A stretch of DNA of 64,000 bases from an uncultured Bacteroidales bacterium (lineage in GTDB: Bacteria > Bacteroidota > Bacteroidia > Bacteroidales > Bacteroidaceae): positions 16,637 to 80,636 of the forward strand of contig CADCAG010000016.1 of NCBI GenBank assembly GCA_902799355.1. Direction: 5' to 3'. The position numbers and the translations under genes are program-made. The notes under the pieces were generated by a model that worked only from the letters and a program-made list of their open reading frames with translations, did not search any database and was not told the origin of the DNA. Shown here one piece after another: positions 1-64,000 of this stretch; positions within the stretch are counted from its first letter, which is position 1; every line of letters begins with the position of its first letter.

Positions 1-303
1 CGTGATCCAGAAATTCACGGCTATCCTCTGAAGATGGCTGATATCGCTGCTCAACTGGAGGGAACCTGCTACGTCACTCGTCAGAGTGTGGAGAGCGTAG
101 CCTCTATCAACAAGGCAAAGAAGGCGCTGCGCAAGGCTTTCGAGGCTTCTATGGCTGGCAAGGGCTCATCGCTCGTGGAGTTTGTATCAACCTGTAACAG
201 TGGTTGGAAGCTGACTCCTGCTAAGGCTAATGAATGGATGAAGGAGAACATGTTCCCCTTCTATCCCAAAGGAGACCTCAAGGATACGACGGGTGAGAAG
301 TAA
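1..303 (+). CDS. korB: 2-oxoacid:ferredoxin oxidoreductase beta subunit, C-terminal part
   Basis: The reading frame is open from base 1, so the gene starts before the window; 100 codons remain. The fragment contains HGYPLKMADIAAQLEGTCYV and FVSTCNSGW, which match the C-terminal part of the thiamine-diphosphate beta subunit of 2-oxoglutarate (or related 2-oxoacid) ferredoxin oxidoreductases. In these enzymes the subunit carries TPP and decarboxylates the 2-oxoacid to the acyl-CoA while reducing ferredoxin in the cytoplasm. The gamma-subunit gene follows after 26 bases on the same strand, which supports the call. Whether the substrate is 2-oxoglutarate, a branched-chain 2-oxoacid or another cannot be told from this end. 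Confidence 0.8.
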   Translation, partial: RDPEIHGYPLKMADIAAQLEGTCYVTRQSVESVASINKAKKALRKAFEASMAGKGSSLVEFVSTCNSGWKLTPAKANEWMKENMFPFYPKGDLKDTTGEK

Positions 304-327
304 GATGTAAGAAGTAAGACGTAAAAG
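301..327 (+). repeat. 7-base micro-tandem repeat at korB/korC junction
   Basis: Starting at the korB stop codon the sequence reads TAAGATG, TAAGAAG, TAAGACG and TAAAAGT, four imperfect copies of a 7-base unit that fill the gap before korC. One of several unrelated short-period repeats at gene junctions in this window. Confidence 0.6.
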
Positions 328-329
328 TT

Positions 330-872
330 ATGAAGAAAGAAATAATTATCAGTGGTTTCGGAGGTCAGGGTGTGCTTTCAATGGGTAAGATTCTGGCATA
401 CTCAGGACTGATGGACGATAAGGAGGTGACATGGATGCCTGCCTACGGCCCAGAACAGCGTGGCGGTACGGCTAACGTCACAGTTATTGTGAGCGATGAG
501 CGTATCTCTTCGCCCATCCTTAGCAAGTACGACATCGCTGTGGTGCTTAACCAGCCCTCTTTGGAGAAGTTTGAACCCAAGATCAAGCCTGGTGGCATTC
601 TCATCTACGATGGTTTTGGCATCATCAACCCTCCGACACGTAAGGACATTACCATCTATCGTATCGATGCCATGGACAAGGCTGCCGAGATGAAGAATGG
701 TAAGGTGTTCAATATGATTGTGTTGGGTGGTCTGCTGAAGGTGGCTCCCGTGGTCAGTACGAAGGGTGTTGAGAAGGCGCTTTTTAAGACGCTTCCTGAA
801 CGCCATCACGCACTGATTCCGTTGAACATGCAAGCCATTGAAGAGGGCGGAAAAATCATGCAACAGCAATAA
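330..872 (+). CDS. korC: 2-oxoacid:ferredoxin oxidoreductase gamma subunit
   Basis: This 180-residue protein belongs to the pyruvate/ketoisovalerate ferredoxin oxidoreductase gamma domain family. Near the N terminus it has the family motif FGGQGVLSMGKILA (residues 10-23), followed by PAYGPEQRGGTANVTV. The subunit helps CoA binding and interdomain contact in the cytoplasmic oxidoreductase complex. The length matches stand-alone gamma subunits of four-subunit 2-oxoglutarate oxidoreductases (KorABCD). It lies 26 bases after korB and is the last gene of that operon, since a long AT-rich stretch and a new promoter follow. Confidence 0.85.
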   Translation: MKKEIIISGFGGQGVLSMGKILAYSGLMDDKEVTWMPAYGPEQRGGTANVTVIVSDERISSPILSKYDIAVVLNQPSLEKFEPKIKPGGILIYDGFGIINPPTRKDITIYRIDAMDKAAEMKNGKVFNMIVLGGLLKVAPVVSTKGVEKALFKTLPERHHALIPLNMQAIEEGGKIMQQQ

Positions 873-950
873 TTTTAGTAAATTAGTAGAAAAATTGAGG
901 TAAAATGTGTTTTTTTTGTCAAAAAACTTGGAAGTATTAAATTTTTTTTG

Positions 951-958
951 TTACTTTG
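951..958 (+). promoter_or_regulatory. Bacteroidota-type -7 box before ompA-like gene
   Basis: TTACTTTG followed by CAAG lies 60 bases before the ATG at 1019 in a strongly AT-rich region. It differs from the consensus TAnnTTTG by a shifted A, so this is a reasonable but not perfect match. Confidence 0.5.
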
Positions 959-1018
959 CAAGCATATAGACAGAGAATAAACATATAAACATTATTATTA
1001 ATAGTAGAACAACAAACT

Positions 1019-2212
1019 ATGAAAAAGTTATTTTTTGTGCTTGCAGCAGCTATGCTGACTGTTTCTGCCTCTGCGCAGAAGACCACCATTACCTCTAACA
1101 AGACTGGTGACAACTGGTATGTCGGTGCTAACATCGGTATTGCCACTCCTATCGCTAAGTTCCCTTATGGAAATGATGCTGAGGGCGCTGGTCGTCTGAA
1201 GGGTTTTGCTCCTAAACTGGGCGTTCGTGTTGGTAAGAATCTGACCACCGTATTTGGTATTGCTTTGGATGCTGACGTTTACATGGAGGCCAGCGACAAG
1301 TCTGCTATGAAGCAGTGTACTTTCGTTGACGCTATCAATGTTGACCTGTTGGGTACCTTCAACCTGAGCAATGCTTTTGGTGGTTACAAAGGTGAGCCCC
1401 GTCCGTTCGAGGTTATCGCTCTCGTCGGTGGTGGTTACAGCCACACTTATGGTGCTCCCAAGTCAGGCGTTAACGTAAAGGGTGCTTTTGACTTCGCTTT
1501 CAATCTGGGCGCTGCCAAGAATCTGCAGCTCTACATTGAGCCTGCTATCGTTTTCGGTCAGCCTATCCCCAGCTGGCAGAATCCTCTCCGCAAGGTTAAT
1601 GACAAGTGGAATGGCATTGGTCAGGTTAGTGTAGGTCTGAACTACAAGTTCGGTAACAGCAACGGTTCTAGCAACTTCAAGATTGAGCAGCTTCGCGACC
1701 AGGCTGAGATCGACGGCTTGAATGCTAAGATCAACGAGCTGCGTGCTGACAACAAGGCTAAGGACGGTAAGATTGCTGCTGACGGTCGTACTATTGCTGA
1801 CCTGAAGTCTCAGCTGGCTGCTTGCCAGGCTCGTCCTGCACAGACTATCATCGAGGAGCGCATCATCAAGGAGGTTAACGCTACGCTGCAGCCTATCGTT
1901 ATCTTCGGTCAGGGTAAGACCACTATCGACGCTGCTGGTATGGCTAGCTGTGAGATGGTTGCCAAGTACATGAAGAATCACCCCGATTCAAAGGTTAAGA
2001 TTTTGGGTTATGCTTCACCCGAGGGTTCTAAGGAGGTTAACGACCGCATCGCTAAGCAGCGTGCAGAGGCTGTCAAGAACGTACTGGTTAAGAAGTACAA
2101 GATTGCTGCTGACCGTCTCGAGGCTGAGGGTCAGGGTGCTACTGACAAGCTGTCTCCTGAGAACGACTTCAACCGTGTTGCTAAGTTCATTGATATGAAC
2201 AACATCAAGTAA
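1019..2212 (+). CDS. OmpA family outer-membrane protein
   Basis: 397 residues. A signal peptide (residues 1-19, ending SASA) is followed by an N-terminal beta-barrel region with alternating aromatic strands to about residue 215. A predicted coiled coil (about 222-275, EQLRDQAEIDGLNAKINEL and on) comes next, then a C-terminal OmpA domain (about 290-395). The OmpA domain carries the peptidoglycan-binding segment GYASPEGSKEVNDRIAKQRA, so the protein probably links the outer membrane to peptidoglycan. Codon use is strongly biased (GCT, GGT, AAG, CGT), as expected for a very abundant protein. It has its own promoter and a strong terminator, so it is monocistronic. Confidence 0.9.
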   Translation: MKKLFFVLAAAMLTVSASAQKTTITSNKTGDNWYVGANIGIATPIAKFPYGNDAEGAGRLKGFAPKLGVRVGKNLTTVFGIALDADVYMEASDKSAMKQCTFVDAINVDLLGTFNLSNAFGGYKGEPRPFEVIALVGGGYSHTYGAPKSGVNVKGAFDFAFNLGAAKNLQLYIEPAIVFGQPIPSWQNPLRKVNDKWNGIGQVSVGLNYKFGNSNGSSNFKIEQLRDQAEIDGLNAKINELRADNKAKDGKIAADGRTIADLKSQLAACQARPAQTIIEERIIKEVNATLQPIVIFGQGKTTIDAAGMASCEMVAKYMKNHPDSKVKILGYASPEGSKEVNDRIAKQRAEAVKNVLVKKYKIAADRLEAEGQGATDKLSPENDFNRVAKFIDMNNIK

Positions 2213-2240
2213 GTTAAGGTTTATCAGTAAAACTCATACA

Positions 2241-2275
2241 AAATCCCTGCAATTATCATGTTGCAGGGATTTTTT
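2241..2275 (+). terminator. intrinsic terminator of ompA-like gene
   Basis: A perfect 12-base stem (AAATCCCTGCAA with TTGCAGGGATTT) around an 8-base loop, directly followed by more T residues, 28 bases after the stop codon. Confidence 0.9.
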
Positions 2276-2282
2276 CTGTCAT

Positions 2283-2317
2283 TTTGTTGGCTATTTATGG
2301 AAAATGGTGTAACTTTG
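2283..2317 (+). promoter_or_regulatory. promoter of ilvD operon
   Basis: TAACTTTG at 2310-2317 is a perfect -7 box. TTTG at 2283-2286, or the overlapping TTGG at 2287, serves as -33 element. The ATG of ilvD follows 33 bases later. Confidence 0.75.
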
Positions 2318-2349
2318 CACCTTTAAAGATAAGAATTAGCTAAACAAAT

Positions 2350-4143
2350 ATGAAACATCCATTGCGTAGTGCTGTGTGCACAGAAGGTAGGAGAATGGCA
2401 GGTGCCCGCGCACTGTGGGTTGCTACAGGTATGAAACACGAGCAGTTCGGTAAGCCGATTATCGCTGTTGTCAACTCATTCACGCAGTTTGTACCAGGTC
2501 ATACTCATCTTCATGAGATTGGCCAAATAGTCCGTGAAGAGATAGAGAAGATGGGCTGCTATGCCGCTGAGTTTAATACCATCGCCATTGACGACGGTAT
2601 TGCTATGGGGCACGACGGCATGTTATACTCGCTGCCTTCACGCGACATCATTGCAGATAGCGTAGAGTATATGGTCAACGCCCATAAGGCTGACGCTATG
2701 ATCTGTATCTCCAACTGTGACAAGGTGACACCTGGCATGTTGATGGCTGCTATGCGTCTGAACATCCCTGCAGTATTCTGTTCGGGTGGTCCTATGGAGG
2801 CTGGTCGATGGCGTGGCGAAAATGCAGACCTTATCACAGCAATGGTGAAAGGAGCAGACCCCAGCGTAACAGATGAGGAGATGAAGGAGATTGAACAGTG
2901 CTCATGTCCTGGCTGCGGCTCTTGCTCTGGCATGTTTACTGCTAACTCGATGAACTCGCTGACAGAGGCTATCGGTCTGTCGTTACCTGGTAATGGTACT
3001 ATTCTGGCTACCCATACCAATCGTGTGGAGCTGTTCAAACAGGCAGCGCGCCAGATCGTGAAGAATGCCTTGGCATACTATGAAGATGGTAATGAGAGCG
3101 TATTGCCTCGCAACATTGCTACGCGTAAAGCATTCCTGAATGCGATGACGCTCGATATCGCGATGGGGGGCTCTACGAATACCGTGCTCCATCTGCTGGC
3201 TGTCGCTCAAGAAGCTGGTGCAGACTTCACCATGCAGGATATCGACCAGCTGAGTCGTAAGACGCCTTGTCTGTGCAAGCTGGCTCCCAATACGCAGAAG
3301 TACAGCGTGCAGGAGTGTGGTCGCGCCGGTGGTATTCTGGGTATTCTCAACGAATTGAATAAAGGTGGCCTTATTGACGGTTCTGCTCCCCGTGTGGATG
3401 GCATGACACTCGCAGAGGCTATGGAAAAATACGATATTACTAGTACGACTAGTGAGACTAGAATTTATTACTCTGCTCCAGGAAACCGCTTCTCAACGAA
3501 GATGGGATCACAGTCAGAAGAGTGGGAGACACTCGATACCGATCGTGCCAATGGTTGCATCCGCGACTTGGAACATGCCTATACCAAAGATGGCGGTCTG
3601 GCTGTGCTCTTTGGTAACATTGCGCAGGACGGCTGTGTAGTTAAGACGGCTGGTGTTGACGAGTCGTTGTGGCACTTTGAGGGCCCTGCCGTGGTGTTCG
3701 ATTCGCAGGAAGACGCCTGTGAAGGCATCCTTGGCGGCAAGGTCAAGAAGGGCGACTGTGTGGTGATTACCCACGAAGGACCGAAGGGCGGCCCAGGTAT
3801 GCAGGAGATGTTATATCCCACCTCTTATATAAAGAGTATGCACATGGGTAAGGAGTGTGCCTTGATTACTGACGGCCGTTTCTCTGGTGGTACCAGTGGA
3901 CTGAGTATTGGACACATCTCGCCAGAGGCTGCTTCAGGTGGTAACATCGGTAAGATTGTGGATGGTGACATCATCGAGATTGACATTCCTAACCGCTCTA
4001 TCAATGTAAAGCTGAGCGATGCCGAACTGGCCGCAAGACCGCAACAGCCACTGAAGCGTAACCGCGTGGTAACAAAGGCTTTGCGCGCATATGCTCAAAG
4101 TGTTTCTTCTGCAGATAAGGGCGGTGTAAGAATCATTGACTAG
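2350..4143 (+). CDS. ilvD: dihydroxy-acid dehydratase
   Basis: 597 residues, the usual family length. IlvD is a cytoplasmic iron-sulfur enzyme that dehydrates 2,3-dihydroxy-3-methylvalerate and 2,3-dihydroxyisovalerate to the 2-oxoacids leading to isoleucine and valine. Visible motifs are [10 protein letters not shown] with Cys123, the cluster-binding [13 protein letters not shown] (Cys186-192), and [13 protein letters not shown] with [16 protein letters not shown] near the C terminus. It heads the ilvD-ilvB-ilvN run. An oddity is the segment TSTTSETRI (around residues 364-372), encoded by three near-identical 9-base units that recur over the stop codon; see the repeat entries. Confidence 0.97.
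3439..3465 (+). repeat. 9-base ACTAG repeat inside ilvD
   Basis: Three tandem 9-base units ACTAGTACG, ACTAGTGAG and ACTAGAATT, in frame with ilvD, encode TST-TSE-TRI. The same kind of unit is repeated three times at the end of the gene (4138-4164). Confidence 0.7.
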
Positions 4144-4164
4144 TAAGACTAGTATGACTAGATA
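4138..4164 (+). repeat. 9-base GACTAGT repeat over ilvD stop codon
   Basis: Three units GACTAGTAA, GACTAGTAT and GACTAGATA; the first contains the Asp codon and TAG stop of ilvD and the rest fill the gap to ilvB. They share the ACTAG core and 9-base period with the copy inside ilvD at 3439-3465. Confidence 0.75.
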
Positions 4165-4183
4165 AACAAGAGTATTAAGAAAT

Positions 4184-5890
4184 ATGCTGAAAGATAGAAT
4201 AACAGGAGCGAAAGCGCTGATGCGAGCCTTGCAGGCTGAAGGTGTGAAGACCATCTTCGGATACCCAGGAGGCAGTATCATGCCCGTTTACGATGCGCTG
4301 TTCGACTACACACGAGGTGAGAAAAAATGTTTTGACCATATTCTTGTTCGTCACGAACAGGGAGCAACTCATGCTGCTGAGGGTTATGCCCGCGTCAGTG
4401 GTGAGGTGGGTGTCGCATTAGTAACCAGCGGTCCTGGTGTAACTAATACTCTGACAGGCATTGCTGATGCGATGCTTGATTCTACCCCTATTGTCGTCAT
4501 TGCCGGACAGGTGCCCATCGCTGCGTTAGGTACAGATGCCTTCCAGGAGGTTGACCTTGTAGGTGTGTCACAACCTATCTCCAAGTGGAGCTACCAGATA
4601 CGCCGTGCCGAGGATGTCGCATGGGCTGTCAGTCGTGCATTCTTTATTGCCCGTAGTGGTCGCCCAGGGCCTGTTGTCCTTGACTTTGCCAAGAACGCAC
4701 AGGTAGAGGAGATTGACTGGGAACCTAAGAAGGTAGACTTCATCCGTTCCTATGTGCCTTATCCCAAACTCGACAACGATGCCGTTCGTCGTGCTGCCGA
4801 CCTTATTAATAATGCAAAGCGTCCACTGGCACTGGTAGGGCAGGGCGTAGAATTGGGTAATGCCCAGGAAGAGTTGAAGGCCTTTCTTGAGAAGGCAGAT
4901 ATCCCTGCCGGTCGTACGATGCTGGGGCTCTCTGCATTGCCTTCCAATCATCCGCTGAATGTCGGCATGCTGGGTATGCACGGCAACTACGCTGTCAACC
5001 TGAAGGAGCAGGAATGTGACGTGCTGATAGCTATCGGTATGCGTTTCTCCGATCGCGTGACAGGTAACCTGAAAACCTACGCCAGGCAAGCCAAGATAAT
5101 CCATTTGGATATTGACCGCAGTGAGATTGACAAGAACGTGAAGACTCATGTGGCTGTGGTAGCCGACTGTAAGGAATCGTTACCTGCCCTCACTGCACTG
5201 ATTGATAAGAATAACCATCAGGAGTGGCGCGACTCATTCAAGGAACTTGACGAGAAGGAGCGCACCAAGGTTATCGAACCGGCCATTCATCCCCAGCAGG
5301 GTCCTCTGTTGATGGGCGAGATTGTACATGCCGTTGCTGAGCAGGCTCCCGATGGTTCTGTGCTTGTTACTGACGTCGGTCAGAATCAACTTTTTGCTAC
5401 CCGTTATTTCAAATACACTCAGAAGCGCAGTATCTGTACCAGTGGTGGTTTGGGAACGATGGGTTACGGCATGCCTGCCGCCATTGGTGCCACTTTTGCT
5501 ACCGACCGCACTGTCTGCTGCTTTATGGGCGACGGAGGCTTCCAGATGAATATCCAGGAGTTGGGCACTATCATGGAACAGCAGGCTCCTGTGAAGATGA
5601 TTCTATTGAACAATCATTACCTGGGTAATGTGCGCCAGTGGCAGGATATGTTCTGGATGAAGCGCAAGTCGTTCACCAAGATGCTCAACCCGTGCTACGA
5701 GTCCATCGCACAGGGCTATGGCATCCCGTATCAGGCAGTTACGGACCGCAAAGACTTGGCGTCTGCTATTGAGAAGATGCTTAACACCAAGGGACCATAC
5801 ATCCTTGAGTGTGCCATCAAGGAGGAAGACAATGTGTTGCCGATGACGCCTCCAGGTATGAATGTCAATGAGATGATGTTAGAGATTTAA
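4184..5890 (+). CDS. ilvB: acetolactate synthase large (catalytic) subunit
   Basis: 568 residues. The enzyme is TPP- and FAD-dependent and condenses two pyruvates to acetolactate, or pyruvate with 2-oxobutyrate to acetohydroxybutyrate. The N-terminal domain has the catalytic glutamate in VRHEQGATHAAEGYAR (Glu58). The C-terminal TPP/Mg motif begins GDGGFQMNIQELGTI near residue 448 and ends at NNHYLGNVRQWQ. The gene starts 40 bases after ilvD and its stop lies 3 bases before ilvN, so catalytic and regulatory subunits are probably translationally coupled. Confidence 0.96.
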   Translation: MLKDRITGAKALMRALQAEGVKTIFGYPGGSIMPVYDALFDYTRGEKKCFDHILVRHEQGATHAAEGYARVSGEVGVALVTSGPGVTNTLTGIADAMLDSTPIVVIAGQVPIAALGTDAFQEVDLVGVSQPISKWSYQIRRAEDVAWAVSRAFFIARSGRPGPVVLDFAKNAQVEEIDWEPKKVDFIRSYVPYPKLDNDAVRRAADLINNAKRPLALVGQGVELGNAQEELKAFLEKADIPAGRTMLGLSALPSNHPLNVGMLGMHGNYAVNLKEQECDVLIAIGMRFSDRVTGNLKTYARQAKIIHLDIDRSEIDKNVKTHVAVVADCKESLPALTALIDKNNHQEWRDSFKELDEKERTKVIEPAIHPQQGPLLMGEIVHAVAEQAPDGSVLVTDVGQNQLFATRYFKYTQKRSICTSGGLGTMGYGMPAAIGATFATDRTVCCFMGDGGFQMNIQELGTIMEQQAPVKMILLNNHYLGNVRQWQDMFWMKRKSFTKMLNPCYESIAQGYGIPYQAVTDRKDLASAIEKMLNTKGPYILECAIKEEDNVLPMTPPGMNVNEMMLEI

Positions 5891-5893
5891 GTT

Positions 5894-6439
5894 ATGGAAG
5901 ATAAGAAACTATATACCTTGTTAGTCTATTCGGAGAACGTAGCAGGTATTCTGAATCAGATTACCGCTGTGTTCACCCGTCGTCAGGTGAATATCGAGAG
6001 TCTGAACGTGTCGGCATCCAGCATACTAGGTGTACATAAGTACACCATTACGGCTTGGAGTCATGAAGAACAGATAGTGAACATCACCCGTCAGATAGAG
6101 AAAAAGATAGATGTCGTCAAGGCTAACTATTTCACTGACGACCAGTTGTTTATCCGTGAGACGGGCCTCTATAAACTTGCTACCGAACTGGTGATGAAGA
6201 ATCCGGAGATTTCGCGTACCATTCGTAAGTTTGATGCCAGCATCACAGAGGTGAACCCCACGTATGTCATTGTGATGAAATATGGTGTTACCGATGATAT
6301 CATCGAGTTGTTCCGAGCCCTCGACAAGTTCGGGTGTGTATTGCAGTACACCCGCAGTGGTCGTATCGCTGTGACTCGTGGCATGCAGGAACAGGTTAGT
6401 GAGTTCTTGGAACAACGTGAAAAAACGGCCAACGGTTAA
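5894..6439 (+). CDS. ilvN: acetolactate synthase small (regulatory) subunit
   Basis: 181 residues. An N-terminal ACT domain (about 5-80; LLVYSENVAGILNQITAVF and RRQVNIESLNVSAS) binds the feedback inhibitor valine in this family, and a C-terminal ALS small-subunit domain follows. It activates and regulates the IlvB dimer in the cytoplasm. Only 3 bases separate it from ilvB. The gene could equally be called ilvH by naming convention; the role is the same. Confidence 0.93.
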   Translation: MEDKKLYTLLVYSENVAGILNQITAVFTRRQVNIESLNVSASSILGVHKYTITAWSHEEQIVNITRQIEKKIDVVKANYFTDDQLFIRETGLYKLATELVMKNPEISRTIRKFDASITEVNPTYVIVMKYGVTDDIIELFRALDKFGCVLQYTRSGRIAVTRGMQEQVSEFLEQREKTANG

Positions 6440-6487
6440 TGGCTATTAGCTATTGGCTTTTGGTTAAAGGTTATTGTTTATTGTATA

Positions 6488-7252
6488 ATGGATAAAGTAG
6501 GACGTTACGAATTTTTGGCAGAGCCTTTCCACTGTGATTTTAGTGGAAGGCTTTTTATGGGACATCTGGGCAACCACATGCTTAATGCTGCCGACTTCCA
6601 CAGCTCAGCGCGTGGTTTTGGCATGAAGTACCTCATGACCATTCAGCGCTCGTGGGTGCTTTCGCGTTTGGCCATCGAAATGACGGAGATGCCCCAACAG
6701 TATACTAAGTTCAATGTCGAGACGTGGGTAGAAAGTGCCATGCGCTATTTCACCTCGCGAAATTTCGCTGTGGTGGGAACTCCCTCTGACCCCTCCCAAG
6801 GAGAGGAACCGCGAATCTATGGCTATGGACGCTCTATATGGGCTATGATAGACACCGAGACGCGCCAGCCTACGGACATCTTCAGCATTGACAATGGAGC
6901 CATCAACAACTGGATTGTCGACGACAAGGCTTGTCCTATTGACAAGGGTGGGCGAGTGAAGATGACAGATATGGCCCAACTGGTACGCACCATTGATACC
7001 TTTTATAATGATGTAGACATTAATGGCCATATCAACTCAGTCAAGTACATCGAGCATGTTCTCGACCTGTGGCCCATTGATTGGTATAAAGAGCACCAGA
7101 TTAAGCGTTTCGAGATTGCTTACGTGGCAGAGGCGCATGCTGGTGATCGGCTTTCGTTCTATCGTGAGGAGACTGCTGATGGCGAGTTCTGCGTACGCAT
7201 CGTGAAGAATGACGATGTCGAAGTGGTAAGAAGTAAGGTTAAATTCGTATAA
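6488..7252 (+). CDS. acyl-ACP thioesterase
   Basis: 254 residues of the FatA/FatB-like acyl-ACP thioesterase family (two hot-dog folds). These hydrolyse acyl-ACP to free fatty acid and so end chain elongation. The N-terminal half contains RSWVLSRLAIEMTEMPQQY and WVESAMRYFTSRNF. The second half contains NDVDINGHINSVKYIEHVLD, whose Asn and His match the catalytic region of the family. It sits 48 bases after ilvN in the same direction and may be co-transcribed with ilvDBN. A short Pro/Ser/Asp-rich insert (PSDPSQGEEP, about residues 99-108) comes from a GC-rich imperfect palindrome at about 6779-6812. Confidence 0.8.
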   Translation: MDKVGRYEFLAEPFHCDFSGRLFMGHLGNHMLNAADFHSSARGFGMKYLMTIQRSWVLSRLAIEMTEMPQQYTKFNVETWVESAMRYFTSRNFAVVGTPSDPSQGEEPRIYGYGRSIWAMIDTETRQPTDIFSIDNGAINNWIVDDKACPIDKGGRVKMTDMAQLVRTIDTFYNDVDINGHINSVKYIEHVLDLWPIDWYKEHQIKRFEIAYVAEAHAGDRLSFYREETADGEFCVRIVKNDDVEVVRSKVKFV

Positions 7253-7265
7253 ATTGTAACAAATA

Positions 7266-7297
7266 TTTGGCTATTTGCTTGCAATTCGTTACCTTTG
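7266..7297 (+). promoter_or_regulatory. promoter of ilvC
   Basis: TTTG at 7266-7269 and TACCTTTG at 7290-7297 are separated by 20 bases, the expected Bacteroidota spacing. This gives ilvC a transcription start near 7302 and a leader of about 125 bases. Confidence 0.8.
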
Positions 7298-7301
7298 CAG
7301 C

Positions 7302-7425
7302 TGATTTAGTTAAGTCTCTCGTCGCATCCTCGTGTAGGGTGGGAGTGGACCGATAAAACGACGGCTCTCGTGCAGGGCTGGCATGGTACACAGAGATAAG
7401 TATAACATTAAAACATAATATTATT
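7302..7425 (+). promoter_or_regulatory. ilvC 5' leader with two matching hairpins
   Basis: The leader holds two hairpins with the same loop. The first is CATCCT-CGTGT-AGGGTG (7325-7341). The second is GGCTCT-CGTGC-AGGGCT (7363-7379). The stems differ at several positions but keep pairing (including G-U pairs), while the five-base loop is nearly constant and the repeat distance is 38 bases. CGTCG at 7320-7324 can also pair with CGACG at 7359-7363. No leader peptide rich in Ile, Leu or Val codons was found in any frame. I do not recognise a known riboswitch; a structured regulatory leader is the inference. Confidence 0.5.
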
Positions 7426-8475
7426 ATGGCAGAAATGAATTTTGGTGGCGTTATCGAAACTGTAGTCACCAGCAAGGAGTTCTCTCTCGAGAAAGCACGT
7501 GAAGTATTAAAGGATGAGGTTATCGCCGTCATCGGTTATGGTGTGCAGGGTCCTGGTCAGGCCTGTAACCTGCGCGACAACGGTTTCAACGTCATTGTCG
7601 GCCAGCGCCAGGGCAAGACCTACGACAAGGCTGTCGCTGACGGTTGGGTACCAGGCAAGACGCTCTTCTCTATTGAAGAGGCTGCCGAAAAGGGTACTAT
7701 CCTCTGCATGTTGCTTTCTGACGCTGGTCAGATGCAGCAGTGGCCCACCATCAAGAAATATCTGAAGCCCGGCAAGACGTTGTACTACTCTCACGGCTTC
7801 GCTATCAACTGGAGTGACCGCACGGGTGTCGTTCCTCCCAAGGATGTCGACGTTATCATGGTAGCTCCTAAGGGAAGCGGAACTTCTCTTCGTACCATGT
7901 TCTGCGAGGGTCGCGGACTGAACTGCTCTTATGCCGTTTACCAGGACGCTACGGGTAAGGCCAAGGAGAAGACACTGGCCTTTGGTATCGGTATCGGAGC
8001 AGGTTATATGTTCGAGACTACCTTCCAGCGTGAGGCTACCTCTGACCTCACCGGTGAGCGTGGCTCACTGATGGGTGCCATCCAGGGTCTGCTGTTGGCT
8101 CAGTACGAGGTGCTGCGTGAGAATGGTCACTCACCCTCTGAGGCTTTCAACGAAACCGTTGAAGAACTCACCCAGAGCCTTGGCCCGCTCTTCGGTGCTA
8201 AGGGTATGGACTGGATGTATGCTAACTGCTCTACCACAGCACAGCGTGGTGCTCTCGACTGGGCTCCCCGTTTCCACGATGCCATCAAGCCCGTTATGGA
8301 GTGGCTGTACTACTCGGTGAAGACTGGTAACGAGGCACAGATTACCATCGATGCCAACTCTAAGCCCGACTATCGTGCTGGTTTGGAGAAGGAGCTGGAG
8401 GCTATGCGCAACCAGGAGATGTGGCGTGCTGGCGAGACTGTTCGCAAGCTGCGTCCTGAATATCAGGAAGATTAA
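7426..8475 (+). CDS. ilvC: ketol-acid reductoisomerase
   Basis: 349 residues, the class I length. IlvC carries out the Mg-dependent alkyl migration and NAD(P)H-dependent reduction of acetolactate or acetohydroxybutyrate, the step between IlvBN and IlvD. The Rossmann nucleotide-binding segment is VIGYGVQGPGQACNLRDNG (about residues 36-54). The C-terminal knotted domain includes ETTFQREATSDLTGERGSL with metal-binding acidic residues. It has its own promoter and structured leader, so it can be regulated apart from ilvDBN, from which it is separated by the thioesterase gene. Confidence 0.96.
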   Translation: MAEMNFGGVIETVVTSKEFSLEKAREVLKDEVIAVIGYGVQGPGQACNLRDNGFNVIVGQRQGKTYDKAVADGWVPGKTLFSIEEAAEKGTILCMLLSDAGQMQQWPTIKKYLKPGKTLYYSHGFAINWSDRTGVVPPKDVDVIMVAPKGSGTSLRTMFCEGRGLNCSYAVYQDATGKAKEKTLAFGIGIGAGYMFETTFQREATSDLTGERGSLMGAIQGLLLAQYEVLRENGHSPSEAFNETVEELTQSLGPLFGAKGMDWMYANCSTTAQRGALDWAPRFHDAIKPVMEWLYYSVKTGNEAQITIDANSKPDYRAGLEKELEAMRNQEMWRAGETVRKLRPEYQED

Positions 8476-8489
8476 TACCAATGTATAAC

Positions 8490-8545
8490 AGAACGGTTCT
8501 GCCGATGACAGTCGCTAAGCGATGATAAATCAGTAGAACCGTTCT
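8490..8545 (+). terminator. probable terminator of ilvC with nested palindromes
   Basis: AGAACGGTTCT (8490-8500) pairs perfectly with AGAACCGTTCT (8535-8545). Each arm is itself a palindrome around one base. A small inner hairpin TCGC-TAA-GCGA lies at 8512-8522. An AT-rich tract follows. It most likely ends ilvC transcription, although the T-run is broken. Confidence 0.6.
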
Positions 8546-8569
8546 ATTTAATTATTTAATAATAGGAAT

Positions 8570-9169
8570 ATGATAAAAAGATTTTCACTTGTTTTGTTTG
8601 CCTTGATGGCAATGGTGTGTGTGCAGGCCCAGGACGAGAATCCTCGTCATGAGATTGGCGTCAGCTATGGTCTTGGTGTGTCGCTCATTGGCGACGGTAT
8701 TGGCAATGCAGTTGGTGCAGGCATCTTTGATGCACTTACGGGCTATGAGTGGACCAATAAGAAAAATTTCGGTACCCTCGGTGTAGAGTATTTCTATCAT
8801 CTGGCTGACGCTCCCCGTACTGCTATTGGTGGTATCTTTACCTATGCCCGCTATGGTGAGGACGTAGAGAAGGGTGGCGTGAAGGAAGGTGAGCGCACGC
8901 GTAGCTATATGACACTGATGCCCTCTGTCAAGTACTATTATGTCAATGGCAAGAATTTCGGACTCTACTCTAAGGTTGCTGCCGGTGTCATGATGATGCG
9001 TGCAAAGTCTGAGAGTAACGGCAAGAGCGATACCAACTCTGATTTCCGCTTCATGTGTCAGGCCTCACTGCTGGGCTTGGAAGCTGGTTCTCAGAATTTC
9101 CGTTGCTTCTTTGAGCTCGGTGCTGGTGAGCAAGGTATTATCTTAGCCGGTCTGAAATACAAATTCTAA
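8570..9169 (+). CDS. outer-membrane beta-barrel protein, function unknown
   Basis: 199 residues with a clear signal peptide (about 1-20, ending VQAQ). The mature part has alternating hydrophobic/aromatic strands separated by Gly/Asp turns (GTLGVEYFYHLADAPRTAIG, RSYMTLMPSVKYYYVNGKNF) and ends GIILAGLKYKF, with the terminal Phe typical of outer-membrane barrels. It is probably a small eight-stranded barrel. It is followed convergently, 16 bases on, by the AAA ATPase gene. No function can be assigned. Confidence 0.7.
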   Translation: MIKRFSLVLFALMAMVCVQAQDENPRHEIGVSYGLGVSLIGDGIGNAVGAGIFDALTGYEWTNKKNFGTLGVEYFYHLADAPRTAIGGIFTYARYGEDVEKGGVKEGERTRSYMTLMPSVKYYYVNGKNFGLYSKVAAGVMMMRAKSESNGKSDTNSDFRFMCQASLLGLEAGSQNFRCFFELGAGEQGIILAGLKYKF

Positions 9170-9185
9170 TAGACTAACGATTCTT

Positions 9186-10373
9186 TTAGTACAGGAAACC
9201 AAGTAGCCAAAGAGGTATCTGGTTGTCTTTACCTATCTCCGTGTTGTAGCGTGCGTAGATAGTGTCTGGAGCATAGCGTATCTTCGCCTTGCTATTGGCA
9301 TCGCAAATACGGAACTTCAGCTCCTCATCGACAAGATAGAACTGGTCGCGTCCCTGTTGGTTGACTTTGTGGTCTTTCCATAGAGAATTGACGAAGAAAG
9401 TCTCCATCGCTGTCTGCTTGTCGACATGTATAGGATAGATGGCATAGAGCAGGTTAGAATTGTGGAGCATAATCTTCGACGGTTTCTTGGGAAAGTCCTC
9501 TCCAACGGGGTATATCATGTTCAATAGACGAGCATCGGTCAGATACTTGATGTAGTTCATCACTGTGGCGCGTGATGTCTCGATATCCTGTGCCAGCTTA
9601 CTGACGTTAGGAGCCTTGGGTCCTTCTTCAGCCAATTGGTAGAATAGTTTTTTTATCTTGGTGAGATATTTCAGTTCTATCTGCTTGATGAGCAGGATGT
9701 CCACCTCCGTCATCATGTTCATCGTCTTCAGCAGGTTCTCAGAGTAGTTGCGTTGTTCCTTGAAGAAGGGGTAGAAACCGTGGTGGATGTAGTCCTGGAA
9801 ATAGCGGTGTGGCGACACCTTAGGCAGTATCTGTTTGATGATGTGCTCGTGGTTCCTTAGTATCTCGTCGAGCGTGTAGGAGCGGAAGTTGTTGCCCGTC
9901 TGCAGGTTAATGAACTCACGGAAAGAGAAACCTCTCAAGTTGTACGACTTGACGATGCCATTGAGTTCTGGGTTCTCATCCTTCAGACGCATCACGCTAC
10001 TGCCCGTAAAGACAATCTTCAGGTAGGGGTAGAGGTCGTAGCATTTGCGGAGCTCTTGGCTCCAGTTTGGCTGTTTGAATACCTGGTCAATAAGCAGTAC
10101 GCGACCACCATGATTGCAGAACTCGCCAGCAAAGTCGGAGATGCCGTGACCTTGGAAATAGAAGTTGTTCATGTTGACATAGAGACACTGACGGTCGTTG
10201 ACATCAAACTTCTCCTTGGCATATTGTAACAAAAATGTCGTTTTGCCAATGCCACGAGTTCCCTTGATGCCTATCAGACGGTCAGACCAGTTGATCTCGT
10301 CCATCAAGGCACGACGTATGGGGGCATTTACATGCTCTACTAAATACCTATGCGTGCGGAAAAATGCTTCCAT
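9186..10373 (-). CDS. AAA family ATPase with DUF4143-like C terminus
   Basis: 395 residues. Residues about 34-50 hold a Walker A motif (GTRGIGKTTFLLQ). VLLIDQVFKQPNW is the Walker B region, with Gln where Glu is usual, followed by FTGSSVMRL, a sensor-1-like segment. A winged-helix region (SKLAQDIETSRATVMNYIKYL) and a C-terminal nuclease-like region typical of DUF4143 ATPases follow. These proteins are common and often multi-copy in Bacteroidales, and their role is unknown. The gene has its own perfect promoter, and nothing in the sequence ties it to the NRPS operon on the same strand upstream. Confidence 0.8.
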   Translation of the reverse strand: MEAFFRTHRYLVEHVNAPIRRALMDEINWSDRLIGIKGTRGIGKTTFLLQYAKEKFDVNDRQCLYVNMNNFYFQGHGISDFAGEFCNHGGRVLLIDQVFKQPNWSQELRKCYDLYPYLKIVFTGSSVMRLKDENPELNGIVKSYNLRGFSFREFINLQTGNNFRSYTLDEILRNHEHIIKQILPKVSPHRYFQDYIHHGFYPFFKEQRNYSENLLKTMNMMTEVDILLIKQIELKYLTKIKKLFYQLAEEGPKAPNVSKLAQDIETSRATVMNYIKYLTDARLLNMIYPVGEDFPKKPSKIMLHNSNLLYAIYPIHVDKQTAMETFFVNSLWKDHKVNQQGRDQFYLVDEELKFRICDANSKAKIRYAPDTIYARYNTEIGKDNQIPLWLLGFLY

Positions 10374-10409
10374 GAAACTACTACGCTGATTTTAACTATA
10401 AAACTGGCG

Positions 10410-10440
10410 CAAAGTTAGTAAAAAATCTCGAAATTGCAAA
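10410..10440 (-). promoter_or_regulatory. promoter of AAA ATPase gene
   Basis: On the minus strand TTTG (10440-10437) and TAACTTTG (10417-10410) are separated by 19 bases, 36 bases before the ATG. Confidence 0.8.
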
Positions 10441-10497
10441 GCAGAGATTGCAAAATCTTGCTAAAAACGCTGTTTTTTACTATTATTCAATCCTTAT

Positions 10498-10563
10498 CTC
10501 TGCGCATATTAGCTGTACCTCTGCGCGTATTAGCTGTAGAAGCAACCAATTCTCTAGAGAATT
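10498..10563. repeat. 20-base direct repeat and 16-base palindrome in the 246-base gap
   Basis: CTCTGCGCATATTAGCTGTA (10498-10517) is repeated with one change at 10519-10538, a 21-base period. A perfect palindrome AATTCTCTAGAGAATT lies at 10548-10563. The rest of the gap between the receptor gene and the ATPase gene (10374-10619) holds only the ATPase promoter; no canonical terminator for the large operon was found. Confidence 0.6.
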
Positions 10564-10619
10564 TCAGTCGTATACAGCTGATTTACAAAAATAACTCTTT
10601 TTCTTAATTCTAGTTTACG

Positions 10620-13013
10620 TCATAGATTAAATGACACAGTTCCAAGCAATATACGTCCTGGATATTTATAGGGAATATAAGTTGTGCCACCAATCTCGTA
10701 CGAAGTATTGAAAACGTTATCACAATCTAATGAGAGCTGAATCTTATTGTTGTAGCTATATTTCAGTTGTAAACCTAACAATGCATATCCACTGAGGTAA
10801 AAATCCTCACTACCTTTGATTTGTGAATTAGCTTTGTTAAGTGTTCGGGAAGTATAGCGCAGGTTGCCAGACAGCCACAAGGTATGCTTGGGCATGTGCA
10901 ACAGACGTTTTTCACCGATGAGGTTGACAATCCATGAAGGCACACTATAGATGTGATGATTGTCATAATAGTATTGATCGGCCTCAAGAGCTCGTGTTAA
11001 GGTGGTATTAAGGCGTGAGCGGAATGAAGATGTCTTGTATTCGAGTTCTGCCTCTATACCAGCAATCTTAAGACTACCTGAATTGACATATTTTGGTGCA
11101 TTCAATTCGGTACTTTGGTTGTTGCAAATTAAGTCTGTCAGTCGGTTATAGAATAAATTGACATCATAACTGAAATGGTTGGATAGAGAACCCATGAGGT
11201 CAATCTGAATGGCATCGATGTATTCCGGCATCAAGTCCTGACTTCCCCTATAGGGGTTAGAGGTATTCTGACGATAAAAATAAGGCGCATCAACAAAAGC
11301 TCGAGAATAAGATATTTTCGTACTCAGCAACTTTGAAGGCATGTAGATGAGTGCAACACGTGGAGAAAAAGCCGTAACGTTAACATCATTTTTGCGATGT
11401 TTGTTGTCGAAGCGTAAACCTGCATTTAAAATAAAGTTGTCTCGAAAATAGTGCTTGCACTGAACGAATGCTGAGAAGCTTGTCTCATGTCCATTGTTAA
11501 TGATGTTCTTTGACTCCTTAACGACGGTGGTAAAACGTTCGTAGTCTTCACCAATAAGTGACTCATTGTCGTAAAGTGTAAAATTCTCCCAATGAATGCC
11601 CGCCAATATATTTCCCTTCATGGTGCCCAGTGAGTAGGGGGCATCAATCTGTGCTATACCACCTATTGTATACTCTTCCCAGTTGATGTCCTGATAAAGG
11701 TGCTTGAATGTCTTGTAAATGAGATTGCCTTGATCGTCACGTACAGGATTGTAATCATCGTCAATGATTACATTAACTATTGAATCAGAAACGACGGCAT
11801 AATCGTAGAATCTATACTTGTCGCCATAGAGAGATACATTTAAATGGAAAAGACCAAAATTTTTGGAATACCCTAAATCGAGATGTGTCTCATCGATAGA
11901 GTATCCTATAGTATTGCCTTGGAAGTGGCGATAATTATCGTAGTCATACACCTCGCCGAACCAGGAATACTGTGGAACCTGCTTGCCATATTTGTGAGAG
12001 AGCATAAAGGTGAAATCCTTAACGCTGAGATTCAAGCCAATATCATATGACGGTTTACCTTCGTATCGTCCAATGTAAGCATAACCATCGCGAGGTGTCT
12101 GAGAATACCCAGTACCTTTAGGTATATTGATTTTCTCGCCACTGGAAGTATACAAAGATGCCCATGCAAGAATGTCGGCACCCATGAATGAAGTGCCTGC
12201 AGTAAAGTCTGCCCGATGGGTTCCAAACGAACCGTAACCATATTTCAATTTTATACCATCTACTTCACGTCCTTTTTTCGTGATAATATTGACCACTGCC
12301 GTTAATGCCACATTACCATAAAGTGAAGAAGCCGGACCACGCAGGACCTCAATATGGTCAATTTTCTCAGTACTGATGGCATAGTCGAGCTTACCGTTAT
12401 TAGTAGAACGCGCATTCAGTCGATGCCCATTTTCCATCACAAGGATTTTCTCTTGCCCAGAGGTGTAAACACCATGCATGGAATAGTTGGATATAGCATA
12501 GGCACATACCTCACTGATACCAGGGACATAGGTTGCGAGAATCTGTCCGATACTTTTGTTGTTACTCAGACAGTCAATCATCTCACGGGTGATAATAGTC
12601 ACAGGTACAGGTGCCTCATTGATGCTCTCTTCTTGACTGGAAGCAGTGGTAATGGTAGCGCTGCGACCGGACTTTAGGAGGTTTACTATATCCTCGAATC
12701 GTACAGGATCCATGGTTGAGGTATAATAAGGATTGGCATCGAGTAACATCGATACATAACGTTCGCATTCCTCGTAATTATCCTGCGCAAGATAGCAGAG
12801 TGAGAGAAGACGCAGGGCATTCTGTTTGGTGTTCCCTTGAAAAGAGTTGAAATTATTCTGTATGATGTTTATGGCTTGCTCAAGTTGTCCTAACTGATAA
12901 GCACTTTCCGCCTCAGCGTAAACCTGTCGCATGTCATTGTTGGGCTGAGACCATGCTGCAGTGGTTGATAGCAGCATGGTTGCGATAAGGATGATATGCA
13001 AGTGTTTTCTCAT
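10620..13013 (-). CDS. TonB-dependent outer-membrane receptor with TPR-like N-terminal extension
   Basis: 797 residues. Signal peptide about 1-22. Residues about 25-115 form helical TPR-like repeats (YAEAESAYQLGQLEQAI, ALRLLSLCYLAQDNYEECER) instead of the carboxypeptidase-like domain common in this phylum. The plug is at about 130-245, with VPVTIITREMI and IDHIEVLRGPASSLYGNVAL. The rest is a 22-strand-type barrel ending in LGTVSFNL. TonB receptors import siderophores, cobalamin, haem or glycans. Its ATG overlaps the NRPS stop by 4 bases, so it is translationally coupled to it and may transport the NRPS product or its metal complex. That is an inference. No SusD partner is present, which argues against a glycan receptor. 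Confidence 0.88.
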   Translation of the reverse strand: MRKHLHIILIATMLLSTTAAWSQPNNDMRQVYAEAESAYQLGQLEQAINIIQNNFNSFQGNTKQNALRLLSLCYLAQDNYEECERYVSMLLDANPYYTSTMDPVRFEDIVNLLKSGRSATITTASSQEESINEAPVPVTIITREMIDCLSNNKSIGQILATYVPGISEVCAYAISNYSMHGVYTSGQEKILVMENGHRLNARSTNNGKLDYAISTEKIDHIEVLRGPASSLYGNVALTAVVNIITKKGREVDGIKLKYGYGSFGTHRADFTAGTSFMGADILAWASLYTSSGEKINIPKGTGYSQTPRDGYAYIGRYEGKPSYDIGLNLSVKDFTFMLSHKYGKQVPQYSWFGEVYDYDNYRHFQGNTIGYSIDETHLDLGYSKNFGLFHLNVSLYGDKYRFYDYAVVSDSIVNVIIDDDYNPVRDDQGNLIYKTFKHLYQDINWEEYTIGGIAQIDAPYSLGTMKGNILAGIHWENFTLYDNESLIGEDYERFTTVVKESKNIINNGHETSFSAFVQCKHYFRDNFILNAGLRFDNKHRKNDVNVTAFSPRVALIYMPSKLLSTKISYSRAFVDAPYFYRQNTSNPYRGSQDLMPEYIDAIQIDLMGSLSNHFSYDVNLFYNRLTDLICNNQSTELNAPKYVNSGSLKIAGIEAELEYKTSSFRSRLNTTLTRALEADQYYYDNHHIYSVPSWIVNLIGEKRLLHMPKHTLWLSGNLRYTSRTLNKANSQIKGSEDFYLSGYALLGLQLKYSYNNKIQLSLDCDNVFNTSYEIGGTTYIPYKYPGRILLGTVSFNL

Positions 13014-16000
13014 AATTCTTTCATATATAGTTTTGAGTATTCCGATTCGAGCATCGTAAAATGGTCCGTCGGAATAGGTATTATCTTCATTTGCGGTTGT
13101 AATTCTTTCCAGCGTTGCAGATAGATTTCAACTTGCCGATTAAAAGCGTCGATATCAAGTGTCAGTTTATTGACTGCCAAGAAGGGATGCATGGCTCTGA
13201 AGAAAACAACATCACCTTTGAATGAAGGCATGGGCTGGCCATCAAGAAAGGAGATTACCCGTTTTTGCTGCTTCTCCCAGTCGAAAAGTTTCTGTTGTCG
13301 TTCTGGCGGCATTTGTTCAATGATACTTTGTGAAGGCATCATCTGACGTACTTCTTCGTCAGTACGAAGAGGTGTGTTTAAGACAAAGACCTTGGGGGAT
13401 TGTCCTGTCTCTGCCTGCCATTGAGCAGCACAACGATAAGCCAACTCTCCTCCTAAGCAATGACCTGTAAAGGCATAAGGAACCGCATTGCTTGGAAGCA
13501 TGTCGTGCAACAATTGTACATATCTGGCTATAACGTCAGACTTCGTCAGATTACGATATTCTTGGTCATAGTAATCGTCAATAGATGCGAACAGAAATAC
13601 CGAGTATTTCTCCCTTAACGCTTCAAAATAGTTATGAACCTGATAGGGGGAGAATCCTTGAATAGCTATCACTATAGGCTTGTCGGGGTCGTATTTGTTT
13701 AGCCAACGTCCCAAAGATAATTCGTGGCAGGCGATATTGCGTATAGTTTTATTGTTAAGAATGTCGTTAACCATCAGCTTCATACCTTTTCTCCCAGCCA
13801 AAGAAGACAATTTGATGGCATCAAGGGATGAAAGACCAAGTAGTGTCAGATCGTTAGTAACACCAATATTGTCGATTCTCAATATTTCTTTCACCAGGTC
13901 GAGTAGTATTTGTTCTTTCTGGTTTGATGGCTCTATGAGCGTATCAGTAGTATCAAGTAGCTTGCTAACAGATTCATTCAGCTGCTGACGGTCAATTTTT
14001 CCATTGGGAGTCTTAGGCATTTGATCTATTCTGATGAATTGACTGGGTACCATAAAACTAGGCAGATCTTCCCTCAGTGCTTTCTGAATATCTGGTAATT
14101 CTTTATTATTTTCAGACGTATAAAAGGCAACCAGGAATTCGACATTCCCCTGTTTATGTACAACAACAACTGTGGAAATCACTCCAGAACAATGGCTAAT
14201 CTTATTTTCTATCTCTTCCAGTTCTATCCGATAGCCATGTAATTTGACTTGATTGTCAATGCGTCCAATGTATTCTAACAAACCATCCTCGTTCCAACGG
14301 ACCAAATCGCCAGTGCGATACATTTTCTGGTCACTTAGGAAAGAACAGTCAACGAAACGTTCCTTTGTCAGTTCTTCCTGTTTCCAATATCCGCGAGACA
14401 TCTGTCGACCTATGAGACAAAGTTCACCGACAGTTCCTTGAGGAACTAAACGCCCTTCATGATCAACAACAACAGAGATACTGTTAGGAACAGGCCTTCC
14501 GATAGGAATGTTATTATACTTTTCATTCTGATTCAATATATAATAGGAAGAACAGACAGTAAATTCTGTTGGTCCGTATCCATTAATTACCTTGGTATTC
14601 CCAGTAGGAATATGCTGCATCTTCGAACCTCCCAGCATCAGATATCTGAGAGTAAGACTGGAATTACTTAGTATCTCAATGCCGAGTTGCGTACTCAAAG
14701 TAAGTCCCGTTATTTTGTTCCTGATGAAATAGTCTTTCATCCCTTCTATATCGTGACGCAACTCAGAAGAAAGAATATGAACTTGCGCACCCTTGACAAG
14801 CGGTGACAATAGGTCGTCGAGCGAGGCGTCAAAACTAAAACTTGCATGCTGTGCACAACGCTCCTCTTGCGTCAGATGCAGAAGGTTCGTGCGGTATTCC
14901 AAAAATGCACGCAAGTTTTTATGATCAATCATCACTCCCTTAGGCCTCCCTGTCGTTCCCGATGTATATATCATGTAGGCAAGTCCTGAAGGCTGTGCAA
15001 AATTGACGGGATAATCCAACTGCTCATTGAAATAGAAATCATCCATGAGCAAATGCTTCTCTCTTGGGAAATACTGCTCTGTCTGTCTATTCTTTAATAA
15101 GGTGGCAGTAGTGATTAATATGTGTGCATCGGAATCTTTCAGCATCATGGAAAGACGCTCCTTGGGATAATCGCTGTCAAGAGGAATATAGGCACCACCA
15201 GCCTTGAATACAGCGAATATAGCGATAAGGAACTCTTTGCGTCTGGGAAGCATAATGGCAACGAAGGTATCGGTGTTGACTCCCTTTTTCCTTAACGTTG
15301 TGGCCAATAGGTCTGATTTGCGATCCAGTTCAGCATAGGTAATTTCTGAAACCTCATCAACTACAGCAATGTTTTTGGGGGTAAGTTGAACTTGGCGATG
15401 GAATAAATCTACAATTGTTTCTGTTTGGTCGTAATCTAAATGTTCGCCAGTTCCTAATGATAAAATGGTCTGTTGTTCCTCATCCGTTAAGATAGGAAGT
15501 TCACAGAGACGTTTGTTCTCGGATTCAGAATTGAGGAAACCTTTAAGAATTGTATCATAGCAATGCATCAGCCTTTGGATATATGACTGAGTGTATTCGT
15601 TGCTATGGTATTCGGTATGCAAAACTAATTTGTTATTGTTGCGTATGATTTCAAAAGCCAAATTTTCTCCCGTAGCATTCTCCATCAAGGGCTGATGGGT
15701 AAACAATGCACTATCACTGGGTTTTAAGTCATCTTGGTAAGCGAACAAGATATGGCTGTTGATTGCATTGTTCATGGCTTTGATTTCTGCAAAAGAGAAA
15801 AGACTATTGCTCATACTGCCCATCAGCTGTTGCTTTGAGGCCTGAAGCAAATCCTTGACAGTCGTTTCTTGATTCCATTTGATATAGAATGGCAAGGTCT
15901 TGACGAGCATAGTCATCGTCCGTTGCGTCTTTAAGTCTTGTCGCCCTGAATAGATTGTGGCAAAAAGAGATTCCTGTGCATGCGTGTTGATACCTAACAG

Positions 16001-18382
16001 ATAGCCGAATACGGTGTTTGTTAGCACGTTAGGTGTGACATTAAGACGATTGCAAGCCTCCCTCAAATGATTGTAGTCAACAGTCAGTTCCAGATGTTCT
16101 TGTCCATAAGTGATTTGCGAATCCAGCTTCTCTGATATGGGAAGAGATGAGACTTTTATATCTCCAAACTGTTCCTCGTACCACTTTTGGGCAGCAATGT
16201 ATGCATCAGTCTTACGTAATGAGTCCTCTTCCAAAGCAACTTCATATCCTGAAAAATCTTCTTTTTTGACAGGTAATTGCTCGTAAGCATCTTTTAAGTC
16301 TTGAAGAAGAATATTAAAAGACATGCCATCAAAGATGAGATGATGGAAGTCCATAAACAAATACTGTGCTTCCGGTGTCTTTAGAAGACGGATGCGATAG
16401 AGCCTATCATTAAGTAAGTCGAAAGGATAAATCAGTTCAGACATCAAGTCGTCAAACTCCTTCTGTGTTAATGTTTCCACACTTTGATGGTAGCTCTCTG
16501 TGGCATTTCTCAATTGTCTTGGATTCCCGTGACTGTCTATCAATAACTTGGTATTAATATATGGATGGGCTTCTACTACAACTTCACATGCCTTGGAAAG
16601 TCGGTAAATGTCAACTGTCGGCTTTAGTTGAAAAAGCATTCCGTTATTATATGCCACTTCTCCTTGACGTGACATACACTCCGCATAAATACCTAATTGA
16701 GTCTGGCTAAGTGGATAGTCTTTCTGTATCTCGTAACTGAATTGTTCTGTGTGCGTGCATGCTTCAGCAATTTTCCTTGGTGTGCGATTCTCATATATCA
16801 CACGGGATGAAAGCGTGAGATTGGGACATAGTGTCTGAATCTCCATTACTCTGATACTATCGCCGCCGAGTTCAAAGAAGTCATCATCGATACCGACACG
16901 GTCAATAGACAACGTGTTTTCAAATGCATTGCAGAGTTGATGCTCAATAGCATCTGTGGGTTCTGCGTATGGTGGTCGGATGATACCCTCTGTTTTAATG
17001 GTAGGAGCAAGCAGTGCCTGGCGGTCTGTCTTTCCGCTGGGAAGAATGGGGAAACGCTCCATCCTCACGAAATAAGCAGGAACCATATATGTAGGCAGTT
17101 TGGCGAGCAAATACTCACGGATGGCTTCTTCCGATATGTTGCTGTTGGCTATATAGTAGGCACATAAGAATTGCCTGCCTTTAGTGGTAAACCCCTTCAC
17201 AACGGCATTCTTTACCCCCTCGACCTCCTTGATGGCAGTTTCCACCTCACCAGGTTCTACACGTTGGCCGTTAATCTTGACCATCCAATCCTGGCGATTG
17301 ACAAACATGAGATTGCCATCTGGTAATTGGTAAACAATATCGCCCGTGTGGAGCCATCCGCCCCGATAGAGGTCTTCTGTTAGTTCTGGTTCCTTGTAAT
17401 AGCCAGAGGCAAATGGGCCACGAACGCATAATTCGCCTTCTTCACCTGGTGCGACAGGCTTCCCCTCCGCATCCAATATGCAGTATTCTACATCAGCATC
17501 TGGCTTACCGATGGGTGTGTTATCGTATTTCTTATCAACATAATAGGAGAAGATAGCACCTCCTGTCTCTGTCTGTCCGTAGTAGTTATATATCTTGTAA
17601 TCTGAAGAGCTAATCCCTGACAGTCGTTCTGCAGCAGCAATGACAACTTTTAAATAGGGTGACTTGTTGTTGAAGTGAGCGAGTATGGAGGGAGGCATAA
17701 ATACATACTCTATCTGGTGTTTTGCCAGATAGTCTTCCAACAGTCGAATATCCTTAATGATTTCTGTTGGAATGATGTTGGCTATACCGCCTTTGGCAAT
17801 GATGGTAAATAGTTGTTTGCTGACAACGAAATACATGGGAGACGTAATACCCATCACCGTAATGTTCTCCTCATCAATGATGGCTTCATCTGTAGGAGAA
17901 ATCCTATAAGATGCGAAAGTACCCATCACGGCTTTAGGAACTCCGGTACTTCCGGAAGTATAGAATAGCACATTGATATCATTCTCCTGAGGAAGTACAT
18001 AGCTCTCTGTAGGTTCGGTGTTCTTCATTGCCTGAATTATCTCGTCATCAATCAATAAAGGAGATTGGCAATGATGTATGATATAATCGATACGTTCTTG
18101 GGGGAATTTTTCACCCATAGGGACGATGGCATGGCCTGCTAACCAAATACCTATTTCAGCTGCCACATATTCCATTGAACTCGGCAGACAAATACCGATA
18201 AAAGAGTGGGGTGGGTAATTCTTTTGTTGCAAATAACCTGCCACTCTACAGGCCATGGTAAGGAGTTGTCTGTATGTGGTCTGTCGTTGGCCATTCTGGT
18301 CAACGACAGCTATCTTGTCTTCATTTGTCTTAAATGAATCTAAAAGCCTGAGAATAAATTTTGCGTCAGTTGTCTGTGGCAT
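13010..18382 (-). CDS. two-module nonribosomal peptide synthetase, A-T-C-A-T-TE
   Basis: 1790 residues. A1 about 1-460 (YTSGSTGVPK 141-150, YGQTE 268-272, HTGD 345-348, Lys451 in SGKTDR). T1 has phosphopantetheine Ser509 in ELGGDSI. The C domain (about 553-960) has intact HHLIFDG (680-686). A2 about 985-1470 (YTSGTTGRPKG 1139-1149, YGPTE 1269-1273, RTGDL 1356-1360, Lys1462). T2 has Ser1519 in LGLSSL. The thioesterase (about 1567-1790) has nucleophile motif GHCLGG with Cys1642 and His1774. A1 shows no acidic or Asn residue in the core A4 region, so its substrate probably lacks an alpha-amino group; A2 keeps the Asp (Asp1185) expected for an amino acid. The expected product is a small acyl-aminoacyl compound. 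No epimerase, MbtH or phosphopantetheinyl transferase gene is in the window. Confidence 0.95.
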   Translation of the reverse strand: MPQTTDAKFILRLLDSFKTNEDKIAVVDQNGQRQTTYRQLLTMACRVAGYLQQKNYPPHSFIGICLPSSMEYVAAEIGIWLAGHAIVPMGEKFPQERIDYIIHHCQSPLLIDDEIIQAMKNTEPTESYVLPQENDINVLFYTSGSTGVPKAVMGTFASYRISPTDEAIIDEENITVMGITSPMYFVVSKQLFTIIAKGGIANIIPTEIIKDIRLLEDYLAKHQIEYVFMPPSILAHFNNKSPYLKVVIAAAERLSGISSSDYKIYNYYGQTETGGAIFSYYVDKKYDNTPIGKPDADVEYCILDAEGKPVAPGEEGELCVRGPFASGYYKEPELTEDLYRGGWLHTGDIVYQLPDGNLMFVNRQDWMVKINGQRVEPGEVETAIKEVEGVKNAVVKGFTTKGRQFLCAYYIANSNISEEAIREYLLAKLPTYMVPAYFVRMERFPILPSGKTDRQALLAPTIKTEGIIRPPYAEPTDAIEHQLCNAFENTLSIDRVGIDDDFFELGGDSIRVMEIQTLCPNLTLSSRVIYENRTPRKIAEACTHTEQFSYEIQKDYPLSQTQLGIYAECMSRQGEVAYNNGMLFQLKPTVDIYRLSKACEVVVEAHPYINTKLLIDSHGNPRQLRNATESYHQSVETLTQKEFDDLMSELIYPFDLLNDRLYRIRLLKTPEAQYLFMDFHHLIFDGMSFNILLQDLKDAYEQLPVKKEDFSGYEVALEEDSLRKTDAYIAAQKWYEEQFGDIKVSSLPISEKLDSQITYGQEHLELTVDYNHLREACNRLNVTPNVLTNTVFGYLLGINTHAQESLFATIYSGRQDLKTQRTMTMLVKTLPFYIKWNQETTVKDLLQASKQQLMGSMSNSLFSFAEIKAMNNAINSHILFAYQDDLKPSDSALFTHQPLMENATGENLAFEIIRNNNKLVLHTEYHSNEYTQSYIQRLMHCYDTILKGFLNSESENKRLCELPILTDEEQQTILSLGTGEHLDYDQTETIVDLFHRQVQLTPKNIAVVDEVSEITYAELDRKSDLLATTLRKKGVNTDTFVAIMLPRRKEFLIAIFAVFKAGGAYIPLDSDYPKERLSMMLKDSDAHILITTATLLKNRQTEQYFPREKHLLMDDFYFNEQLDYPVNFAQPSGLAYMIYTSGTTGRPKGVMIDHKNLRAFLEYRTNLLHLTQEERCAQHASFSFDASLDDLLSPLVKGAQVHILSSELRHDIEGMKDYFIRNKITGLTLSTQLGIEILSNSSLTLRYLMLGGSKMQHIPTGNTKVINGYGPTEFTVCSSYYILNQNEKYNNIPIGRPVPNSISVVVDHEGRLVPQGTVGELCLIGRQMSRGYWKQEELTKERFVDCSFLSDQKMYRTGDLVRWNEDGLLEYIGRIDNQVKLHGYRIELEEIENKISHCSGVISTVVVVHKQGNVEFLVAFYTSENNKELPDIQKALREDLPSFMVPSQFIRIDQMPKTPNGKIDRQQLNESVSKLLDTTDTLIEPSNQKEQILLDLVKEILRIDNIGVTNDLTLLGLSSLDAIKLSSLAGRKGMKLMVNDILNNKTIRNIACHELSLGRWLNKYDPDKPIVIAIQGFSPYQVHNYFEALREKYSVFLFASIDDYYDQEYRNLTKSDVIARYVQLLHDMLPSNAVPYAFTGHCLGGELAYRCAAQWQAETGQSPKVFVLNTPLRTDEEVRQMMPSQSIIEQMPPERQQKLFDWEKQQKRVISFLDGQPMPSFKGDVVFFRAMHPFLAVNKLTLDIDAFNRQVEIYLQRWKELQPQMKIIPIPTDHFTMLESEYSKLYMKEL

Positions 18383-18384
18383 TC

Positions 18385-19206
18385 TTATTTCTTAATAGGT
18401 ATACATAGAACAAAGGTTGTTCCTTCTCCTTCTGTCGAATCGAAAGAGATGGTACCGTGATGTCTGTTCTCGACGATATCCCGAGTGATGGACATACCCA
18501 AGCCTGTACCTTGTCCTACAGGTTTTGTGGTGAAGAAGTTCTCAAAAAGACGCCGTTTGGTTTCTTCATTCATGCCTTCGCCATTGTCCTTCAGTGTGAT
18601 AACGATGTTGTTGTCAGCCTGCTTGACGGAGATGGCAACCTCAGGTTGGTAGTCGTCGCCTGCCGTTTGTGACTTGTTCCAGACGGCATAGCTGGCATTG
18701 TTCATGAGGTTCAGAATGGCTCGGCTCATGTCTTGTGGAATAACCATTATCCTCGGCAGTCCCTCTTGGTAGTCCTCATGGATAGTGAGGTTGAACCCTT
18801 TGTGGTTAGCGCGCATGGCGTGATACGACAACCATACATATTCTTTCACCAATTTGCAGATGTCAGTGGGCAGCATTTCGCCCTCTTTGCCTCGCGATAC
18901 TAATAGGATGCCTTGTATGATGCTGATGGCACGTTCGCCGTGCTCTACGATTTTTCCCATGTTCTCCTTTAGGTCGGCAATGATGTCTTCCACCTCTTCA
19001 CGATTGTCGTCAGAGAGTTTCTCTTCATTGTCTTCCATGATGTCGTTCAGGTCGCTCAGCAACTTGGTAGACATCTTGCTGAAGTTGATGACAAAATTCA
19101 GCGGGTTTTGTATCTCATGGGCAATACCTGCACTCAGCATACCTAAAGATGCCAGTTTTTCCTGTTGTTTCAACCGCTGTCGTAAGATTTCTATCTCCTG
19201 TTCCAT
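18385..19206 (-). CDS. soluble sensor histidine kinase
   Basis: 273 residues with no membrane segment and no recognisable sensor domain. A short N-terminal coiled coil leads into an H box LGMLSAGIAHEIQNPLNFV with phosphoacceptor His30. It is followed by a long dimerisation helix pair, the N box ILNLMNNASYAVW, the G1 box DNGEGM and the G2 box TGLGMS. It is a complete cytoplasmic kinase core. Two bases separate its stop from the NRPS start and 3 bases separate it from the propeller pseudokinase upstream. Its core aligns closely with that of the pseudokinase, so the two may form heterodimers. The likely response regulator is the receiver-PP2C protein at the head of the operon (inference). Confidence 0.88.
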   Translation of the reverse strand: MEQEIEILRQRLKQQEKLASLGMLSAGIAHEIQNPLNFVINFSKMSTKLLSDLNDIMEDNEEKLSDDNREEVEDIIADLKENMGKIVEHGERAISIIQGILLVSRGKEGEMLPTDICKLVKEYVWLSYHAMRANHKGFNLTIHEDYQEGLPRIMVIPQDMSRAILNLMNNASYAVWNKSQTAGDDYQPEVAISVKQADNNIVITLKDNGEGMNEETKRRLFENFFTTKPVGQGTGLGMSITRDIVENRHHGTISFDSTEGEGTTFVLCIPIKK

Positions 19207-19209
19207 AAC

Positions 19210-21975
19210 CTATGATGCTATTGGTAATGTGATGATAAATTCTGTATATTCGTCCTTCACTGATTCCACCGTGATGTCGCCATCGTGGTTCTGTATGATT
19301 TCACGACTGAGGTAGAGGCCCACACCAGAGGCTTCACCCGTTGGTTTGGTAGTGAAGAAGGGGTCGAAGATTTTGTCGATAATGGTCGACTCAATGCCGA
19401 TACCATTGTCGCGAATGGCAATGGTAATGGCATTGGGGTGTTGTTCCACCTTGAGTGAGACGACGGGTTCGTAGGTAACGCGTGCTGCCTTCTTGACGAT
19501 GGCATATATCGCATTGCCCAGCATGCTCATGAAGGTCTTGCTCAGCATTTCGGGGTTGGCATTGATTGTCAACTCCTGACTGGGTATGTGGAAGTCTATC
19601 TTGATATGGTGGGTTGCAATCTCCTGGGCAAAGTATTTCTCCAGCATCTCCTTGTCCTGCTGTAGCAGCGAGGTCAGATTCATGCTGACACGTCCGCCAG
19701 AGCGGTCTTTCAGCATCTCCTCCATAGCCTTCAGCGTACGTGTGGTGTTGGCACCGTGCTCACCAACTTTCTCCAGATTACCTTTCAGCATGTCCAGCAC
19801 GTCCATGGTGTCCTCGTAGTTGTCCTGATCCATGTGCTCCTTCTCGTCTTCGATGTTGGCAGTGGCGTCTTTAACAAGTCCTTGTGACAGCTTGGCAAAG
19901 TTGTTGATATAGTTCAGTGGATTCAGGATGCGGTCTATCAAACCCTGCGTCAACTTACCCACCGTAGCCATTTTCTCCAGTCTTACAACCTGTTGGGTGC
20001 GTTCTTGTACCAATGTCTCCAATTGTTGCTTGTCGCGCTCCAGACGATAGAGACGCCAACGCATCAATGCATAGATGAGGACGCCCAGCAGTACGAGGTA
20101 GAGCAAAATCATGTACCACCGCATATAAATAGGTGGCGTGATGGAGAAGGCGATGCTTACGGGTTCTGTGATACGGCCAAAGGCGTCGCGAGCCTGCACC
20201 TCGAAGACGTGGCTGCCTGCCGATAGGTTGGGGTATTCCTCGTGGGTGTCGTTGTCCCATGTGCTCCAACTACCATTGTCCAGACGTGTGCGATACTGAG
20301 TCTTCAGCAGCAACGAGTGGATGTTGGTGGAGAAAGTGAAGGTGATGTGTCTGTCCTTGCTTGATAAGGCGGGCAACTCTGCTGGCATTTTTCCATAGCC
20401 ACCCCACAGTATGCTGTCTCCACCGTGCAGATAGATGGAACGTATTGAAAGGGTCGGCTTGACAGCCTTCACGGGGTCCTTGTGTATCAGACTAACCACG
20501 TTTACACCCTTGTCGCCACCCATCCACAGCAGGTCGTTATTGTGTATCATTGCCCGAACGGAGAAGTTCATCAGCGGATATGTCACGTCAGACAGCAGCC
20601 TCTGCTTGCTGCCGTCCTTCATGGCGTAAAGGTTCCTTCCTTTGTTGTCCGTCAGCCAGAGGTTGTTGCTATCGTCAGCATAGCTGAATGCAGGGTAGGG
20701 GAATGGCTCTGTTGCCGTTGACTTGACTACCGATACCTCACCTTTATATAATACCTGTGTGGCTATCTCGTCTTTGAGATCCTTCATTTGCTTAAACAGG
20801 CGCCCGTCCGTACTCTGCCAGATGTGTCCATAGAGGTTCTGCACCCAGATGGTGTGTTTGTTGTCACAATACATCTTGACGACTTTCTCAATATCGCTAA
20901 TCTTCTTGTGCTGTCGGGTGCCGTTGTCATAGAAGTAGATGCCGTCAGCCTCACCGCTATAGAATCCGTTTCCGACCACCAACAGTGACAGCGTATTATT
21001 GGTAGTCAGCTGGCTTACCTGATGGTTTGCGTTGATGCGGTAGATGCCGTCAGCGGTAGCTGCCAACAGGTCGTCACCCTGTTTGTCCAACTGCCAGCAA
21101 GCATAGGAGATGCCAGGCACCTGCTCGAAGGACTTCCCCTTCATTCGGAACAGTCCATACTGCGTGCCGGCATACAGTTCTCCTTGGTGTTTCAACAGCG
21201 ACAGCACCTCGCCACGTAGTCCTTCATGAACAGTCAGGTGGGTATATACCGAGGGGAAGCCGATGCAGAAGATACCATTGTCCGTAGCTCCCCAGATGAG
21301 GCCATGCCCGTCGTAGGTAATGAACTTTACGTTGTTGGAACACAGGCCGTTGCTCTCCGTGATGCGGAAGATTTCCTTGCCGTCTTTATACTGGAAGACG
21401 ACACCCTCACCGTCCGTCGCCAATGCTTTGAGATTGTAGTCGCCCAACTGTTGGACTTGGTTGACATGAGCCTTTCCGATAAATGTTGAGGGACCTGACG
21501 ATGGAATATGGGCTCCTTGTGCCCAGATGACGTTATTTTTATAGATGGTGTATATCTCCTTGTCGCTGACCAGGAAGTACACATTTCCGTCACGTTCCCA
21601 TATCCACTGCACCTCACCATGAAAGGCGTCTTTCTTGTTGATGCTACGCAACTCCGGACAGCCGTTGGCTTTGAATCCTACATAACCGATGTAGTTGTAG
21701 CCGCCCGTCCAGATGGTGCCTTTCGAGTCGCGGAAGAGAGCCGTTACGCGGGTTACGCCAGGCGTATGCAGCATGTGCCACTCTGCGTGGTCGTAGTACA
21801 GCAGACCTTCGAAGTTGGCCACGTAGACTGTTCCGTCTTCGCCCGTCATGATATCGAAGTTCTGGTTGTGACCACCATATTCTGTGGCAGGGTAGTTACG
21901 GATAAAAGGTATACCCTGACTCCAGCCGGCAGTGGCCATGAGTGACAATAGGATGCTCAACAGCAGTGTTCTCAT
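19210..21975 (-). CDS. periplasmic-propeller sensor with histidine-kinase-like domain lacking the phosphoacceptor His
   Basis: 921 residues from the ATG at 21975, chosen because it gives a signal peptide (MRTLLLSILLSLMATAGWSQ) and an ATGA overlap with the upstream stop; an in-frame ATG at 22038 would bury that signal. Two-component-regulator propeller repeats fill about 20-540. A Y_Y_Y-type domain (about 550-620) and one membrane helix near 625-648 (YMILLYLVLLGVLIYALM) follow. The cytoplasmic kinase core has KLTQGLIDRILNPLNYINNF, where Asp681 replaces the H-box His. The ATP site (GNAIYAI, DNGIGI, SGVGLYLS) is intact. It probably senses a ligand in the periplasm and acts through a partner kinase. 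Confidence 0.88.
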   Translation of the reverse strand: MRTLLLSILLSLMATAGWSQGIPFIRNYPATEYGGHNQNFDIMTGEDGTVYVANFEGLLYYDHAEWHMLHTPGVTRVTALFRDSKGTIWTGGYNYIGYVGFKANGCPELRSINKKDAFHGEVQWIWERDGNVYFLVSDKEIYTIYKNNVIWAQGAHIPSSGPSTFIGKAHVNQVQQLGDYNLKALATDGEGVVFQYKDGKEIFRITESNGLCSNNVKFITYDGHGLIWGATDNGIFCIGFPSVYTHLTVHEGLRGEVLSLLKHQGELYAGTQYGLFRMKGKSFEQVPGISYACWQLDKQGDDLLAATADGIYRINANHQVSQLTTNNTLSLLVVGNGFYSGEADGIYFYDNGTRQHKKISDIEKVVKMYCDNKHTIWVQNLYGHIWQSTDGRLFKQMKDLKDEIATQVLYKGEVSVVKSTATEPFPYPAFSYADDSNNLWLTDNKGRNLYAMKDGSKQRLLSDVTYPLMNFSVRAMIHNNDLLWMGGDKGVNVVSLIHKDPVKAVKPTLSIRSIYLHGGDSILWGGYGKMPAELPALSSKDRHITFTFSTNIHSLLLKTQYRTRLDNGSWSTWDNDTHEEYPNLSAGSHVFEVQARDAFGRITEPVSIAFSITPPIYMRWYMILLYLVLLGVLIYALMRWRLYRLERDKQQLETLVQERTQQVVRLEKMATVGKLTQGLIDRILNPLNYINNFAKLSQGLVKDATANIEDEKEHMDQDNYEDTMDVLDMLKGNLEKVGEHGANTTRTLKAMEEMLKDRSGGRVSMNLTSLLQQDKEMLEKYFAQEIATHHIKIDFHIPSQELTINANPEMLSKTFMSMLGNAIYAIVKKAARVTYEPVVSLKVEQHPNAITIAIRDNGIGIESTIIDKIFDPFFTTKPTGEASGVGLYLSREIIQNHDGDITVESVKDEYTEFIITLPIAS

Positions 21976-23537
21976 AGGCGAGCCTCCTTTCCTATGAATG
22001 GTTCGTACGGAATGTTTCGTCCTATGTAGTAATACCATTCTTCTCTTGTCAGATTTCTCTTAATCTTCTTTTTCAGCATTTGACGCATCATGGGCACAGA
22101 GATGAGCGACTCGGTGAGTGTACCATTCTGGTCACCGCACCAGAGATACTCTTTCTTCTCGTCGAAGGTGAAATTGAGAATCCAGCTGTTGGTCGTAATA
22201 ATCGTCATAGGCTCTATCTTGGGCTGGTCAGCCAACCACAGGTTGACTCTGCCGTCGTAGCTGGCTGAGTAGATGCGCCAGTTGATAATCTTAAGTTTTG
22301 TGACGCGTGAGCGGTGGCCCACCATCTTTTGCATCTGTCCTTGGGGGTTGATGTAGTAGATGGTACCGTCGCTCATACCGTATGTCGTAATGTTACTGCT
22401 CTTGTTGCTGGCATAGGCCGTCACCTGTCCTTTGAAGGGCAACTTGACAGTCTCTATCTGGTCGAAGCTTTTCACGATGTGCTTGCGCCCCCTGTCGTCG
22501 AAGATGCAGGGATAGTCGTCTGCGAAACAGACTGTCACGCTCTTGAAGGAGAAGGTGCGTGTGCGAGTAATGGCGCGGTTCTCAGTGTCTACCTGTGCGA
22601 TGCCGTTTTCACCAAACAGCAGGGCCTGTTTGCCGATAACCTCCATTGTCTGCAAGGCACCAATGTTGTTGACCAACAGCTCCGTTGTGTTGTGGTTGTC
22701 AATGATGAGGAAGTGTCCTGTGCGACTAATAGCATAGACGATGCCTTTCGCACGGTCAACGTACGTATCGCGGAAGTCGTAGGTGCTGTTGTTGACCAGC
22801 ACTTCGGTAGAAATCTTGTCGTATGTCTGACGGTGTTTCATCAACTCACCATAGCCGCTACATGTCACGAAATGGTTGGCTTTGTCATTAAAGAAGGCCA
22901 CGTCGTAGATGCCTCCTTTGTGCGTGGTCCACTGTTGTTTGCTCTGACTGGCAATAACCAGCGACTGATAGACAGACGATGTGTACACGTCGCCATTATA
23001 TCGTGTGTTGAAGAGTTGCGAGGCGTAGGCCAACAGTTGTGACAACTCTTGGTTGCCCGATTCTGACTGTTTGATAGAGACGTCACCCAGTTGGCGAGCT
23101 AAGGTGATGTAGCTTAAGGTGTCAGCGACACGCTTTTGGTATTCTGCTTTAGCACGCTGTTGTTCGGCGATGACACGCTCACTCTGGGCCACTTTTGATG
23201 CCTCTACTGCGCGGTGCTCCGCTTCCAAGGCGTTCTGGCGCTCTTCCTCAGCGTTGCGGCGCATCTGTTCGGCGACGGCAGTCTGCTTCTCAGCCTTGAT
23301 GCGCTGTTCGTCACTGATGCGGCGCTCTTGGTTGGCTATCTCCTCCATCTGCTCGTTGACGCGCTGCATCACAGCAGAACGCTTCGTCTGTTGGGTGAGA
23401 ATGGCTATGCGCTCCTCCAATTGCTGCGTCTTCTCTTGCTCTGCCGCATACCATTGGTAGACAACCGCCACTCCTGCGCCCATGATAAGGGCAACACCGA
23501 CGGCTATGAGGGTGCTTGTCTTGCCGTAGAATTTCAT
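21972..23537 (-). CDS. membrane-anchored coiled-coil and beta-propeller protein
   Basis: 521 residues. One N-terminal membrane segment (about 9-28, LIAVGVALIMGAGVAVVYQW) is followed by a long Gln/Glu/Arg-rich coiled coil (about 33-140) and a C-terminal region (about 195-480) of WD40-like repeats (HKGGIYDVAFF, GHRSRVTKLKIINWRIYSAS, YDGRVNLWLAD). Such proteins are usually scaffolds; without a cleavable signal the propeller could face either side of the inner membrane. It overlaps both neighbours by 4 bases (ATGA), so it is made with the phosphatase and the pseudokinase. A role as signalling scaffold is inferred from that position. Confidence 0.75.
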   Translation of the reverse strand: MKFYGKTSTLIAVGVALIMGAGVAVVYQWYAAEQEKTQQLEERIAILTQQTKRSAVMQRVNEQMEEIANQERRISDEQRIKAEKQTAVAEQMRRNAEEERQNALEAEHRAVEASKVAQSERVIAEQQRAKAEYQKRVADTLSYITLARQLGDVSIKQSESGNQELSQLLAYASQLFNTRYNGDVYTSSVYQSLVIASQSKQQWTTHKGGIYDVAFFNDKANHFVTCSGYGELMKHRQTYDKISTEVLVNNSTYDFRDTYVDRAKGIVYAISRTGHFLIIDNHNTTELLVNNIGALQTMEVIGKQALLFGENGIAQVDTENRAITRTRTFSFKSVTVCFADDYPCIFDDRGRKHIVKSFDQIETVKLPFKGQVTAYASNKSSNITTYGMSDGTIYYINPQGQMQKMVGHRSRVTKLKIINWRIYSASYDGRVNLWLADQPKIEPMTIITTNSWILNFTFDEKKEYLWCGDQNGTLTESLISVPMMRQMLKKKIKRNLTREEWYYYIGRNIPYEPFIGKEARL

Positions 23538-24703
23538 GCTTTACGTGTGAGCGTCAGCAGCGTGATGTCGTCGCTTTGCGGAGCATTTCCTGCAAAAGCC
23601 TTGACGTCGGCCATTTGGTTATCGATGATGGCTTGACAGCCCTGTCCTTTCTGTGTAGCCAGAAAAGCCATCATGCGGTCGTCGCCATATTCTTCGTTTG
23701 CTTCGTTCATGGCTTCGTTAACCCCGTCGGTATACATCACTAACGTGTCGCCAACGCCTAACGTAAGCTTTTCGTTGGAGTAGGTGATGCCAGGTACGGC
23801 ACCCACCATACAACTGGTACTTGTGGGCAACATCTCCACACGTCCGTCTGCCTTGATGATGACTGGTGAGTTGTGACCGCCATTGCTATACTCCATCTCA
23901 CCCGTCTTGACGTTGTAGATGGCATAGAATACGGTGACAAACATACAGTCTACCGACTCTTTGCTGAGCAAATCGTTCGACTTTGTCAGACACTCGCCAG
24001 GGGTGAAGCCCTGAAGGCCGATGGTGCGTATCAGTGTTCTGCTGACAGCCATGAAGATAGCTGCGGGAATACCCTTGCCGCTAACGTCAGCCATTACAAT
24101 TCCTATGTGGTCTTCGTCGATGCGGAAGAAGTCGTAGAAGTCGCCGCCCACATCCTTGGCAGGTGTCATCTTCGCTGCCAAGTCCAACTCATGGTCGTTC
24201 TCTGGGAAAGGCGGGAAGATGCGGGGAAGGATGGCCTGCTGAATTTCGGCAGCCACAGCCAGATCTGTCTTCAGTGATTCCAACTGGACGTGTTCCTGTT
24301 GCGACATCTTGATATAGTTAATCTGCTCAATGGCTTTCTCGATGGTGATGCTCAAGTCGTCCAGGTCAATGGGCTTCGTGGCAAAGTCAAAGGCACCATT
24401 GTTCATGGCCGACCTGATATTGCCCATATCACCGTATGCTGACACCATGATGCACTTCATGGCGGGGTTCTGCATCTCGTTGATCTTGGTCAGCAGTGTC
24501 AAACCATCCATTTCCGGCATGTTGATATCAGAGAGGATGATGTTGATGTCTTTCTCTTTCAGCATGAGGGTTAAGGCTTCCAAACCATTGTGGGCAAAGA
24601 AAAACTCATACTCCCCTTTGCGGATCTGGCGTCTGAAATATTGTGTCAACAGCAATTCGAGGTCCATCTCGTCGTCGACACTAAGAATTTTAACTGGATT
24701 CAT
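23534..24703 (-). CDS. response regulator with SpoIIE/RsbU-type PP2C phosphatase output
   Basis: 389 residues. A CheY-like receiver (about 5-125) has the acidic pocket VDDE (9-12), phosphoacceptor Asp59 in ILSDINMPEMDGL, and KPID. A linker helix leads to a PP2C-type serine phosphatase (about 160-388) with PAKDVGGDFYDFF, MADVSGKGIPAA, YTDGVNEA and SDDITLL, so the metal-binding aspartates are present. Proteins of this type dephosphorylate anti-sigma-factor antagonists in partner-switching systems. No STAS antagonist or anti-sigma gene lies in the window, so the target is unknown. First gene of the six-gene operon, 31 bases after a good promoter. Confidence 0.93.
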   Translation of the reverse strand: MNPVKILSVDDEMDLELLLTQYFRRQIRKGEYEFFFAHNGLEALTLMLKEKDINIILSDINMPEMDGLTLLTKINEMQNPAMKCIMVSAYGDMGNIRSAMNNGAFDFATKPIDLDDLSITIEKAIEQINYIKMSQQEHVQLESLKTDLAVAAEIQQAILPRIFPPFPENDHELDLAAKMTPAKDVGGDFYDFFRIDEDHIGIVMADVSGKGIPAAIFMAVSRTLIRTIGLQGFTPGECLTKSNDLLSKESVDCMFVTVFYAIYNVKTGEMEYSNGGHNSPVIIKADGRVEMLPTSTSCMVGAVPGITYSNEKLTLGVGDTLVMYTDGVNEAMNEANEEYGDDRMMAFLATQKGQGCQAIIDNQMADVKAFAGNAPQSDDITLLTLTRKA

Positions 24704-24733
24704 GTTGTTTCGTTAATATTTATAATTTAGGTG

Positions 24734-24765
24734 CAAATATACACATATTTTTATAAATGGCAAAA
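24734..24765 (-). promoter_or_regulatory. promoter of the signalling-NRPS-receptor operon
   Basis: On the minus strand TTTG (24765-24762) and TATATTTG (24741-24734), separated by 20 bases. It is the only good promoter seen upstream of the six genes, which are separated by -4, -4, 3, 2 and -4 bases. Confidence 0.75.
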
Positions 24766-24793
24766 AAATAACCGAAGTTTCCATATTTTTTTG

Positions 24794-24801
24794 TATTTTT
24801 G
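24794..24801 (+). promoter_or_regulatory. -7 box of ATP-grasp-like gene, almost leaderless
   Basis: TATTTTTG ends only 9 bases before the ATG at 24811, so the transcript would begin a few bases before the start codon. The -33 element is weak. Confidence 0.6.
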
Positions 24802-24810
24802 CAGACGGAA

Positions 24811-25884
24811 ATGAAGACACTGCATATTTTCAATCCCGAACACGAGATTGCGTTGGCTGCAAATCTGGCGCATTTTACTCCACCTCATGCAGCCAGACAG
24901 CTGAAGGCCGACCTTGGGTGGTTGCCGGCTTTGTGGGCTGACACAGACGACTATGTGCTTGTAGAACACGCTGAGGCTTCACGCAAGAATTACGAACGAT
25001 TACGCCGAAGACTGGGACGTCCTTTCACCATGTTTGTGGATCGTAGTGAGTTGTCCCACTTGGATGTACAGCAAGTAAAACCTTGGGGCTGGGATGCCGC
25101 TTTAGTCACCGATTTGTGCCGATGGGGCTTGCCTGTCCGTCTTCTGCCGGAGGCTTTCCGTCTGGATGGCTGGCGCCAACTGGCTCACCGCAGGACGTCC
25201 GCTCGCTTGCTGTCCTCGTTACGCTTAGAGGGTACTGTTGGCGAAGCTGTAGAGTGCTGCGACGTTGAACAAGTGGCAGCGTGCTTGTCGCATTGGCAGC
25301 GCGTCGTTGTCAAGGCGCCGTGGTCGTCGAGTGGGCGAGGTGTTCGTTTCTACGACACCGAGCGTCTTGGTGGTGATGGAAAATTGATGGTTGACAACTG
25401 GATTCGCAATGTCATCAAACAGCAAGGCAGCGTGATGGTAGAACCTTATTACAATAAGGTAAAAGACTTCGGCATGGAGTTTGAACGCCTTGCCAACGGA
25501 CTGGTCTGCTATCAGGGACTGTCGCTATTCCATACCAAAAACGGTGCCTACATCGGCAACCTGCTGGCAACAGAGGAGGCGAAGCGTGCACTGATGGCGC
25601 GCTATCTGCCGCTGGAACTGCTTGACAACATCAAGCAAAGGATTATCGACAACGTACAGTTGGACGACTACCAAGGTCCCTTCGGCATTGATATGATGAT
25701 TGTCAATTCTCAATTGTCAACGGTCAATTCTCAATTATTATTGCATCCTTGCGTGGAGCTGAATCTGCGTCGTACGATGGGACATGTAGCGCTGAGCCTA
25801 ACGCCTACAGACGATGACATTCGGAAGGTGATGCACATAGAACTGACAGATCATTATAAGCTGCATATAAGAAAGGCTCAGTAG
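24811..25884 (+). CDS. ATP-grasp-like protein, function unknown
   Basis: 357 residues from the ATG at 24811; a TTG 12 bases upstream lies inside the promoter box and is rejected. The N terminus MKTLHIFNPEHEIALAANL and a central VVVKAPWSSSGRGV (ATP-grasp-like phosphate loop) are visible. A later GPFGIDMMIV ... HPCVELNLRRTMGHVAL carries the metal-binding Glu/Asn pattern of ATP-grasp ligases. The family is common in Bacteroidales without a known substrate. The insert NSQLSTVNSQL between two conserved strands comes from a short DNA repeat (25701-25740). Transcribed away from the NRPS operon through a back-to-back promoter region. Confidence 0.65.
   Translation: MKTLHIFNPEHEIALAANLAHFTPPHAARQLKADLGWLPALWADTDDYVLVEHAEASRKNYERLRRRLGRPFTMFVDRSELSHLDVQQVKPWGWDAALVTDLCRWGLPVRLLPEAFRLDGWRQLAHRRTSARLLSSLRLEGTVGEAVECCDVEQVAACLSHWQRVVVKAPWSSSGRGVRFYDTERLGGDGKLMVDNWIRNVIKQQGSVMVEPYYNKVKDFGMEFERLANGLVCYQGLSLFHTKNGAYIGNLLATEEAKRALMARYLPLELLDNIKQRIIDNVQLDDYQGPFGIDMMIVNSQLSTVNSQLLLHPCVELNLRRTMGHVALSLTPTDDDIRKVMHIELTDHYKLHIRKAQ
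25701..25740 (+). repeat. short repeat inserted in frame in the ATP-grasp-like gene
   Basis: GTCAATTCTCAATT and GTCAATTCTCAATTATT copies separated by GTCAACG encode NSQLSTVNSQL. The low-complexity text interrupts an otherwise conserved segment and is like material usually seen between genes in this group. Confidence 0.6.
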
Positions 25885-25903
25885 AGATCTCTACTGAGCC
25901 TTT
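25872..25903. terminator. bidirectional terminator, 32-base perfect palindrome
   Basis: AAAGGCTCAGTAGAGA and its exact complement meet at 25887/25888. The left arm contains the stop codon of the plus-strand ATP-grasp-like gene, and the minus-strand thioredoxin lipoprotein gene ends 23 bases further on, so one hairpin serves both. Confidence 0.9.
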
Positions 25904-25925
25904 ATCTTTCTGTCTTGTTGGTTGC

Positions 25926-27032
25926 TTATTTCGCCAATTCGCTCTCAACAAACTGCTTGAGCTGCTCGCCACGAAGTCCTCGACGCAGAATCTTTCCTTT
26001 CTGGTCGACGACGATGGTGTGGGGGATAGAGGTGATGTTGAACGTCTTTACCACCTCATTGTCCCAATATTTCAAGTCGCTCATCTGTGGCCAGGGCAAT
26101 TGCAACTTCTTGATGGCTGTTACCCATGAGTCTTTATCCCGATCGAGTGATACACCGACAATGCCCAGACCACGCTCCTTGTTGCTTTCATAGAGAGAAA
26201 GCATAAAGGGCATCTCCTGACGACAGGGACCGCACCACGATGCCCAGAAGTCAATGATAGTAATTTTGTTCTTGCCAACCTCTGTCATAATAGAGAGGTT
26301 GTCACCCTTTGGCGTCTGTTGGGTGAAGTTCGGAATGGTAGCACCCTCGGCAGTCTTTGCTGCGCGACGGATGCTGGCCTCTATCTGCTTGATGGCATCG
26401 CGCTGGCGACGCTCGTCCGACAGCTTCTCAATTAGTCTGAGTCGGGTGTCGTTGTCTATCAGATCCTCAGGATAATAGGTCAGCAGGAAGTACCCGAACT
26501 CATTGCCGATATTCTTCTCGGTGGTCTCCACAACGACCTTTGTAAAGCGCTGGTTGAGCTTCTCAATCTCGTCCATGCCACGCTCTTGCTCTTCCTGTTC
26601 TACGTTGTTGGCGTAGATATGCTCGGCTATGCGGTTAATCTCCTTGCCAATAACCATCACCGAGTCGTTCAGTCGTTGCCACTCGTTGTTACAAGGAGTG
26701 CCACCAACACGTGATGCTCCAGGAGTCTCCGACAACTTGATGGTTATCTCGCCCAGTTCGCGGATGAAGGCAGCATTGATCTCGTTTCTCTTGGCACTAT
26801 AGACTATGCACAGCGCTGTCTCCTCGTCGGCCGTACCTTTAAACGTGAAGGTGTTGTCCTTAATAATAATGGTATCGCTGGGCGTGCCGTTGACCATGTC
26901 AGAGGTCAGCAACAGCGTGTCGCCATCAGCCAATCCCTCGACAGTACCCATCAACTTGTAGGTCTGCGACTGACATCCCACCAGGAGGATGGCGAGGAAA
27001 TTAAACAATATACTGGTCAGAAATACTCTCAT
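25926..27032 (-). CDS. TlpA-like thioredoxin-fold lipoprotein
   Basis: 368 residues. The N terminus has a lipoprotein signal with lipobox LLVGC (Cys20). An N-terminal DUF4369-like beta domain (about 25-120), a helical linker and a C-terminal AhpC/TSA-thioredoxin domain follow. The redox pair lies in FWASWCGPCRQEM (Cys about 267 and 270), and cis-Pro in TSIPHTIVVD. Such proteins are anchored in the periplasm or outer membrane and reduce disulfides. The start overlaps the end of prs by 32 bases; it is chosen because it gives the complete lipoprotein signal. Last gene of the pheS-thiE-prs operon. Confidence 0.88.
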   Translation of the reverse strand: MRVFLTSILFNFLAILLVGCQSQTYKLMGTVEGLADGDTLLLTSDMVNGTPSDTIIIKDNTFTFKGTADEETALCIVYSAKRNEINAAFIRELGEITIKLSETPGASRVGGTPCNNEWQRLNDSVMVIGKEINRIAEHIYANNVEQEEQERGMDEIEKLNQRFTKVVVETTEKNIGNEFGYFLLTYYPEDLIDNDTRLRLIEKLSDERRQRDAIKQIEASIRRAAKTAEGATIPNFTQQTPKGDNLSIMTEVGKNKITIIDFWASWCGPCRQEMPFMLSLYESNKERGLGIVGVSLDRDKDSWVTAIKKLQLPWPQMSDLKYWDNEVVKTFNITSIPHTIVVDQKGKILRRGLRGEQLKQFVESELAK

Positions 27033-27939
27033 TGTTAATCACTCTACGAATGGTTTCTGCAAACATGTCGGCAACGCTGAGTTGCTTTACTTTAGCACAA
27101 CGCTGTGAGTAGGGGATAGAGTCGGTAAAGACAATCTCTTCGAGTGCAGAGTTCTGCACACGTTCACTGGCAGGACCGCTCATCACACAGTGTGAGGCAC
27201 AGGCACGAACGGTTTTGGCACCAGCCTCTTTCATGATGTCGGCAGCCTTAGTGATGGTACCTGCAGTGTCAACCATGTCGTCGATGATGACGACATTCTT
27301 ACCTTCCACGTCACCAATGATTTGCATCGTTGCTACGACATTGGCACGGGCGCGCGTCTTGTTACACAATACCAGCGGGCATCCCAGAAATTTAGCATAC
27401 GTGTTGGCGCGCTTCGAACCACCCACGTCGGGTGAAGCGATGACCAGGTCTTCGAGGTGCAGGCTCTGTAGATAGGGCAGGATAACGCCCGATCCGTAAA
27501 GGTGGTCTACGGGAACGTCGAAGAAACCCTGTATCTGGTCAGCATGCAGGTCCATCGTAATGACACGGTTGACACCAGCAACACTCAGCAAGTCGGCTAC
27601 CAGCTTGGCACCGATAGAGACACGTGGCTTGTCCTTGCGATCTTGACGAGCCCAGCCAAAGTAGGGAATGACGGCATTGATGGTACGAGCCGAAGCACGC
27701 TTGGCAGCGTCAATCATCAGCAGCAGTTCCATGAGGTTGTCCGAGTTGGGGAAGGTGCTCTGTACCAGGAAAATGTCGCGACCGCGAATACTCTCCTCGT
27801 AGGATACGGCAAACTCGCCATCCGAGAACTTCGTCATCTGAAGTTTTCCCAACGGACATCCAAGACTTTGACAGATTTTCTCAGCCAGGTACTTTGTTGC
27901 AGTACCTGAAAACACCATGTAGTTATTGTTTGAGCTCAT
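27001..27939 (-). CDS. prs: ribose-phosphate pyrophosphokinase
   Basis: 312 residues, the usual length. The enzyme makes PRPP from ribose 5-phosphate and ATP for purine, pyrimidine, histidine and tryptophan synthesis. Motifs: FSDGEFAV, RQDRKDKPRVSIGAK, MDLHADQIQGFFDVPVDHLY, and the PRPP-binding VVIIDDMVDTAGTITKAA. It lies 33 bases after the thiE-like gene and overlaps the lipoprotein gene. Confidence 0.97.
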   Translation of the reverse strand: MSSNNNYMVFSGTATKYLAEKICQSLGCPLGKLQMTKFSDGEFAVSYEESIRGRDIFLVQSTFPNSDNLMELLLMIDAAKRASARTINAVIPYFGWARQDRKDKPRVSIGAKLVADLLSVAGVNRVITMDLHADQIQGFFDVPVDHLYGSGVILPYLQSLHLEDLVIASPDVGGSKRANTYAKFLGCPLVLCNKTRARANVVATMQIIGDVEGKNVVIIDDMVDTAGTITKAADIMKEAGAKTVRACASHCVMSGPASERVQNSALEEIVFTDSIPYSQRCAKVKQLSVADMFAETIRRVINNESISDQYIV

Positions 27940-27972
27940 CTTTTGGGGTTATGATTTGTAGATTAACATTTA

Positions 27973-28581
27973 CTATCCGATTGCTTTTCTGATTTTACAG
28001 AAGTGGTCTATCAGCGCCTGATATTCCAGCTCCTGATGGATGTTGAAGCGGTTCCAGAGGTCGCCACTGATGACAATGCCTCCGAAGCCCAGGTCCTTGA
28101 CAGCCTTGATGGTATCCAAGTTCATGCCTCCCAGGGCATATACGTGGCGGTCTATCAGTCCCTTGTGCGAGGCCTCTTTCAGTTCGTCCATGGTGAACGA
28201 GGCTTTTTGGTCGGGCTCCGTCTGACTGTCAAAGATGTACTTCAGCATGACGTAGTCGGCATTTTTCTTAGCCTCTTTCAACAGGTCCAGGTGGGTACAG
28301 TATCTGCTGATGTTTCCCTTGTAACCCTTCGGTGCGGGTGTCGTTTCGTCGTTGATATGTATGCCGTGCAACTTATATTCCTCTTTTAAATAATAGTTGT
28401 CGTGCACGGTAATGCGCTTGCGGTATTCATCGGGCAGCAGCGTCAGCAGTCGCTCGGAATACATGGGTGATGAGTCGGGCTTGAAGAGATGCAAGTCGTC
28501 AAGTCCCGCTTCGAAAAGTGACGAGAGTATCTTGTCTTCCTCCACGAAGAACGTGGGTTGAGTCATCAATACGAGTTTCAT
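27973..28581 (-). CDS. ThiE/TenI family thiamine-phosphate synthase-like protein
   Basis: 202 residues with the TIM-barrel pattern of thiamine-phosphate synthase. LLPDEYRKRITVHDNYYL, HGIHINDE and HVYALGGMNLDTIKAVKDL are visible; the last resembles the family's ALGGI segment. Typical ThiE has further phosphate-binding motifs that are weak here, so it may be a TenI-like or stand-alone paralogue rather than the main thiamine enzyme. Its ATG overlaps the pheS stop by one base (TGATG), so it is coupled to pheS. Confidence 0.7.
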   Translation of the reverse strand: MKLVLMTQPTFFVEEDKILSSLFEAGLDDLHLFKPDSSPMYSERLLTLLPDEYRKRITVHDNYYLKEEYKLHGIHINDETTPAPKGYKGNISRYCTHLDLLKEAKKNADYVMLKYIFDSQTEPDQKASFTMDELKEASHKGLIDRHVYALGGMNLDTIKAVKDLGFGGIVISGDLWNRFNIHQELEYQALIDHFCKIRKAIG

Positions 28582-29639
28582 CAGTTGGCAGCTTCAAATT
28601 CTTTTAAGAAGCGCACGTCGTTCTCAGAGAACATGCGCAGGTCGCTCACCTGATACTTCAGGTTGGTAATGCGCTCTACGCCCATACCAAAGGCATAGCC
28701 GCTGTAAATCTTAGAGTCGATGCCGCACTCTTCCAGCACGTTGGGGTCTACCATACCGCATCCCAGGATTTCTACCCAGCCGGTATGCTTGCAGAATCCA
28801 CAGCCTTCGCCACCGCAGATGAAACATGAGATATCCATCTCGGCAGAGGGCTCTGTGAAGGGAAAGTACGACGGACGCAGACGAATCTTGGTGTCGGCAC
28901 CAAACATCTCGCGGGCAAACGACAGTAAGACTTGCTTCAAGTCAGTGAAGCTGACGTTCTTGTCGATATACAATCCTTCCACCTGATGGAAGAAGCAGTG
29001 CGCACGGGCAGTGATGGCTTCGTTACGATAGACACGTCCTGGACAGATGACGCGGATGGGAGCGGTTAGTTTGCCGTCCTCGGTATGCATCTGCTCCATA
29101 ACACGGGCTTGTACACTCGATGTATGCGAGCGCAGCAGGATATTCTTGGTGACGTCGTTGGGATGCTGCGAGACGAAGAAGGTGTCCTGCATGTCGCGGG
29201 CAGGATGGTCGGCAGCAAAGTTCATGCGGGTGAACACGTGCAGGTCGTCCTCCACCTCAGGACCGTCGGCCAGCACAAAGCCCATGCGTGAGAAGATGTC
29301 GATAATCTCGTTAGTGACAATGGTGAGCGGATGGCGTGTGCCCAGCTCAACAGGGTAGGGGGTACGTGTCAGGTCGATGGCCTCGTCGCCCGTTTCCTGC
29401 TCAGCACACTGCTCACGCAACTGGTTGATGCGCTCGGTAGCCAGCGTCTTCAGCTCGTTAATCTTCATACCTACGGTCTTCTTCTGATCTGCCGCAACAT
29501 TGCGGAAATCATTCATCAGAGCGGTAATCTCACCTTTCTTGCTGAGGAATCTCAGTCGCAGCTGTTCTACCTCGTCAGCATTCTTAGCACTAAGTGTCTG
29601 TACTTCTTTCAGAAGCTCGTCTATCTTATCAATAATCAT
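28581..29639 (-). CDS. pheS: phenylalanyl-tRNA synthetase alpha subunit
   Basis: 352 residues from ATG at 29639 (MIIDKIDELL), chosen because the open frame upstream is AT-rich noncoding text containing the promoter. An N-terminal coiled coil (1-85) is followed by the class II catalytic domain: HPLTIVTNEIIDIFSRMGF, PSYFPFTEPSAEMD (motif 2 region) and GMGVERITNL (motif 3). It charges tRNA-Phe as an alpha2-beta2 enzyme with PheT, which is not in the window. First gene of the pheS-thiE-prs-lipoprotein operon. Confidence 0.96.
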   Translation of the reverse strand: MIIDKIDELLKEVQTLSAKNADEVEQLRLRFLSKKGEITALMNDFRNVAADQKKTVGMKINELKTLATERINQLREQCAEQETGDEAIDLTRTPYPVELGTRHPLTIVTNEIIDIFSRMGFVLADGPEVEDDLHVFTRMNFAADHPARDMQDTFFVSQHPNDVTKNILLRSHTSSVQARVMEQMHTEDGKLTAPIRVICPGRVYRNEAITARAHCFFHQVEGLYIDKNVSFTDLKQVLLSFAREMFGADTKIRLRPSYFPFTEPSAEMDISCFICGGEGCGFCKHTGWVEILGCGMVDPNVLEECGIDSKIYSGYAFGMGVERITNLKYQVSDLRMFSENDVRFLKEFEAAN

Positions 29640-29672
29640 AGCCTTTTTTGATGTATTTCTCAAATTTTGATG

Positions 29673-29680
29673 CAAAGGTA
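29673..29680 (-). promoter_or_regulatory. -7 box of pheS operon
   Basis: Minus-strand TACCTTTG (29680-29673), followed by a leader of about 30 bases to the pheS ATG. Confidence 0.7.
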
Positions 29681-29723
29681 CAAATAAATTGAAAAATAAA
29701 GATGAAAAATTAAAGATTATTTG

Positions 29724-29731
29724 TAACTTTG
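29724..29731 (+). promoter_or_regulatory. -7 box of lipoprotein-murB operon
   Basis: TAACTTTG, a perfect consensus match, 27 bases before the ATG at 29759; divergent from the pheS promoter 43 bases away. Confidence 0.75.
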
Positions 29732-29758
29732 CACAAAATTTTGAGAGAAGATAGAAAA

Positions 29759-30607
29759 ATGAGTTCACTCATGAGACTTAATGGTATTATTTCGGTTGTT
29801 TTGTTGGCGCTGCTGACAGCATGTGGCGGCAACAAGGGAGGACAGGCTACTGAGGAAGTCCCTGCCGACTCCGTTCTTAATGACTCCCTCCGCAACGACT
29901 CCCTACAGGCGCTGATTGAAGACTATCCCATGCCCAAGGCTGCTGACGAGCTGTTCGACGATTTCGTCTACAACTTCGTCGTCAACCGCAAGCTGCAGAT
30001 GGAGCGCATCCATTTCCCCTTGCCCTCTGAGCAGAATGGCAAGGTCAAGATGGTGAAGAAGAACGACTGGAAGATAGAGCATTTCTTTATGCGCCAGGGC
30101 TACTACACGCTGCTCTTCGACAGCGAGAAGCACATGGAGGTCGTCAAGGACACCTCCGTCAACCACGCCATCGTAGAGAAGATTCATTTCGATACGCGCA
30201 ATATCGAACAATTCATCTTTTATCGCAGGCGTGGCGCGTGGATGCTGACGAAGATACGCCAGATTCCTTTCGCGCAGGATGTCAACGCCACGTTCCTCAC
30301 GTTCTACCAGCAGTTTGTCTCTGACAAGACGTTTCAGGGCAAGAGCCTGGCAGAGAGCGTCAAGTTTGTGGGTCCCGACCCTGACGACGACTTCAACATG
30401 ATGGAGGGCATCATTACGCCCGACACGTGGGAGGCCTTTGCCCCTGACCTGCCCAAGAAGATGATCTACAACATCATCTATGGACAGCCTAAACACGAAG
30501 GCAACTCCAAGATTTTCGTCATGCGTGGCATTGCCAACGGTATGGAACTGGAGATGACCTTCAAGCGCATGAGTGGTAACTGGAAACTCGTAAAACTCAC
30601 AACTTAA
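29759..30607 (+). CDS. lipoprotein, DUF4348-like
   Basis: 282 residues from ATG 29759 (ATG 29771 is an alternative four codons on). The signal ends at a lipobox LLTACGG, giving a lipidated Cys. An acidic Ser/Asp linker (SVLNDSLRNDSL) is followed by a compact domain with MEGIITPDTWEAFAPDLP and KIFVMRGIANGMELEMTF, resembling the Bacteroidales DUF4348 lipoproteins. Function unknown; surface or periplasmic. Its stop overlaps the murB ATG by one base. Confidence 0.7.
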   Translation: MSSLMRLNGIISVVLLALLTACGGNKGGQATEEVPADSVLNDSLRNDSLQALIEDYPMPKAADELFDDFVYNFVVNRKLQMERIHFPLPSEQNGKVKMVKKNDWKIEHFFMRQGYYTLLFDSEKHMEVVKDTSVNHAIVEKIHFDTRNIEQFIFYRRRGAWMLTKIRQIPFAQDVNATFLTFYQQFVSDKTFQGKSLAESVKFVGPDPDDDFNMMEGIITPDTWEAFAPDLPKKMIYNIIYGQPKHEGNSKIFVMRGIANGMELEMTFKRMSGNWKLVKLTT

Positions 30608-31605
30608 TGGTTGACGAAGTTAATTATAGTCTGCTTGCTCACAACACATTTGGCATCGACGCCAAGTGTCGCCGTTTCGTGGAATACAGTTCCGTAGAAG
30701 AGGCTCAGCAGATAGCCCGCGAGCTCCAGGAATCCTATCTGCTAATAGGTGCTGGCAGCAACCTTTTGTTGACGCAAGACTTCGAAGGAACGGTGGTTCA
30801 CTCTGCGTTAAAAGGCATTGAATCCCAGTCTGATATCCATGTTCGCTGTGGTAGTGGTGAAACGTGGGACGAGTTCGTTGCCTGGTGCGTTGGTCATCAA
30901 CTCTTTGGTGCTGAAAACCTGTCGCTCATTCCTGGTGAGGTGGGTGCCAGTGCCGTCCAGAATATCGGTGCCTATGGTGCCGAGGTCAAGGACCTGATAG
31001 AGACTGTCGAGGCCGTCGAGATAGGTACCGGTCGCCTGTGCGTCTTCACTCGCGAGGAGTGCCAGTATGGCTACCGCGACAGCCGTTTCAAGCACGAGTG
31101 GAAGAACAAATACCTCATCACCCATGTCGTTTACCACCTGTCCAGCGACGAGAGCCGCCAGTCTACGGAGTATGGCAATATCCGTAGCGAGCTGGACCGC
31201 CGAGGCATCCAGACGCCCACAGCCGCCGAGCTGCGCCAGGTCGTCATCGACATCCGCAACGCCAAGCTCCCTGACCCCAAGGTCACGGGCAATGCGGGCA
31301 GCTTCTTCATGAATCCCGTGGTAGAGCGTCAGAAGTTTGAGCAGCTGCTGGCCGCCTATCCCGATATGCCACATTATTATATAGATGCTGACCACGAGAA
31401 GATTCCTGCCGGCTGGATGATTGACCAGTGTGGCTGGAAAGGCCGCTCGCTGGGCCGTGCAGGCGTTCACGACAAGCAGGCCCTCGTCCTCGTCAATCGC
31501 GGTGGTGCCACAGGTCAGGAGATTGTCGACCTCTGCAACACCATCCGCAACGATGTCAAAGCAAAGTTCGGCATCGATATCCACCCTGAAGTGAACATCA
31601 TATGA
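30607..31605 (+). CDS. murB: UDP-N-acetylenolpyruvoylglucosamine reductase
   Basis: 332 residues. This FAD enzyme reduces UDP-GlcNAc-enolpyruvate to UDP-MurNAc with NADPH in peptidoglycan synthesis. FAD-binding segments: LLIGAGSNLLLTQDF and LIPGEVGASAVQNIGAYG. The active site has YRDSRFK, the proton-donor Ser in GNAGSFFMNP, and the C-terminal Glu in DIHPEVNII. The long YGYRDSRFKHEW loop marks a type I enzyme. It is coupled to the genes on both sides by 1- and 4-base overlaps. Confidence 0.96.
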   Translation: MVDEVNYSLLAHNTFGIDAKCRRFVEYSSVEEAQQIARELQESYLLIGAGSNLLLTQDFEGTVVHSALKGIESQSDIHVRCGSGETWDEFVAWCVGHQLFGAENLSLIPGEVGASAVQNIGAYGAEVKDLIETVEAVEIGTGRLCVFTREECQYGYRDSRFKHEWKNKYLITHVVYHLSSDESRQSTEYGNIRSELDRRGIQTPTAAELRQVVIDIRNAKLPDPKVTGNAGSFFMNPVVERQKFEQLLAAYPDMPHYYIDADHEKIPAGWMIDQCGWKGRSLGRAGVHDKQALVLVNRGGATGQEIVDLCNTIRNDVKAKFGIDIHPEVNII

Positions 31606-32360
31606 AGCTGACATTCTTAGGAACCGGAACATCGTGTGGCGTGCCCACCATCGGCTGCCAGTGCTATACCTGCAGCAGTACCGACCCGCACGATAAGCGC
31701 TTGCGCTGCTCGGCACTCATCGAGACGGAACAGACGCGCCTGCTCATCGACTGTGGCCCCGACTTCCGTCAGCAGATCATGTCGCAACCCTTCCGCAAGA
31801 TTGACGGCATCCTCATCACCCACGCCCACTACGACCACATGGGCGGCATGGACGATATCCGTCCCTATTGCCAGTTTGGCGAAATCAATGTCTATGCCGA
31901 CCCCATAGCCCGCCGAGGCATGCTCGAAATGCTGCCTTACTGTTTTGCAGAGCACCGTTATCCGGGCGTTCCCGCCATCCAGCTCCATGAGATTCACAAG
32001 CACGAGGCCTTCCGCATTGGCGACCTCAACATCGTTCCCTTCCAGGTCATGCACCATGACCTGCCTATCCTGGGTTACCGCATTGGCCCGCTGGCTTATA
32101 TCACCGATATGAAGACCATCGACGAGAGTGAGATTCCCTATATCGAAGGCTGCAACACCCTCGTTGTCAACGCCCTGCGCCAGAAGCCCCATCACTCCCA
32201 CCAGACCCTTGACGAGGCCGTAGCCTTTGCCAGTAGGATAGGGGCCCGCCAGACGTGGCTCATCCATTCCAGCCACGACATCGGCCGTCATGCAGAGGTC
32301 AACGCCTCCCTGCCCGCCACTATCCAGATGGCCTACGATGGTCAGGTGATAGAAATATAA
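31602..32360 (+). CDS. PhnP-like metallo-beta-lactamase-fold hydrolase
   Basis: 252 residues. The metal motif HAHYDH is at residues 74-79 in ILITHAHYDHMGGMDDIRPY. GCQCYTC (Cys19, 21, 24), with a His near the C terminus, matches the extra structural zinc site of the PhnP group of phosphodiesterases. The E. coli member hydrolyses cyclic ribose phosphates in phosphonate use, but no phn genes are here, so a housekeeping phosphodiesterase is more likely. It overlaps murB by 4 bases. Confidence 0.82.
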   Translation: MKLTFLGTGTSCGVPTIGCQCYTCSSTDPHDKRLRCSALIETEQTRLLIDCGPDFRQQIMSQPFRKIDGILITHAHYDHMGGMDDIRPYCQFGEINVYADPIARRGMLEMLPYCFAEHRYPGVPAIQLHEIHKHEAFRIGDLNIVPFQVMHHDLPILGYRIGPLAYITDMKTIDESEIPYIEGCNTLVVNALRQKPHHSHQTLDEAVAFASRIGARQTWLIHSSHDIGRHAEVNASLPATIQMAYDGQVIEI

Positions 32361-32402
32361 TGTGAATGAAAGCTTTACGGATTTATAGAAACAAGTAACA
32401 AT

Positions 32403-33320
32403 ATGAGATACGGAATCATCGGCACTGGTGCCATTGGTGGCTATTATGGAGCAAAACTGGCTCATGCAGGTCAGGAAGTTCATTTCCTGCTGCATAGCGA
32501 CTATGAGTATGTGAAACTGCACGGTCTGCAGGTAGACTCCTGCGACGGCTCGTTTCATCTAACTGATGTCAACGCCTATCAGCATACAGAAGACATGCCT
32601 CTATGCGATGTGGTACTGGTGTGCCTGAAGTCTGTCAACAACGGCCAACTACAGACATTGCTGCCGCCACTGCTCCATGCCCGCACACTGGTGGTGCTCA
32701 TTCAGAACGGCATTGGGGTGGAGGAGGATGTGCAGAAGATGTTCCCCAGTGTTCAACTGGCTGCCGGACTGGCCTTTATCTGTTCTGCAAAGACAGAGCC
32801 CGGCGTTGTCAACCACCAGTGTTATGGCAGCATCAACCTCGCCAACTACTCCTGCCGCGACGAAGCACTGATGCAGGCCGTGGTCGATGAGTTCCGTCAG
32901 GCGGACATCGAGACAGGACTGGTGGAATATCATGAGGCACGATGGAAAAAGGCTGTGTGGAACATGCCATTCAACGGAATGACTGTAGCACTACACACGC
33001 AGACTGACCAGCTGCTGAAAAACAATTCGACCCGTCAACTCATTCGCGAGCAGATGATGGAGGTGGTCACTACCGCCCAGCACTTGGGTGTGAAGAACCT
33101 GGATGCCGCATTTGTCGACAAGATGATTGAGACCACCGATGCTATGACGCCCTATTCACCGTCAATGCGCCTTGACTACGACTTCCACCGTCGTATGGAA
33201 ATATACTATCTCTACACCCGTCCTTTGGAGATAGCCCGCGAGACAGGCTGTCCCATGCCAAAACTAGAGATGCTGGAGGCAGAGCTACGTTTCTTAGAGG
33301 CAGATTCCATAATCCGCTAA
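32403..33320 (+). CDS. panE: ketopantoate reductase family protein
   Basis: 305 residues. The N-terminal Rossmann motif is GTGAIGGYYGAKLAHAG (7-23). The C-terminal ApbA/PanE domain has the catalytic Lys in ARWKKAVWNMPFNGMT and a late PSMRLDYDFHRRMEIYYL segment. Family members reduce 2-dehydropantoate to pantoate with NADPH for coenzyme A. Several paralogues with other substrates exist, so the symbol is tentative. Starts 42 bases after the metallohydrolase and ends the operon. Confidence 0.8.
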   Translation: MRYGIIGTGAIGGYYGAKLAHAGQEVHFLLHSDYEYVKLHGLQVDSCDGSFHLTDVNAYQHTEDMPLCDVVLVCLKSVNNGQLQTLLPPLLHARTLVVLIQNGIGVEEDVQKMFPSVQLAAGLAFICSAKTEPGVVNHQCYGSINLANYSCRDEALMQAVVDEFRQADIETGLVEYHEARWKKAVWNMPFNGMTVALHTQTDQLLKNNSTRQLIREQMMEVVTTAQHLGVKNLDAAFVDKMIETTDAMTPYSPSMRLDYDFHRRMEIYYLYTRPLEIARETGCPMPKLEMLEAELRFLEADSIIR

Positions 33321-33391
33321 TAATCCGCTAAGTGTACAAGGTAAAAATCAAGCACTTCGTGGTCCGATGATTGACGGGAAAGAAAAAAATG

Positions 33392-33417
33392 GCGCGGCAC
33401 CGTGGTTGGTGTCGCGC
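33392..33417. terminator. terminator after panE and convergent small ORF
   Basis: GCGCGGCACC pairs with GGTGTCGCGC (one G-U) around a 6-base loop, flanked by an A-run on the left and a T-run on the right, so it can act in both directions. The stretch 33321-33391 shows nothing else. Confidence 0.8.
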
Positions 33418-33426
33418 TAATGCTTT

Positions 33427-33528
33427 TTAAGTATACCAAATAGATGGCATAGGCTTCTTTGTGGTCGATTCAACCTTCTTCTGGTTGATAGTCACCTTCT
33501 CGTTTTTTGTTTCTGACTTTGTGTACAT
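33427..33528 (-). CDS. possible 33-residue small protein
   Basis: The frame starts MYTKSETKNEKVTINQKKV and ends KKPMPSIWYT, strongly basic. It is preceded by a minus-strand -7 box TAATTTTG (33562-33555) and ended by a bidirectional terminator, so the transcription unit is well framed although nothing is recognised in the protein. An in-frame ATG at 33648 would give 73 residues but lies upstream of the promoter box. The gene may equally be a small RNA. Confidence 0.4.
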   Translation of the reverse strand: MYTKSETKNEKVTINQKKVESTTKKPMPSIWYT

Positions 33529-33683
33529 AACTCTTTTAGGTTTTTTGGTTGGTACAAAATTAGGAAATATGTTATAATATTGTTCTTGTATTGAACAATA
33601 ATTAGAGAAGATTAACATAATTCGATGGATTGTTGTATTTCTATTCATGGAATATCCAAAAATGAATTATATTTAGTAAACAA

Positions 33684-33709
33684 AAAAGAGAGGCAAAAAC
33701 CTCTCTTTT
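33684..33709 (-). terminator. terminator of tRNA-Lys
   Basis: AAAAGAGAGG and CCTCTCTTTT form a 10-base stem with a 6-base A-rich loop immediately downstream of the tRNA on the minus strand. Confidence 0.8.
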
Positions 33710-33710
33710 G

Positions 33711-33783
33711 TACACCCGCAGGGGCTCGAACCCTGGACACCCTGATTAAGAGTCAGGTGCTCTACCAACTGAGCTACGGGTGC
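33711..33783 (-). tRNA. tRNA-Lys (anticodon CTT)
   Basis: 73 bases with all four arms: acceptor GCACCCG/CGGGTGT (a G-U at pair 1-72), D arm GCTC/GAGC, anticodon stem CCTGA/TCAGG with loop CTCTTAA, T arm CAGGG-TTCGAGC-CCCTG. CCA is not encoded. Confidence 0.95.
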
Positions 33784-33828
33784 ATCATTTTTGTTGCTTG
33801 GTTCAGCGCTCTTGCTGAATTGCGGGTG

Positions 33829-33860
33829 CAAAGGTACGGAGTTTTTTCGTAACCACCAAA
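33829..33860 (-). promoter_or_regulatory. promoter of tRNA-Lys
   Basis: Minus-strand TTTG (33860-33857) and TACCTTTG (33836-33829) with a 20-base spacer. Confidence 0.75.
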
Positions 33861-33891
33861 TGTTTTGAGGACTTTTTTTGAAAAAAGATGA

Positions 33892-33926
33892 AAAAAGGCT
33901 CGAATTCCGAAGAATCGAGCCTTTTT
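33892..33926 (-). terminator. terminator of hppA
   Basis: AAAAAGGCTCGA and TCGAGCCTTTTT form a perfect 12-base stem 9 bases after the hppA stop; on the minus strand it ends in a T-run. Confidence 0.9.
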
Positions 33927-33934
33927 GTTTATTT

Positions 33935-36121
33935 TTAGATGAACAGAACGGTGAGTCCTGCCATCACAATGCTGACCATAGACATCAATTTAATGAGGAT
34001 GTTAAGGGATGGACCAGAGGTATCTTTGAAGGGGTCACCAACGGTGTCGCCCACGATGGTAGCCTTGTGAGCGAAAGAGCCCTTGCCACCAAAGTTGCCT
34101 TCCTCGACCATCTTCTTGGCATTATCCCACGCACCGCCGGCATTGGCCATGAAGACGGCGAGGGTGAAGCCACAAGTGAGTCCGCCAACGAGCAGACCAA
34201 GGACACCAGCAACGCCCAGAACGCAACCAACAACAATGGGGATAGCGATGGCGAGGAGTGATGGGAAGATCATCTCATGCTGAGCAGCACGTGTGGAGAT
34301 CTCTACGCAGGAGCCGTAGTCGGGAGTGCCTGTACCCTCAAGGATGCCTGCAATCTCGCGGAACTGACGACGAACCTCTTCCACCATCTTCTGGGCGGCA
34401 CGACCTACAGCCTCCATGGTGAGACCACAGAAGAGGAAGGACGCCATACCTCCGATGAAAGCACCCACAAGGACCTTGGGGTTCATGAGGTTAACCTGGA
34501 AGTAGTTCATGAAATCGGGGATGGTGGCAGCAGAAGCACTGATGACCTCGCCCTTGACATTCTCCATCATAACACCAGCACGCTCCATGGCAATCTTGAT
34601 TTCCTCGATGTAAGAGGCAAGGAGTGCGAGAGCCGTGAGGGCAGCGGAGCCAATGGCAAAGCCCTTACCAGTAGCAGCGGTAGTGTTGCCCAGCGCATCG
34701 AGGGCATCGGTCCGATGACGAACCTCTTCGCCCAGTTCAGACATTTCTGCATTACCACCAGCATTGTCAGCAATAGGTCCGTAGGCGTCAGTAGCCAGTG
34801 TGATTCCCAGCGTAGAGAGCATACCCACAGCAGCAATACCGATGCCATAGAGTCCATTGGCCAGGCTCTGTGAAGACATAGAGAGGTCGAAACCATTGGC
34901 AAAGCCAAAGCTGAGGATGATGGCCACGCCGATGGTGATAACGGGAATGCAGGTAGAAATCATACCTGTTCCTATACCTTTTATAATAACGGTAGCAGAA
35001 CCCGTGAGACCAGCCTCAGAGATTTTCTGGGTGGGCTTGTAGGAGTGAGAGGTGTAGTACTCGGTAGCCTGTCCGATGATGACACCAGCGACAAGACCCG
35101 TGATGACAGAGCAAGAGAGCCAGAGCCAGTTCTCGATGCCCAGCAGGTAGAGGATACAGAAGGTGGCGACGGCAATGAGTACGGCACTGACGTTGGTACC
35201 CAGAGAAAGCGACTTCAGCAGGTCGCGCATGGTGGCGCCCTCCTTGGTGCGAACCAGGAAGATGCCGAAGAGCGACAGGAAGACACCCACGGCAGCGATG
35301 AGCATGGGAGCGATGACGGCCTTGAGCTGGATGTCGAGACCGGCTGCAGCAAAGGCAGCAGCACCTAGAGCAGCTGTAGAGAGCACAGAGCCACAGTACG
35401 ACTCGTAGAGGTCGGCACCCATACCAGCCACGTCGCCCACATTGTCGCCTACGTTATCGGCAATGGTAGCAGGATTGCGTGGGTCGTCCTCGGGAATGTC
35501 GGCCTCGACCTTACCCACGATGTCAGCACCCACGTCGGCAGCCTTGGTATAGATACCACCACCCACACGAGCGAACAGCGCCTGCGTAGAAGCACCCATA
35601 CCGAAGGTCAGCATGGTAGTGGTGATGGAGATGAGTCCGTCCTGATCGAAGTAGTTCAGCACGACAAACCAGATGGCAATGTCGAGCAAACCAAGACCCA
35701 CCACGGTGAGACCCATGACGGCGCCAGAGCGGAAGGCCACCTTCAGACCGGCGTTCAGACTCTTACGGGCTGCATTGGCGGTACGGGCAGAGGCATAGGT
35801 TGCCGTCTTCATGCCGAAGAAGCCTGCCAGACCAGAGAAGAAACCACCTGTCAGAAAGGCGAACGGTACCCAGGGGTTCTGCACGTTCAGTCCGTAAGCC
35901 ATGAAGGCAAACAGCGCGCAGAGAATTACAAACACGATGCCGACGACCTTGTATTGCTGTTTGAGGTAAGCCATAGCACCTTTTCTCACGTAGAGGGCAA
36001 TCTCACGCATGCGTGGTGTACCCTCATCTTCTGCCATCATCTGACGGAAGAAGAAAAAGGCCATGCCCAAAGCAACGATAGATGCAATGGGCACGAGCCA
36101 GAATACGGTTGGAATAATCAT
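33935..36121 (-). CDS. hppA: membrane-bound ion-pumping pyrophosphatase, K+-dependent type
   Basis: 728 residues with about 16 membrane helices. It hydrolyses pyrophosphate and pumps H+ and/or Na+ out of the cytoplasm. The substrate site shows GGGIYTKAADVGADIVGKVE, DDPRNPATIADNVGDNVGD and, late, the GDTVGDPFKDTSGPSLNIL block. The K+-site segment reads GNTTAATGKGFAIGSA. The Ala after GNTT marks the K+-dependent class; K+-independent proton pumps carry Lys there. Na+-pumping and dual Na+/H+ enzymes, known from Bacteroides, belong to that class. Lies 59 bases after the acidic-tailed protein gene and may share its promoter. Confidence 0.95.
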   Translation of the reverse strand: MIIPTVFWLVPIASIVALGMAFFFFRQMMAEDEGTPRMREIALYVRKGAMAYLKQQYKVVGIVFVILCALFAFMAYGLNVQNPWVPFAFLTGGFFSGLAGFFGMKTATYASARTANAARKSLNAGLKVAFRSGAVMGLTVVGLGLLDIAIWFVVLNYFDQDGLISITTTMLTFGMGASTQALFARVGGGIYTKAADVGADIVGKVEADIPEDDPRNPATIADNVGDNVGDVAGMGADLYESYCGSVLSTAALGAAAFAAAGLDIQLKAVIAPMLIAAVGVFLSLFGIFLVRTKEGATMRDLLKSLSLGTNVSAVLIAVATFCILYLLGIENWLWLSCSVITGLVAGVIIGQATEYYTSHSYKPTQKISEAGLTGSATVIIKGIGTGMISTCIPVITIGVAIILSFGFANGFDLSMSSQSLANGLYGIGIAAVGMLSTLGITLATDAYGPIADNAGGNAEMSELGEEVRHRTDALDALGNTTAATGKGFAIGSAALTALALLASYIEEIKIAMERAGVMMENVKGEVISASAATIPDFMNYFQVNLMNPKVLVGAFIGGMASFLFCGLTMEAVGRAAQKMVEEVRRQFREIAGILEGTGTPDYGSCVEISTRAAQHEMIFPSLLAIAIPIVVGCVLGVAGVLGLLVGGLTCGFTLAVFMANAGGAWDNAKKMVEEGNFGGKGSFAHKATIVGDTVGDPFKDTSGPSLNILIKLMSMVSIVMAGLTVLFI

Positions 36122-36180
36122 ATATTAAATAGGTTAGTTAAAGGTCTTTGAGGTTTGGGGGTAGGAGAGGGTAGGCAGCC

Positions 36181-36999
36181 TTACTCGTCAGCGATAAAGT
36201 CAGAGAGACTCTCGGCATCTTCATCATCATCGCCACCACCCAGATCGAAGGTTGTACGGTAGTTATCCTCCGTGATGTCGTCGTCGTTGGGCTCATCCAG
36301 CTCGACATCGTCCTCGTCGGGCTTGTTGTAGTCGTCGATGATCTCCACATCTGCATCGTCGTCCTCGTCGCCATCGCCAAAAGAACTGGCATCGTCAAAC
36401 TTCATGCGAGGCTTGATGGTCTCAGGCTTCAGCTTAGCAAAGATAGCCTCTACCCATGTACCTTTGGCAACCTCCAGCACTTCATAGCCATCGGCCACCT
36501 TCTTCTCGTACATGCCGCCCTTCTTGTGCAGGCGGTCCTTAGGAAGGGTAGTGGTAGAGATATCGAAACCGCTCTCGATAATATCCTGAATGGACTGTGA
36601 CAGCGAGTCCCAGCCACCTCCAAAGTTGCGGTCAATGACCTCAAGCAGCTTAGCAGCCGTAATGTGACGGATGTTCTCGTAAGTAAGATCGGTCACACGA
36701 GTGATGGGGCGCTTCTTGATGGCCCACTGCAGTTTGGCATCGTCGCCCAACTTGATGGTTCCCACCTTATAGCCCTGTTTGGTATATTTCTCTTGCAGCT
36801 GTTTATCGTCGTCCTTGAGCTCCTCAATCATAAACGCGCTGCGGATGATATCAGCAATATGGCGCAGATTCTCCTTCAATTCACCGTCTTTGTCGGCAGC
36901 ATCAAGCATACGGAAGATGTCGTTCTCCTGGACATCCCATACTGAACTTTTAGTCAATGTTTTTAAGCTTAGTGCTTTGTTCTTATTCTCTTCTTTCAT
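36181..36999 (-). CDS. conserved hypothetical protein with acidic C-terminal tail
   Basis: 272 residues. The N-terminal two thirds are soluble helical sequence (SSVWDVQENDIFRMLDAAD, ITRVTDLTYENIRHITAAKL, FGGGWDSLSQSIQDIIESGF). The last 70 residues are almost entirely Asp/Glu with a few Tyr and Asn. No catalytic motif is recognised. The acidic tail suggests a nucleic-acid mimic or a binding partner for a basic protein, but this is a guess. It has its own -7 box and is followed by hppA. Confidence 0.6.
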   Translation of the reverse strand: MKEENKNKALSLKTLTKSSVWDVQENDIFRMLDAADKDGELKENLRHIADIIRSAFMIEELKDDDKQLQEKYTKQGYKVGTIKLGDDAKLQWAIKKRPITRVTDLTYENIRHITAAKLLEVIDRNFGGGWDSLSQSIQDIIESGFDISTTTLPKDRLHKKGGMYEKKVADGYEVLEVAKGTWVEAIFAKLKPETIKPRMKFDDASSFGDGDEDDDADVEIIDDYNKPDEDDVELDEPNDDDITEDNYRTTFDLGGGDDDEDAESLSDFIADE

Positions 37000-37031
37000 A
37001 TTAAATAATAGTGTTTTTGATATTTTCTCTG

Positions 37032-37039
37032 CAAATGTA
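37032..37039 (-). promoter_or_regulatory. -7 box of acidic-tailed protein gene
   Basis: Minus-strand TACATTTG (37039-37032), 33 bases before the ATG. Confidence 0.65.
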
Positions 37040-37045
37040 CGAAAA

Positions 37046-37077
37046 AAAGTGAAAAGTGAAAAGTGAAAAGTGAAAAA
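37046..37077. repeat. 7-base micro-tandem repeat, four copies
   Basis: AAAGTGA repeated four times and then AAAA, between the divergent promoters of the acidic-tailed protein gene and rarA. Confidence 0.8.
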
Positions 37078-37113
37078 TTTATTGTCTTCTGTGATTTTTT
37101 ATTTTATTCTTTG

Positions 37114-37121
37114 TAATTTTG
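37114..37121 (+). promoter_or_regulatory. -7 box of rarA, almost leaderless
   Basis: TAATTTTG ends 9 bases before the rarA ATG at 37131, leaving a leader of only a few bases. Confidence 0.65.
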
Positions 37122-37130
37122 TACCCAATT

Positions 37131-38408
37131 ATGGCAGAACCATTAGCTGAGAGACTGAGACCTCGTACACTGGACGACTATATCGGACAGCAGCATCTAG
37201 TAGGCGAGGGTGCCGTACTGCGCAAGATGATTGACGCAGGACGCATCTCGTCGTTTATCCTGTGGGGACCGCCAGGAGTGGGAAAGACTACGCTGGCACA
37301 AATCATTGCAAACAAGTTGGACACCCCCTTCTACACACTTTCTGCTGTGACCAGTGGCGTGAAGGATGTGCGCGACGTGATAGAACGGGCTCAGAAAGGG
37401 AGATTCTTCAACGAGGCTTCTCCCATCTTGTTTATCGATGAAATCCACCGTTTCTCGAAATCGCAGCAGGACTCGCTATTGGGAGCTGTTGAGAAAGGCA
37501 TCGTCACATTGATTGGTGCTACTACTGAGAATCCTTCATTTGAGGTAATCCGTCCGCTATTGTCGCGTTGTCAACTTTATGTTTTGAAATCGCTGGAAAG
37601 ACAAGACCTCGAGGAACTGCTGCAAAGAGCCCTTACAAAGGATGTGGTGCTACGTGAGAAAAACATCGAATTAAACGAGACTTCCGCCTTGTTGAGATAC
37701 AGTGGAGGAGACGCGCGTAAGCTACTGAACATCTTAGAGTTAACAGTGGAGTCTGCAGGAAACGTTGAGCCCATTGTCATTACCGATGAAATGGTGGTAA
37801 ATTGTTTACAACAGGACCCGTTGGCGTATGACAAGGATGGCGAGATGCACTATGATATTATCTCCGCTTTTATCAAGTCGATACGTGGCAGTGATCCTGA
37901 TGCTGCACTCTACTGGATGGCACGCATGATAGAGGGTGGGGAAGACCCTCAGTTTATAGCCCGCAGAATGGTGATCTCGGCGTCAGAAGACATCGGATTG
38001 GCCAACCCCAACGCGTTATTACTAGCCAATGCAGCCTTTGACACAGTGATGAAGATTGGTTGGCCAGAAGCCCGAATCGCATTGGCAGAGTGTTGTGTCT
38101 ATTTGGCCACATCGCCCAAGAGCAATTCGGCTTATCTGGGCATCGATGCTGCATTAGGTTTAGTGCGAGAAACTGGTAATCAGCCAGTTCCCTTGCATCT
38201 ACGTAACGCTCCCACAAAGTTGATGAAAGACTTGGGATATCACGACGGTTATAAGTATCCGCACGATTTTCAGGGCCATTTTACACCACAGCAATATATG
38301 CCAGACGCCCTGCAGAACGAGCGTCTGTGGCATGCTCAGCATTCGCCAGCAGAAGAAAAACTGTATGAGCGCATGGTGAACTATTGGGGCGAAAAATACG
38401 AAAAATAG
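37131..38408 (+). CDS. rarA: replication-associated recombination protein A (AAA ATPase)
   Basis: 425 residues from ATG 37131; a TTG four codons upstream overlaps the promoter box and is rejected. Motifs: LAERLRPRTLDDYIGQQHL, Walker A GPPGVGKTTLAQ, Walker B ILFIDEIHRFSKSQQDSLLG, sensor 1 IGATTENPSFE, and a C-terminal tetramerisation region with RMVISASEDIGLANPNAL. RarA (MgsA) is a clamp-loader-related ATPase that acts at stalled replication forks with SSB. Divergent from the acidic-tailed protein gene. Confidence 0.93.
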   Translation: MAEPLAERLRPRTLDDYIGQQHLVGEGAVLRKMIDAGRISSFILWGPPGVGKTTLAQIIANKLDTPFYTLSAVTSGVKDVRDVIERAQKGRFFNEASPILFIDEIHRFSKSQQDSLLGAVEKGIVTLIGATTENPSFEVIRPLLSRCQLYVLKSLERQDLEELLQRALTKDVVLREKNIELNETSALLRYSGGDARKLLNILELTVESAGNVEPIVITDEMVVNCLQQDPLAYDKDGEMHYDIISAFIKSIRGSDPDAALYWMARMIEGGEDPQFIARRMVISASEDIGLANPNALLLANAAFDTVMKIGWPEARIALAECCVYLATSPKSNSAYLGIDAALGLVRETGNQPVPLHLRNAPTKLMKDLGYHDGYKYPHDFQGHFTPQQYMPDALQNERLWHAQHSPAEEKLYERMVNYWGEKYEK

Positions 38409-38438
38409 CCATACGGCACGTGTTATGATAAATAGAAT

Positions 38439-39056
38439 ATGGAATACGAAGAGATTGTACAGCAGATTATCGAATTCTTAGGAACATTCGCCTTTGCGAT
38501 ATCCGGTATCAGACATGCTGCAGCCAAGCATTTTGACTGGTTTGGCGGCTACGTCTGCGGTATTGCTGTCGCTATTGGTGGCGGTACCATTCGTGACGTA
38601 ATGCTGGGCACCACGCCGTTCTGGATGACCAATCCGATTTATATCATCTGTACAGCTCTGGCGCTTGTTTTCGTGATTATTTTTGCCAAACACATGGAAG
38701 GCCTCAGAAATACGTGGTTTGTGTTCGATACGCTGGGCTTAGCACTTTTTACGATTGCAGGAATTCAAAAATCGCTCGTTTTCGGACAACCGTATTGGGT
38801 AGCGATTATTATGGGCTGTATAACAGGTTCTGCAGGCGGCGTAATTCGTGATGTGCTGCTAAATAATGAACCAGTGATTTTCCAACGTGAAATCTATGCT
38901 ATGGCTGCAGTACTTGGAGGAATAACCTATTGGTTCTTAGATATTTTACATTTACCAATTGAAGTAACAGTTATATCTTCTTTTGTCGTCACTTGCCTCA
39001 TGCGTTTCCTCGCTGTCCGTTACCATCTGGCACTTCCTAAACTGAATCCTGAGTAG
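38439..39056 (+). CDS. TRIC-type cation channel family membrane protein (UPF0126)
   Basis: 205 residues and about seven membrane helices in two similar halves. Each half has the family signature: IAVAIGGGTIRDVMLG and TGSAGGVIRDVLLN. These glycine-rich segments form the pore in the bacterial and archaeal TRIC channels of known structure, which conduct K+. It starts 30 bases after rarA and is followed by a large inverted repeat. Confidence 0.85.
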   Translation: MEYEEIVQQIIEFLGTFAFAISGIRHAAAKHFDWFGGYVCGIAVAIGGGTIRDVMLGTTPFWMTNPIYIICTALALVFVIIFAKHMEGLRNTWFVFDTLGLALFTIAGIQKSLVFGQPYWVAIIMGCITGSAGGVIRDVLLNNEPVIFQREIYAMAAVLGGITYWFLDILHLPIEVTVISSFVVTCLMRFLAVRYHLALPKLNPE

Positions 39057-39105
39057 ACTAAGAGTAGGACTTTTCAAAATCTTTAGAAATGCCTATTTAT
39101 CATAA

Positions 39106-39146
39106 TGCGTATTCTTATTTAAACTAATAACAATAAAGAATACGCA
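39106..39146. terminator. inverted repeat between TRIC gene and purU
   Basis: TGCGTATTCTT and AAGAATACGCA form a perfect 11-base stem with a 19-base AT-rich loop, ending 6 bases before the purU -33 element. It may end the rarA-TRIC transcript or act on the purU promoter. Confidence 0.55.
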
Positions 39147-39152
39147 GAATAT

Positions 39153-39184
39153 TTTGGTGGAATCAGAATTATTTTGTATTTTTG
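39153..39184 (+). promoter_or_regulatory. promoter of purU-his-lys-uvrA run
   Basis: TTTG (39153-39156) and TATTTTTG (39177-39184) with a 20-base spacer. It is the only good promoter found before the nine same-strand genes up to 49025. Confidence 0.75.
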
Positions 39185-39254
39185 CAGCCTATTATATATA
39201 AGGTGTAAGATAACACAATTAATTAACGAATAACAATACAGAAAATATAAAAGA

Positions 39255-40118
39255 ATGAAACCAACGGCGATATTGCTTCTGCACTGTCCAGACCAGCAAG
39301 GTATTATTTCAGAGGTAACAAGATTTATCACTGACAACAAGGGAAACATCGTTTATCTGGATCAATATGTTGACAATGTTGATGGCATGTTTTTCATGCG
39401 TATTGAATGGGAACTGGATGGTTTCCTGATTCCGCGTGACAAATTGTATGATTACATCAACACGCTGTATGCTCAGCGCTATCAGATGAAATTTACGCTG
39501 TATTATAGTGACAAGCGTCCACGCATGGCTATTTTCGTATCAAAGATGAGCCATTGCCTATATGACTTGCTGGCTCGTTGGAAAGCTGGCGAATTCAACT
39601 GTGATATTCCGTGTATTGTCTCAAACCACGAGGATTTGCGCTATGTGGCTGACCAGTTTGGCATTCCTTACTATGTGTGGAGTATCAAAAAAGACCATTC
39701 CAACAAGGAAGAAGTTGAGAAAGCCGAGATGGAACTGTTGAAAAAAGAAGATATCTCGTTCATTGTTCTGGCCCGTTATATGCAGATTATCAGCGACGAG
39801 ATGATAGCCGAATATCCGCATCATATCATTAATATTCACCACTCGTTCCTGCCTGCTTTCGTAGGTGCTAAGCCCTATCATCAGGCCTATGAGCGTGGTG
39901 TGAAGATTATCGGCGCCACCAGCCACTATGTTACTGCTGAGCTGGATGCTGGTCCAATCATTGAGCAGGACGTGACGCGCATCACCCACAAGGACACGCC
40001 TGAGAGTCTGGTGCTGAAAGGCAAAGATTTGGAAAAGATTGTGCTATCTCACGCTGTTTCAAAGCATATCCAGCGTAAGATACTGACTTACAAGAACAAA
40101 ACGATCATTTTCTCGTAA
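39255..40118 (+). CDS. purU: formyltetrahydrofolate deformylase
   Basis: 287 residues. An N-terminal ACT domain (LLHCPDQQGIISEVTRFITD) is followed by a formyltransferase-fold catalytic domain with IVSNHEDLRYVADQFGIPY, NIHHSFLPAFVGAKPYHQAY and the HHSFLP/ATSHYVTAELDAGP active-site segments. PurU releases formate from 10-formyl-THF, balancing one-carbon units and feeding formate to PurT. First gene of the long run; the gap to hisH holds a 9-base repeat. Confidence 0.94.
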   Translation: MKPTAILLLHCPDQQGIISEVTRFITDNKGNIVYLDQYVDNVDGMFFMRIEWELDGFLIPRDKLYDYINTLYAQRYQMKFTLYYSDKRPRMAIFVSKMSHCLYDLLARWKAGEFNCDIPCIVSNHEDLRYVADQFGIPYYVWSIKKDHSNKEEVEKAEMELLKKEDISFIVLARYMQIISDEMIAEYPHHIINIHHSFLPAFVGAKPYHQAYERGVKIIGATSHYVTAELDAGPIIEQDVTRITHKDTPESLVLKGKDLEKIVLSHAVSKHIQRKILTYKNKTIIFS

Positions 40119-40124
40119 GGAAAC

Positions 40125-40151
40125 CACGAATTTCACGAATGAAACGAATTT
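40125..40151 (+). repeat. 9-base micro-tandem repeat between purU and hisH
   Basis: CACGAATTT, CACGAATGA and AACGAATTT fill the 34-base gap almost exactly. Confidence 0.75.
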
Positions 40152-40152
40152 T

Positions 40153-40743
40153 ATGAACGTAGCCATCGTAAAATATAATGCCGGAAACATCTATAGTGTG
40201 GTGAATGCCCTCCACAGAATGGGTATTGAACCCCTACTGACCGATGATGCTGAGCAGCTGAAGAAGGCTGATCGCGTGCTGTTTCCTGGTCAGGGACATG
40301 CTGCCGAGGCGATGGATTATCTGAAGGCGCGTAGGCTTGATGAGGTCATTCGTGACCTGAAGCAACCCGTCTTCGGCATTTGCGTTGGTCAGCAGCTTCT
40401 TTGCAAGCATTCTGAGGAAGGCGACGCTGACTGTATCGGCATCTTTGATGCAGAAGTGAAGCGTTTCCAGCCAAAGAACCACGAGGACAAGGTTCCCTGT
40501 ATGGGTTGGCAGAATCTCAGCAACCTCAAATCACCATTGATGGAAGGACTGGGCGAGAATCCCTATGTCTATTTCGTGCATAGCTACTATATTCCTGTTT
40601 GCGAAGAGACCATTGCTACGGCAAACTACATTCTCCCCTACTCTGCATCCATGCATAAGGACAACTTCTATACCTGTCAATTCCATCCGGAAAAAAGTGG
40701 AAAAGTTGGAGAACAAATCTTAAAGAATTTCTTAGAGCTATGA
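40153..40743 (+). CDS. hisH: imidazole glycerol phosphate synthase, glutaminase subunit
   Basis: 196 residues, class I glutamine amidotransferase. Nucleophile Cys77 in FGICVGQQL; His/Glu of the triad in FHPEKSG near residue 180. It provides ammonia to HisF in the fifth step of histidine synthesis. Its stop overlaps hisA by 4 bases. Confidence 0.95.
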   Translation: MNVAIVKYNAGNIYSVVNALHRMGIEPLLTDDAEQLKKADRVLFPGQGHAAEAMDYLKARRLDEVIRDLKQPVFGICVGQQLLCKHSEEGDADCIGIFDAEVKRFQPKNHEDKVPCMGWQNLSNLKSPLMEGLGENPYVYFVHSYYIPVCEETIATANYILPYSASMHKDNFYTCQFHPEKSGKVGEQILKNFLEL

Positions 40744-41462
40744 TAGAACTGATTCCCGCAATAGATATCATCAATGGTCAGTGTGTACGCTTGACCAAGG
40801 GCGACTATGACCAGAAGACGGTCTATGGCAGTCCGTTGGATATGGCTCTGGAGTTTGAGCGTATTGGTTACCAGCGCCTGCATGTGGTGGATTTGGATGG
40901 TGCCAAGTCAAAGCATATCGTCAACAGTCCTGTGCTCAGTCAGATTACGACAGAGACGAAGCTGACGGTTGACTTTGGAGGTGGCATCAAGACCGATGAA
41001 GACATCGAGGTGGCTTTCAACCATGGAGCCTCGATGGTAACCATTGGCAGTATTGCCGTCACAGAGCCCAACCGTTTTATGGGATGGCTGGAGAAATATG
41101 GTGCTGAGCGCATCATTCTGGGTGCTGACGTCAGAAATGGTAAGATTAGCATCAATGGTTGGAAGGAGGATTCCACGGAAGATCTCCTACCCTTCCTTCA
41201 AAAATATATCGATGCTGGTGTCAGCAAGGTGCTCTGTACAGAGATATCGAAAGACGGCACACTGGCAGGTCCTGCCATCGACCTTTATAAGAAGGTCATG
41301 GAAGCCTATCCTCAGCTGCATCTGATAGCCAGTGGCGGTGTATCGTCTATTGACGACATTAAGGCTTTGGATGCTGCAGGCATTCCTGCTGTAGTCTTTG
41401 GCAAGGCCATTTATGAAGGTAAAATTAATCTGCAAGAACTATGGGACTGGCAAAACGCATAA
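40740..41462 (+). CDS. hisA: ProFAR isomerase
   Basis: 240-residue TIM barrel. The N-terminal [20 protein letters not shown] holds the catalytic Asp8. [14 protein letters not shown] and [13 protein letters not shown] are the two phosphate-binding loops. HisA isomerises ProFAR to PRFAR, the substrate of HisF/HisH. It overlaps hisH by 4 and hisF by 22 bases. Confidence 0.95.
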
Positions 41463-42199
41463 TACCCTGTCTGGACGTCAAGGACGGTGAAACCGTAAAA
41501 GGCATTAACTTCGTGAATCTGCGAAGCGCCGGTGACCCTGTAGAACTCGGCAAAGCCTATTCTGAGCAGGGAGCCGACGAGTTGTGCTTCCTGGATATCA
41601 CCGCCTCGTTTGAAGGTCGCAAGACATTTACCGAGATGGTAACAAAGGTTGCCCAGACGTTGAATATCCCATTTACAGTGGGTGGCGGCATCAACGAGTT
41701 AAAGGATGTAGAGCGACTGCTCTATGCAGGAGCCGATAAGGTGAGCATTAATTCTGCTGCCATCCGTCGCCCTGAACTTATTGACGAGATTACAAACCGT
41801 TTTGGTAGCCAGGTGTGTGTGGTGGCCATCGATGCCCGTCTGGATGAAGACGGCTGGCACTGCTATTTGAAGGGAGGTCGCGAGCGTACAGAGCGAAGAC
41901 TCTTCGAGTGGGCGCGTGAAGCTCAGGAACGTGGTGCTGGCGAGATACTCTTTACCTCGATGAACCACGACGGGACGAAGAACGGCTATGCCAACGAGGC
42001 TCTGCGCGAACTGTCAGATACGCTATCCATCCCCATCATCGCCAGTGGTGGTGCCGGTAAGAAGGAGCATTTTCGCGATGTATTCACAGAAGGACATGCT
42101 GACGCAGCATTAGCCGCCTCTGTGTTTCACTTTGGCGAGATACCCGTACCGGAACTGAAACAATATTTACACAACGAAGGAATAAACGTAAGAATATGA
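41441..42199 (+). CDS. hisF: imidazole glycerol phosphate synthase, cyclase subunit
   Basis: 252-residue TIM barrel. [15 protein letters not shown] holds the first catalytic Asp (Asp12). [30 protein letters not shown] is split here as [10 protein letters not shown] and [18 protein letters not shown] carries the second catalytic Asp, and [12 protein letters not shown] is the last phosphate loop. The start overlapping hisA by 22 bases is kept because it restores the usual [12 protein letters not shown] beginning. Cyclises PRFAR with ammonia from HisH. Confidence 0.95.
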
Positions 42200-42843
42200 A
42201 GATAGATTTTGAAAAGATGGGCGGCTTGGTGCCTGCCATCATACAGGATGTGACGACGAAGAACGTACTGATGCTGGGCTTCATGAACGAGGAAGCATAC
42301 GAGAAAACCCTTGCCACCAAGCACGTCACCTTCTGGAGCCGTACCCGTAATACGCTGTGGACGAAGGGAGAGACCAGTGGCCATTTCCTAAACCTCGTGG
42401 ATATGAAGATTGACTGCGACAACGACACCCTGCTGGTTCGTGTAAATCCTGTCGGTCCTACCTGTCATACAGGTACAGACACCTGCTGGGGCGAGGAGAA
42501 CGAGAGCAATCCCCTGCTCTTCTTGTCAGAGTTGCAGTCGTTCATCGACAAGCGCAAGCAGGAAATGCCTGAGGGGTCGTATACCACCAGCCTCTTTACC
42601 AAAGGCGTCAACAAGATAGCCCAGAAAGTTGGTGAAGAAGCGCTGGAGACCGTCATCGAAGCCACCAACGGCACAGACGACCATCTGGTCTATGAGGCTA
42701 GCGACCTGCTGTATCATCTCATAGTCTTGCTGACCGAGAAAGGCCTGCGTATCGAGGATGTTGCCGAAGAGCTCCACAAACGCCACGATCCCAACTGGGA
42801 CAAGCAGCGCCGTGAAGCCAAGGCTGCAGGTAAAATGAAATAA
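42196..42843 (+). CDS. hisI: bifunctional phosphoribosyl-AMP cyclohydrolase / phosphoribosyl-ATP pyrophosphatase
   Basis: 215 residues. The N-terminal HisI domain (1-110) has [32 protein letters not shown] and the metal-binding [11 protein letters not shown] with CHTGTDTC. The C-terminal HisE domain (about 120-210) has [20 protein letters not shown] and the [10 protein letters not shown] helix. Performs steps 2 and 3 of histidine synthesis. It overlaps hisF by 4 bases. hisG, hisD, hisC and hisB are not in the window. Confidence 0.95.
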
Positions 42844-42874
42844 GTTGTAAATTGTCAAATAGTCAAATATAAAG

Positions 42875-43633
42875 ATGCTGATAGATTACAAGAAGGTAGA
42901 CATCTACCATAAGGATGGTGCCCCTGTGCTACATGATGTTGACTTCCATGTGGATGAGGGCGAATTCATCTATGTCATTGGTCGTGTGGGTTCTGGTAAG
43001 AGCTCACTGCTGAAAACCATCTATTTCGAGATGGATATCGAGAATGCTGAGAATGCCTTTGTGCTGAACCACGACCTGCGCGAGTTGAAGCAAAAGTACA
43101 TCCCTGCCCTTCGCCGACAGATGGGAATCATCTTCCAGGACTTCCAGTTGCTGGGCGACCGCACAGTCTATGAGAATCTGAAGTTCGTACTGAAAGCCAC
43201 TGGGTGGAAGAAGAATGACGAGATTGACGAGCGCATCCACGATGTGCTGGAAGATGTAGAGATGGTGGACTTCATGGATCGCTATCCCCATGAGCTCTCT
43301 GGTGGTGAACAGCAACGCATCGCCATCGCCCGTGCCATCTTAAATCGTCCTAAACTTATTGTTGCCGACGAGCCTACAGGCAATCTTGACCTGGAAACAG
43401 CCGCCAATATCATCCAGCTGTTGCGACAAATCACGCAGACGGGTACCGCCGTTATAATGACGACCCACAATATCTCGTTGCTCAACGAGTATCCTGGTAT
43501 TGTCTATCGCTGCATTGATGGCCATCTGGAGGATATTACTGAGACCTACAACACGATGGCACTTTATGAAGACGAAGAGACGGCAGAGTCGGCGGCTGTC
43601 GACTACAGCGCTCGTGAAGACCTCTCATTATAA
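42875..43633 (+). CDS. ftsE: FtsE-like ABC transporter ATPase
   Basis: 252 residues. Walker [13 protein letters not shown] (about 37-48), Q loop [21 protein letters not shown] signature [14 protein letters not shown], Walker [14 protein letters not shown] loop TTHN. The [16 protein letters not shown] text fits the FtsE group, which with FtsX regulates septal peptidoglycan hydrolases at the inner membrane. FtsX is not adjacent, so the call rests on sequence only. A C-terminal acidic tail of about 30 residues is extra compared with the E. coli protein. Confidence 0.82.
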
Positions 43634-43667
43634 ATGATGTAAAATTAAAGATTAAAAATTATATACA

Positions 43668-44987
43668 ATGAAAGTAATGAAGTTTGGCGGTACTTCGGTG
43701 GGTACACCGGACCGCATGAAGGAGGTAACAAAGTTAGTAACCAAGTCTGGAGAACCCGTTTTCGTCGTGCTCTCAGCGATGTCAGGCACCACCAATTCGC
43801 TGGTGGAGATTGCCGACTACCTGTACAAGAAGAACCCTGAGGGTGCCAACGAGGTCATCAACCAGTTGGAGCGTAAGTACATGAAGCATGTCGACGAGCT
43901 CTACACGAAGGATGCTACCAAGGAGCAGACCCGCGAGTTCTTGATTTCAGAGATGAACTATCTGCGTTCGTTCACCAAGGAGCTGTTCACCTCGTTCGAG
44001 GAGAAGAGCATCGTGGCACAGGGCGAGATGATGTCTACCAACATGGTCGTCAACTACATGCAGGAGCAGGGTATCAAAGCCGTCTTGCTGAACGCGCTTG
44101 ACTTCATGCGTACCGACAAGAATTCAGAGCCCGATCCCGTATATATCAAGGAGAAGCTCGCTGCCATCATGGAGAAGAACGAGGGCAATCAGGTGTATAT
44201 CACCCAAGGCTTCATCTGTCGCAACGCCTATGGTGAGATTGACAACCTGCAGCGTGGTGGTTCTGACTATACAGCCTCACTGATTGGTGCTGCCCTGAAT
44301 GCTGAGGAGATTCAGATATGGACAGATATTGACGGCATGCACAACAACGACCCTCGTGTCGTTGACAAGACCGAGCCCGTTCACCAGCTGCACTTCGAGG
44401 AAGCTGCCGAGCTGGCCTACTTCGGTGCTAAGATTCTGCATCCTACCTGCGTTCAGCCTGCCAAGTATGCTGGCATTCCTGTTCGTTTGCTCAACACCAT
44501 GCAGCCCGATGCTGAGGGTACTACCATCTCTAACAAGACGGAGTATGGCAAGATCAAGGCCGTTGCCGCTAAGGACAACATCATCGCCATCAAGATCAAG
44601 TCAAGCCGCATGCTGCTGGCTACTGGTTTCCTGCGTAAGGTGTTCGAGATCTTCGAGTCCTACCAGACCCCTATCGATATGGTGTGCACCTCTGAGGTGG
44701 GTGTTTCCATGTCTATCGACAACTCTGCCCACCTGGGTGAGATTGTTGACGAGCTGAAGAAGTACGGCACCGTTACTGTTGACACGGGCATGTGTGTCGT
44801 CTGTGTTGTGGGAGACCTCGACTGGTCGAACATCGGCTTCGAGACACAGGTCATGGACGCCTTGAAGAACATTCCAGTGCGTATGATTTCTTACGGCGGC
44901 AGCAACTACAACATCTCATTCCTCATCAAGGAGGAGGACAAGAAGCGTGCCCTGCAGGCTCTTAGCAACGAGTTGTTCAACAAATAA
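43668..44987 (+). CDS. lysC: aspartate kinase
   Basis: 439 residues, monofunctional. N-terminal KFGGTSVGTPDRM (4-16) is the ATP/aspartate site. FICRNAYGEIDNLQRGGSDY and IWTDIDGMHNNDPRVV are conserved in the kinase domain. Two ACT domains (about 300-439) would bind the feedback amino acid. First step of the aspartate family (lysine, threonine, methionine). Directly followed by lysA, which suggests a lysine-regulated form. Confidence 0.95.
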   Translation: MKVMKFGGTSVGTPDRMKEVTKLVTKSGEPVFVVLSAMSGTTNSLVEIADYLYKKNPEGANEVINQLERKYMKHVDELYTKDATKEQTREFLISEMNYLRSFTKELFTSFEEKSIVAQGEMMSTNMVVNYMQEQGIKAVLLNALDFMRTDKNSEPDPVYIKEKLAAIMEKNEGNQVYITQGFICRNAYGEIDNLQRGGSDYTASLIGAALNAEEIQIWTDIDGMHNNDPRVVDKTEPVHQLHFEEAAELAYFGAKILHPTCVQPAKYAGIPVRLLNTMQPDAEGTTISNKTEYGKIKAVAAKDNIIAIKIKSSRMLLATGFLRKVFEIFESYQTPIDMVCTSEVGVSMSIDNSAHLGEIVDELKKYGTVTVDTGMCVVCVVGDLDWSNIGFETQVMDALKNIPVRMISYGGSNYNISFLIKEEDKKRALQALSNELFNK

Positions 44988-45017
44988 TCACTATTTCCGA
45001 CACAAAGACAAATCACT

Positions 45018-46175
45018 ATGAAAGGAATATTTCCTTTAGAAAAACTGGAACGCATACAGACGCCCTTCTACTATTACGATGCAGAACTGTTGCGCAAGAC
45101 GCTGCAAACCATACGCGAGGAAGTTAGCAAGCACGAGGGCTTTTGTGTGCACTATGCTGTCAAGGCCAATGCAAACCCCAAGGTGCTCAGGATTATTCGT
45201 GAGGCAGGCTTGGGTGTCGACTGTGTCAGCGGCGGCGAGATAGAAGCCAGCATCAAGGCCGGTTTCCCCAGCCAGCGCATCGTCTATGCAGGCGTGGGCA
45301 AGAGCGACTGGGAGATTAACCTCGGCTTGGACAACGACATCTTCTGCTTCAATGTGGAAAGCATCCCTGAGTTGGAGGTTATCAACGAGTTGGCGGCCCA
45401 GAAAGGCAAGGTGGCTCGTGTGGCCTTCCGCCTGAATCCCAATGTGGGTGCACATACTCACGCCAACATCACTACGGGACTTGCTGAAAACAAGTTCGGC
45501 ATCGACATGCGCGACATGCTGAAGGTCATCGAGGAAGCCTCGCAGATGACGAATATCAAGGTAGTCGGCTTACACTTCCATATTGGCAGTCAGATACTGG
45601 ACATGGGCGACTTCGAGGCACTCTGCAATCGTGTCAACGAACTGCAGAACGAACTGGAGCGCCATCGCATCCGTCTGGAACACATCAATGTTGGTGGCGG
45701 ACTGGGTATAGACTACCAGCACCCAAACCGTGTACCCATCCCCGACTTCAAGGCTTACTTCGATACCTACGCCAAGAAACTGAAGTTGCGTGACGGACAG
45801 ACCCTGCACTTTGAACTGGGTCGTGCCGTGGTGGCTCAGTGTGGTACACTTATCACGCGTACCTTATATATTAAGGAAGGCTACGTCAAGAAGTTCTGTA
45901 TTGTCGATGCTGGTTTCACCGACCTCATCCGTCCTGCGCTCTATCAGGCCTATCACAAGATTGAGAACCTGTCGAGCGAGGAACCTGTTGAGGCTTACGA
46001 CGTAGTTGGTCCCATCTGCGAGTCGACAGATGTCTTTGCCAAGCAGATTGACCTGAACAAGGCCCATCGTGGCGACCTCATTGCCATCCGTTCCGCAGGA
46101 GCCTATGGTGAAATTATGGCGTCACAGTACAACTGTCGCAAATTGCCTGTGGGATATATTAGCGAAGAACTCTAA
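45018..46175 (+). CDS. lysA: diaminopimelate decarboxylase
   Basis: 385 residues, fold-III PLP enzyme. PLP Lys49 in HYAVKANANPKVL; GVDCVSGGEIEASI; phosphate-binding NVGGGLGID; C-terminal active-site Cys in GPICESTDVFA. It makes lysine from meso-diaminopimelate. Starts 30 bases after lysC and ends 15 bases before uvrA. Confidence 0.95.
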   Translation: MKGIFPLEKLERIQTPFYYYDAELLRKTLQTIREEVSKHEGFCVHYAVKANANPKVLRIIREAGLGVDCVSGGEIEASIKAGFPSQRIVYAGVGKSDWEINLGLDNDIFCFNVESIPELEVINELAAQKGKVARVAFRLNPNVGAHTHANITTGLAENKFGIDMRDMLKVIEEASQMTNIKVVGLHFHIGSQILDMGDFEALCNRVNELQNELERHRIRLEHINVGGGLGIDYQHPNRVPIPDFKAYFDTYAKKLKLRDGQTLHFELGRAVVAQCGTLITRTLYIKEGYVKKFCIVDAGFTDLIRPALYQAYHKIENLSSEEPVEAYDVVGPICESTDVFAKQIDLNKAHRGDLIAIRSAGAYGEIMASQYNCRKLPVGYISEEL

Positions 46176-46190
46176 GAAGGAGAATGTAAG

Positions 46191-49025
46191 ATGGCGAAGA
46201 TGACGGACTACATAGAGATAAAGGGGGCAAGAGTTAACAACCTGAAGAACATCAATGTCAAGATACCACGTAATAAACTCGTGGTGATTGCCGGTGTGTC
46301 AGGTAGCGGTAAGTCGTCACTGGCTTTCGACACCCTCTATGCTGAAGGTCAGCGTCGCTATGTAGAGAGTCTGTCTTCTTATGCTCGTCAGTTCCTGGGG
46401 CGCATGAACAAGCCCGAGTGTGACTTCATCAAAGGCATTCCACCGGCCATTGCCATCGAACAGAAAGTCATCTCGCGTAATCCGCGTTCTACCGTTGGCA
46501 CCACCACCGAGATCTACGAATATCTGCGCCTGCTCTATGCCCGCATTGGGCGCACCTATTCGCCCATCAGCGGTCAGGAGGTGAAGAAACACTCCACCGA
46601 AGACATCATCCAATGTACGCGCCAATACGCGCCGGGCACCAAGTTTGTCATTATGGCGCCCATTCATCTGTCAGAGAACCGCACACTGGAGCAGCAGCTT
46701 AAGATTTATCTGCAAAATGGTTATATTCGTATTGCCGAAGGTGGCAACATCGTTCGCATCGACGACTTCTTGGCTGAAGACTCTTCTATCAGTCATCAGC
46801 CATCAGACCTCTATTTGGTCATCGACCGTCTCTCTGTCGACAATGCCAAGGATGCCATTTCGCGACTTGTGGACTCTGCTGAGACAGCTTTCTACGAGGG
46901 ACATGGTGAGTGTCGCCTGATGTTCCTGCCGTCGAATATCTGCTACGACTTCTCTGTGCGTTTTGAGGCTGACGGCATTACTTTCGAGGAACCTACTGAC
47001 AACCTCTTCTCTTTCAATTCCCCCATTGGCGCTTGTCCTGAGTGTCAGGGTTTCGGCAAGATTATCGGCATCGATGAGCACCTCGTCATTCCAAACACTT
47101 CCCTGTCCGTCTATGACGGTTGTGTGGTGTGCTGGCATGGTGAGAAGATGAAGATGTGGAAGGAGGAGTTCTGTCGCAGAGCAGCTCAAGATGACTTCCC
47201 AATCTTCGAGCCCTACTATAATCTGACGCAGAAGCAGAAAGACATGCTGTGGCACGGGCTGCCTTCCGATAAGCATCGCGACAAGTACGACCGCGTGTCC
47301 ATCGACAACTTCTTCCAGATGGTTCGCGAGAATCAGTATAAGATTCAGTATCGTGTCATGTTGGCGCGCTATCGCGGCAAGACGACCTGTCCCAAGTGTC
47401 ACGGCACACGCCTCAAGCCAGAGGCTGACTACGTAAAGATTGGCGGTCGCAGCATCTCTGACCTTGTCGAGATGCCTATCGTCCGACTGAAGGAGTGGTT
47501 CGACCACCTGGAGTTGACCGAACAGGAAGAGCAGATTGGTCGTCGCCTGCTCACCGAGATTACCACGCGTCTGCAGTTTATGCTTGACGTAGGTCTGGGC
47601 TATCTCACGCTGAACCGCATGTCCAATACGCTGAGTGGTGGTGAGAGCCAACGCATCAACCTAACCACCTCATTAGGCAGTTCACTGGTGGGTAGCCTTT
47701 ATATCCTCGATGAGCCCAGCATCGGACTCCATCAGCGCGACACCGATAGACTACTGAAGGTCCTTAAGGAGTTGCGTGACCTCGGTAATACCGTTGTCAT
47801 CGTCGAGCACGATGAAGAGATTATGCGTGCTGCCGACTATCTCATCGACGTCGGTCCAGATGCTGGCCGCCTAGGTGGCGAAATCATGTATGCAGGGCCC
47901 ATCAATGTTCCCGACGATTCAGTCGTCGGGCGCAGTCACACCCTCCGCTACCTCACCCATCAGGAGGAGATTACGCTCCCCCAGAGCCGTCGCCCCTGGA
48001 ATCGCAAGATAACCATCAAGGGAGCACGCATGAACAACCTCAAGGGGGCTACCGTTGACATCCCCCTCAACGTGATGGCTGTTGTTACGGGAGTCTCGGG
48101 CAGTGGCAAGTCCAGCCTCGTCAAAGGCATCCTCTACCCTGCTCTCAAGCGCCACCTCGGAGAGGTCTGCGACGCACCAGGCGAATACAGCGGACTGGAT
48201 GGCGACTACCAGGCCATCAGCCATGTGGAGTTTGTCGACCAGAATCCTATTGGTAAGTCCACACGCTCTAATCCTGCCACCTATGTCAAGGCCTACGATG
48301 CTATCCGCGACCTCTTTGCTGACCAGCCACTATCCCAGCAGATGGGTTTCACCAGTCAGTATTTCTCGTTCAACGCTGATGGTGGCCGTTGCGACGAATG
48401 TAAAGGTGCTGGTGTGATTACTGTTGAGATGCAGTTCATGGCCGACCTCGTATTGGAGTGTGAGGCCTGTCATGGTCACCGCTTCAAACACGACATCCTC
48501 GACGTTCGCTATCGCGGCAAGAATATCGACGACGTCCTCAATATGACGATCTCCGAGGCCATCCTGTTCTTCTCAGAAGACGATGTGCACAGCAGTTCTG
48601 CTGCTGTGACAAAAACCATCGTCGCCCGTCTGAAAACCCTCGAAGACGTGGGCTTGGGCTACATCAAACTCGGTCAGAACTCGTCAACGCTCTCTGGTGG
48701 TGAGAACCAGCGTGTCAAGCTGGCCTACTTCATTGGTCAGGAACGACAGGAGCCTACCCTCTTCATCTTCGACGAGCCCACCACAGGTCTGCATTTCCAC
48801 GATATCAACCGCCTGTTGCAGGCTTTTAACGCCCTCATAGAGCGTGGCCACACCATTCTCGTCATCGAGCACAATATGGATGTAATCAAATGTGCCGACT
48901 ACATCATCGACATGGGCCCCGAAGGTGGCGACCGTGGTGGAGAGGTCGTTGTAACAGGAACCCCCGAAGAGGTGGCCGCCTGCACCAAGAGTTTGACAGG
49001 AAAATTCCTGAAAGATAAACTGTAA
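46191..49025 (+). CDS. uvrA: excinuclease ABC subunit A
   Basis: 944 residues, full length. Two ABC modules: Walker [20 protein letters not shown] (about 35-53) and [19 protein letters not shown] in the second half; signatures LSGGESQRI and LSGGENQRV; Walker [15 protein letters not shown] and [14 protein letters not shown]. Zinc-binding CxxC pairs [22 protein letters not shown] and CEACHG. UvrA recognises bulky DNA lesions with UvrB in nucleotide excision repair. Last gene of the run. Confidence 0.98.
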
Positions 49026-49063
49026 AACAAATTCCATGGCTAAAAAATGTTAATAGCCTGCTA

Positions 49064-49098
49064 AATCTTTAATCTTTAATCTTTAATCTTTAATCTTT
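49064..49098 (+). repeat. 7-base micro-tandem repeat, five copies
   Basis: AATCTTT repeated five times without change, between uvrA and the tRNA cluster promoter. Confidence 0.85.
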
Positions 49099-49102
49099 TT
49101 TG

Positions 49103-49110
49103 TACCTTTG
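49103..49110 (+). promoter_or_regulatory. -7 box of tRNA-Thr
   Basis: TACCTTTG, 36 bases before the tRNA 5' end. Confidence 0.65.
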
Positions 49111-49145
49111 CAACCGCTTTCGAGCAAAGAGATCTTTGGAAGACT

Positions 49146-49218
<73 letters not shown>

Positions 49219-49228
49219 CACTTTCCAC

Positions 49229-49268
49229 AGGAGTCAGAATACAAACGTTCTGACTCCTCTTTTTTTTC
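49229..49268 (+). terminator. terminator after tRNA-Thr
   Basis: AGGAGTCAGAA and TTCTGACTCCT form a perfect 11-base stem, followed by CTTTTTTTT. Confidence 0.9.
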
Positions 49269-49283
49269 TTCAAAAACGATGCT

Positions 49284-49356
49284 GCGGATTTAGCTCAGTT
49301 GGTAGAGCATTGGCTTCCCAAGCCGAGGGTCGCGGGTTCGAGTCCCGTAATCCGCT
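49284..49356 (+). tRNA. tRNA-Gly (anticodon CCC)
   Basis: 73 bases: acceptor GCGGATT/AATCCGC, D arm GCTC/GAGC, anticodon stem TTGGC/GCCGA with loop TTCCCAA, T arm GCGGG-TTCGAGT-CCCGT. It follows the terminator of tRNA-Thr, so it needs its own promoter, which is not obvious. Confidence 0.96.
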
Positions 49357-49450
49357 CTTCTAAAATACCGGAAAACGGTGCTAAAAGAGAAAAGTTAACG
49401 AGAAAGTGAAAAAAGTCACGCAAAAATTTGCAGGGTTCAAAAAAAGTACG

Positions 49451-49458
49451 TACCTTTG
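49451..49458 (+). promoter_or_regulatory. -7 box of tRNA-Ser
   Basis: TACCTTTG followed by CACCCGC, about 50 bases before the tRNA 5' end. Confidence 0.65.
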
Positions 49459-49509
49459 CACCCGCAATCAAGGAGATAACCCCACGGTTTCGAACTCCAG
49501 GGTCCTTTT

Positions 49510-49596
49510 GGAAGGATGGGTGAGTGGCTGAAACCAGCAGTTTGCTAAACTGCCGTACGGGTTCCCGTACCGGGGGTTCGAATCCCCCTCCTGGTT
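49510..49596 (+). tRNA. tRNA-Ser (anticodon GCT) with mispaired acceptor top
   Basis: Class II tRNA: D stem GGT/ACC, anticodon stem GCAGT/ACTGC with loop TTGCTAA, long variable arm GTACGGG-TT-CCCGTAC, T arm GGGGG-TTCGAAT-CCCCC. The acceptor GGAAGGA faces TCCTGGT: four inner pairs form, but pairs 2-71 and 3-70 are G-G and A-G mismatches and pair 1-72 is G-U. The 3' CCTGGTTCG can instead pair with CGAAC-TC-CAGG upstream at 49489-49499. See findings. Confidence 0.75.
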
Positions 49597-49620
49597 CGAT
49601 TCCCCTATCGACTACCAAAG

Positions 49621-49660
49621 AAAATTCCTATAAATCACAAAGATTTATGGGAATTTTTGT
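49621..49660 (+). terminator. terminator after tRNA-Ser
   Basis: AAAATTCC-T-ATAAATC pairs with GATTTAT-G-GGAATTTT around a five-base loop, followed by TGTTTTA. Confidence 0.8.
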
Positions 49661-49677
49661 TTTATACAGGTAAAAAG

Positions 49678-49709
49678 TTTGCATTTCTCAAAACTTATTT
49701 GTATCTTTG
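49678..49709 (+). promoter_or_regulatory. promoter of cytidylate-kinase-like gene
   Basis: TTTG (49678-49681) and TATCTTTG (49702-49709) with a 20-base spacer, 38 bases before the ATG. Confidence 0.75.
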
Positions 49710-49747
49710 CAACATCAGTATTATTGTTTAATCAAAAGCCTAAGACT

Positions 49748-50368
49748 ATGAATAGCAAAGAAAAATTTATCATTACCATCAGTCGTCAGTTTGGAACGGG
49801 TGGTCACGAGATTGGTGCTGAGTTGGCCAAACGGCTTGGAGTAAAGGTACTTGACAAGCAGATATTGAATGAGGTCGCCTCGCGCATGAGAACTGTAGAG
49901 GATGCCATAGAGAAAATAGAACTTCGCAATCCTTTGTGGCGTGACGACTTTACCAACTTCTACCGCACATACATGCTCCATGCCGAGTATAACGGTCAGG
50001 AGAAAGACAAAACCAGTCATGCCCTTTTTCAGGCACAAGCAGATGCCATTCGCCGTATTGCCAATGAAGAGTCTTGTGTCATTATCGGTCGTTGCGGTTT
50101 TGATATTTTTGCCAATCATCCCAACGCTCTGAAGATTTTCATTCACTCCAGTCTTGATTGCCGCAAACGGCGTATCGCCGAAAAATACGATATCAGCGAA
50201 CAGGATGCTGCAGCAATGATTGTCGATAATGACTTCAGCCGTGAGCTCTACACAAAGACGTTTACAGGTCGTGATTGGACAGATGCCTGTAATTATGACA
50301 TCTCGCTGGATGTCCGTCAGTTTGGAATCAATGGTGCTGTTGACTTCCTCATGAAGTGTATTGAATAA
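49748..50368 (+). CDS. cytidylate kinase-like family protein
   Basis: 206 residues from ATG 49748 (MNSKEKF); the open frame runs further upstream but that part contains the promoter. ISRQFGTGGHEIGAELAKRL is a P-loop variant of the cytidylate-kinase-like family, followed by CVIIGRCGFDIF and IHSSLDCRKRRIAE. Proteins of this group are P-loop nucleotide kinases that differ from canonical Cmk; the substrate is not known. It has its own promoter and terminator, so it is monocistronic. Confidence 0.8.
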   Translation: MNSKEKFIITISRQFGTGGHEIGAELAKRLGVKVLDKQILNEVASRMRTVEDAIEKIELRNPLWRDDFTNFYRTYMLHAEYNGQEKDKTSHALFQAQADAIRRIANEESCVIIGRCGFDIFANHPNALKIFIHSSLDCRKRRIAEKYDISEQDAAAMIVDNDFSRELYTKTFTGRDWTDACNYDISLDVRQFGINGAVDFLMKCIE

Positions 50369-50373
50369 ATGAA

Positions 50374-50410
50374 AAAGAGTTGCCGATTCATCAACAATCA
50401 GCAACTCTTT
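50374..50410 (+). terminator. terminator of cytidylate-kinase-like gene
   Basis: AAAGAGTTGC and GCAACTCTTT, 10-base perfect stem, 17-base loop, then ATTTTTG. It may also serve the convergent GH30 gene. Confidence 0.8.
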
Positions 50411-50431
50411 ATTTTTGATATATGATAGCTA

Positions 50432-51988
50432 TTACTTTCCTATCATCACTTTTCTTGAACTTCCATTAGCGCTACGCTCAATGCAGAGTCCATGAGGATG
50501 CTCCATTTTGCGTCCCTGCAGGTCGTAATAGGTCTTGGGACTAGCATCGTCGTCGTCATCATCCTGCTTCACGTTCTCAATGGCTGTGCTACCTTTGTCA
50601 ATCTTGAAGATTAAGGTATTCAGACTCATAGCAGGCATTGTATAGAGATACTCTTTGGTAGACTCGGTGATGTCCTCCAATTCTGACTTCTGACAGAGAT
50701 TCTCACTCTCATTACCTGTCGACAACCACAGCTGACCGCTCTTAACATTGTATGGAAGGGTGATCTTCACGTCACGTTCCTTGTCTGTAGCATTGATGCC
50801 CATGACTATCAGTGCTGTGTCGCCCTGAATATAGGCAGAATACTGATAGTTCTGCAAGATTTCCTCTTTCGTACGTCCTGCGTCTGCATCTTGATTTGTT
50901 ACCAAACGTGTAGAACCAGTAACATTCTTCGAGAAGTGTGACATGACAAAGGCGCGAGGCAGCAATTCGTCCTTTTTGTTCTCGGCCCCATACTTTGTTT
51001 CACCTGTTCCGGCAAATGACCAGTGTGCACGCAAATACCAGTAGATGTAGCCAGTGCAACCAGCCAGCATACACTCGTTCAGCTCCTCAGCGAAAATCAG
51101 GTTGTCAGACCACGTAGGCAGTGCACCAGTATTGTCAGTGGTAGAGTGCTCTGTCATCCACAGCTCTTTACCGTATGAGAGAGGCAGCACACCAGCAGGC
51201 TTCATATACTGCAGGGGCAGGTGACCATAGAGGTGACCAGCGACAATATCTATCTGTTCGCGGCATGTTGGGTCTTTCATCAGTGGGTCGGTATAATTCT
51301 TGGTGAAGCCCAATGGTTCACCGCTGATGAGTCTCACGCCAGGATTGGCCTCGCGGTCCAGCATCCATGCGTAGTTCTTGACGAGCGATACCAGACTGTC
51401 TGGCTCATAGCAGCAGCCAGAATAGCTAACCCACCAGTCGGGCTCGTTCTGCAACGATACGGCATCAACGGCTACACCCTTTTGCTTCATCCATTTCAGG
51501 AAGGTGTTCAGCCAGGGGAAGAATTTATCATAGCAGTCTCTGCGCAATGTGGCTTTCACATTTCCCTGATCATCAGCATTACCACCCTGAGCAGAACCAT
51601 TAGTCTTATATTCTCCTGGGGGCGACCATGGTGTACCGAAGACGATACCTCCACGCTGCTTTACAATCTTAGCAGAAGGCAACGAACCATTCCAGTCGTA
51701 GGGAGAATCCCAGTTACCCCACTCTGGAACTATTATGTCACCTTCGAAATTTGGCGAAATCTCCATTCGCAAGATGTTCAATCCAATCTTCGACTTAGGA
51801 CCATAGAGTTTGCCGACACAAGCGTTGTCATTACCAAACGGACACATAGCGCCATCACAGCAGGCACCGCCAAAACCGGAAATGGTTTGTTTGCGTGTGT
51901 CCAACACCTTTAAAGATGTTCGAGGTTTAGCTGCTTGCACAGCCATGATAGCTGTCAGAGCAATGATTGTAGTTAGTACTTTTTTCAT
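50432..51988 (-). CDS. GH30 family (subfamily 8-like) endo-xylanase, secreted
   Basis: 518 residues. Signal peptide 1-19. The catalytic barrel plus side beta domain (about 25-450) follows the glucuronoxylanase pattern: TISGFGGACCDGAMC, IVFGTPWSPPGEYKTN, acid/base Glu182 in SLQNEPDW, GHLYGH, nucleophile Glu280 in LWMTEHST. WYLRAHW keeps the Arg that in subfamily 8 contacts the glucuronic acid side chain. An acidic linker (QDDDDDDASP) and a terminal YYDLQGRKM ... KVMIGK tail resemble type IX secretion sorting tails of this phylum. It would cut glucuronoxylan outside the cell. Own promoter. Confidence 0.85.
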   Translation of the reverse strand: MKKVLTTIIALTAIMAVQAAKPRTSLKVLDTRKQTISGFGGACCDGAMCPFGNDNACVGKLYGPKSKIGLNILRMEISPNFEGDIIVPEWGNWDSPYDWNGSLPSAKIVKQRGGIVFGTPWSPPGEYKTNGSAQGGNADDQGNVKATLRRDCYDKFFPWLNTFLKWMKQKGVAVDAVSLQNEPDWWVSYSGCCYEPDSLVSLVKNYAWMLDREANPGVRLISGEPLGFTKNYTDPLMKDPTCREQIDIVAGHLYGHLPLQYMKPAGVLPLSYGKELWMTEHSTTDNTGALPTWSDNLIFAEELNECMLAGCTGYIYWYLRAHWSFAGTGETKYGAENKKDELLPRAFVMSHFSKNVTGSTRLVTNQDADAGRTKEEILQNYQYSAYIQGDTALIVMGINATDKERDVKITLPYNVKSGQLWLSTGNESENLCQKSELEDITESTKEYLYTMPAMSLNTLIFKIDKGSTAIENVKQDDDDDDASPKTYYDLQGRKMEHPHGLCIERSANGSSRKVMIGK

Positions 51989-52020
51989 AAGAATTATTGG
52001 TAGTGAATAACTTTTGGGTG

Positions 52021-52028
52021 CAAATTTA
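52021..52028 (-). promoter_or_regulatory. -7 box of GH30 gene
   Basis: Minus-strand TAAATTTG (52028-52021), 33 bases before the ATG. Confidence 0.65.
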
Positions 52029-52083
52029 CACTTATTTGTTGAAACTACAAAATATTATTGAAGATAATTCATCATTCAGCCCA

Positions 52084-53856
52084 TTATTTCGTCATTACGA
52101 CCTTGCGACCACCGACGATATAAATGCCCGTTTTCAGGTTGTTACTCTCCACGCGACGTCCCTGCAGGTCGTAGATATGACTGTCATCCAGAGTTCTTTG
52201 TTCACTGTTGACTGTTTGTATTCCTGACTCAGTATACGACTTGGCATCCAGTTTGGCCATACCGATGACGAAGTCGGCATTCTTCTCTGCTGCAGTATAG
52301 AAGCTCAGCACGTAGTCGCCCGTCTGATAGATATCGAATTTGAAGGTCTTTCCCCTACCGTTTGAGAATGCGTTGTTCACGTTGCCACCAATATTCTTGA
52401 CGGGCGTATAAGACTCCGACACCACTTCCTCACCGTTGGGCCTCTCGATGGTGAAGATGACAGGGCTGAACTCTGGGCAATCCCAGTTCAACAGTCTTGA
52501 CTTTAACTCATAATGTCCAGCATGCAGGGTCATGTGAGAGCGGGCTTCCATATCGCCAAATCGGGCCCAGGCCGCTTTTTCCTTACCACCAGGATTCTGC
52601 ACCATCAGGCCATATTCAAAGCCGCGTGACTCATTGGTGAAATGCAGCAGACGACAGCCACTGGTGTATGGCAGTCCCCCACCCACTCTTTCCGACTTTC
52701 CGTTGCAGACAGACCAGTTCTGTGGCACTACCCCCTCACATGTAAATGTCTGTGCCAGGTCGTAGCTGCTCGTAGCAACACAATTCACCATGCACGAGCT
52801 TTCACCTCTCTTGCCGTTAGTGTCAGTCACCACGACGCGTATCTCGTGATTGCCTGCTTGGGGAGCTGTCAGCGTAGCTGTGAATGGTGCTTCTGTCAGC
52901 GTTTCTATCAGCGTGTTGCCATCATAGAATTCTACCTTTTCTATCTCACCATTTACAGCTTTAGCGGTAGCCTCAATGGCAACATCAGGGAACGTGACAC
53001 CTTCTTCGGGCGTCATATATAAATAGGTAGCGTCGCCTGCTGGCTGTGTAATCTGTACCTTGGGCTGGTTCAGCGTAAAGCGCTTGCAGAAGTTCCAGAT
53101 GAGATGGCGGTTCTGATCTGTAGGCCAGTGGCCACCATTGTTATACGAATAGAGCCATACCTCGCCACCTTGGGGGCCTCCGGTCCATTTCTCCATGTCA
53201 CCATCTTGCCATGCGCCACTGAAAGGCTTAAAGCCTACCGTCTTCGAATAGCGAGTGTGACCGTCATGCAGGGCATAGTTCTCGATATACGCATGGATGC
53301 CATATTGTTCATAGCCAAAGACATCGTCACCATAGGCAATACATTCCAACAGGTTAACAGGCTTGTTGCAGTTATTCCATGGTTGCTCAGAGAACTGGAT
53401 ACCACTGGTAGGAGCAAAAGCCGCTATCTTGTTCTGCATGTTGGCAATACAATGGTGGATAAGCATCGAACCCATGGAGAAGCCAGACCAGTAGACACGG
53501 TCTTTGTCAATGTTAAAACGCGTATACATCTCGTCAATGGTCTTGCTTACGAAGTTCTGGTCCTTGGTACCGCCAGTGTCCCAAGTGTTACCGTCACTAC
53601 GCAGGTAGGCGACGACAAATTTCGCCGTATCAATCATTTCGTATAGCTTGTCAGAGCCATACTGGTACTCTGGGTCTTGGTTCATGCCGTGTGTGACAAT
53701 CATCAATGGTGACTTTTCAGGCAGCGTATTGGGTACGAACACCACCATGTTTCTGCTTTTACCATTGACGGTAACATTGATAGACTGTTGCTCGTATGCA
53801 AACACCTGCATCATCGAGAAAAGAATGAGGATAAAAGTAATCGTTGAACGTTTCAT
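52084..53856 (-). CDS. secreted esterase of the feruloyl esterase/PHB-depolymerase (CE1-like) type with Ig-like and C-terminal sorting domains
   Basis: 590 residues. Signal peptide 1-20. The alpha/beta-hydrolase domain (about 22-265) has MIVTHGMNQ, nucleophile Ser127 in SGFSMGSM, and catalytic-His candidate NGGHWP. A Big/Ig-like domain (about 270-365: VTFPDVAIEATAKAVNGEIE, ITQPAGDA) and a jelly-roll-like domain (about 370-545) follow. The C terminus IYDLQGRRVESNN ... GRKVVMTK is a type IX-like sorting tail. It probably removes ferulate or acetate from xylan. The text TVNSEQRTL before the tail looks like a short inserted repeat. Confidence 0.8.
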   Translation of the reverse strand: MKRSTITFILILFSMMQVFAYEQQSINVTVNGKSRNMVVFVPNTLPEKSPLMIVTHGMNQDPEYQYGSDKLYEMIDTAKFVVAYLRSDGNTWDTGGTKDQNFVSKTIDEMYTRFNIDKDRVYWSGFSMGSMLIHHCIANMQNKIAAFAPTSGIQFSEQPWNNCNKPVNLLECIAYGDDVFGYEQYGIHAYIENYALHDGHTRYSKTVGFKPFSGAWQDGDMEKWTGGPQGGEVWLYSYNNGGHWPTDQNRHLIWNFCKRFTLNQPKVQITQPAGDATYLYMTPEEGVTFPDVAIEATAKAVNGEIEKVEFYDGNTLIETLTEAPFTATLTAPQAGNHEIRVVVTDTNGKRGESSCMVNCVATSSYDLAQTFTCEGVVPQNWSVCNGKSERVGGGLPYTSGCRLLHFTNESRGFEYGLMVQNPGGKEKAAWARFGDMEARSHMTLHAGHYELKSRLLNWDCPEFSPVIFTIERPNGEEVVSESYTPVKNIGGNVNNAFSNGRGKTFKFDIYQTGDYVLSFYTAAEKNADFVIGMAKLDAKSYTESGIQTVNSEQRTLDDSHIYDLQGRRVESNNLKTGIYIVGGRKVVMTK

Positions 53857-53873
53857 AAAAGTTAGTTAGTTAG

Positions 53874-53891
53874 AATTTTGCCGCAAAATTA
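53874..53891 (-). promoter_or_regulatory. -7 box of secreted esterase gene within a palindrome
   Basis: Minus-strand TAATTTTG (53891-53884) overlaps an inverted repeat AATTTTGC-C-GCAAAATT (53874-53890), which could be an operator. Confidence 0.55.
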
Positions 53892-53942
53892 CTAAAAAAC
53901 ATTCAAAAAAACACACACTACTATACGAAATAATACAAATAA

Positions 53943-55193
<1,251 letters not shown>

Positions 55194-55212
55194 CAGTCTA
55201 ATACACATAAAA

Positions 55213-55248
55213 AAATACAGCTAATACACGTTCGTATTAGCTGTATTT
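55213..55248. terminator. bidirectional terminator between convergent esterase and GH2 genes
   Basis: AAATACAGCTAATAC pairs perfectly with GTATTAGCTGTATTT around ACGTTC; A-run on the left, T-rich on the right. Confidence 0.9.
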
Positions 55249-55265
55249 CTTTTTCTGTCACCTTG

Positions 55266-58427
<3,162 letters not shown>

Positions 58428-58439
58428 TTATGCTGTGTT

Positions 58440-60179
58440 TTACAGATTCAGGCTCTTCTTGATGGCCTCAATCTTCTGCTCAGCGGCCTTCGTGCAGCGC
58501 TCATAGTCGGCAGCGCCCTTGAACGAAGGATCCTTCACCTCCGTGTAGAACTTAATCTTAGGCTCCGTACCTGAAGGACGTACACTCACCTTGGTGCCAT
58601 CCTCGCAGAACCACTGCAGCACGTTAGACTTAGCAGGCATATCCAGAGGCTTCACACCATCTGCTGTCTTGATCTCCAGCAGCTGGAAGTCCTTCTGCAT
58701 ACAGATCTTCGAGCCACCCAGATCCTTCGGTGGGTTAGCACGGAAGTCAGTCATCATCTGCTTGATCTCGTCAGCACCCGACTTACCTGGGCGAACGACG
58801 TTGATGGTTACCTCGCGTGAGAAGCCATACTCCTTGTAGATGTTCATCAGCAGGTCGTAGAGCGTCATACCGTTGTCGCGAGCCCATGCAGCAATCTCAC
58901 AAATCAGACAGATAGATGCGGGGGAGTCCTTATCGCGTACCTTGTCGTATGGCAGGAAGCCGAAGCTTTCCTCACCACCACCGATATACTTCTTCTTGCC
59001 CTCGTTGACGCGAATCTCGTTGGCAATCCATTTGAAGCCGGTATAGCAGTCGCTGTATTCTACCTGGTTCTTCTTGGCAATCTCAGCAATGACCTCGGTG
59101 GTTACGATGGTCTTTACCAGGAACTCGTTGCCCTTCAGCTGGCCGAGCTTCTTCTTGTTGGCAATGATATACCAAGAGAACATCATACAGGTCTGGTTAC
59201 CATTCAGAATCTCCCACTCGCCCTTCGAGTTGCGGCAGACGATAGCCAAGCGGTCAGCATCGGGGTCAGAGGCAATCACCAGGTCGGCGTTGAGCTTCGT
59301 ACCCAGCTTCATGCCGAGTGTCATTGCCTCGGCATTCTCGGGGTTCGGGCTGACAACTGTCGGGAAGTTACCGTCGATAACCATCTGCTCGGGAACCACG
59401 TGGATGTTCTGGAAGCCCCAAGAGCGCAGTGCCATCGGGACGATGACGCGACCAGTGCCGTGCATGGGTGAATAGACAATGTTCAGGTCCTTCTGGCGCA
59501 GGATGACATCCTGGTCGACCATAGCCTCCTTGACAGCCTGGATGTAGTCCCAGTCCATCTCACCACCAATAGGAATAATCAGGTCCTTGTTGGCCTGCCA
59601 CTTCACGTCGCTGATCTTCACCTTCTCAACCTCAGCAATGATGCCTACATCGTGTGGAGCGAGCACCTGAGCACCATCGTCCCAGTAAGCCTTGTAACCA
59701 TTATACTCGCGGGGGTTGTGCGAAGCGGTGACATTCACACCAGCCTGACAGCCCAGGTGACGGATGGCGAAAGAAATCTCTGGCGTAGGACGCAGGCTCT
59801 CAAACAGGTACACCTTGATGCCGTTGGCAGAGAAGATGTCAGCAACGCTCTCTGCAAACATGCGACCGTTGTTACGGCAGTCGTGACCCACTACTACTGA
59901 GCACTGCTTGCCAGGGAATGCCTTCAGGATGTAGTTAGCAAAACCCTGAGTAGCCATACCAACGATATACTTGTTCATACGGTTGGTGCCTGCTCCCATG
60001 ATACCACGGAGACCACCAGTACCAAATTCCAAATCGCGATAGAAAGCATCAATCAGGTCCGTCTTGTCGGCATTGTCCAACATGGCCTGTACTTCCTTAC
60101 GTGTCTCTTCGTCAAAAGCGGGAGACAACCATTCTTTTGCACGTGCTTCGCACTGGGCAATCAATTCGTTATTTTCCAT
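58440..60179 (-). CDS. phosphoglucomutase/phosphomannomutase family protein
   Basis: 579 residues, four-domain alpha-D-phosphohexomutase. Phosphoserine Ser153 in TASHNPREYNGYK; Mg-binding ASDPDADRLAI; sugar-binding GGGEESFGFL; C-terminal phosphate loop RPSGTEPKIKFY. N-terminal FGTGGLRGIMGAG is typical. It interconverts glucose 1- and 6-phosphate and possibly mannose phosphates. The length fits the long PGM2-like group. Its promoter overlaps a large inverted repeat (see next entry). Confidence 0.93.
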   Translation of the reverse strand: MENNELIAQCEARAKEWLSPAFDEETRKEVQAMLDNADKTDLIDAFYRDLEFGTGGLRGIMGAGTNRMNKYIVGMATQGFANYILKAFPGKQCSVVVGHDCRNNGRMFAESVADIFSANGIKVYLFESLRPTPEISFAIRHLGCQAGVNVTASHNPREYNGYKAYWDDGAQVLAPHDVGIIAEVEKVKISDVKWQANKDLIIPIGGEMDWDYIQAVKEAMVDQDVILRQKDLNIVYSPMHGTGRVIVPMALRSWGFQNIHVVPEQMVIDGNFPTVVSPNPENAEAMTLGMKLGTKLNADLVIASDPDADRLAIVCRNSKGEWEILNGNQTCMMFSWYIIANKKKLGQLKGNEFLVKTIVTTEVIAEIAKKNQVEYSDCYTGFKWIANEIRVNEGKKKYIGGGEESFGFLPYDKVRDKDSPASICLICEIAAWARDNGMTLYDLLMNIYKEYGFSREVTINVVRPGKSGADEIKQMMTDFRANPPKDLGGSKICMQKDFQLLEIKTADGVKPLDMPAKSNVLQWFCEDGTKVSVRPSGTEPKIKFYTEVKDPSFKGAADYERCTKAAEQKIEAIKKSLNL

Positions 60180-60220
60180 ATTTACTTATAAGATTAAAGG
60201 ATTAGTAATATTCCAATACG

Positions 60221-60254
60221 CAAAGATACTGATTTATCTTGCAAAATCAGTATC
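60221..60254 (-). promoter_or_regulatory. promoter of phosphohexomutase gene overlapping an operator-like inverted repeat
   Basis: Minus-strand -7 box TATCTTTG (60228-60221). GATACTGATTT (60225-60235) and AAATCAGTATC (60244-60254) form a perfect 11-base inverted repeat whose left arm runs into the -7 box. It could be a repressor site or the tail of the upstream TPR gene; no T-run follows on the minus strand, which favours an operator. Confidence 0.55.
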
Positions 60255-60277
60255 TCTGGCTATATTTTTTACATTTT

Positions 60278-61480
60278 TTAATTCTTACGCATCAATCTGT
60301 CTATCTCTTCGAACTGTTTTCCCTTGTTCAGGTTCAGATAGATGCGGTAGAGCGCCGGTCCCCAGCGTTGCGTATCGAGGGGTGCCAGCTGTCGGTATTT
60401 CTCCATATACGGACAGGCATCCGTGTACAGTTTCACCAGCTCTTGGTGATACTTGCGGGGCTCGTTCAGCTGCTCCAAAGCCAGTGCCTGGTTCAGGTAG
60501 CAGGTGGCGATGCTGAAGTATGGCTCTGCCTGTTCCTTGTTGGCGGCTATCATTTGCTTGCTGACCGTGATACACTCATCGTAACGGTTCATGTTCAGCA
60601 GTGCTATCGACTTCGCCAGCTGGAAGAGCGTATTGTTTGGATACCTTCTTAACCCCAGATCCGCCAACTTCAGCAGCTCGTCGTTATTGCCCTGCGCCTT
60701 ATAGTGGTCAGCCAGTCGTGGGAAGAAGTACGGATACGACGGGAACAGCTTGTAACCCAGGTTCAGCGTGTTCAGGTATTCCTTCTGGTTCTTCAGCAGC
60801 AGATAGGCCTCACACATATAGTGCAGCACGAATTTCGACTTCTCCTGGTCTGTCAATGCCAGCTGACTGTATTTCAGCGTCATCTTGGGGTCTTGCAACT
60901 TAAAGCCACACAGCGCAGCCCAGTAGGCCGCCTGTGAAACCAGTTTGTCACTCTCCAGGTATTTATAGCCCGTAAACAGTGGCTGGTGAGCAGCACCGAT
61001 ATACAGGTCAAAGTATTCGAAGGCCTTACGGTAGTCCTCACGACGCACCTGATAAGTACCGCCATAATACAGGTTAGGACGCAGCAGGTTCAGCTGCTCA
61101 GCATGGTCCTTGCGGTATTCAGGCTTCACGCGGCCCTTCTCGTCAGGTTGCGCATCCAGCGAGTCCAGCGTCTCAGCGACAGTGTACATGCGCTTGGTGA
61201 TGTTGAAGAAAGCAGCAGTGTCGTAGGCCTGCTTCAGATAGAGCTTCTCGTTGGCCTGCGCATACTGTCCACTGATGGCGTCATACCATGTGGCATATAT
61301 CTTCGCATTGGTCCTGTTGGCAGGGTTAGCCAACAAGTCAGTCATCAGCTTCTCCGCCTTGTCATAGTCCTTACCACTCTTAATATAGGTACGCGCCTGA
61401 GAGAGCTCTTTCTTCTGAGCCCACAAGCACGGTGTAATCATCAATAAGAGCAGCGTAGAGATTGCTATTCTTCGTTTCAT
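60278..61480 (-). CDS. TPR-repeat exported protein, function unknown
   Basis: 400 residues. Signal peptide about 1-21 (MKRRIAISTLLLLMITPCLW). The rest is helical with tetratricopeptide-like pairs (YRKAFEYFDLYIGAAHQP, LADHYKAQGNNDELLKLAD, PYFSIATCYLNQALALEQ). Such periplasmic proteins usually act as scaffolds. No catalytic motif is seen. It is a single gene with its own promoter, upstream of the phosphohexomutase gene on the same strand. Confidence 0.7.
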   Translation of the reverse strand: MKRRIAISTLLLLMITPCLWAQKKELSQARTYIKSGKDYDKAEKLMTDLLANPANRTNAKIYATWYDAISGQYAQANEKLYLKQAYDTAAFFNITKRMYTVAETLDSLDAQPDEKGRVKPEYRKDHAEQLNLLRPNLYYGGTYQVRREDYRKAFEYFDLYIGAAHQPLFTGYKYLESDKLVSQAAYWAALCGFKLQDPKMTLKYSQLALTDQEKSKFVLHYMCEAYLLLKNQKEYLNTLNLGYKLFPSYPYFFPRLADHYKAQGNNDELLKLADLGLRRYPNNTLFQLAKSIALLNMNRYDECITVSKQMIAANKEQAEPYFSIATCYLNQALALEQLNEPRKYHQELVKLYTDACPYMEKYRQLAPLDTQRWGPALYRIYLNLNKGKQFEEIDRLMRKN

Positions 61481-61506
61481 TTTCTAGTTTAATTGTAATC
61501 TGGCTG

Positions 61507-61514
61507 CAAAAGTA
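61507..61514 (-). promoter_or_regulatory. -7 box of TPR protein gene
   Basis: Minus-strand TACTTTTG (61514-61507), 27 bases before the ATG. Confidence 0.65.
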
Positions 61515-61577
61515 CGAAAAAATATTCATTATTTGCACTCCATCACTAATTTTTTTGGTATTCTTCCCGCTTATTCG

Positions 61578-61585
61578 TATCTTTG
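61578..61585 (+). promoter_or_regulatory. -7 box of zinc-ribbon gene
   Basis: TATCTTTG, 26 bases before the ATG at 61612. Confidence 0.7.
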
Positions 61586-61611
61586 CAAAAGTTATTCATA
61601 CTCATTGCATC

Positions 61612-61905
61612 ATGGCATGGAAACGGAAATATCGCTGTAAGACCTGTGGCTACGAGGCCGAGGTGTACGAAGGGCGCGGCCTGTTCCGCCAACAGATTAC
61701 CGCCGTCTCGTGTGCCCATTGCCACACCATCCAGAACATTGTTGTCGGTGGCATCATTGCCGACGTAGCCCCCTCCTTCAGGAGCGAGGTCGGCCGCCTC
61801 TGTCTGCAATGTGGCAGCGACGACATCCGCATCTGGGACCTAAAGACCTGCCCCAAGTGTAAGGGAGAAATGGAAGACACAGGCCACAAAGAGTTTTGGA
61901 CATAA
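61612..61905 (+). CDS. small zinc-ribbon protein, function unknown
   Basis: 97 residues from ATG 61612 (MAWKRKYRCK); the open frame further upstream contains the promoter and is not used. Four Cys pairs: CKTC (9-12), CAHC (about 34-37), CLQC and CPKC, arranged as two zinc ribbons with a basic first and neutral second half. Similar small ribbons bind nucleic acid or protein partners. No neighbour suggests a role. Confidence 0.65.
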   Translation: MAWKRKYRCKTCGYEAEVYEGRGLFRQQITAVSCAHCHTIQNIVVGGIIADVAPSFRSEVGRLCLQCGSDDIRIWDLKTCPKCKGEMEDTGHKEFWT

Positions 61906-61977
61906 CTTCTCCTCTTATATCTTACATCACACATCTATATGTGACTCACCTGTCCCTGTGGCATCCGGAAATCAAAT

Positions 61978-61995
61978 TGTACATAAAAAGGTACA
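61978..61995 (+). promoter_or_regulatory. paired TGTACA-type operator of the antitoxin gene
   Basis: TGTACA (61978-61983) and GGTACA (61990-61995), each followed by TAAA, with centres 12 bases apart, just upstream of the promoter. YefM/Phd antitoxins autoregulate through paired palindromes with TGTACA cores, so this fits the gene it precedes. Confidence 0.65.
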
Positions 61996-62001
61996 TAAAT
62001 A

Positions 62002-62033
62002 TTTGGATGATTGAAATAAATATCGTAACTTTG
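62002..62033 (+). promoter_or_regulatory. promoter of antitoxin gene
   Basis: TTTG (62002-62005) and TAACTTTG (62026-62033) with a 20-base spacer, 26 bases before the ATG. Confidence 0.8.
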
Positions 62034-62059
62034 CGCCAAAGAACAAAAGAGATTGAATT

Positions 62060-62314
62060 ATGACAGCACTTACATTTAGCGATTTCAGAAAGAATATGGC
62101 CAGTTCATTTGACCTTGTTGACGCTGGCGAGCATGTGTTCATCAACAGGGGTAGCAAGAAAATGTATGCTATCGTGGCTGTAGATGACGATGACCTGACT
62201 ATTACTCCCGCTATGGCTGCCAAAATAGAGAAAGCCAGGAAGGAGTATAAGGAAGGAAAGGGCGTGTCCCTGAAGACTCACGAAGATATTGACAGGTATT
62301 TCGAATCACTGTGA
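62060..62314 (+). CDS. Phd/YefM-like antitoxin, solitary
   Basis: 84 residues. The N-terminal half (LTFSDFRKNMASSFDLVDAGEHVFINRG, split here as SDFRKNMASSFDLVDAG and HVFINRGSKK) matches the Phd/YefM DNA-binding fold with the usual I/VxRG-like segment, and YAIVAVDDDDL follows. The C-terminal half is helical and charged, where a toxin would bind. Its stop overlaps an ATG (TGATG), the normal place for the toxin start, but the following 57-codon frame is not a recognisable toxin. The antitoxin probably lost its partner. Confidence 0.75.
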   Translation: MTALTFSDFRKNMASSFDLVDAGEHVFINRGSKKMYAIVAVDDDDLTITPAMAAKIEKARKEYKEGKGVSLKTHEDIDRYFESL

Positions 62315-62487
62315 TGTATTACACGCTATGTTTGCTTCCTCCCATTCTGCATAATTCTGTACCTTGTGGAGCGGATGGCCTCTTGGGTGATGCCCATGAT
62401 GCGGCGGACCTCGCCTCGTTCCTCTGCATCACCCCGCAGATGCTTTCCAAAATTCGCAAAAACATCTCTTTCGGAGCACAAAAATAG
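62314..62487 (+). pseudogene. 57-codon frame ending in a Crp/Fnr-like helix-turn-helix tail
   Basis: The frame starts at the ATG overlapping the antitoxin stop (MYYTLCLLPPILHNS) and ends DLASFLCITPQMLSKIRKN plus seven residues. The last part closely resembles the C-terminal recognition helix of cyclic-nucleotide-binding Crp/Fnr regulators of Bacteroidales. The first part is not recognisable. It looks like a join of a lost toxin start with the tail of another gene, not an intact protein. Confidence 0.4.
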
Positions 62488-62502
62488 TATTTTTACAAAA
62501 AT
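62326..62502 (-). pseudogene. fragment of a TPR-HTH regulator tail
   Basis: On the minus strand a stop-free stretch without a start codon contains CSERDVFANFGKHL, then ERGEVRRIMGITQEAIRSTR and YRIMQNGRKQT before a TAG. This resembles the C-terminal HTH that ends many Bacteroidales TPR regulators. It is downstream of the TPR-HTH gene at 62588 but in a separate frame, so it may be a remnant of a related gene. Confidence 0.3.
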
Positions 62503-62505
62503 TCA

Positions 62506-62521
62506 CTGAAACTAGTTTCAG
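62506..62521. repeat. 16-base palindrome
   Basis: CTGAAACTAGTTTCAG, a perfect palindrome, between the regulator debris and the next terminator. Confidence 0.6.
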
Positions 62522-62528
62522 AGTTTCA

Positions 62529-62568
62529 CCCTCGGCATCCGATTCCCAGGCTTTGCCGAGGGCTTTTT
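62529..62568 (+). terminator. terminator downstream of antitoxin region
   Basis: CCCTCGGCA and TGCCGAGGG form a 9-base stem, followed by CTTTTTCG on the plus strand. Its position shows that the plus-strand antitoxin unit is still organised as a transcript. Confidence 0.8.
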
Positions 62569-62587
62569 CGTGCCGTTTTCCGTATAT

Positions 62588-64000
62588 TTATCTCTCCCTC
62601 CCTTTGATTCGTGAGCGCAGGGTGCGGAGGGAAGCGGGCTTGACATTGAGGATTTTGGCAATGGTATCGTCATCGTAGTGGAGATCGTCCTGAAGGATGA
62701 CTCCTGCCAACGTTTGGGACGCAACAGGGCGAAGTAGTCTATCAGACACTGTCTTTCTTCTGATGTTAGGTCAGCAATGCATTCCTTCTGTTGCATTCTT
62801 ACAAAGCACCTCGTGCCGACAAGCAGTTTGTTGGAGATGCGCTGGCGGCTGGCTTCTATCTGCCTGTTCAGTTCGGCGATGGTCTGTTCACTGGCCTCAC
62901 CGCTTTCCTGCAGTCGTTCTATCTCCATCAGGTTTTCGGTCATCCTTCTGGCATGCTCGTCAAGTTGAAACCCCAACGCCTTAACCCTTCTGCAATGCCA
63001 CCAGACACCAATTGCCAATGCCAGCACTATAGCGGTGATGATGCCAGCCATTCCCATCATCTTCCTTTGCGAATTCTCCTCCCATCGCTCTTCATCATAC
63101 CTCTGTTGCCAGTCGGCTATCTCCAGACTATGATTAACCGTCATGACAGAGTCTCTGTATTCATCCACTTGCTTCTTCGCTTCCAGAGCCTCACCCTTGT
63201 CATCAGTCAGTTCATACAGTTCTGCCAGTAACTCCAACGCATTAATATGTATTAATGGATCCTTTATAATCGTACAGCTTTTCACTATCTCTATGGCCTC
63301 CTCGTAGTGCCTTTGTGCTTTCAAAAGACGTGCCTTGGTTATATTCCCTTTAGTACTGGCAGCGGTCTTATACTTTTTCCATAAATCCAGATATTTTTGG
63401 GCATTTTGTTCATCCTTCTTTTCCTGATACATGACTCCGACATTAAAATAGATGTCAGATCGCAACAGACTGTCAGCCAGGTTAATATAATCCATACTCT
63501 TGACAATGTAATCATAAGCATTGTCTCTCAACTTCATTTGCGAATAAGCCGCTGCACACATATGAAGGCCCCTCATCATCATGACGCTATCGTTCATTTT
63601 GCGGCTGCTCTCAAGGAATTTCTGTGAATTATTCAACATGAGCGTGTGGTTGAGGCAATAATAGTTGGCATAAGCCAGATTCTCGTATACCATATTCTTT
63701 AGCAGTTCCTCATCCGTATCCTCGGCAATCCGCTCAGCCATCTTATAATCCTTAACACCATCAACCATCCTGCCCAACAATCGCATTCTGATGCCTGCCC
63801 TGTAATAGTATGCCCTCCCGCGATGCCAAGCATCGCCATGATGATCGTAGTAGTCCACACAGGTCGAAATGAGCGAATCGCCCTCTGCCTGATGCAGCAC
63901 AATATAGTCCGTCATCACCTTCAGCAGGTTGTATTCCATTCTGTCCGCCTCGCCGAGCGATGCCGTGTCCACATTACTGATTAATACGCGTGCGGAATCA
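62588..64000 (-). pseudogene. TPR and helix-turn-helix regulator, frame broken before the HTH; 5' end outside window
   Basis: The frame is open to the window edge (DSARVLISNVDTASLGEADR precedes the GTG at 63972), so the start lies beyond 64000. TPR repeats fill the first 290 residues, then come one membrane helix (MAGIITAIVLALAIGVWWH), a coiled coil and LTSEERQCLIDYFALLRPKR. After WQE (codon at 62703-62701) the original frame continues as meaningless text to 62518. The minus-1 frame gives VILQDDLHYDDDTIAKILNV, KPASLRTLRSRIKGRER and a stop at 62588. A one-base loss or a longer out-of-frame deletion separates the sensor from its HTH. Confidence 0.75.

Follow-up and report, generated by a model that had tools for sequence, protein, structure and literature searches.

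Signalling that begins at a TonB-dependent receptor is known mainly via sigma/anti-sigma routes, and in pyoverdine signalling the ligand is made by an NRPS of the cell itself. Partner switching has been described for the RsbU/RsbV/RsbW proteins, Pseudomonas RssB is a receiver-PP2C protein, and in the hybrid two-component systems of Bacteroides a membrane kinase bears a Reg_prop propeller in the periplasm. In the FecA-FecR-FecI, FpvA-FpvR-FpvI/PvdS and PupB-PupR systems, the periplasmic N-terminal domain of the TonB receptor reports ligand uptake to the cytoplasm (PMC7186176, PMC7782687). The locus described here, from an uncultured Bacteroidales bacterium related to rumen Prevotella, resembles each of these systems in part and places its receptor beside an NRPS. 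The window, meaning the whole stretch of 64,000 nucleotides that was analysed, holds six minus-strand ORFs, which are listed with their promoter motif, a receptor domain of interest and a recurrent neighbour as follows:

24734..24764, minus strand: Bacteroidetes-type promoter motif, TTTG-N19-TATATTTG, the sole one of the operon (motif scan)
23534..24703, minus strand: receiver-PP2C (SpoIIE/RsbU-type) phosphatase, 389 aa (Pfam Response_reg and SpoIIE; 10-row alignment)
21972..23537, minus strand: membrane coiled-coil/WD40 propeller protein, 521 aa (Pfam WD40-like propeller; AlphaFold2; Foldseek)
19210..21975, minus strand: propeller sensor pseudokinase, PSK (Pfam Reg_prop and HATPase; alignments)
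18385..19206, minus strand: soluble histidine kinase, HK, 273 aa (Pfam HisKA and HATPase)
13010..18382, minus strand: NRPS with domains A1-T-C-A2-T-TE, 1790 aa (Pfam)
10620..13013, minus strand: TonB-dependent receptor, 797 aa (Pfam Plug and barrel)
12630..12950, minus strand: N-terminal domain of the receptor, whose co-variation with the signalling propellers exceeds that of the plug and the barrel
9186..10373, minus strand: AAA_14 ATPase ORF, a recurrent neighbour with its own promoter motif (Pfam)

The original prediction of a six-gene operon behind one promoter agrees with both the ORF coordinates and the motif scan. The third ORF (PSK) most likely starts at 21975 and not at 22038, given an ATGA overlap with the preceding gene, and as in the relative L064; the gaps between the six genes are therefore -4, -4, 3, 2 and -4. 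Bacteroidetes promoters follow the consensus TTTG-N17-22-TAnnTTTG, of which the window contains 10 instances against 0.7 expected, a number reached in 0 of 100 shuffles. The scan found no such motif inside the operon, that is, between 10440 and 24734 on the minus strand, and the next one on that strand lies at 10440-10410, ahead of the downstream AAA ORF. Gene spacing and the layout of promoter motifs support co-transcription of the six genes as one unit, although such motifs do not by themselves prove transcription. The AAA ORF, whose family is present in 25 loci with the window included, was considered as a seventh member and rejected because of its own promoter motif; it is probably a separate transcription unit. 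None of the four signalling proteins had a PADLOC match that would point to anti-phage defence.

As in FecA-type cell-surface signalling, the operon encodes an outer-membrane TonB receptor, and an extra domain at its N-terminus would lie in the periplasm. This domain is helical and TPR-like (aa about 22-128, with five predicted helices over aa 26-116 and an ANAPC3/TPR Pfam match under its cut-off), and it is followed by the plug and barrel. Unlike FecA/FecR/FecI, Pfam scans found no STN domain in the window's receptor or in nine relatives, and no gene for a FecR-type membrane sigma regulator or an ECF sigma factor among the six ORFs and two scanned flanking ORFs; in their place the cassette combines the helical N-domain with two propellers, a kinase pair split over two proteins, and a receiver-PP2C protein. 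It also differs from Sus/PUL glycan uptake, since the same Pfam scans found CarboxypepD_reg neither at the N-terminus of the window's receptor nor in the nine relatives, and SusD was not found among the six ORFs.

The two propeller proteins would face the periplasm. The WD40 protein has one N-terminal hydrophobic segment (aa 8-26), and its AlphaFold2 model (mean pLDDT 83.7, with values under 70 for roughly the first 80 residues) shows a single predicted helix over aa 19-159 followed by a propeller of 28 predicted strands in seven blades, which matches WD40 structures in Foldseek. PSK has a signal-peptide-like start, a Reg_prop-type region and a hydrophobic segment at aa 641-659 in long-ORF numbering. 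In its DHp region Asp replaces the phospho-accepting His (GLIDRILNP; D702 of the 942-aa ORF, codon 19933-19935), with the DNG and GVGL motifs of the HATPase conserved. The earlier designation as a pseudokinase is borne out by this Asp being present in 80/80 PSK rows (the window and 79 genus relatives) and in 12/12 from other genera. The adjoining HK carries His30 in a GIAHEIQNP motif. PSK thereby shares with the Bacteroides hybrid two-component systems a Reg_prop propeller joined to a membrane kinase, and differs from them in that the functions lie on separate ORFs, with no HTH or other DNA-binding domain in the Pfam scans. DivL of Caulobacter is reported to have Tyr for the phospho-accepting His and to sense a phosphorylated response regulator (PMC4211667). 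PSK is likewise a kinase-like sensor with this His replaced and the other motifs kept, and unlike DivL it has Asp, a periplasmic propeller and an adjoining soluble histidine kinase. The idea that PSK regains His where HK does not adjoin it was rejected, with Asp found in 59 rows with and 21 rows without an HK ORF, the latter including some contig ends or HKs hidden by the ORF caller. HK is absent in cis from 12 cassettes whose downstream region could be inspected. In line with a PSK-HK pair, 11 of these 12 genomes carry an HK elsewhere (G382 being left out, as its HK adjoins PSK); against it, in G330, which is 85% complete, no HK was found anywhere in the genome.

On the output side, the PP2C protein conserves receiver Asp59 and the PP2C acidic residues in a 10-row alignment, where D188, D206, D326 and D378-D379, which we take to be metal-binding, are invariant. 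It shares the receiver-PP2C layout of RssB, and the whole protein aligns with the Pseudomonas RssB model far under its cut-off (119.9 of 700 bits). As with RsbU systems, STAS and RsbW-like genes lie beside the cassette in some relatives (STAS- or RsbW-like ORFs within the fetched stretch of 15/95 loci) and elsewhere in the window's own genome (4 STAS matches; RsbW-like matches on contigs C17 and C28). Unlike the RsbU and RssB systems, the cassette would receive its input from a TonB receptor by way of a PSK/HK pair, and its target would lie outside the window's operon, which itself contains neither a STAS nor an RsbW gene. Because the simpler operons of another family read STAS-RsbW-short PSK-HK-PP2C in 2/3 loci, the output of the cassette is probably RsbU-type partner switching.

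We examined recurrence in 79 PSK loci of the genus, hand-picked among the matches listed, with genes counted per locus by tblastn: the WD40 protein was present in 77, PP2C in 70, HK in 63, the receptor in 71 and the NRPS in 17. The six-gene order expected in relatives therefore stands for the signalling genes and receptor but not for the NRPS, and as a single conserved unit it was rejected in favour of a core of five genes. Twelve cassettes from other genera included 5 with an NRPS after the receptor, bringing the NRPS to 22 of 91 fetched cassettes, about a quarter, in at least five layouts. Comparison of these loci shows a four-gene chassis (receiver-PP2C, TM-coiled-coil-WD40, PSK and soluble HK) kept together with the receptor usually next, and the NRPS as optional cargo added before or after the receptor. 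It precedes the receptor in the window, L071, L100 and L105 and follows it in 12 genus loci. Since most fetched relatives keep the order without an NRPS, the operon would be first a receptor-linked signalling cassette, with the NRPS as an add-on. In a second collection of 80 loci, only the best 10 have PSK with cassette neighbours, the other 70 matching mainly in the kinase part and coming from other orders. Among the 10 named cassette loci the NRPS lies beside the receptor only in Prevotellaceae bacterium HUN156 (L162), which carries a close cassette and which we take to be a cultured rumen isolate. Its gene order is PP2C-WD40-PSK-HK-receptor-A-T-TE-like gene, and its contig is as long as that of L064. 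Our search of the open-access literature found no paper on this cassette.

The NRPS has A, T, C and TE domains with catalytic residues, as in a thioesterase-release NRPS, with HHLIFDG in the C domain and the Ser of both T domains identified by eye. Domain A1 lacks the amino-acid-binding Asp235, in what we take to be the position numbering of NRPS A domains, and may therefore load something other than an amino acid, for instance an aryl acid; A2 retains Asp235 (code DADQMGGVCK). To our knowledge the A1 and A2 codes match no known substrate code, and so no substrate was assigned. The TE has Cys at the nucleophile position (GHCLGG). The TE of the obafluorin synthetase ObiF1 is reported to have a GxCxG motif in which Cys takes the place of the nucleophile and follows a His (PMC6668435). 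These features are shared by the window's TE; the domain order of the window's NRPS differs, and a beta-lactone product is not implied by the present evidence. The Cys-TE was rejected as an exclusive mark of cassette NRPSs, as the non-cassette NRPS L024 has Cys too. Nor are NRPS genes rare in such bacteria, as had been supposed: 62 of 200 sampled genus genomes, the window's own included, have a match at E<=1e-100.

A receptor adjoining an NRPS is also the arrangement of siderophore systems, in which the NRPS would make an iron chelator and the receptor would import it once loaded with ferric iron. The signalling genes would then tune its synthesis to iron or to the siderophore that comes back. 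Partial receptor matches to the CirA, PfeA and siderophore-receptor models and the possible aryl-acid loading by A1 fit such an operon. However, the best receptor matches point to haem and B12 models no less than to siderophore models, all far below cut-off; Pfam found among the six genes none for metal handling, chelator building, a reductase, an ABC importer, an exporter or an esterase; and the A-T-TE-like versions in L064, L098 and L099, with a single adenylation domain, are small for a siderophore. The siderophore reading, which the original prediction had raised, thus gained no direct support, and we consider it unlikely.

Co-evolution was analysed in 48 of 80 rows (79 loci and the window), with all five genes required and sequences shorter than 60% of the length of the window's own copy dropped. 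Pairwise identities among the signalling genes correlate at 0.67-0.81, against 0.29-0.34 for the receptor with the signalling genes. Within the receptor, the N-domain correlates at 0.55 with the WD40 protein and 0.53 with the PSK propeller, the plug at 0.07-0.17 and the barrel at 0.29-0.35 with the signalling parts. The N-domain exceeded the barrel in 996/1000 resamples for WD40 and 997/1000 for the PSK propeller, and partial correlations with the cytoplasmic parts removed were 0.31 and 0.27, respectively. On these identities the chassis genes evolve together and the receptor much less so, with its N-domain following the chassis and most closely both propellers. The N-domain clearly exceeds the barrel for HK too, a cytoplasmic protein (994/1000 resamples), and its linkage could in part stem from where recombination broke the receptor and not from contact; counter to a breakpoint account, the plug is closer to the chassis than the barrel and correlates less.

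The predicted link between NRPS and receptor is supported by adjacency and by tree comparison. The two genes adjoin in 15/15 genus loci where both are visible, among the matches listed, and on quick trees with a simple model NRPS presence required 6 changes on the receptor tree versus 9 on the PSK (chassis) tree over the same 70 rows. Excluding loci cut by contig ends (66 rows) gave values of 5 and 9; in L118 the receptor adjoining the NRPS was hand-chosen, which favours the linkage, and use of its other receptor gave 6 changes, not 5. The terminal NRPS module correlates modestly with the receptor (0.22 over 15 loci, as high in 49/2000 permutations) and at -0.00 to 0.09 with the chassis; this set excludes L033, L101 and L103, which are cut, and L136, which has a reductase end.

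These data bear on two other explanations. The receptor might detect a compound or nutrient of neighbours, and the circuit might answer by switching on a small NRPS product aimed at them, making a match between receptor and product unnecessary. No NRPS is seen in 69/91 fetched cassettes, some being cut by contig ends, so that most receptors would sense something not made beside them, and the other downstream genes are highly varied (transporters, mannitol dehydrogenase, glycoside hydrolase and methyltransferase among 20 ORFs scanned). Such foreign-ligand sensing is nevertheless rather unlikely, given the better fit of NRPS presence to the receptor tree and the fact that the five receptors nearest the window's among the 48 complete loci (L071, L100, L105, L111 and L118) all come from NRPS-bearing loci. 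Alternatively, the product might act inside the cell, with receptor and NRPS merely co-inherited as neighbours in a mobile block, which would suit an operon without an exporter and an NRPS found on either side of the receptor. This we regard as quite improbable, as five NRPS-bearing loci with far-apart chassis share 0.82-0.89 of their plug residues with the window's receptor, against 0.56 for L064, which has the nearest chassis, and as different NRPS layouts land beside the same receptor group.

We therefore favour, at a probability of roughly 55%, a trans-envelope signalling operon with TonB receptor input, a probable partner-switch output and exchangeable pairs of receptor and NRPS. Ligand binding at the receptor would pass through the helical N-domain to the periplasmic propellers, namely the WD40 protein on its long stalk and that of PSK. 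PSK would pair with the soluble HK and control phosphorylation of its His30, from which phosphate would reach receiver Asp59 and switch the PP2C; the PP2C would then dephosphorylate a STAS protein, and an RsbW-like kinase would in consequence let go of a target, with an effect on transcription. Plug/barrel and NRPS would be swapped jointly because the receptor is specific for what the NRPS makes, free or complexed with metal, and this would make the window's version a self-sensing loop. The ligand of the receptor is probably the NRPS product or a compound mimicking it, and the receptor may also take the product up; that Pfam found no exporter among the six genes counts against this mechanism. 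More tentatively, the locus may represent a new Bacteroidales class of trans-envelope signalling, in which the N-domain stays with the circuit of WD40 stalk, PSK/HK pair and partner switch while plug, barrel and NRPS are swapped.

If this holds, related bacteria would repeatedly plug different small-molecule factories, each with a matching receptor, into the same circuit. The route from receptor through split kinase to partner switch would provide modular small-molecule sensing for rumen Prevotella, and the role of small NRPSs in gut Bacteroidales would become testable. A new class of this kind would let gut bacteria acquire new signals of their own making along with the receptor that goes with each.

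Six ORFs make up the operon (10620..24703, minus strand), encoding a receiver-PP2C phosphatase, a WD40 protein, a propeller sensor pseudokinase (PSK), a soluble histidine kinase (HK), an NRPS and a TonB receptor. Their positions, shared minus strand and gaps of -4, -4, 3, 2 and -4 agree with the original prediction, whose protein labels were backed by Pfam. The start of the third ORF (PSK) is most likely 21975, because relatives such as L064 (L-numbers denote fetched loci, G-numbers genomes) start there. The motif layout also supports the proposal of a single promoter ahead of the operon, with one Bacteroidetes-type motif at 24764-24734 and zero within the operon; the window carries 10 such motifs versus 0.7 expected. 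Two further ORFs flank the operon:

9186-10373, minus strand, AAA_14/DUF4143 ATPase ORF after the operon, with its own promoter motif at 10440-10410
24799-25884, plus strand, divergent ORF upstream of the operon, from a family that recurs in 19 loci, the window's among them

The first, which matches the PADLOC candidate PDC-S01, belongs to a family with members in 25 loci, the window's among them, many of which directly follow the receptor or NRPS; Pfam and NCBIfam scans of the second gave no match. The host genome (2.87 Mb, 78 contigs, 82.9% complete) contains one NRPS condensation domain, one phosphopantetheinyl-transferase match and one copy of the cassette, that is, the four-gene chassis (PP2C, WD40, PSK and HK) with its usual receptor and optional NRPS.

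A search of the open-access literature for this cassette found no paper on it. The cassette would work much as FecA/FpvA cell-surface signalling does, but by its gene content it is not a member of that system, because no STN domain was found and the operon holds no FecR or sigma gene. NRPSs as such are already known in Bacteroidaceae and Prevotella from a rumen BGC survey, which reports 934 NRPS clusters in Bacteroidaceae and includes NRPSs among differentially expressed Prevotella clusters (PMC8241843).

Within the genus, PSK was matched at E<=1e-30 in 70 of 200 genomes, and 79 PSK loci were fetched from this match list. By tblastn, these 79 loci carried WD40 in 77, PP2C in 70, HK in 63 and a downstream TonB receptor in 71; among the 8/79 receptor-less loci, a contig end cuts L093, L095, L101, L103, L114 and L141, while L140 has 2.3 kb left and L116 has 7.4 kb. 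A downstream NRPS was present in 17/79 loci (3 ahead of the receptor, 12 behind it and 2 with the receptor not reached), where a hand calculation assuming as many as two NRPS loci per 3-Mb genome gives ~0.2/79 by chance in the correct orientation at a distance of up to 7.5 kb. Outside these 17, the cut locus L033, with an incomplete PSK, reads PSK end-HK-NRPS. Among 201 genomes of the family, PSK at E<=1e-60 was found in 12 from outside the genus, and all 12 were fetched (11 with a receptor, 5 with an NRPS behind it). The 295 genomes of the order gave 5 PSK matches, comprising the window's own, one complete cassette from a different family (L247) and the kinase part only in three genomes. In a second collection, PSK had cassette genes as neighbours in 10 named loci, one of which, HUN156 (L162), has the NRPS adjoining the receptor. 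The order is broken up in L235, from another genus, where HK and PP2C lie on the opposite strand, followed by PSK-WD40-receptor-NRPS, with all parts together. HD-domain ORFs of one family follow the cassette in L121, L122 and L124 (Pfam for L121; a RelA/SpoT-domain ORF in L124); a by-eye look-alike of the HD-domain ORFs lies in the window's genome (L252:1316-1882), upstream of a STAS gene with two genes between.

On sequence evidence, the NRPS is a cargo of the cassette. Pfam layouts comprise A-T plus ~240 residues without a scored TE (L064, L098, L099), C-A-T with TE scored in some only (L071, L091, L118, L131, L138), A-T-C-A-T-TE (window and L076), C-A-T-C-A-T terminating in a weak lipase match (L111), C-A-T-C-A-T-reductase (L136), and three A and two C domains until the contig end (L103). 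Six further loci were read by BLAST, which gave two adenylation domains each in L033, L100, L104, L105 and L108, and one in L101 (cut). Cassette L136:9089-17840 (plus strand) carries a MatE exporter as well as its NRPS, from which reductase release would be expected to yield an aldehyde or alcohol. Cys occupies the nucleophile position of the TE in 12/15 genus NRPSs, including the window's, by C-terminus alignment, in 4/5 NRPSs of other genera by motif, and also in L024, an NRPS outside any cassette; a catalytic Cys is described as less common in the ObiF paper (PMC6668435). The first adenylation domain (A1) of the window, with the code FVKSIAYGAK, lacks Asp235, which is kept in A2, so that its substrate is probably an acid lacking an alpha-amino group; A1 of L033, L100, L101, L103 and L105 likewise lacks Asp235. 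All ten A2 code letters are common to the window and L103, though PSK identity is 49%.

Chassis and receptor appear to evolve apart. Across 48 loci holding all five genes, pairwise identities correlate at 0.67-0.81 among the signalling genes and at 0.29-0.34 between these and the receptor. The closest chassis to the window, L064 (PSK 0.76, PP2C 0.89), has a receptor identity of merely 0.40, and the closest receptors in this set (L071, L100, L105, L111 and L118, at 0.51-0.67), all NRPS-bearing, accompany PSK identities of 0.47-0.52. Over an identical set of 70 rows, 16 of them NRPS-bearing, NRPS presence requires 6 changes on the receptor tree versus 9 for PSK; the figures are 5 versus 9 without contig-cut loci (66 rows), and 6 versus 11 with all available rows; its clustering exceeds 500 shuffles in both trees. 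That the NRPS follows the receptor rather than the chassis is countered by the weak correlation of its terminal module with the receptor (0.22, with 49/2000 permutations as high, 15 loci) and by nearest-neighbour prediction of NRPS presence, in which HK and the receptor perform similarly (11/12 each; agreement 0.94 and 0.96). Past the NRPS of L099, which has a complete unlike receptor and then an A-T-TE-like gene, lies a receptor fragment (254 aa, 68% identity to the window's receptor), a possible trace of receptor replacement.

The receptor itself appears to be a mosaic, its N-terminal domain and plug/barrel co-varying differently with the chassis. The N-terminal domain (aa 22-128) correlates at 0.55 with WD40, 0.53 with the PSK propeller and 0.43-0.47 with the cytoplasmic parts, the plug at 0.07-0.17 and the barrel at 0.29-0.35 with the chassis. 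In 1000 resamples, the N-domain exceeded the barrel in 996 and 997 for the two propellers (WD40 and PSK); the corresponding figures were 994 with HK, 966 with PP2C and 830 with the kinase part of PSK. With the cytoplasmic parts removed, the N-domain had partial correlations of 0.31 and 0.27 with the two propellers, versus 0.16 and 0.06 for the plug and 0.07 and 0.04 for the barrel. Structure prediction gives the N-domain five helices at aa 26-116 (whole-model mean pLDDT 69.7) and the WD40 protein one helix at aa 19-159 ahead of the propeller (confidence <70 up to ~residue 80). If straight, this helix would be ~200 A long, which would suit a periplasm-spanning stalk; we infer the topology of this protein from one N-terminal hydrophobic segment.

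Signalling appears split between two kinases. Asp replaces the His of PSK in 80/80 rows and in 12/12 from other genera, with the ATP-binding motifs retained, and the His-Glu motif is retained in 60/62 HK-cluster rows, the remaining two looking like unrelated ORFs of those stretches. By tblastn, HK is absent from 12 cassettes of the genus whose downstream region can be seen, a count that leaves out L093, L114 and L141 (contig ends) and L140 (short locus); their 12 genomes carry HK elsewhere in 11 cases and none in G330. A return of the His in PSKs that lack an adjacent HK was considered and rejected, as Asp stands in every row.

The acidic residues of the receiver-PP2C are conserved, and the protein matches the Pseudomonas RssB model over its full length, at a score far below the cut-off. 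Loci from another family of the order carry operons of STAS-RsbW-short membrane PSK-HK-PP2C (L248 and L250, the RsbW of L250 assigned by BLAST only) or two PSKs-HK-PP2C (L249), an arrangement that resembles a simplified version of the cassette; a short membrane PSK without a propeller adjoins HK and PP2C at L248:5984-10000, L250:6297-10500 and L249:5000-9400. STAS- or RsbW-like ORFs lie within the fetched stretch of 15/95 loci, for example immediately ahead of PP2C in L124 and L128, and the window's genome has its STAS and RsbW-like genes elsewhere than in the operon. Because of these PP2C features, the STAS/RsbW operons in another family, and the STAS/RsbW-like ORFs near cassettes and elsewhere in the window's genome, partner switching would be the likeliest output of the cassette.
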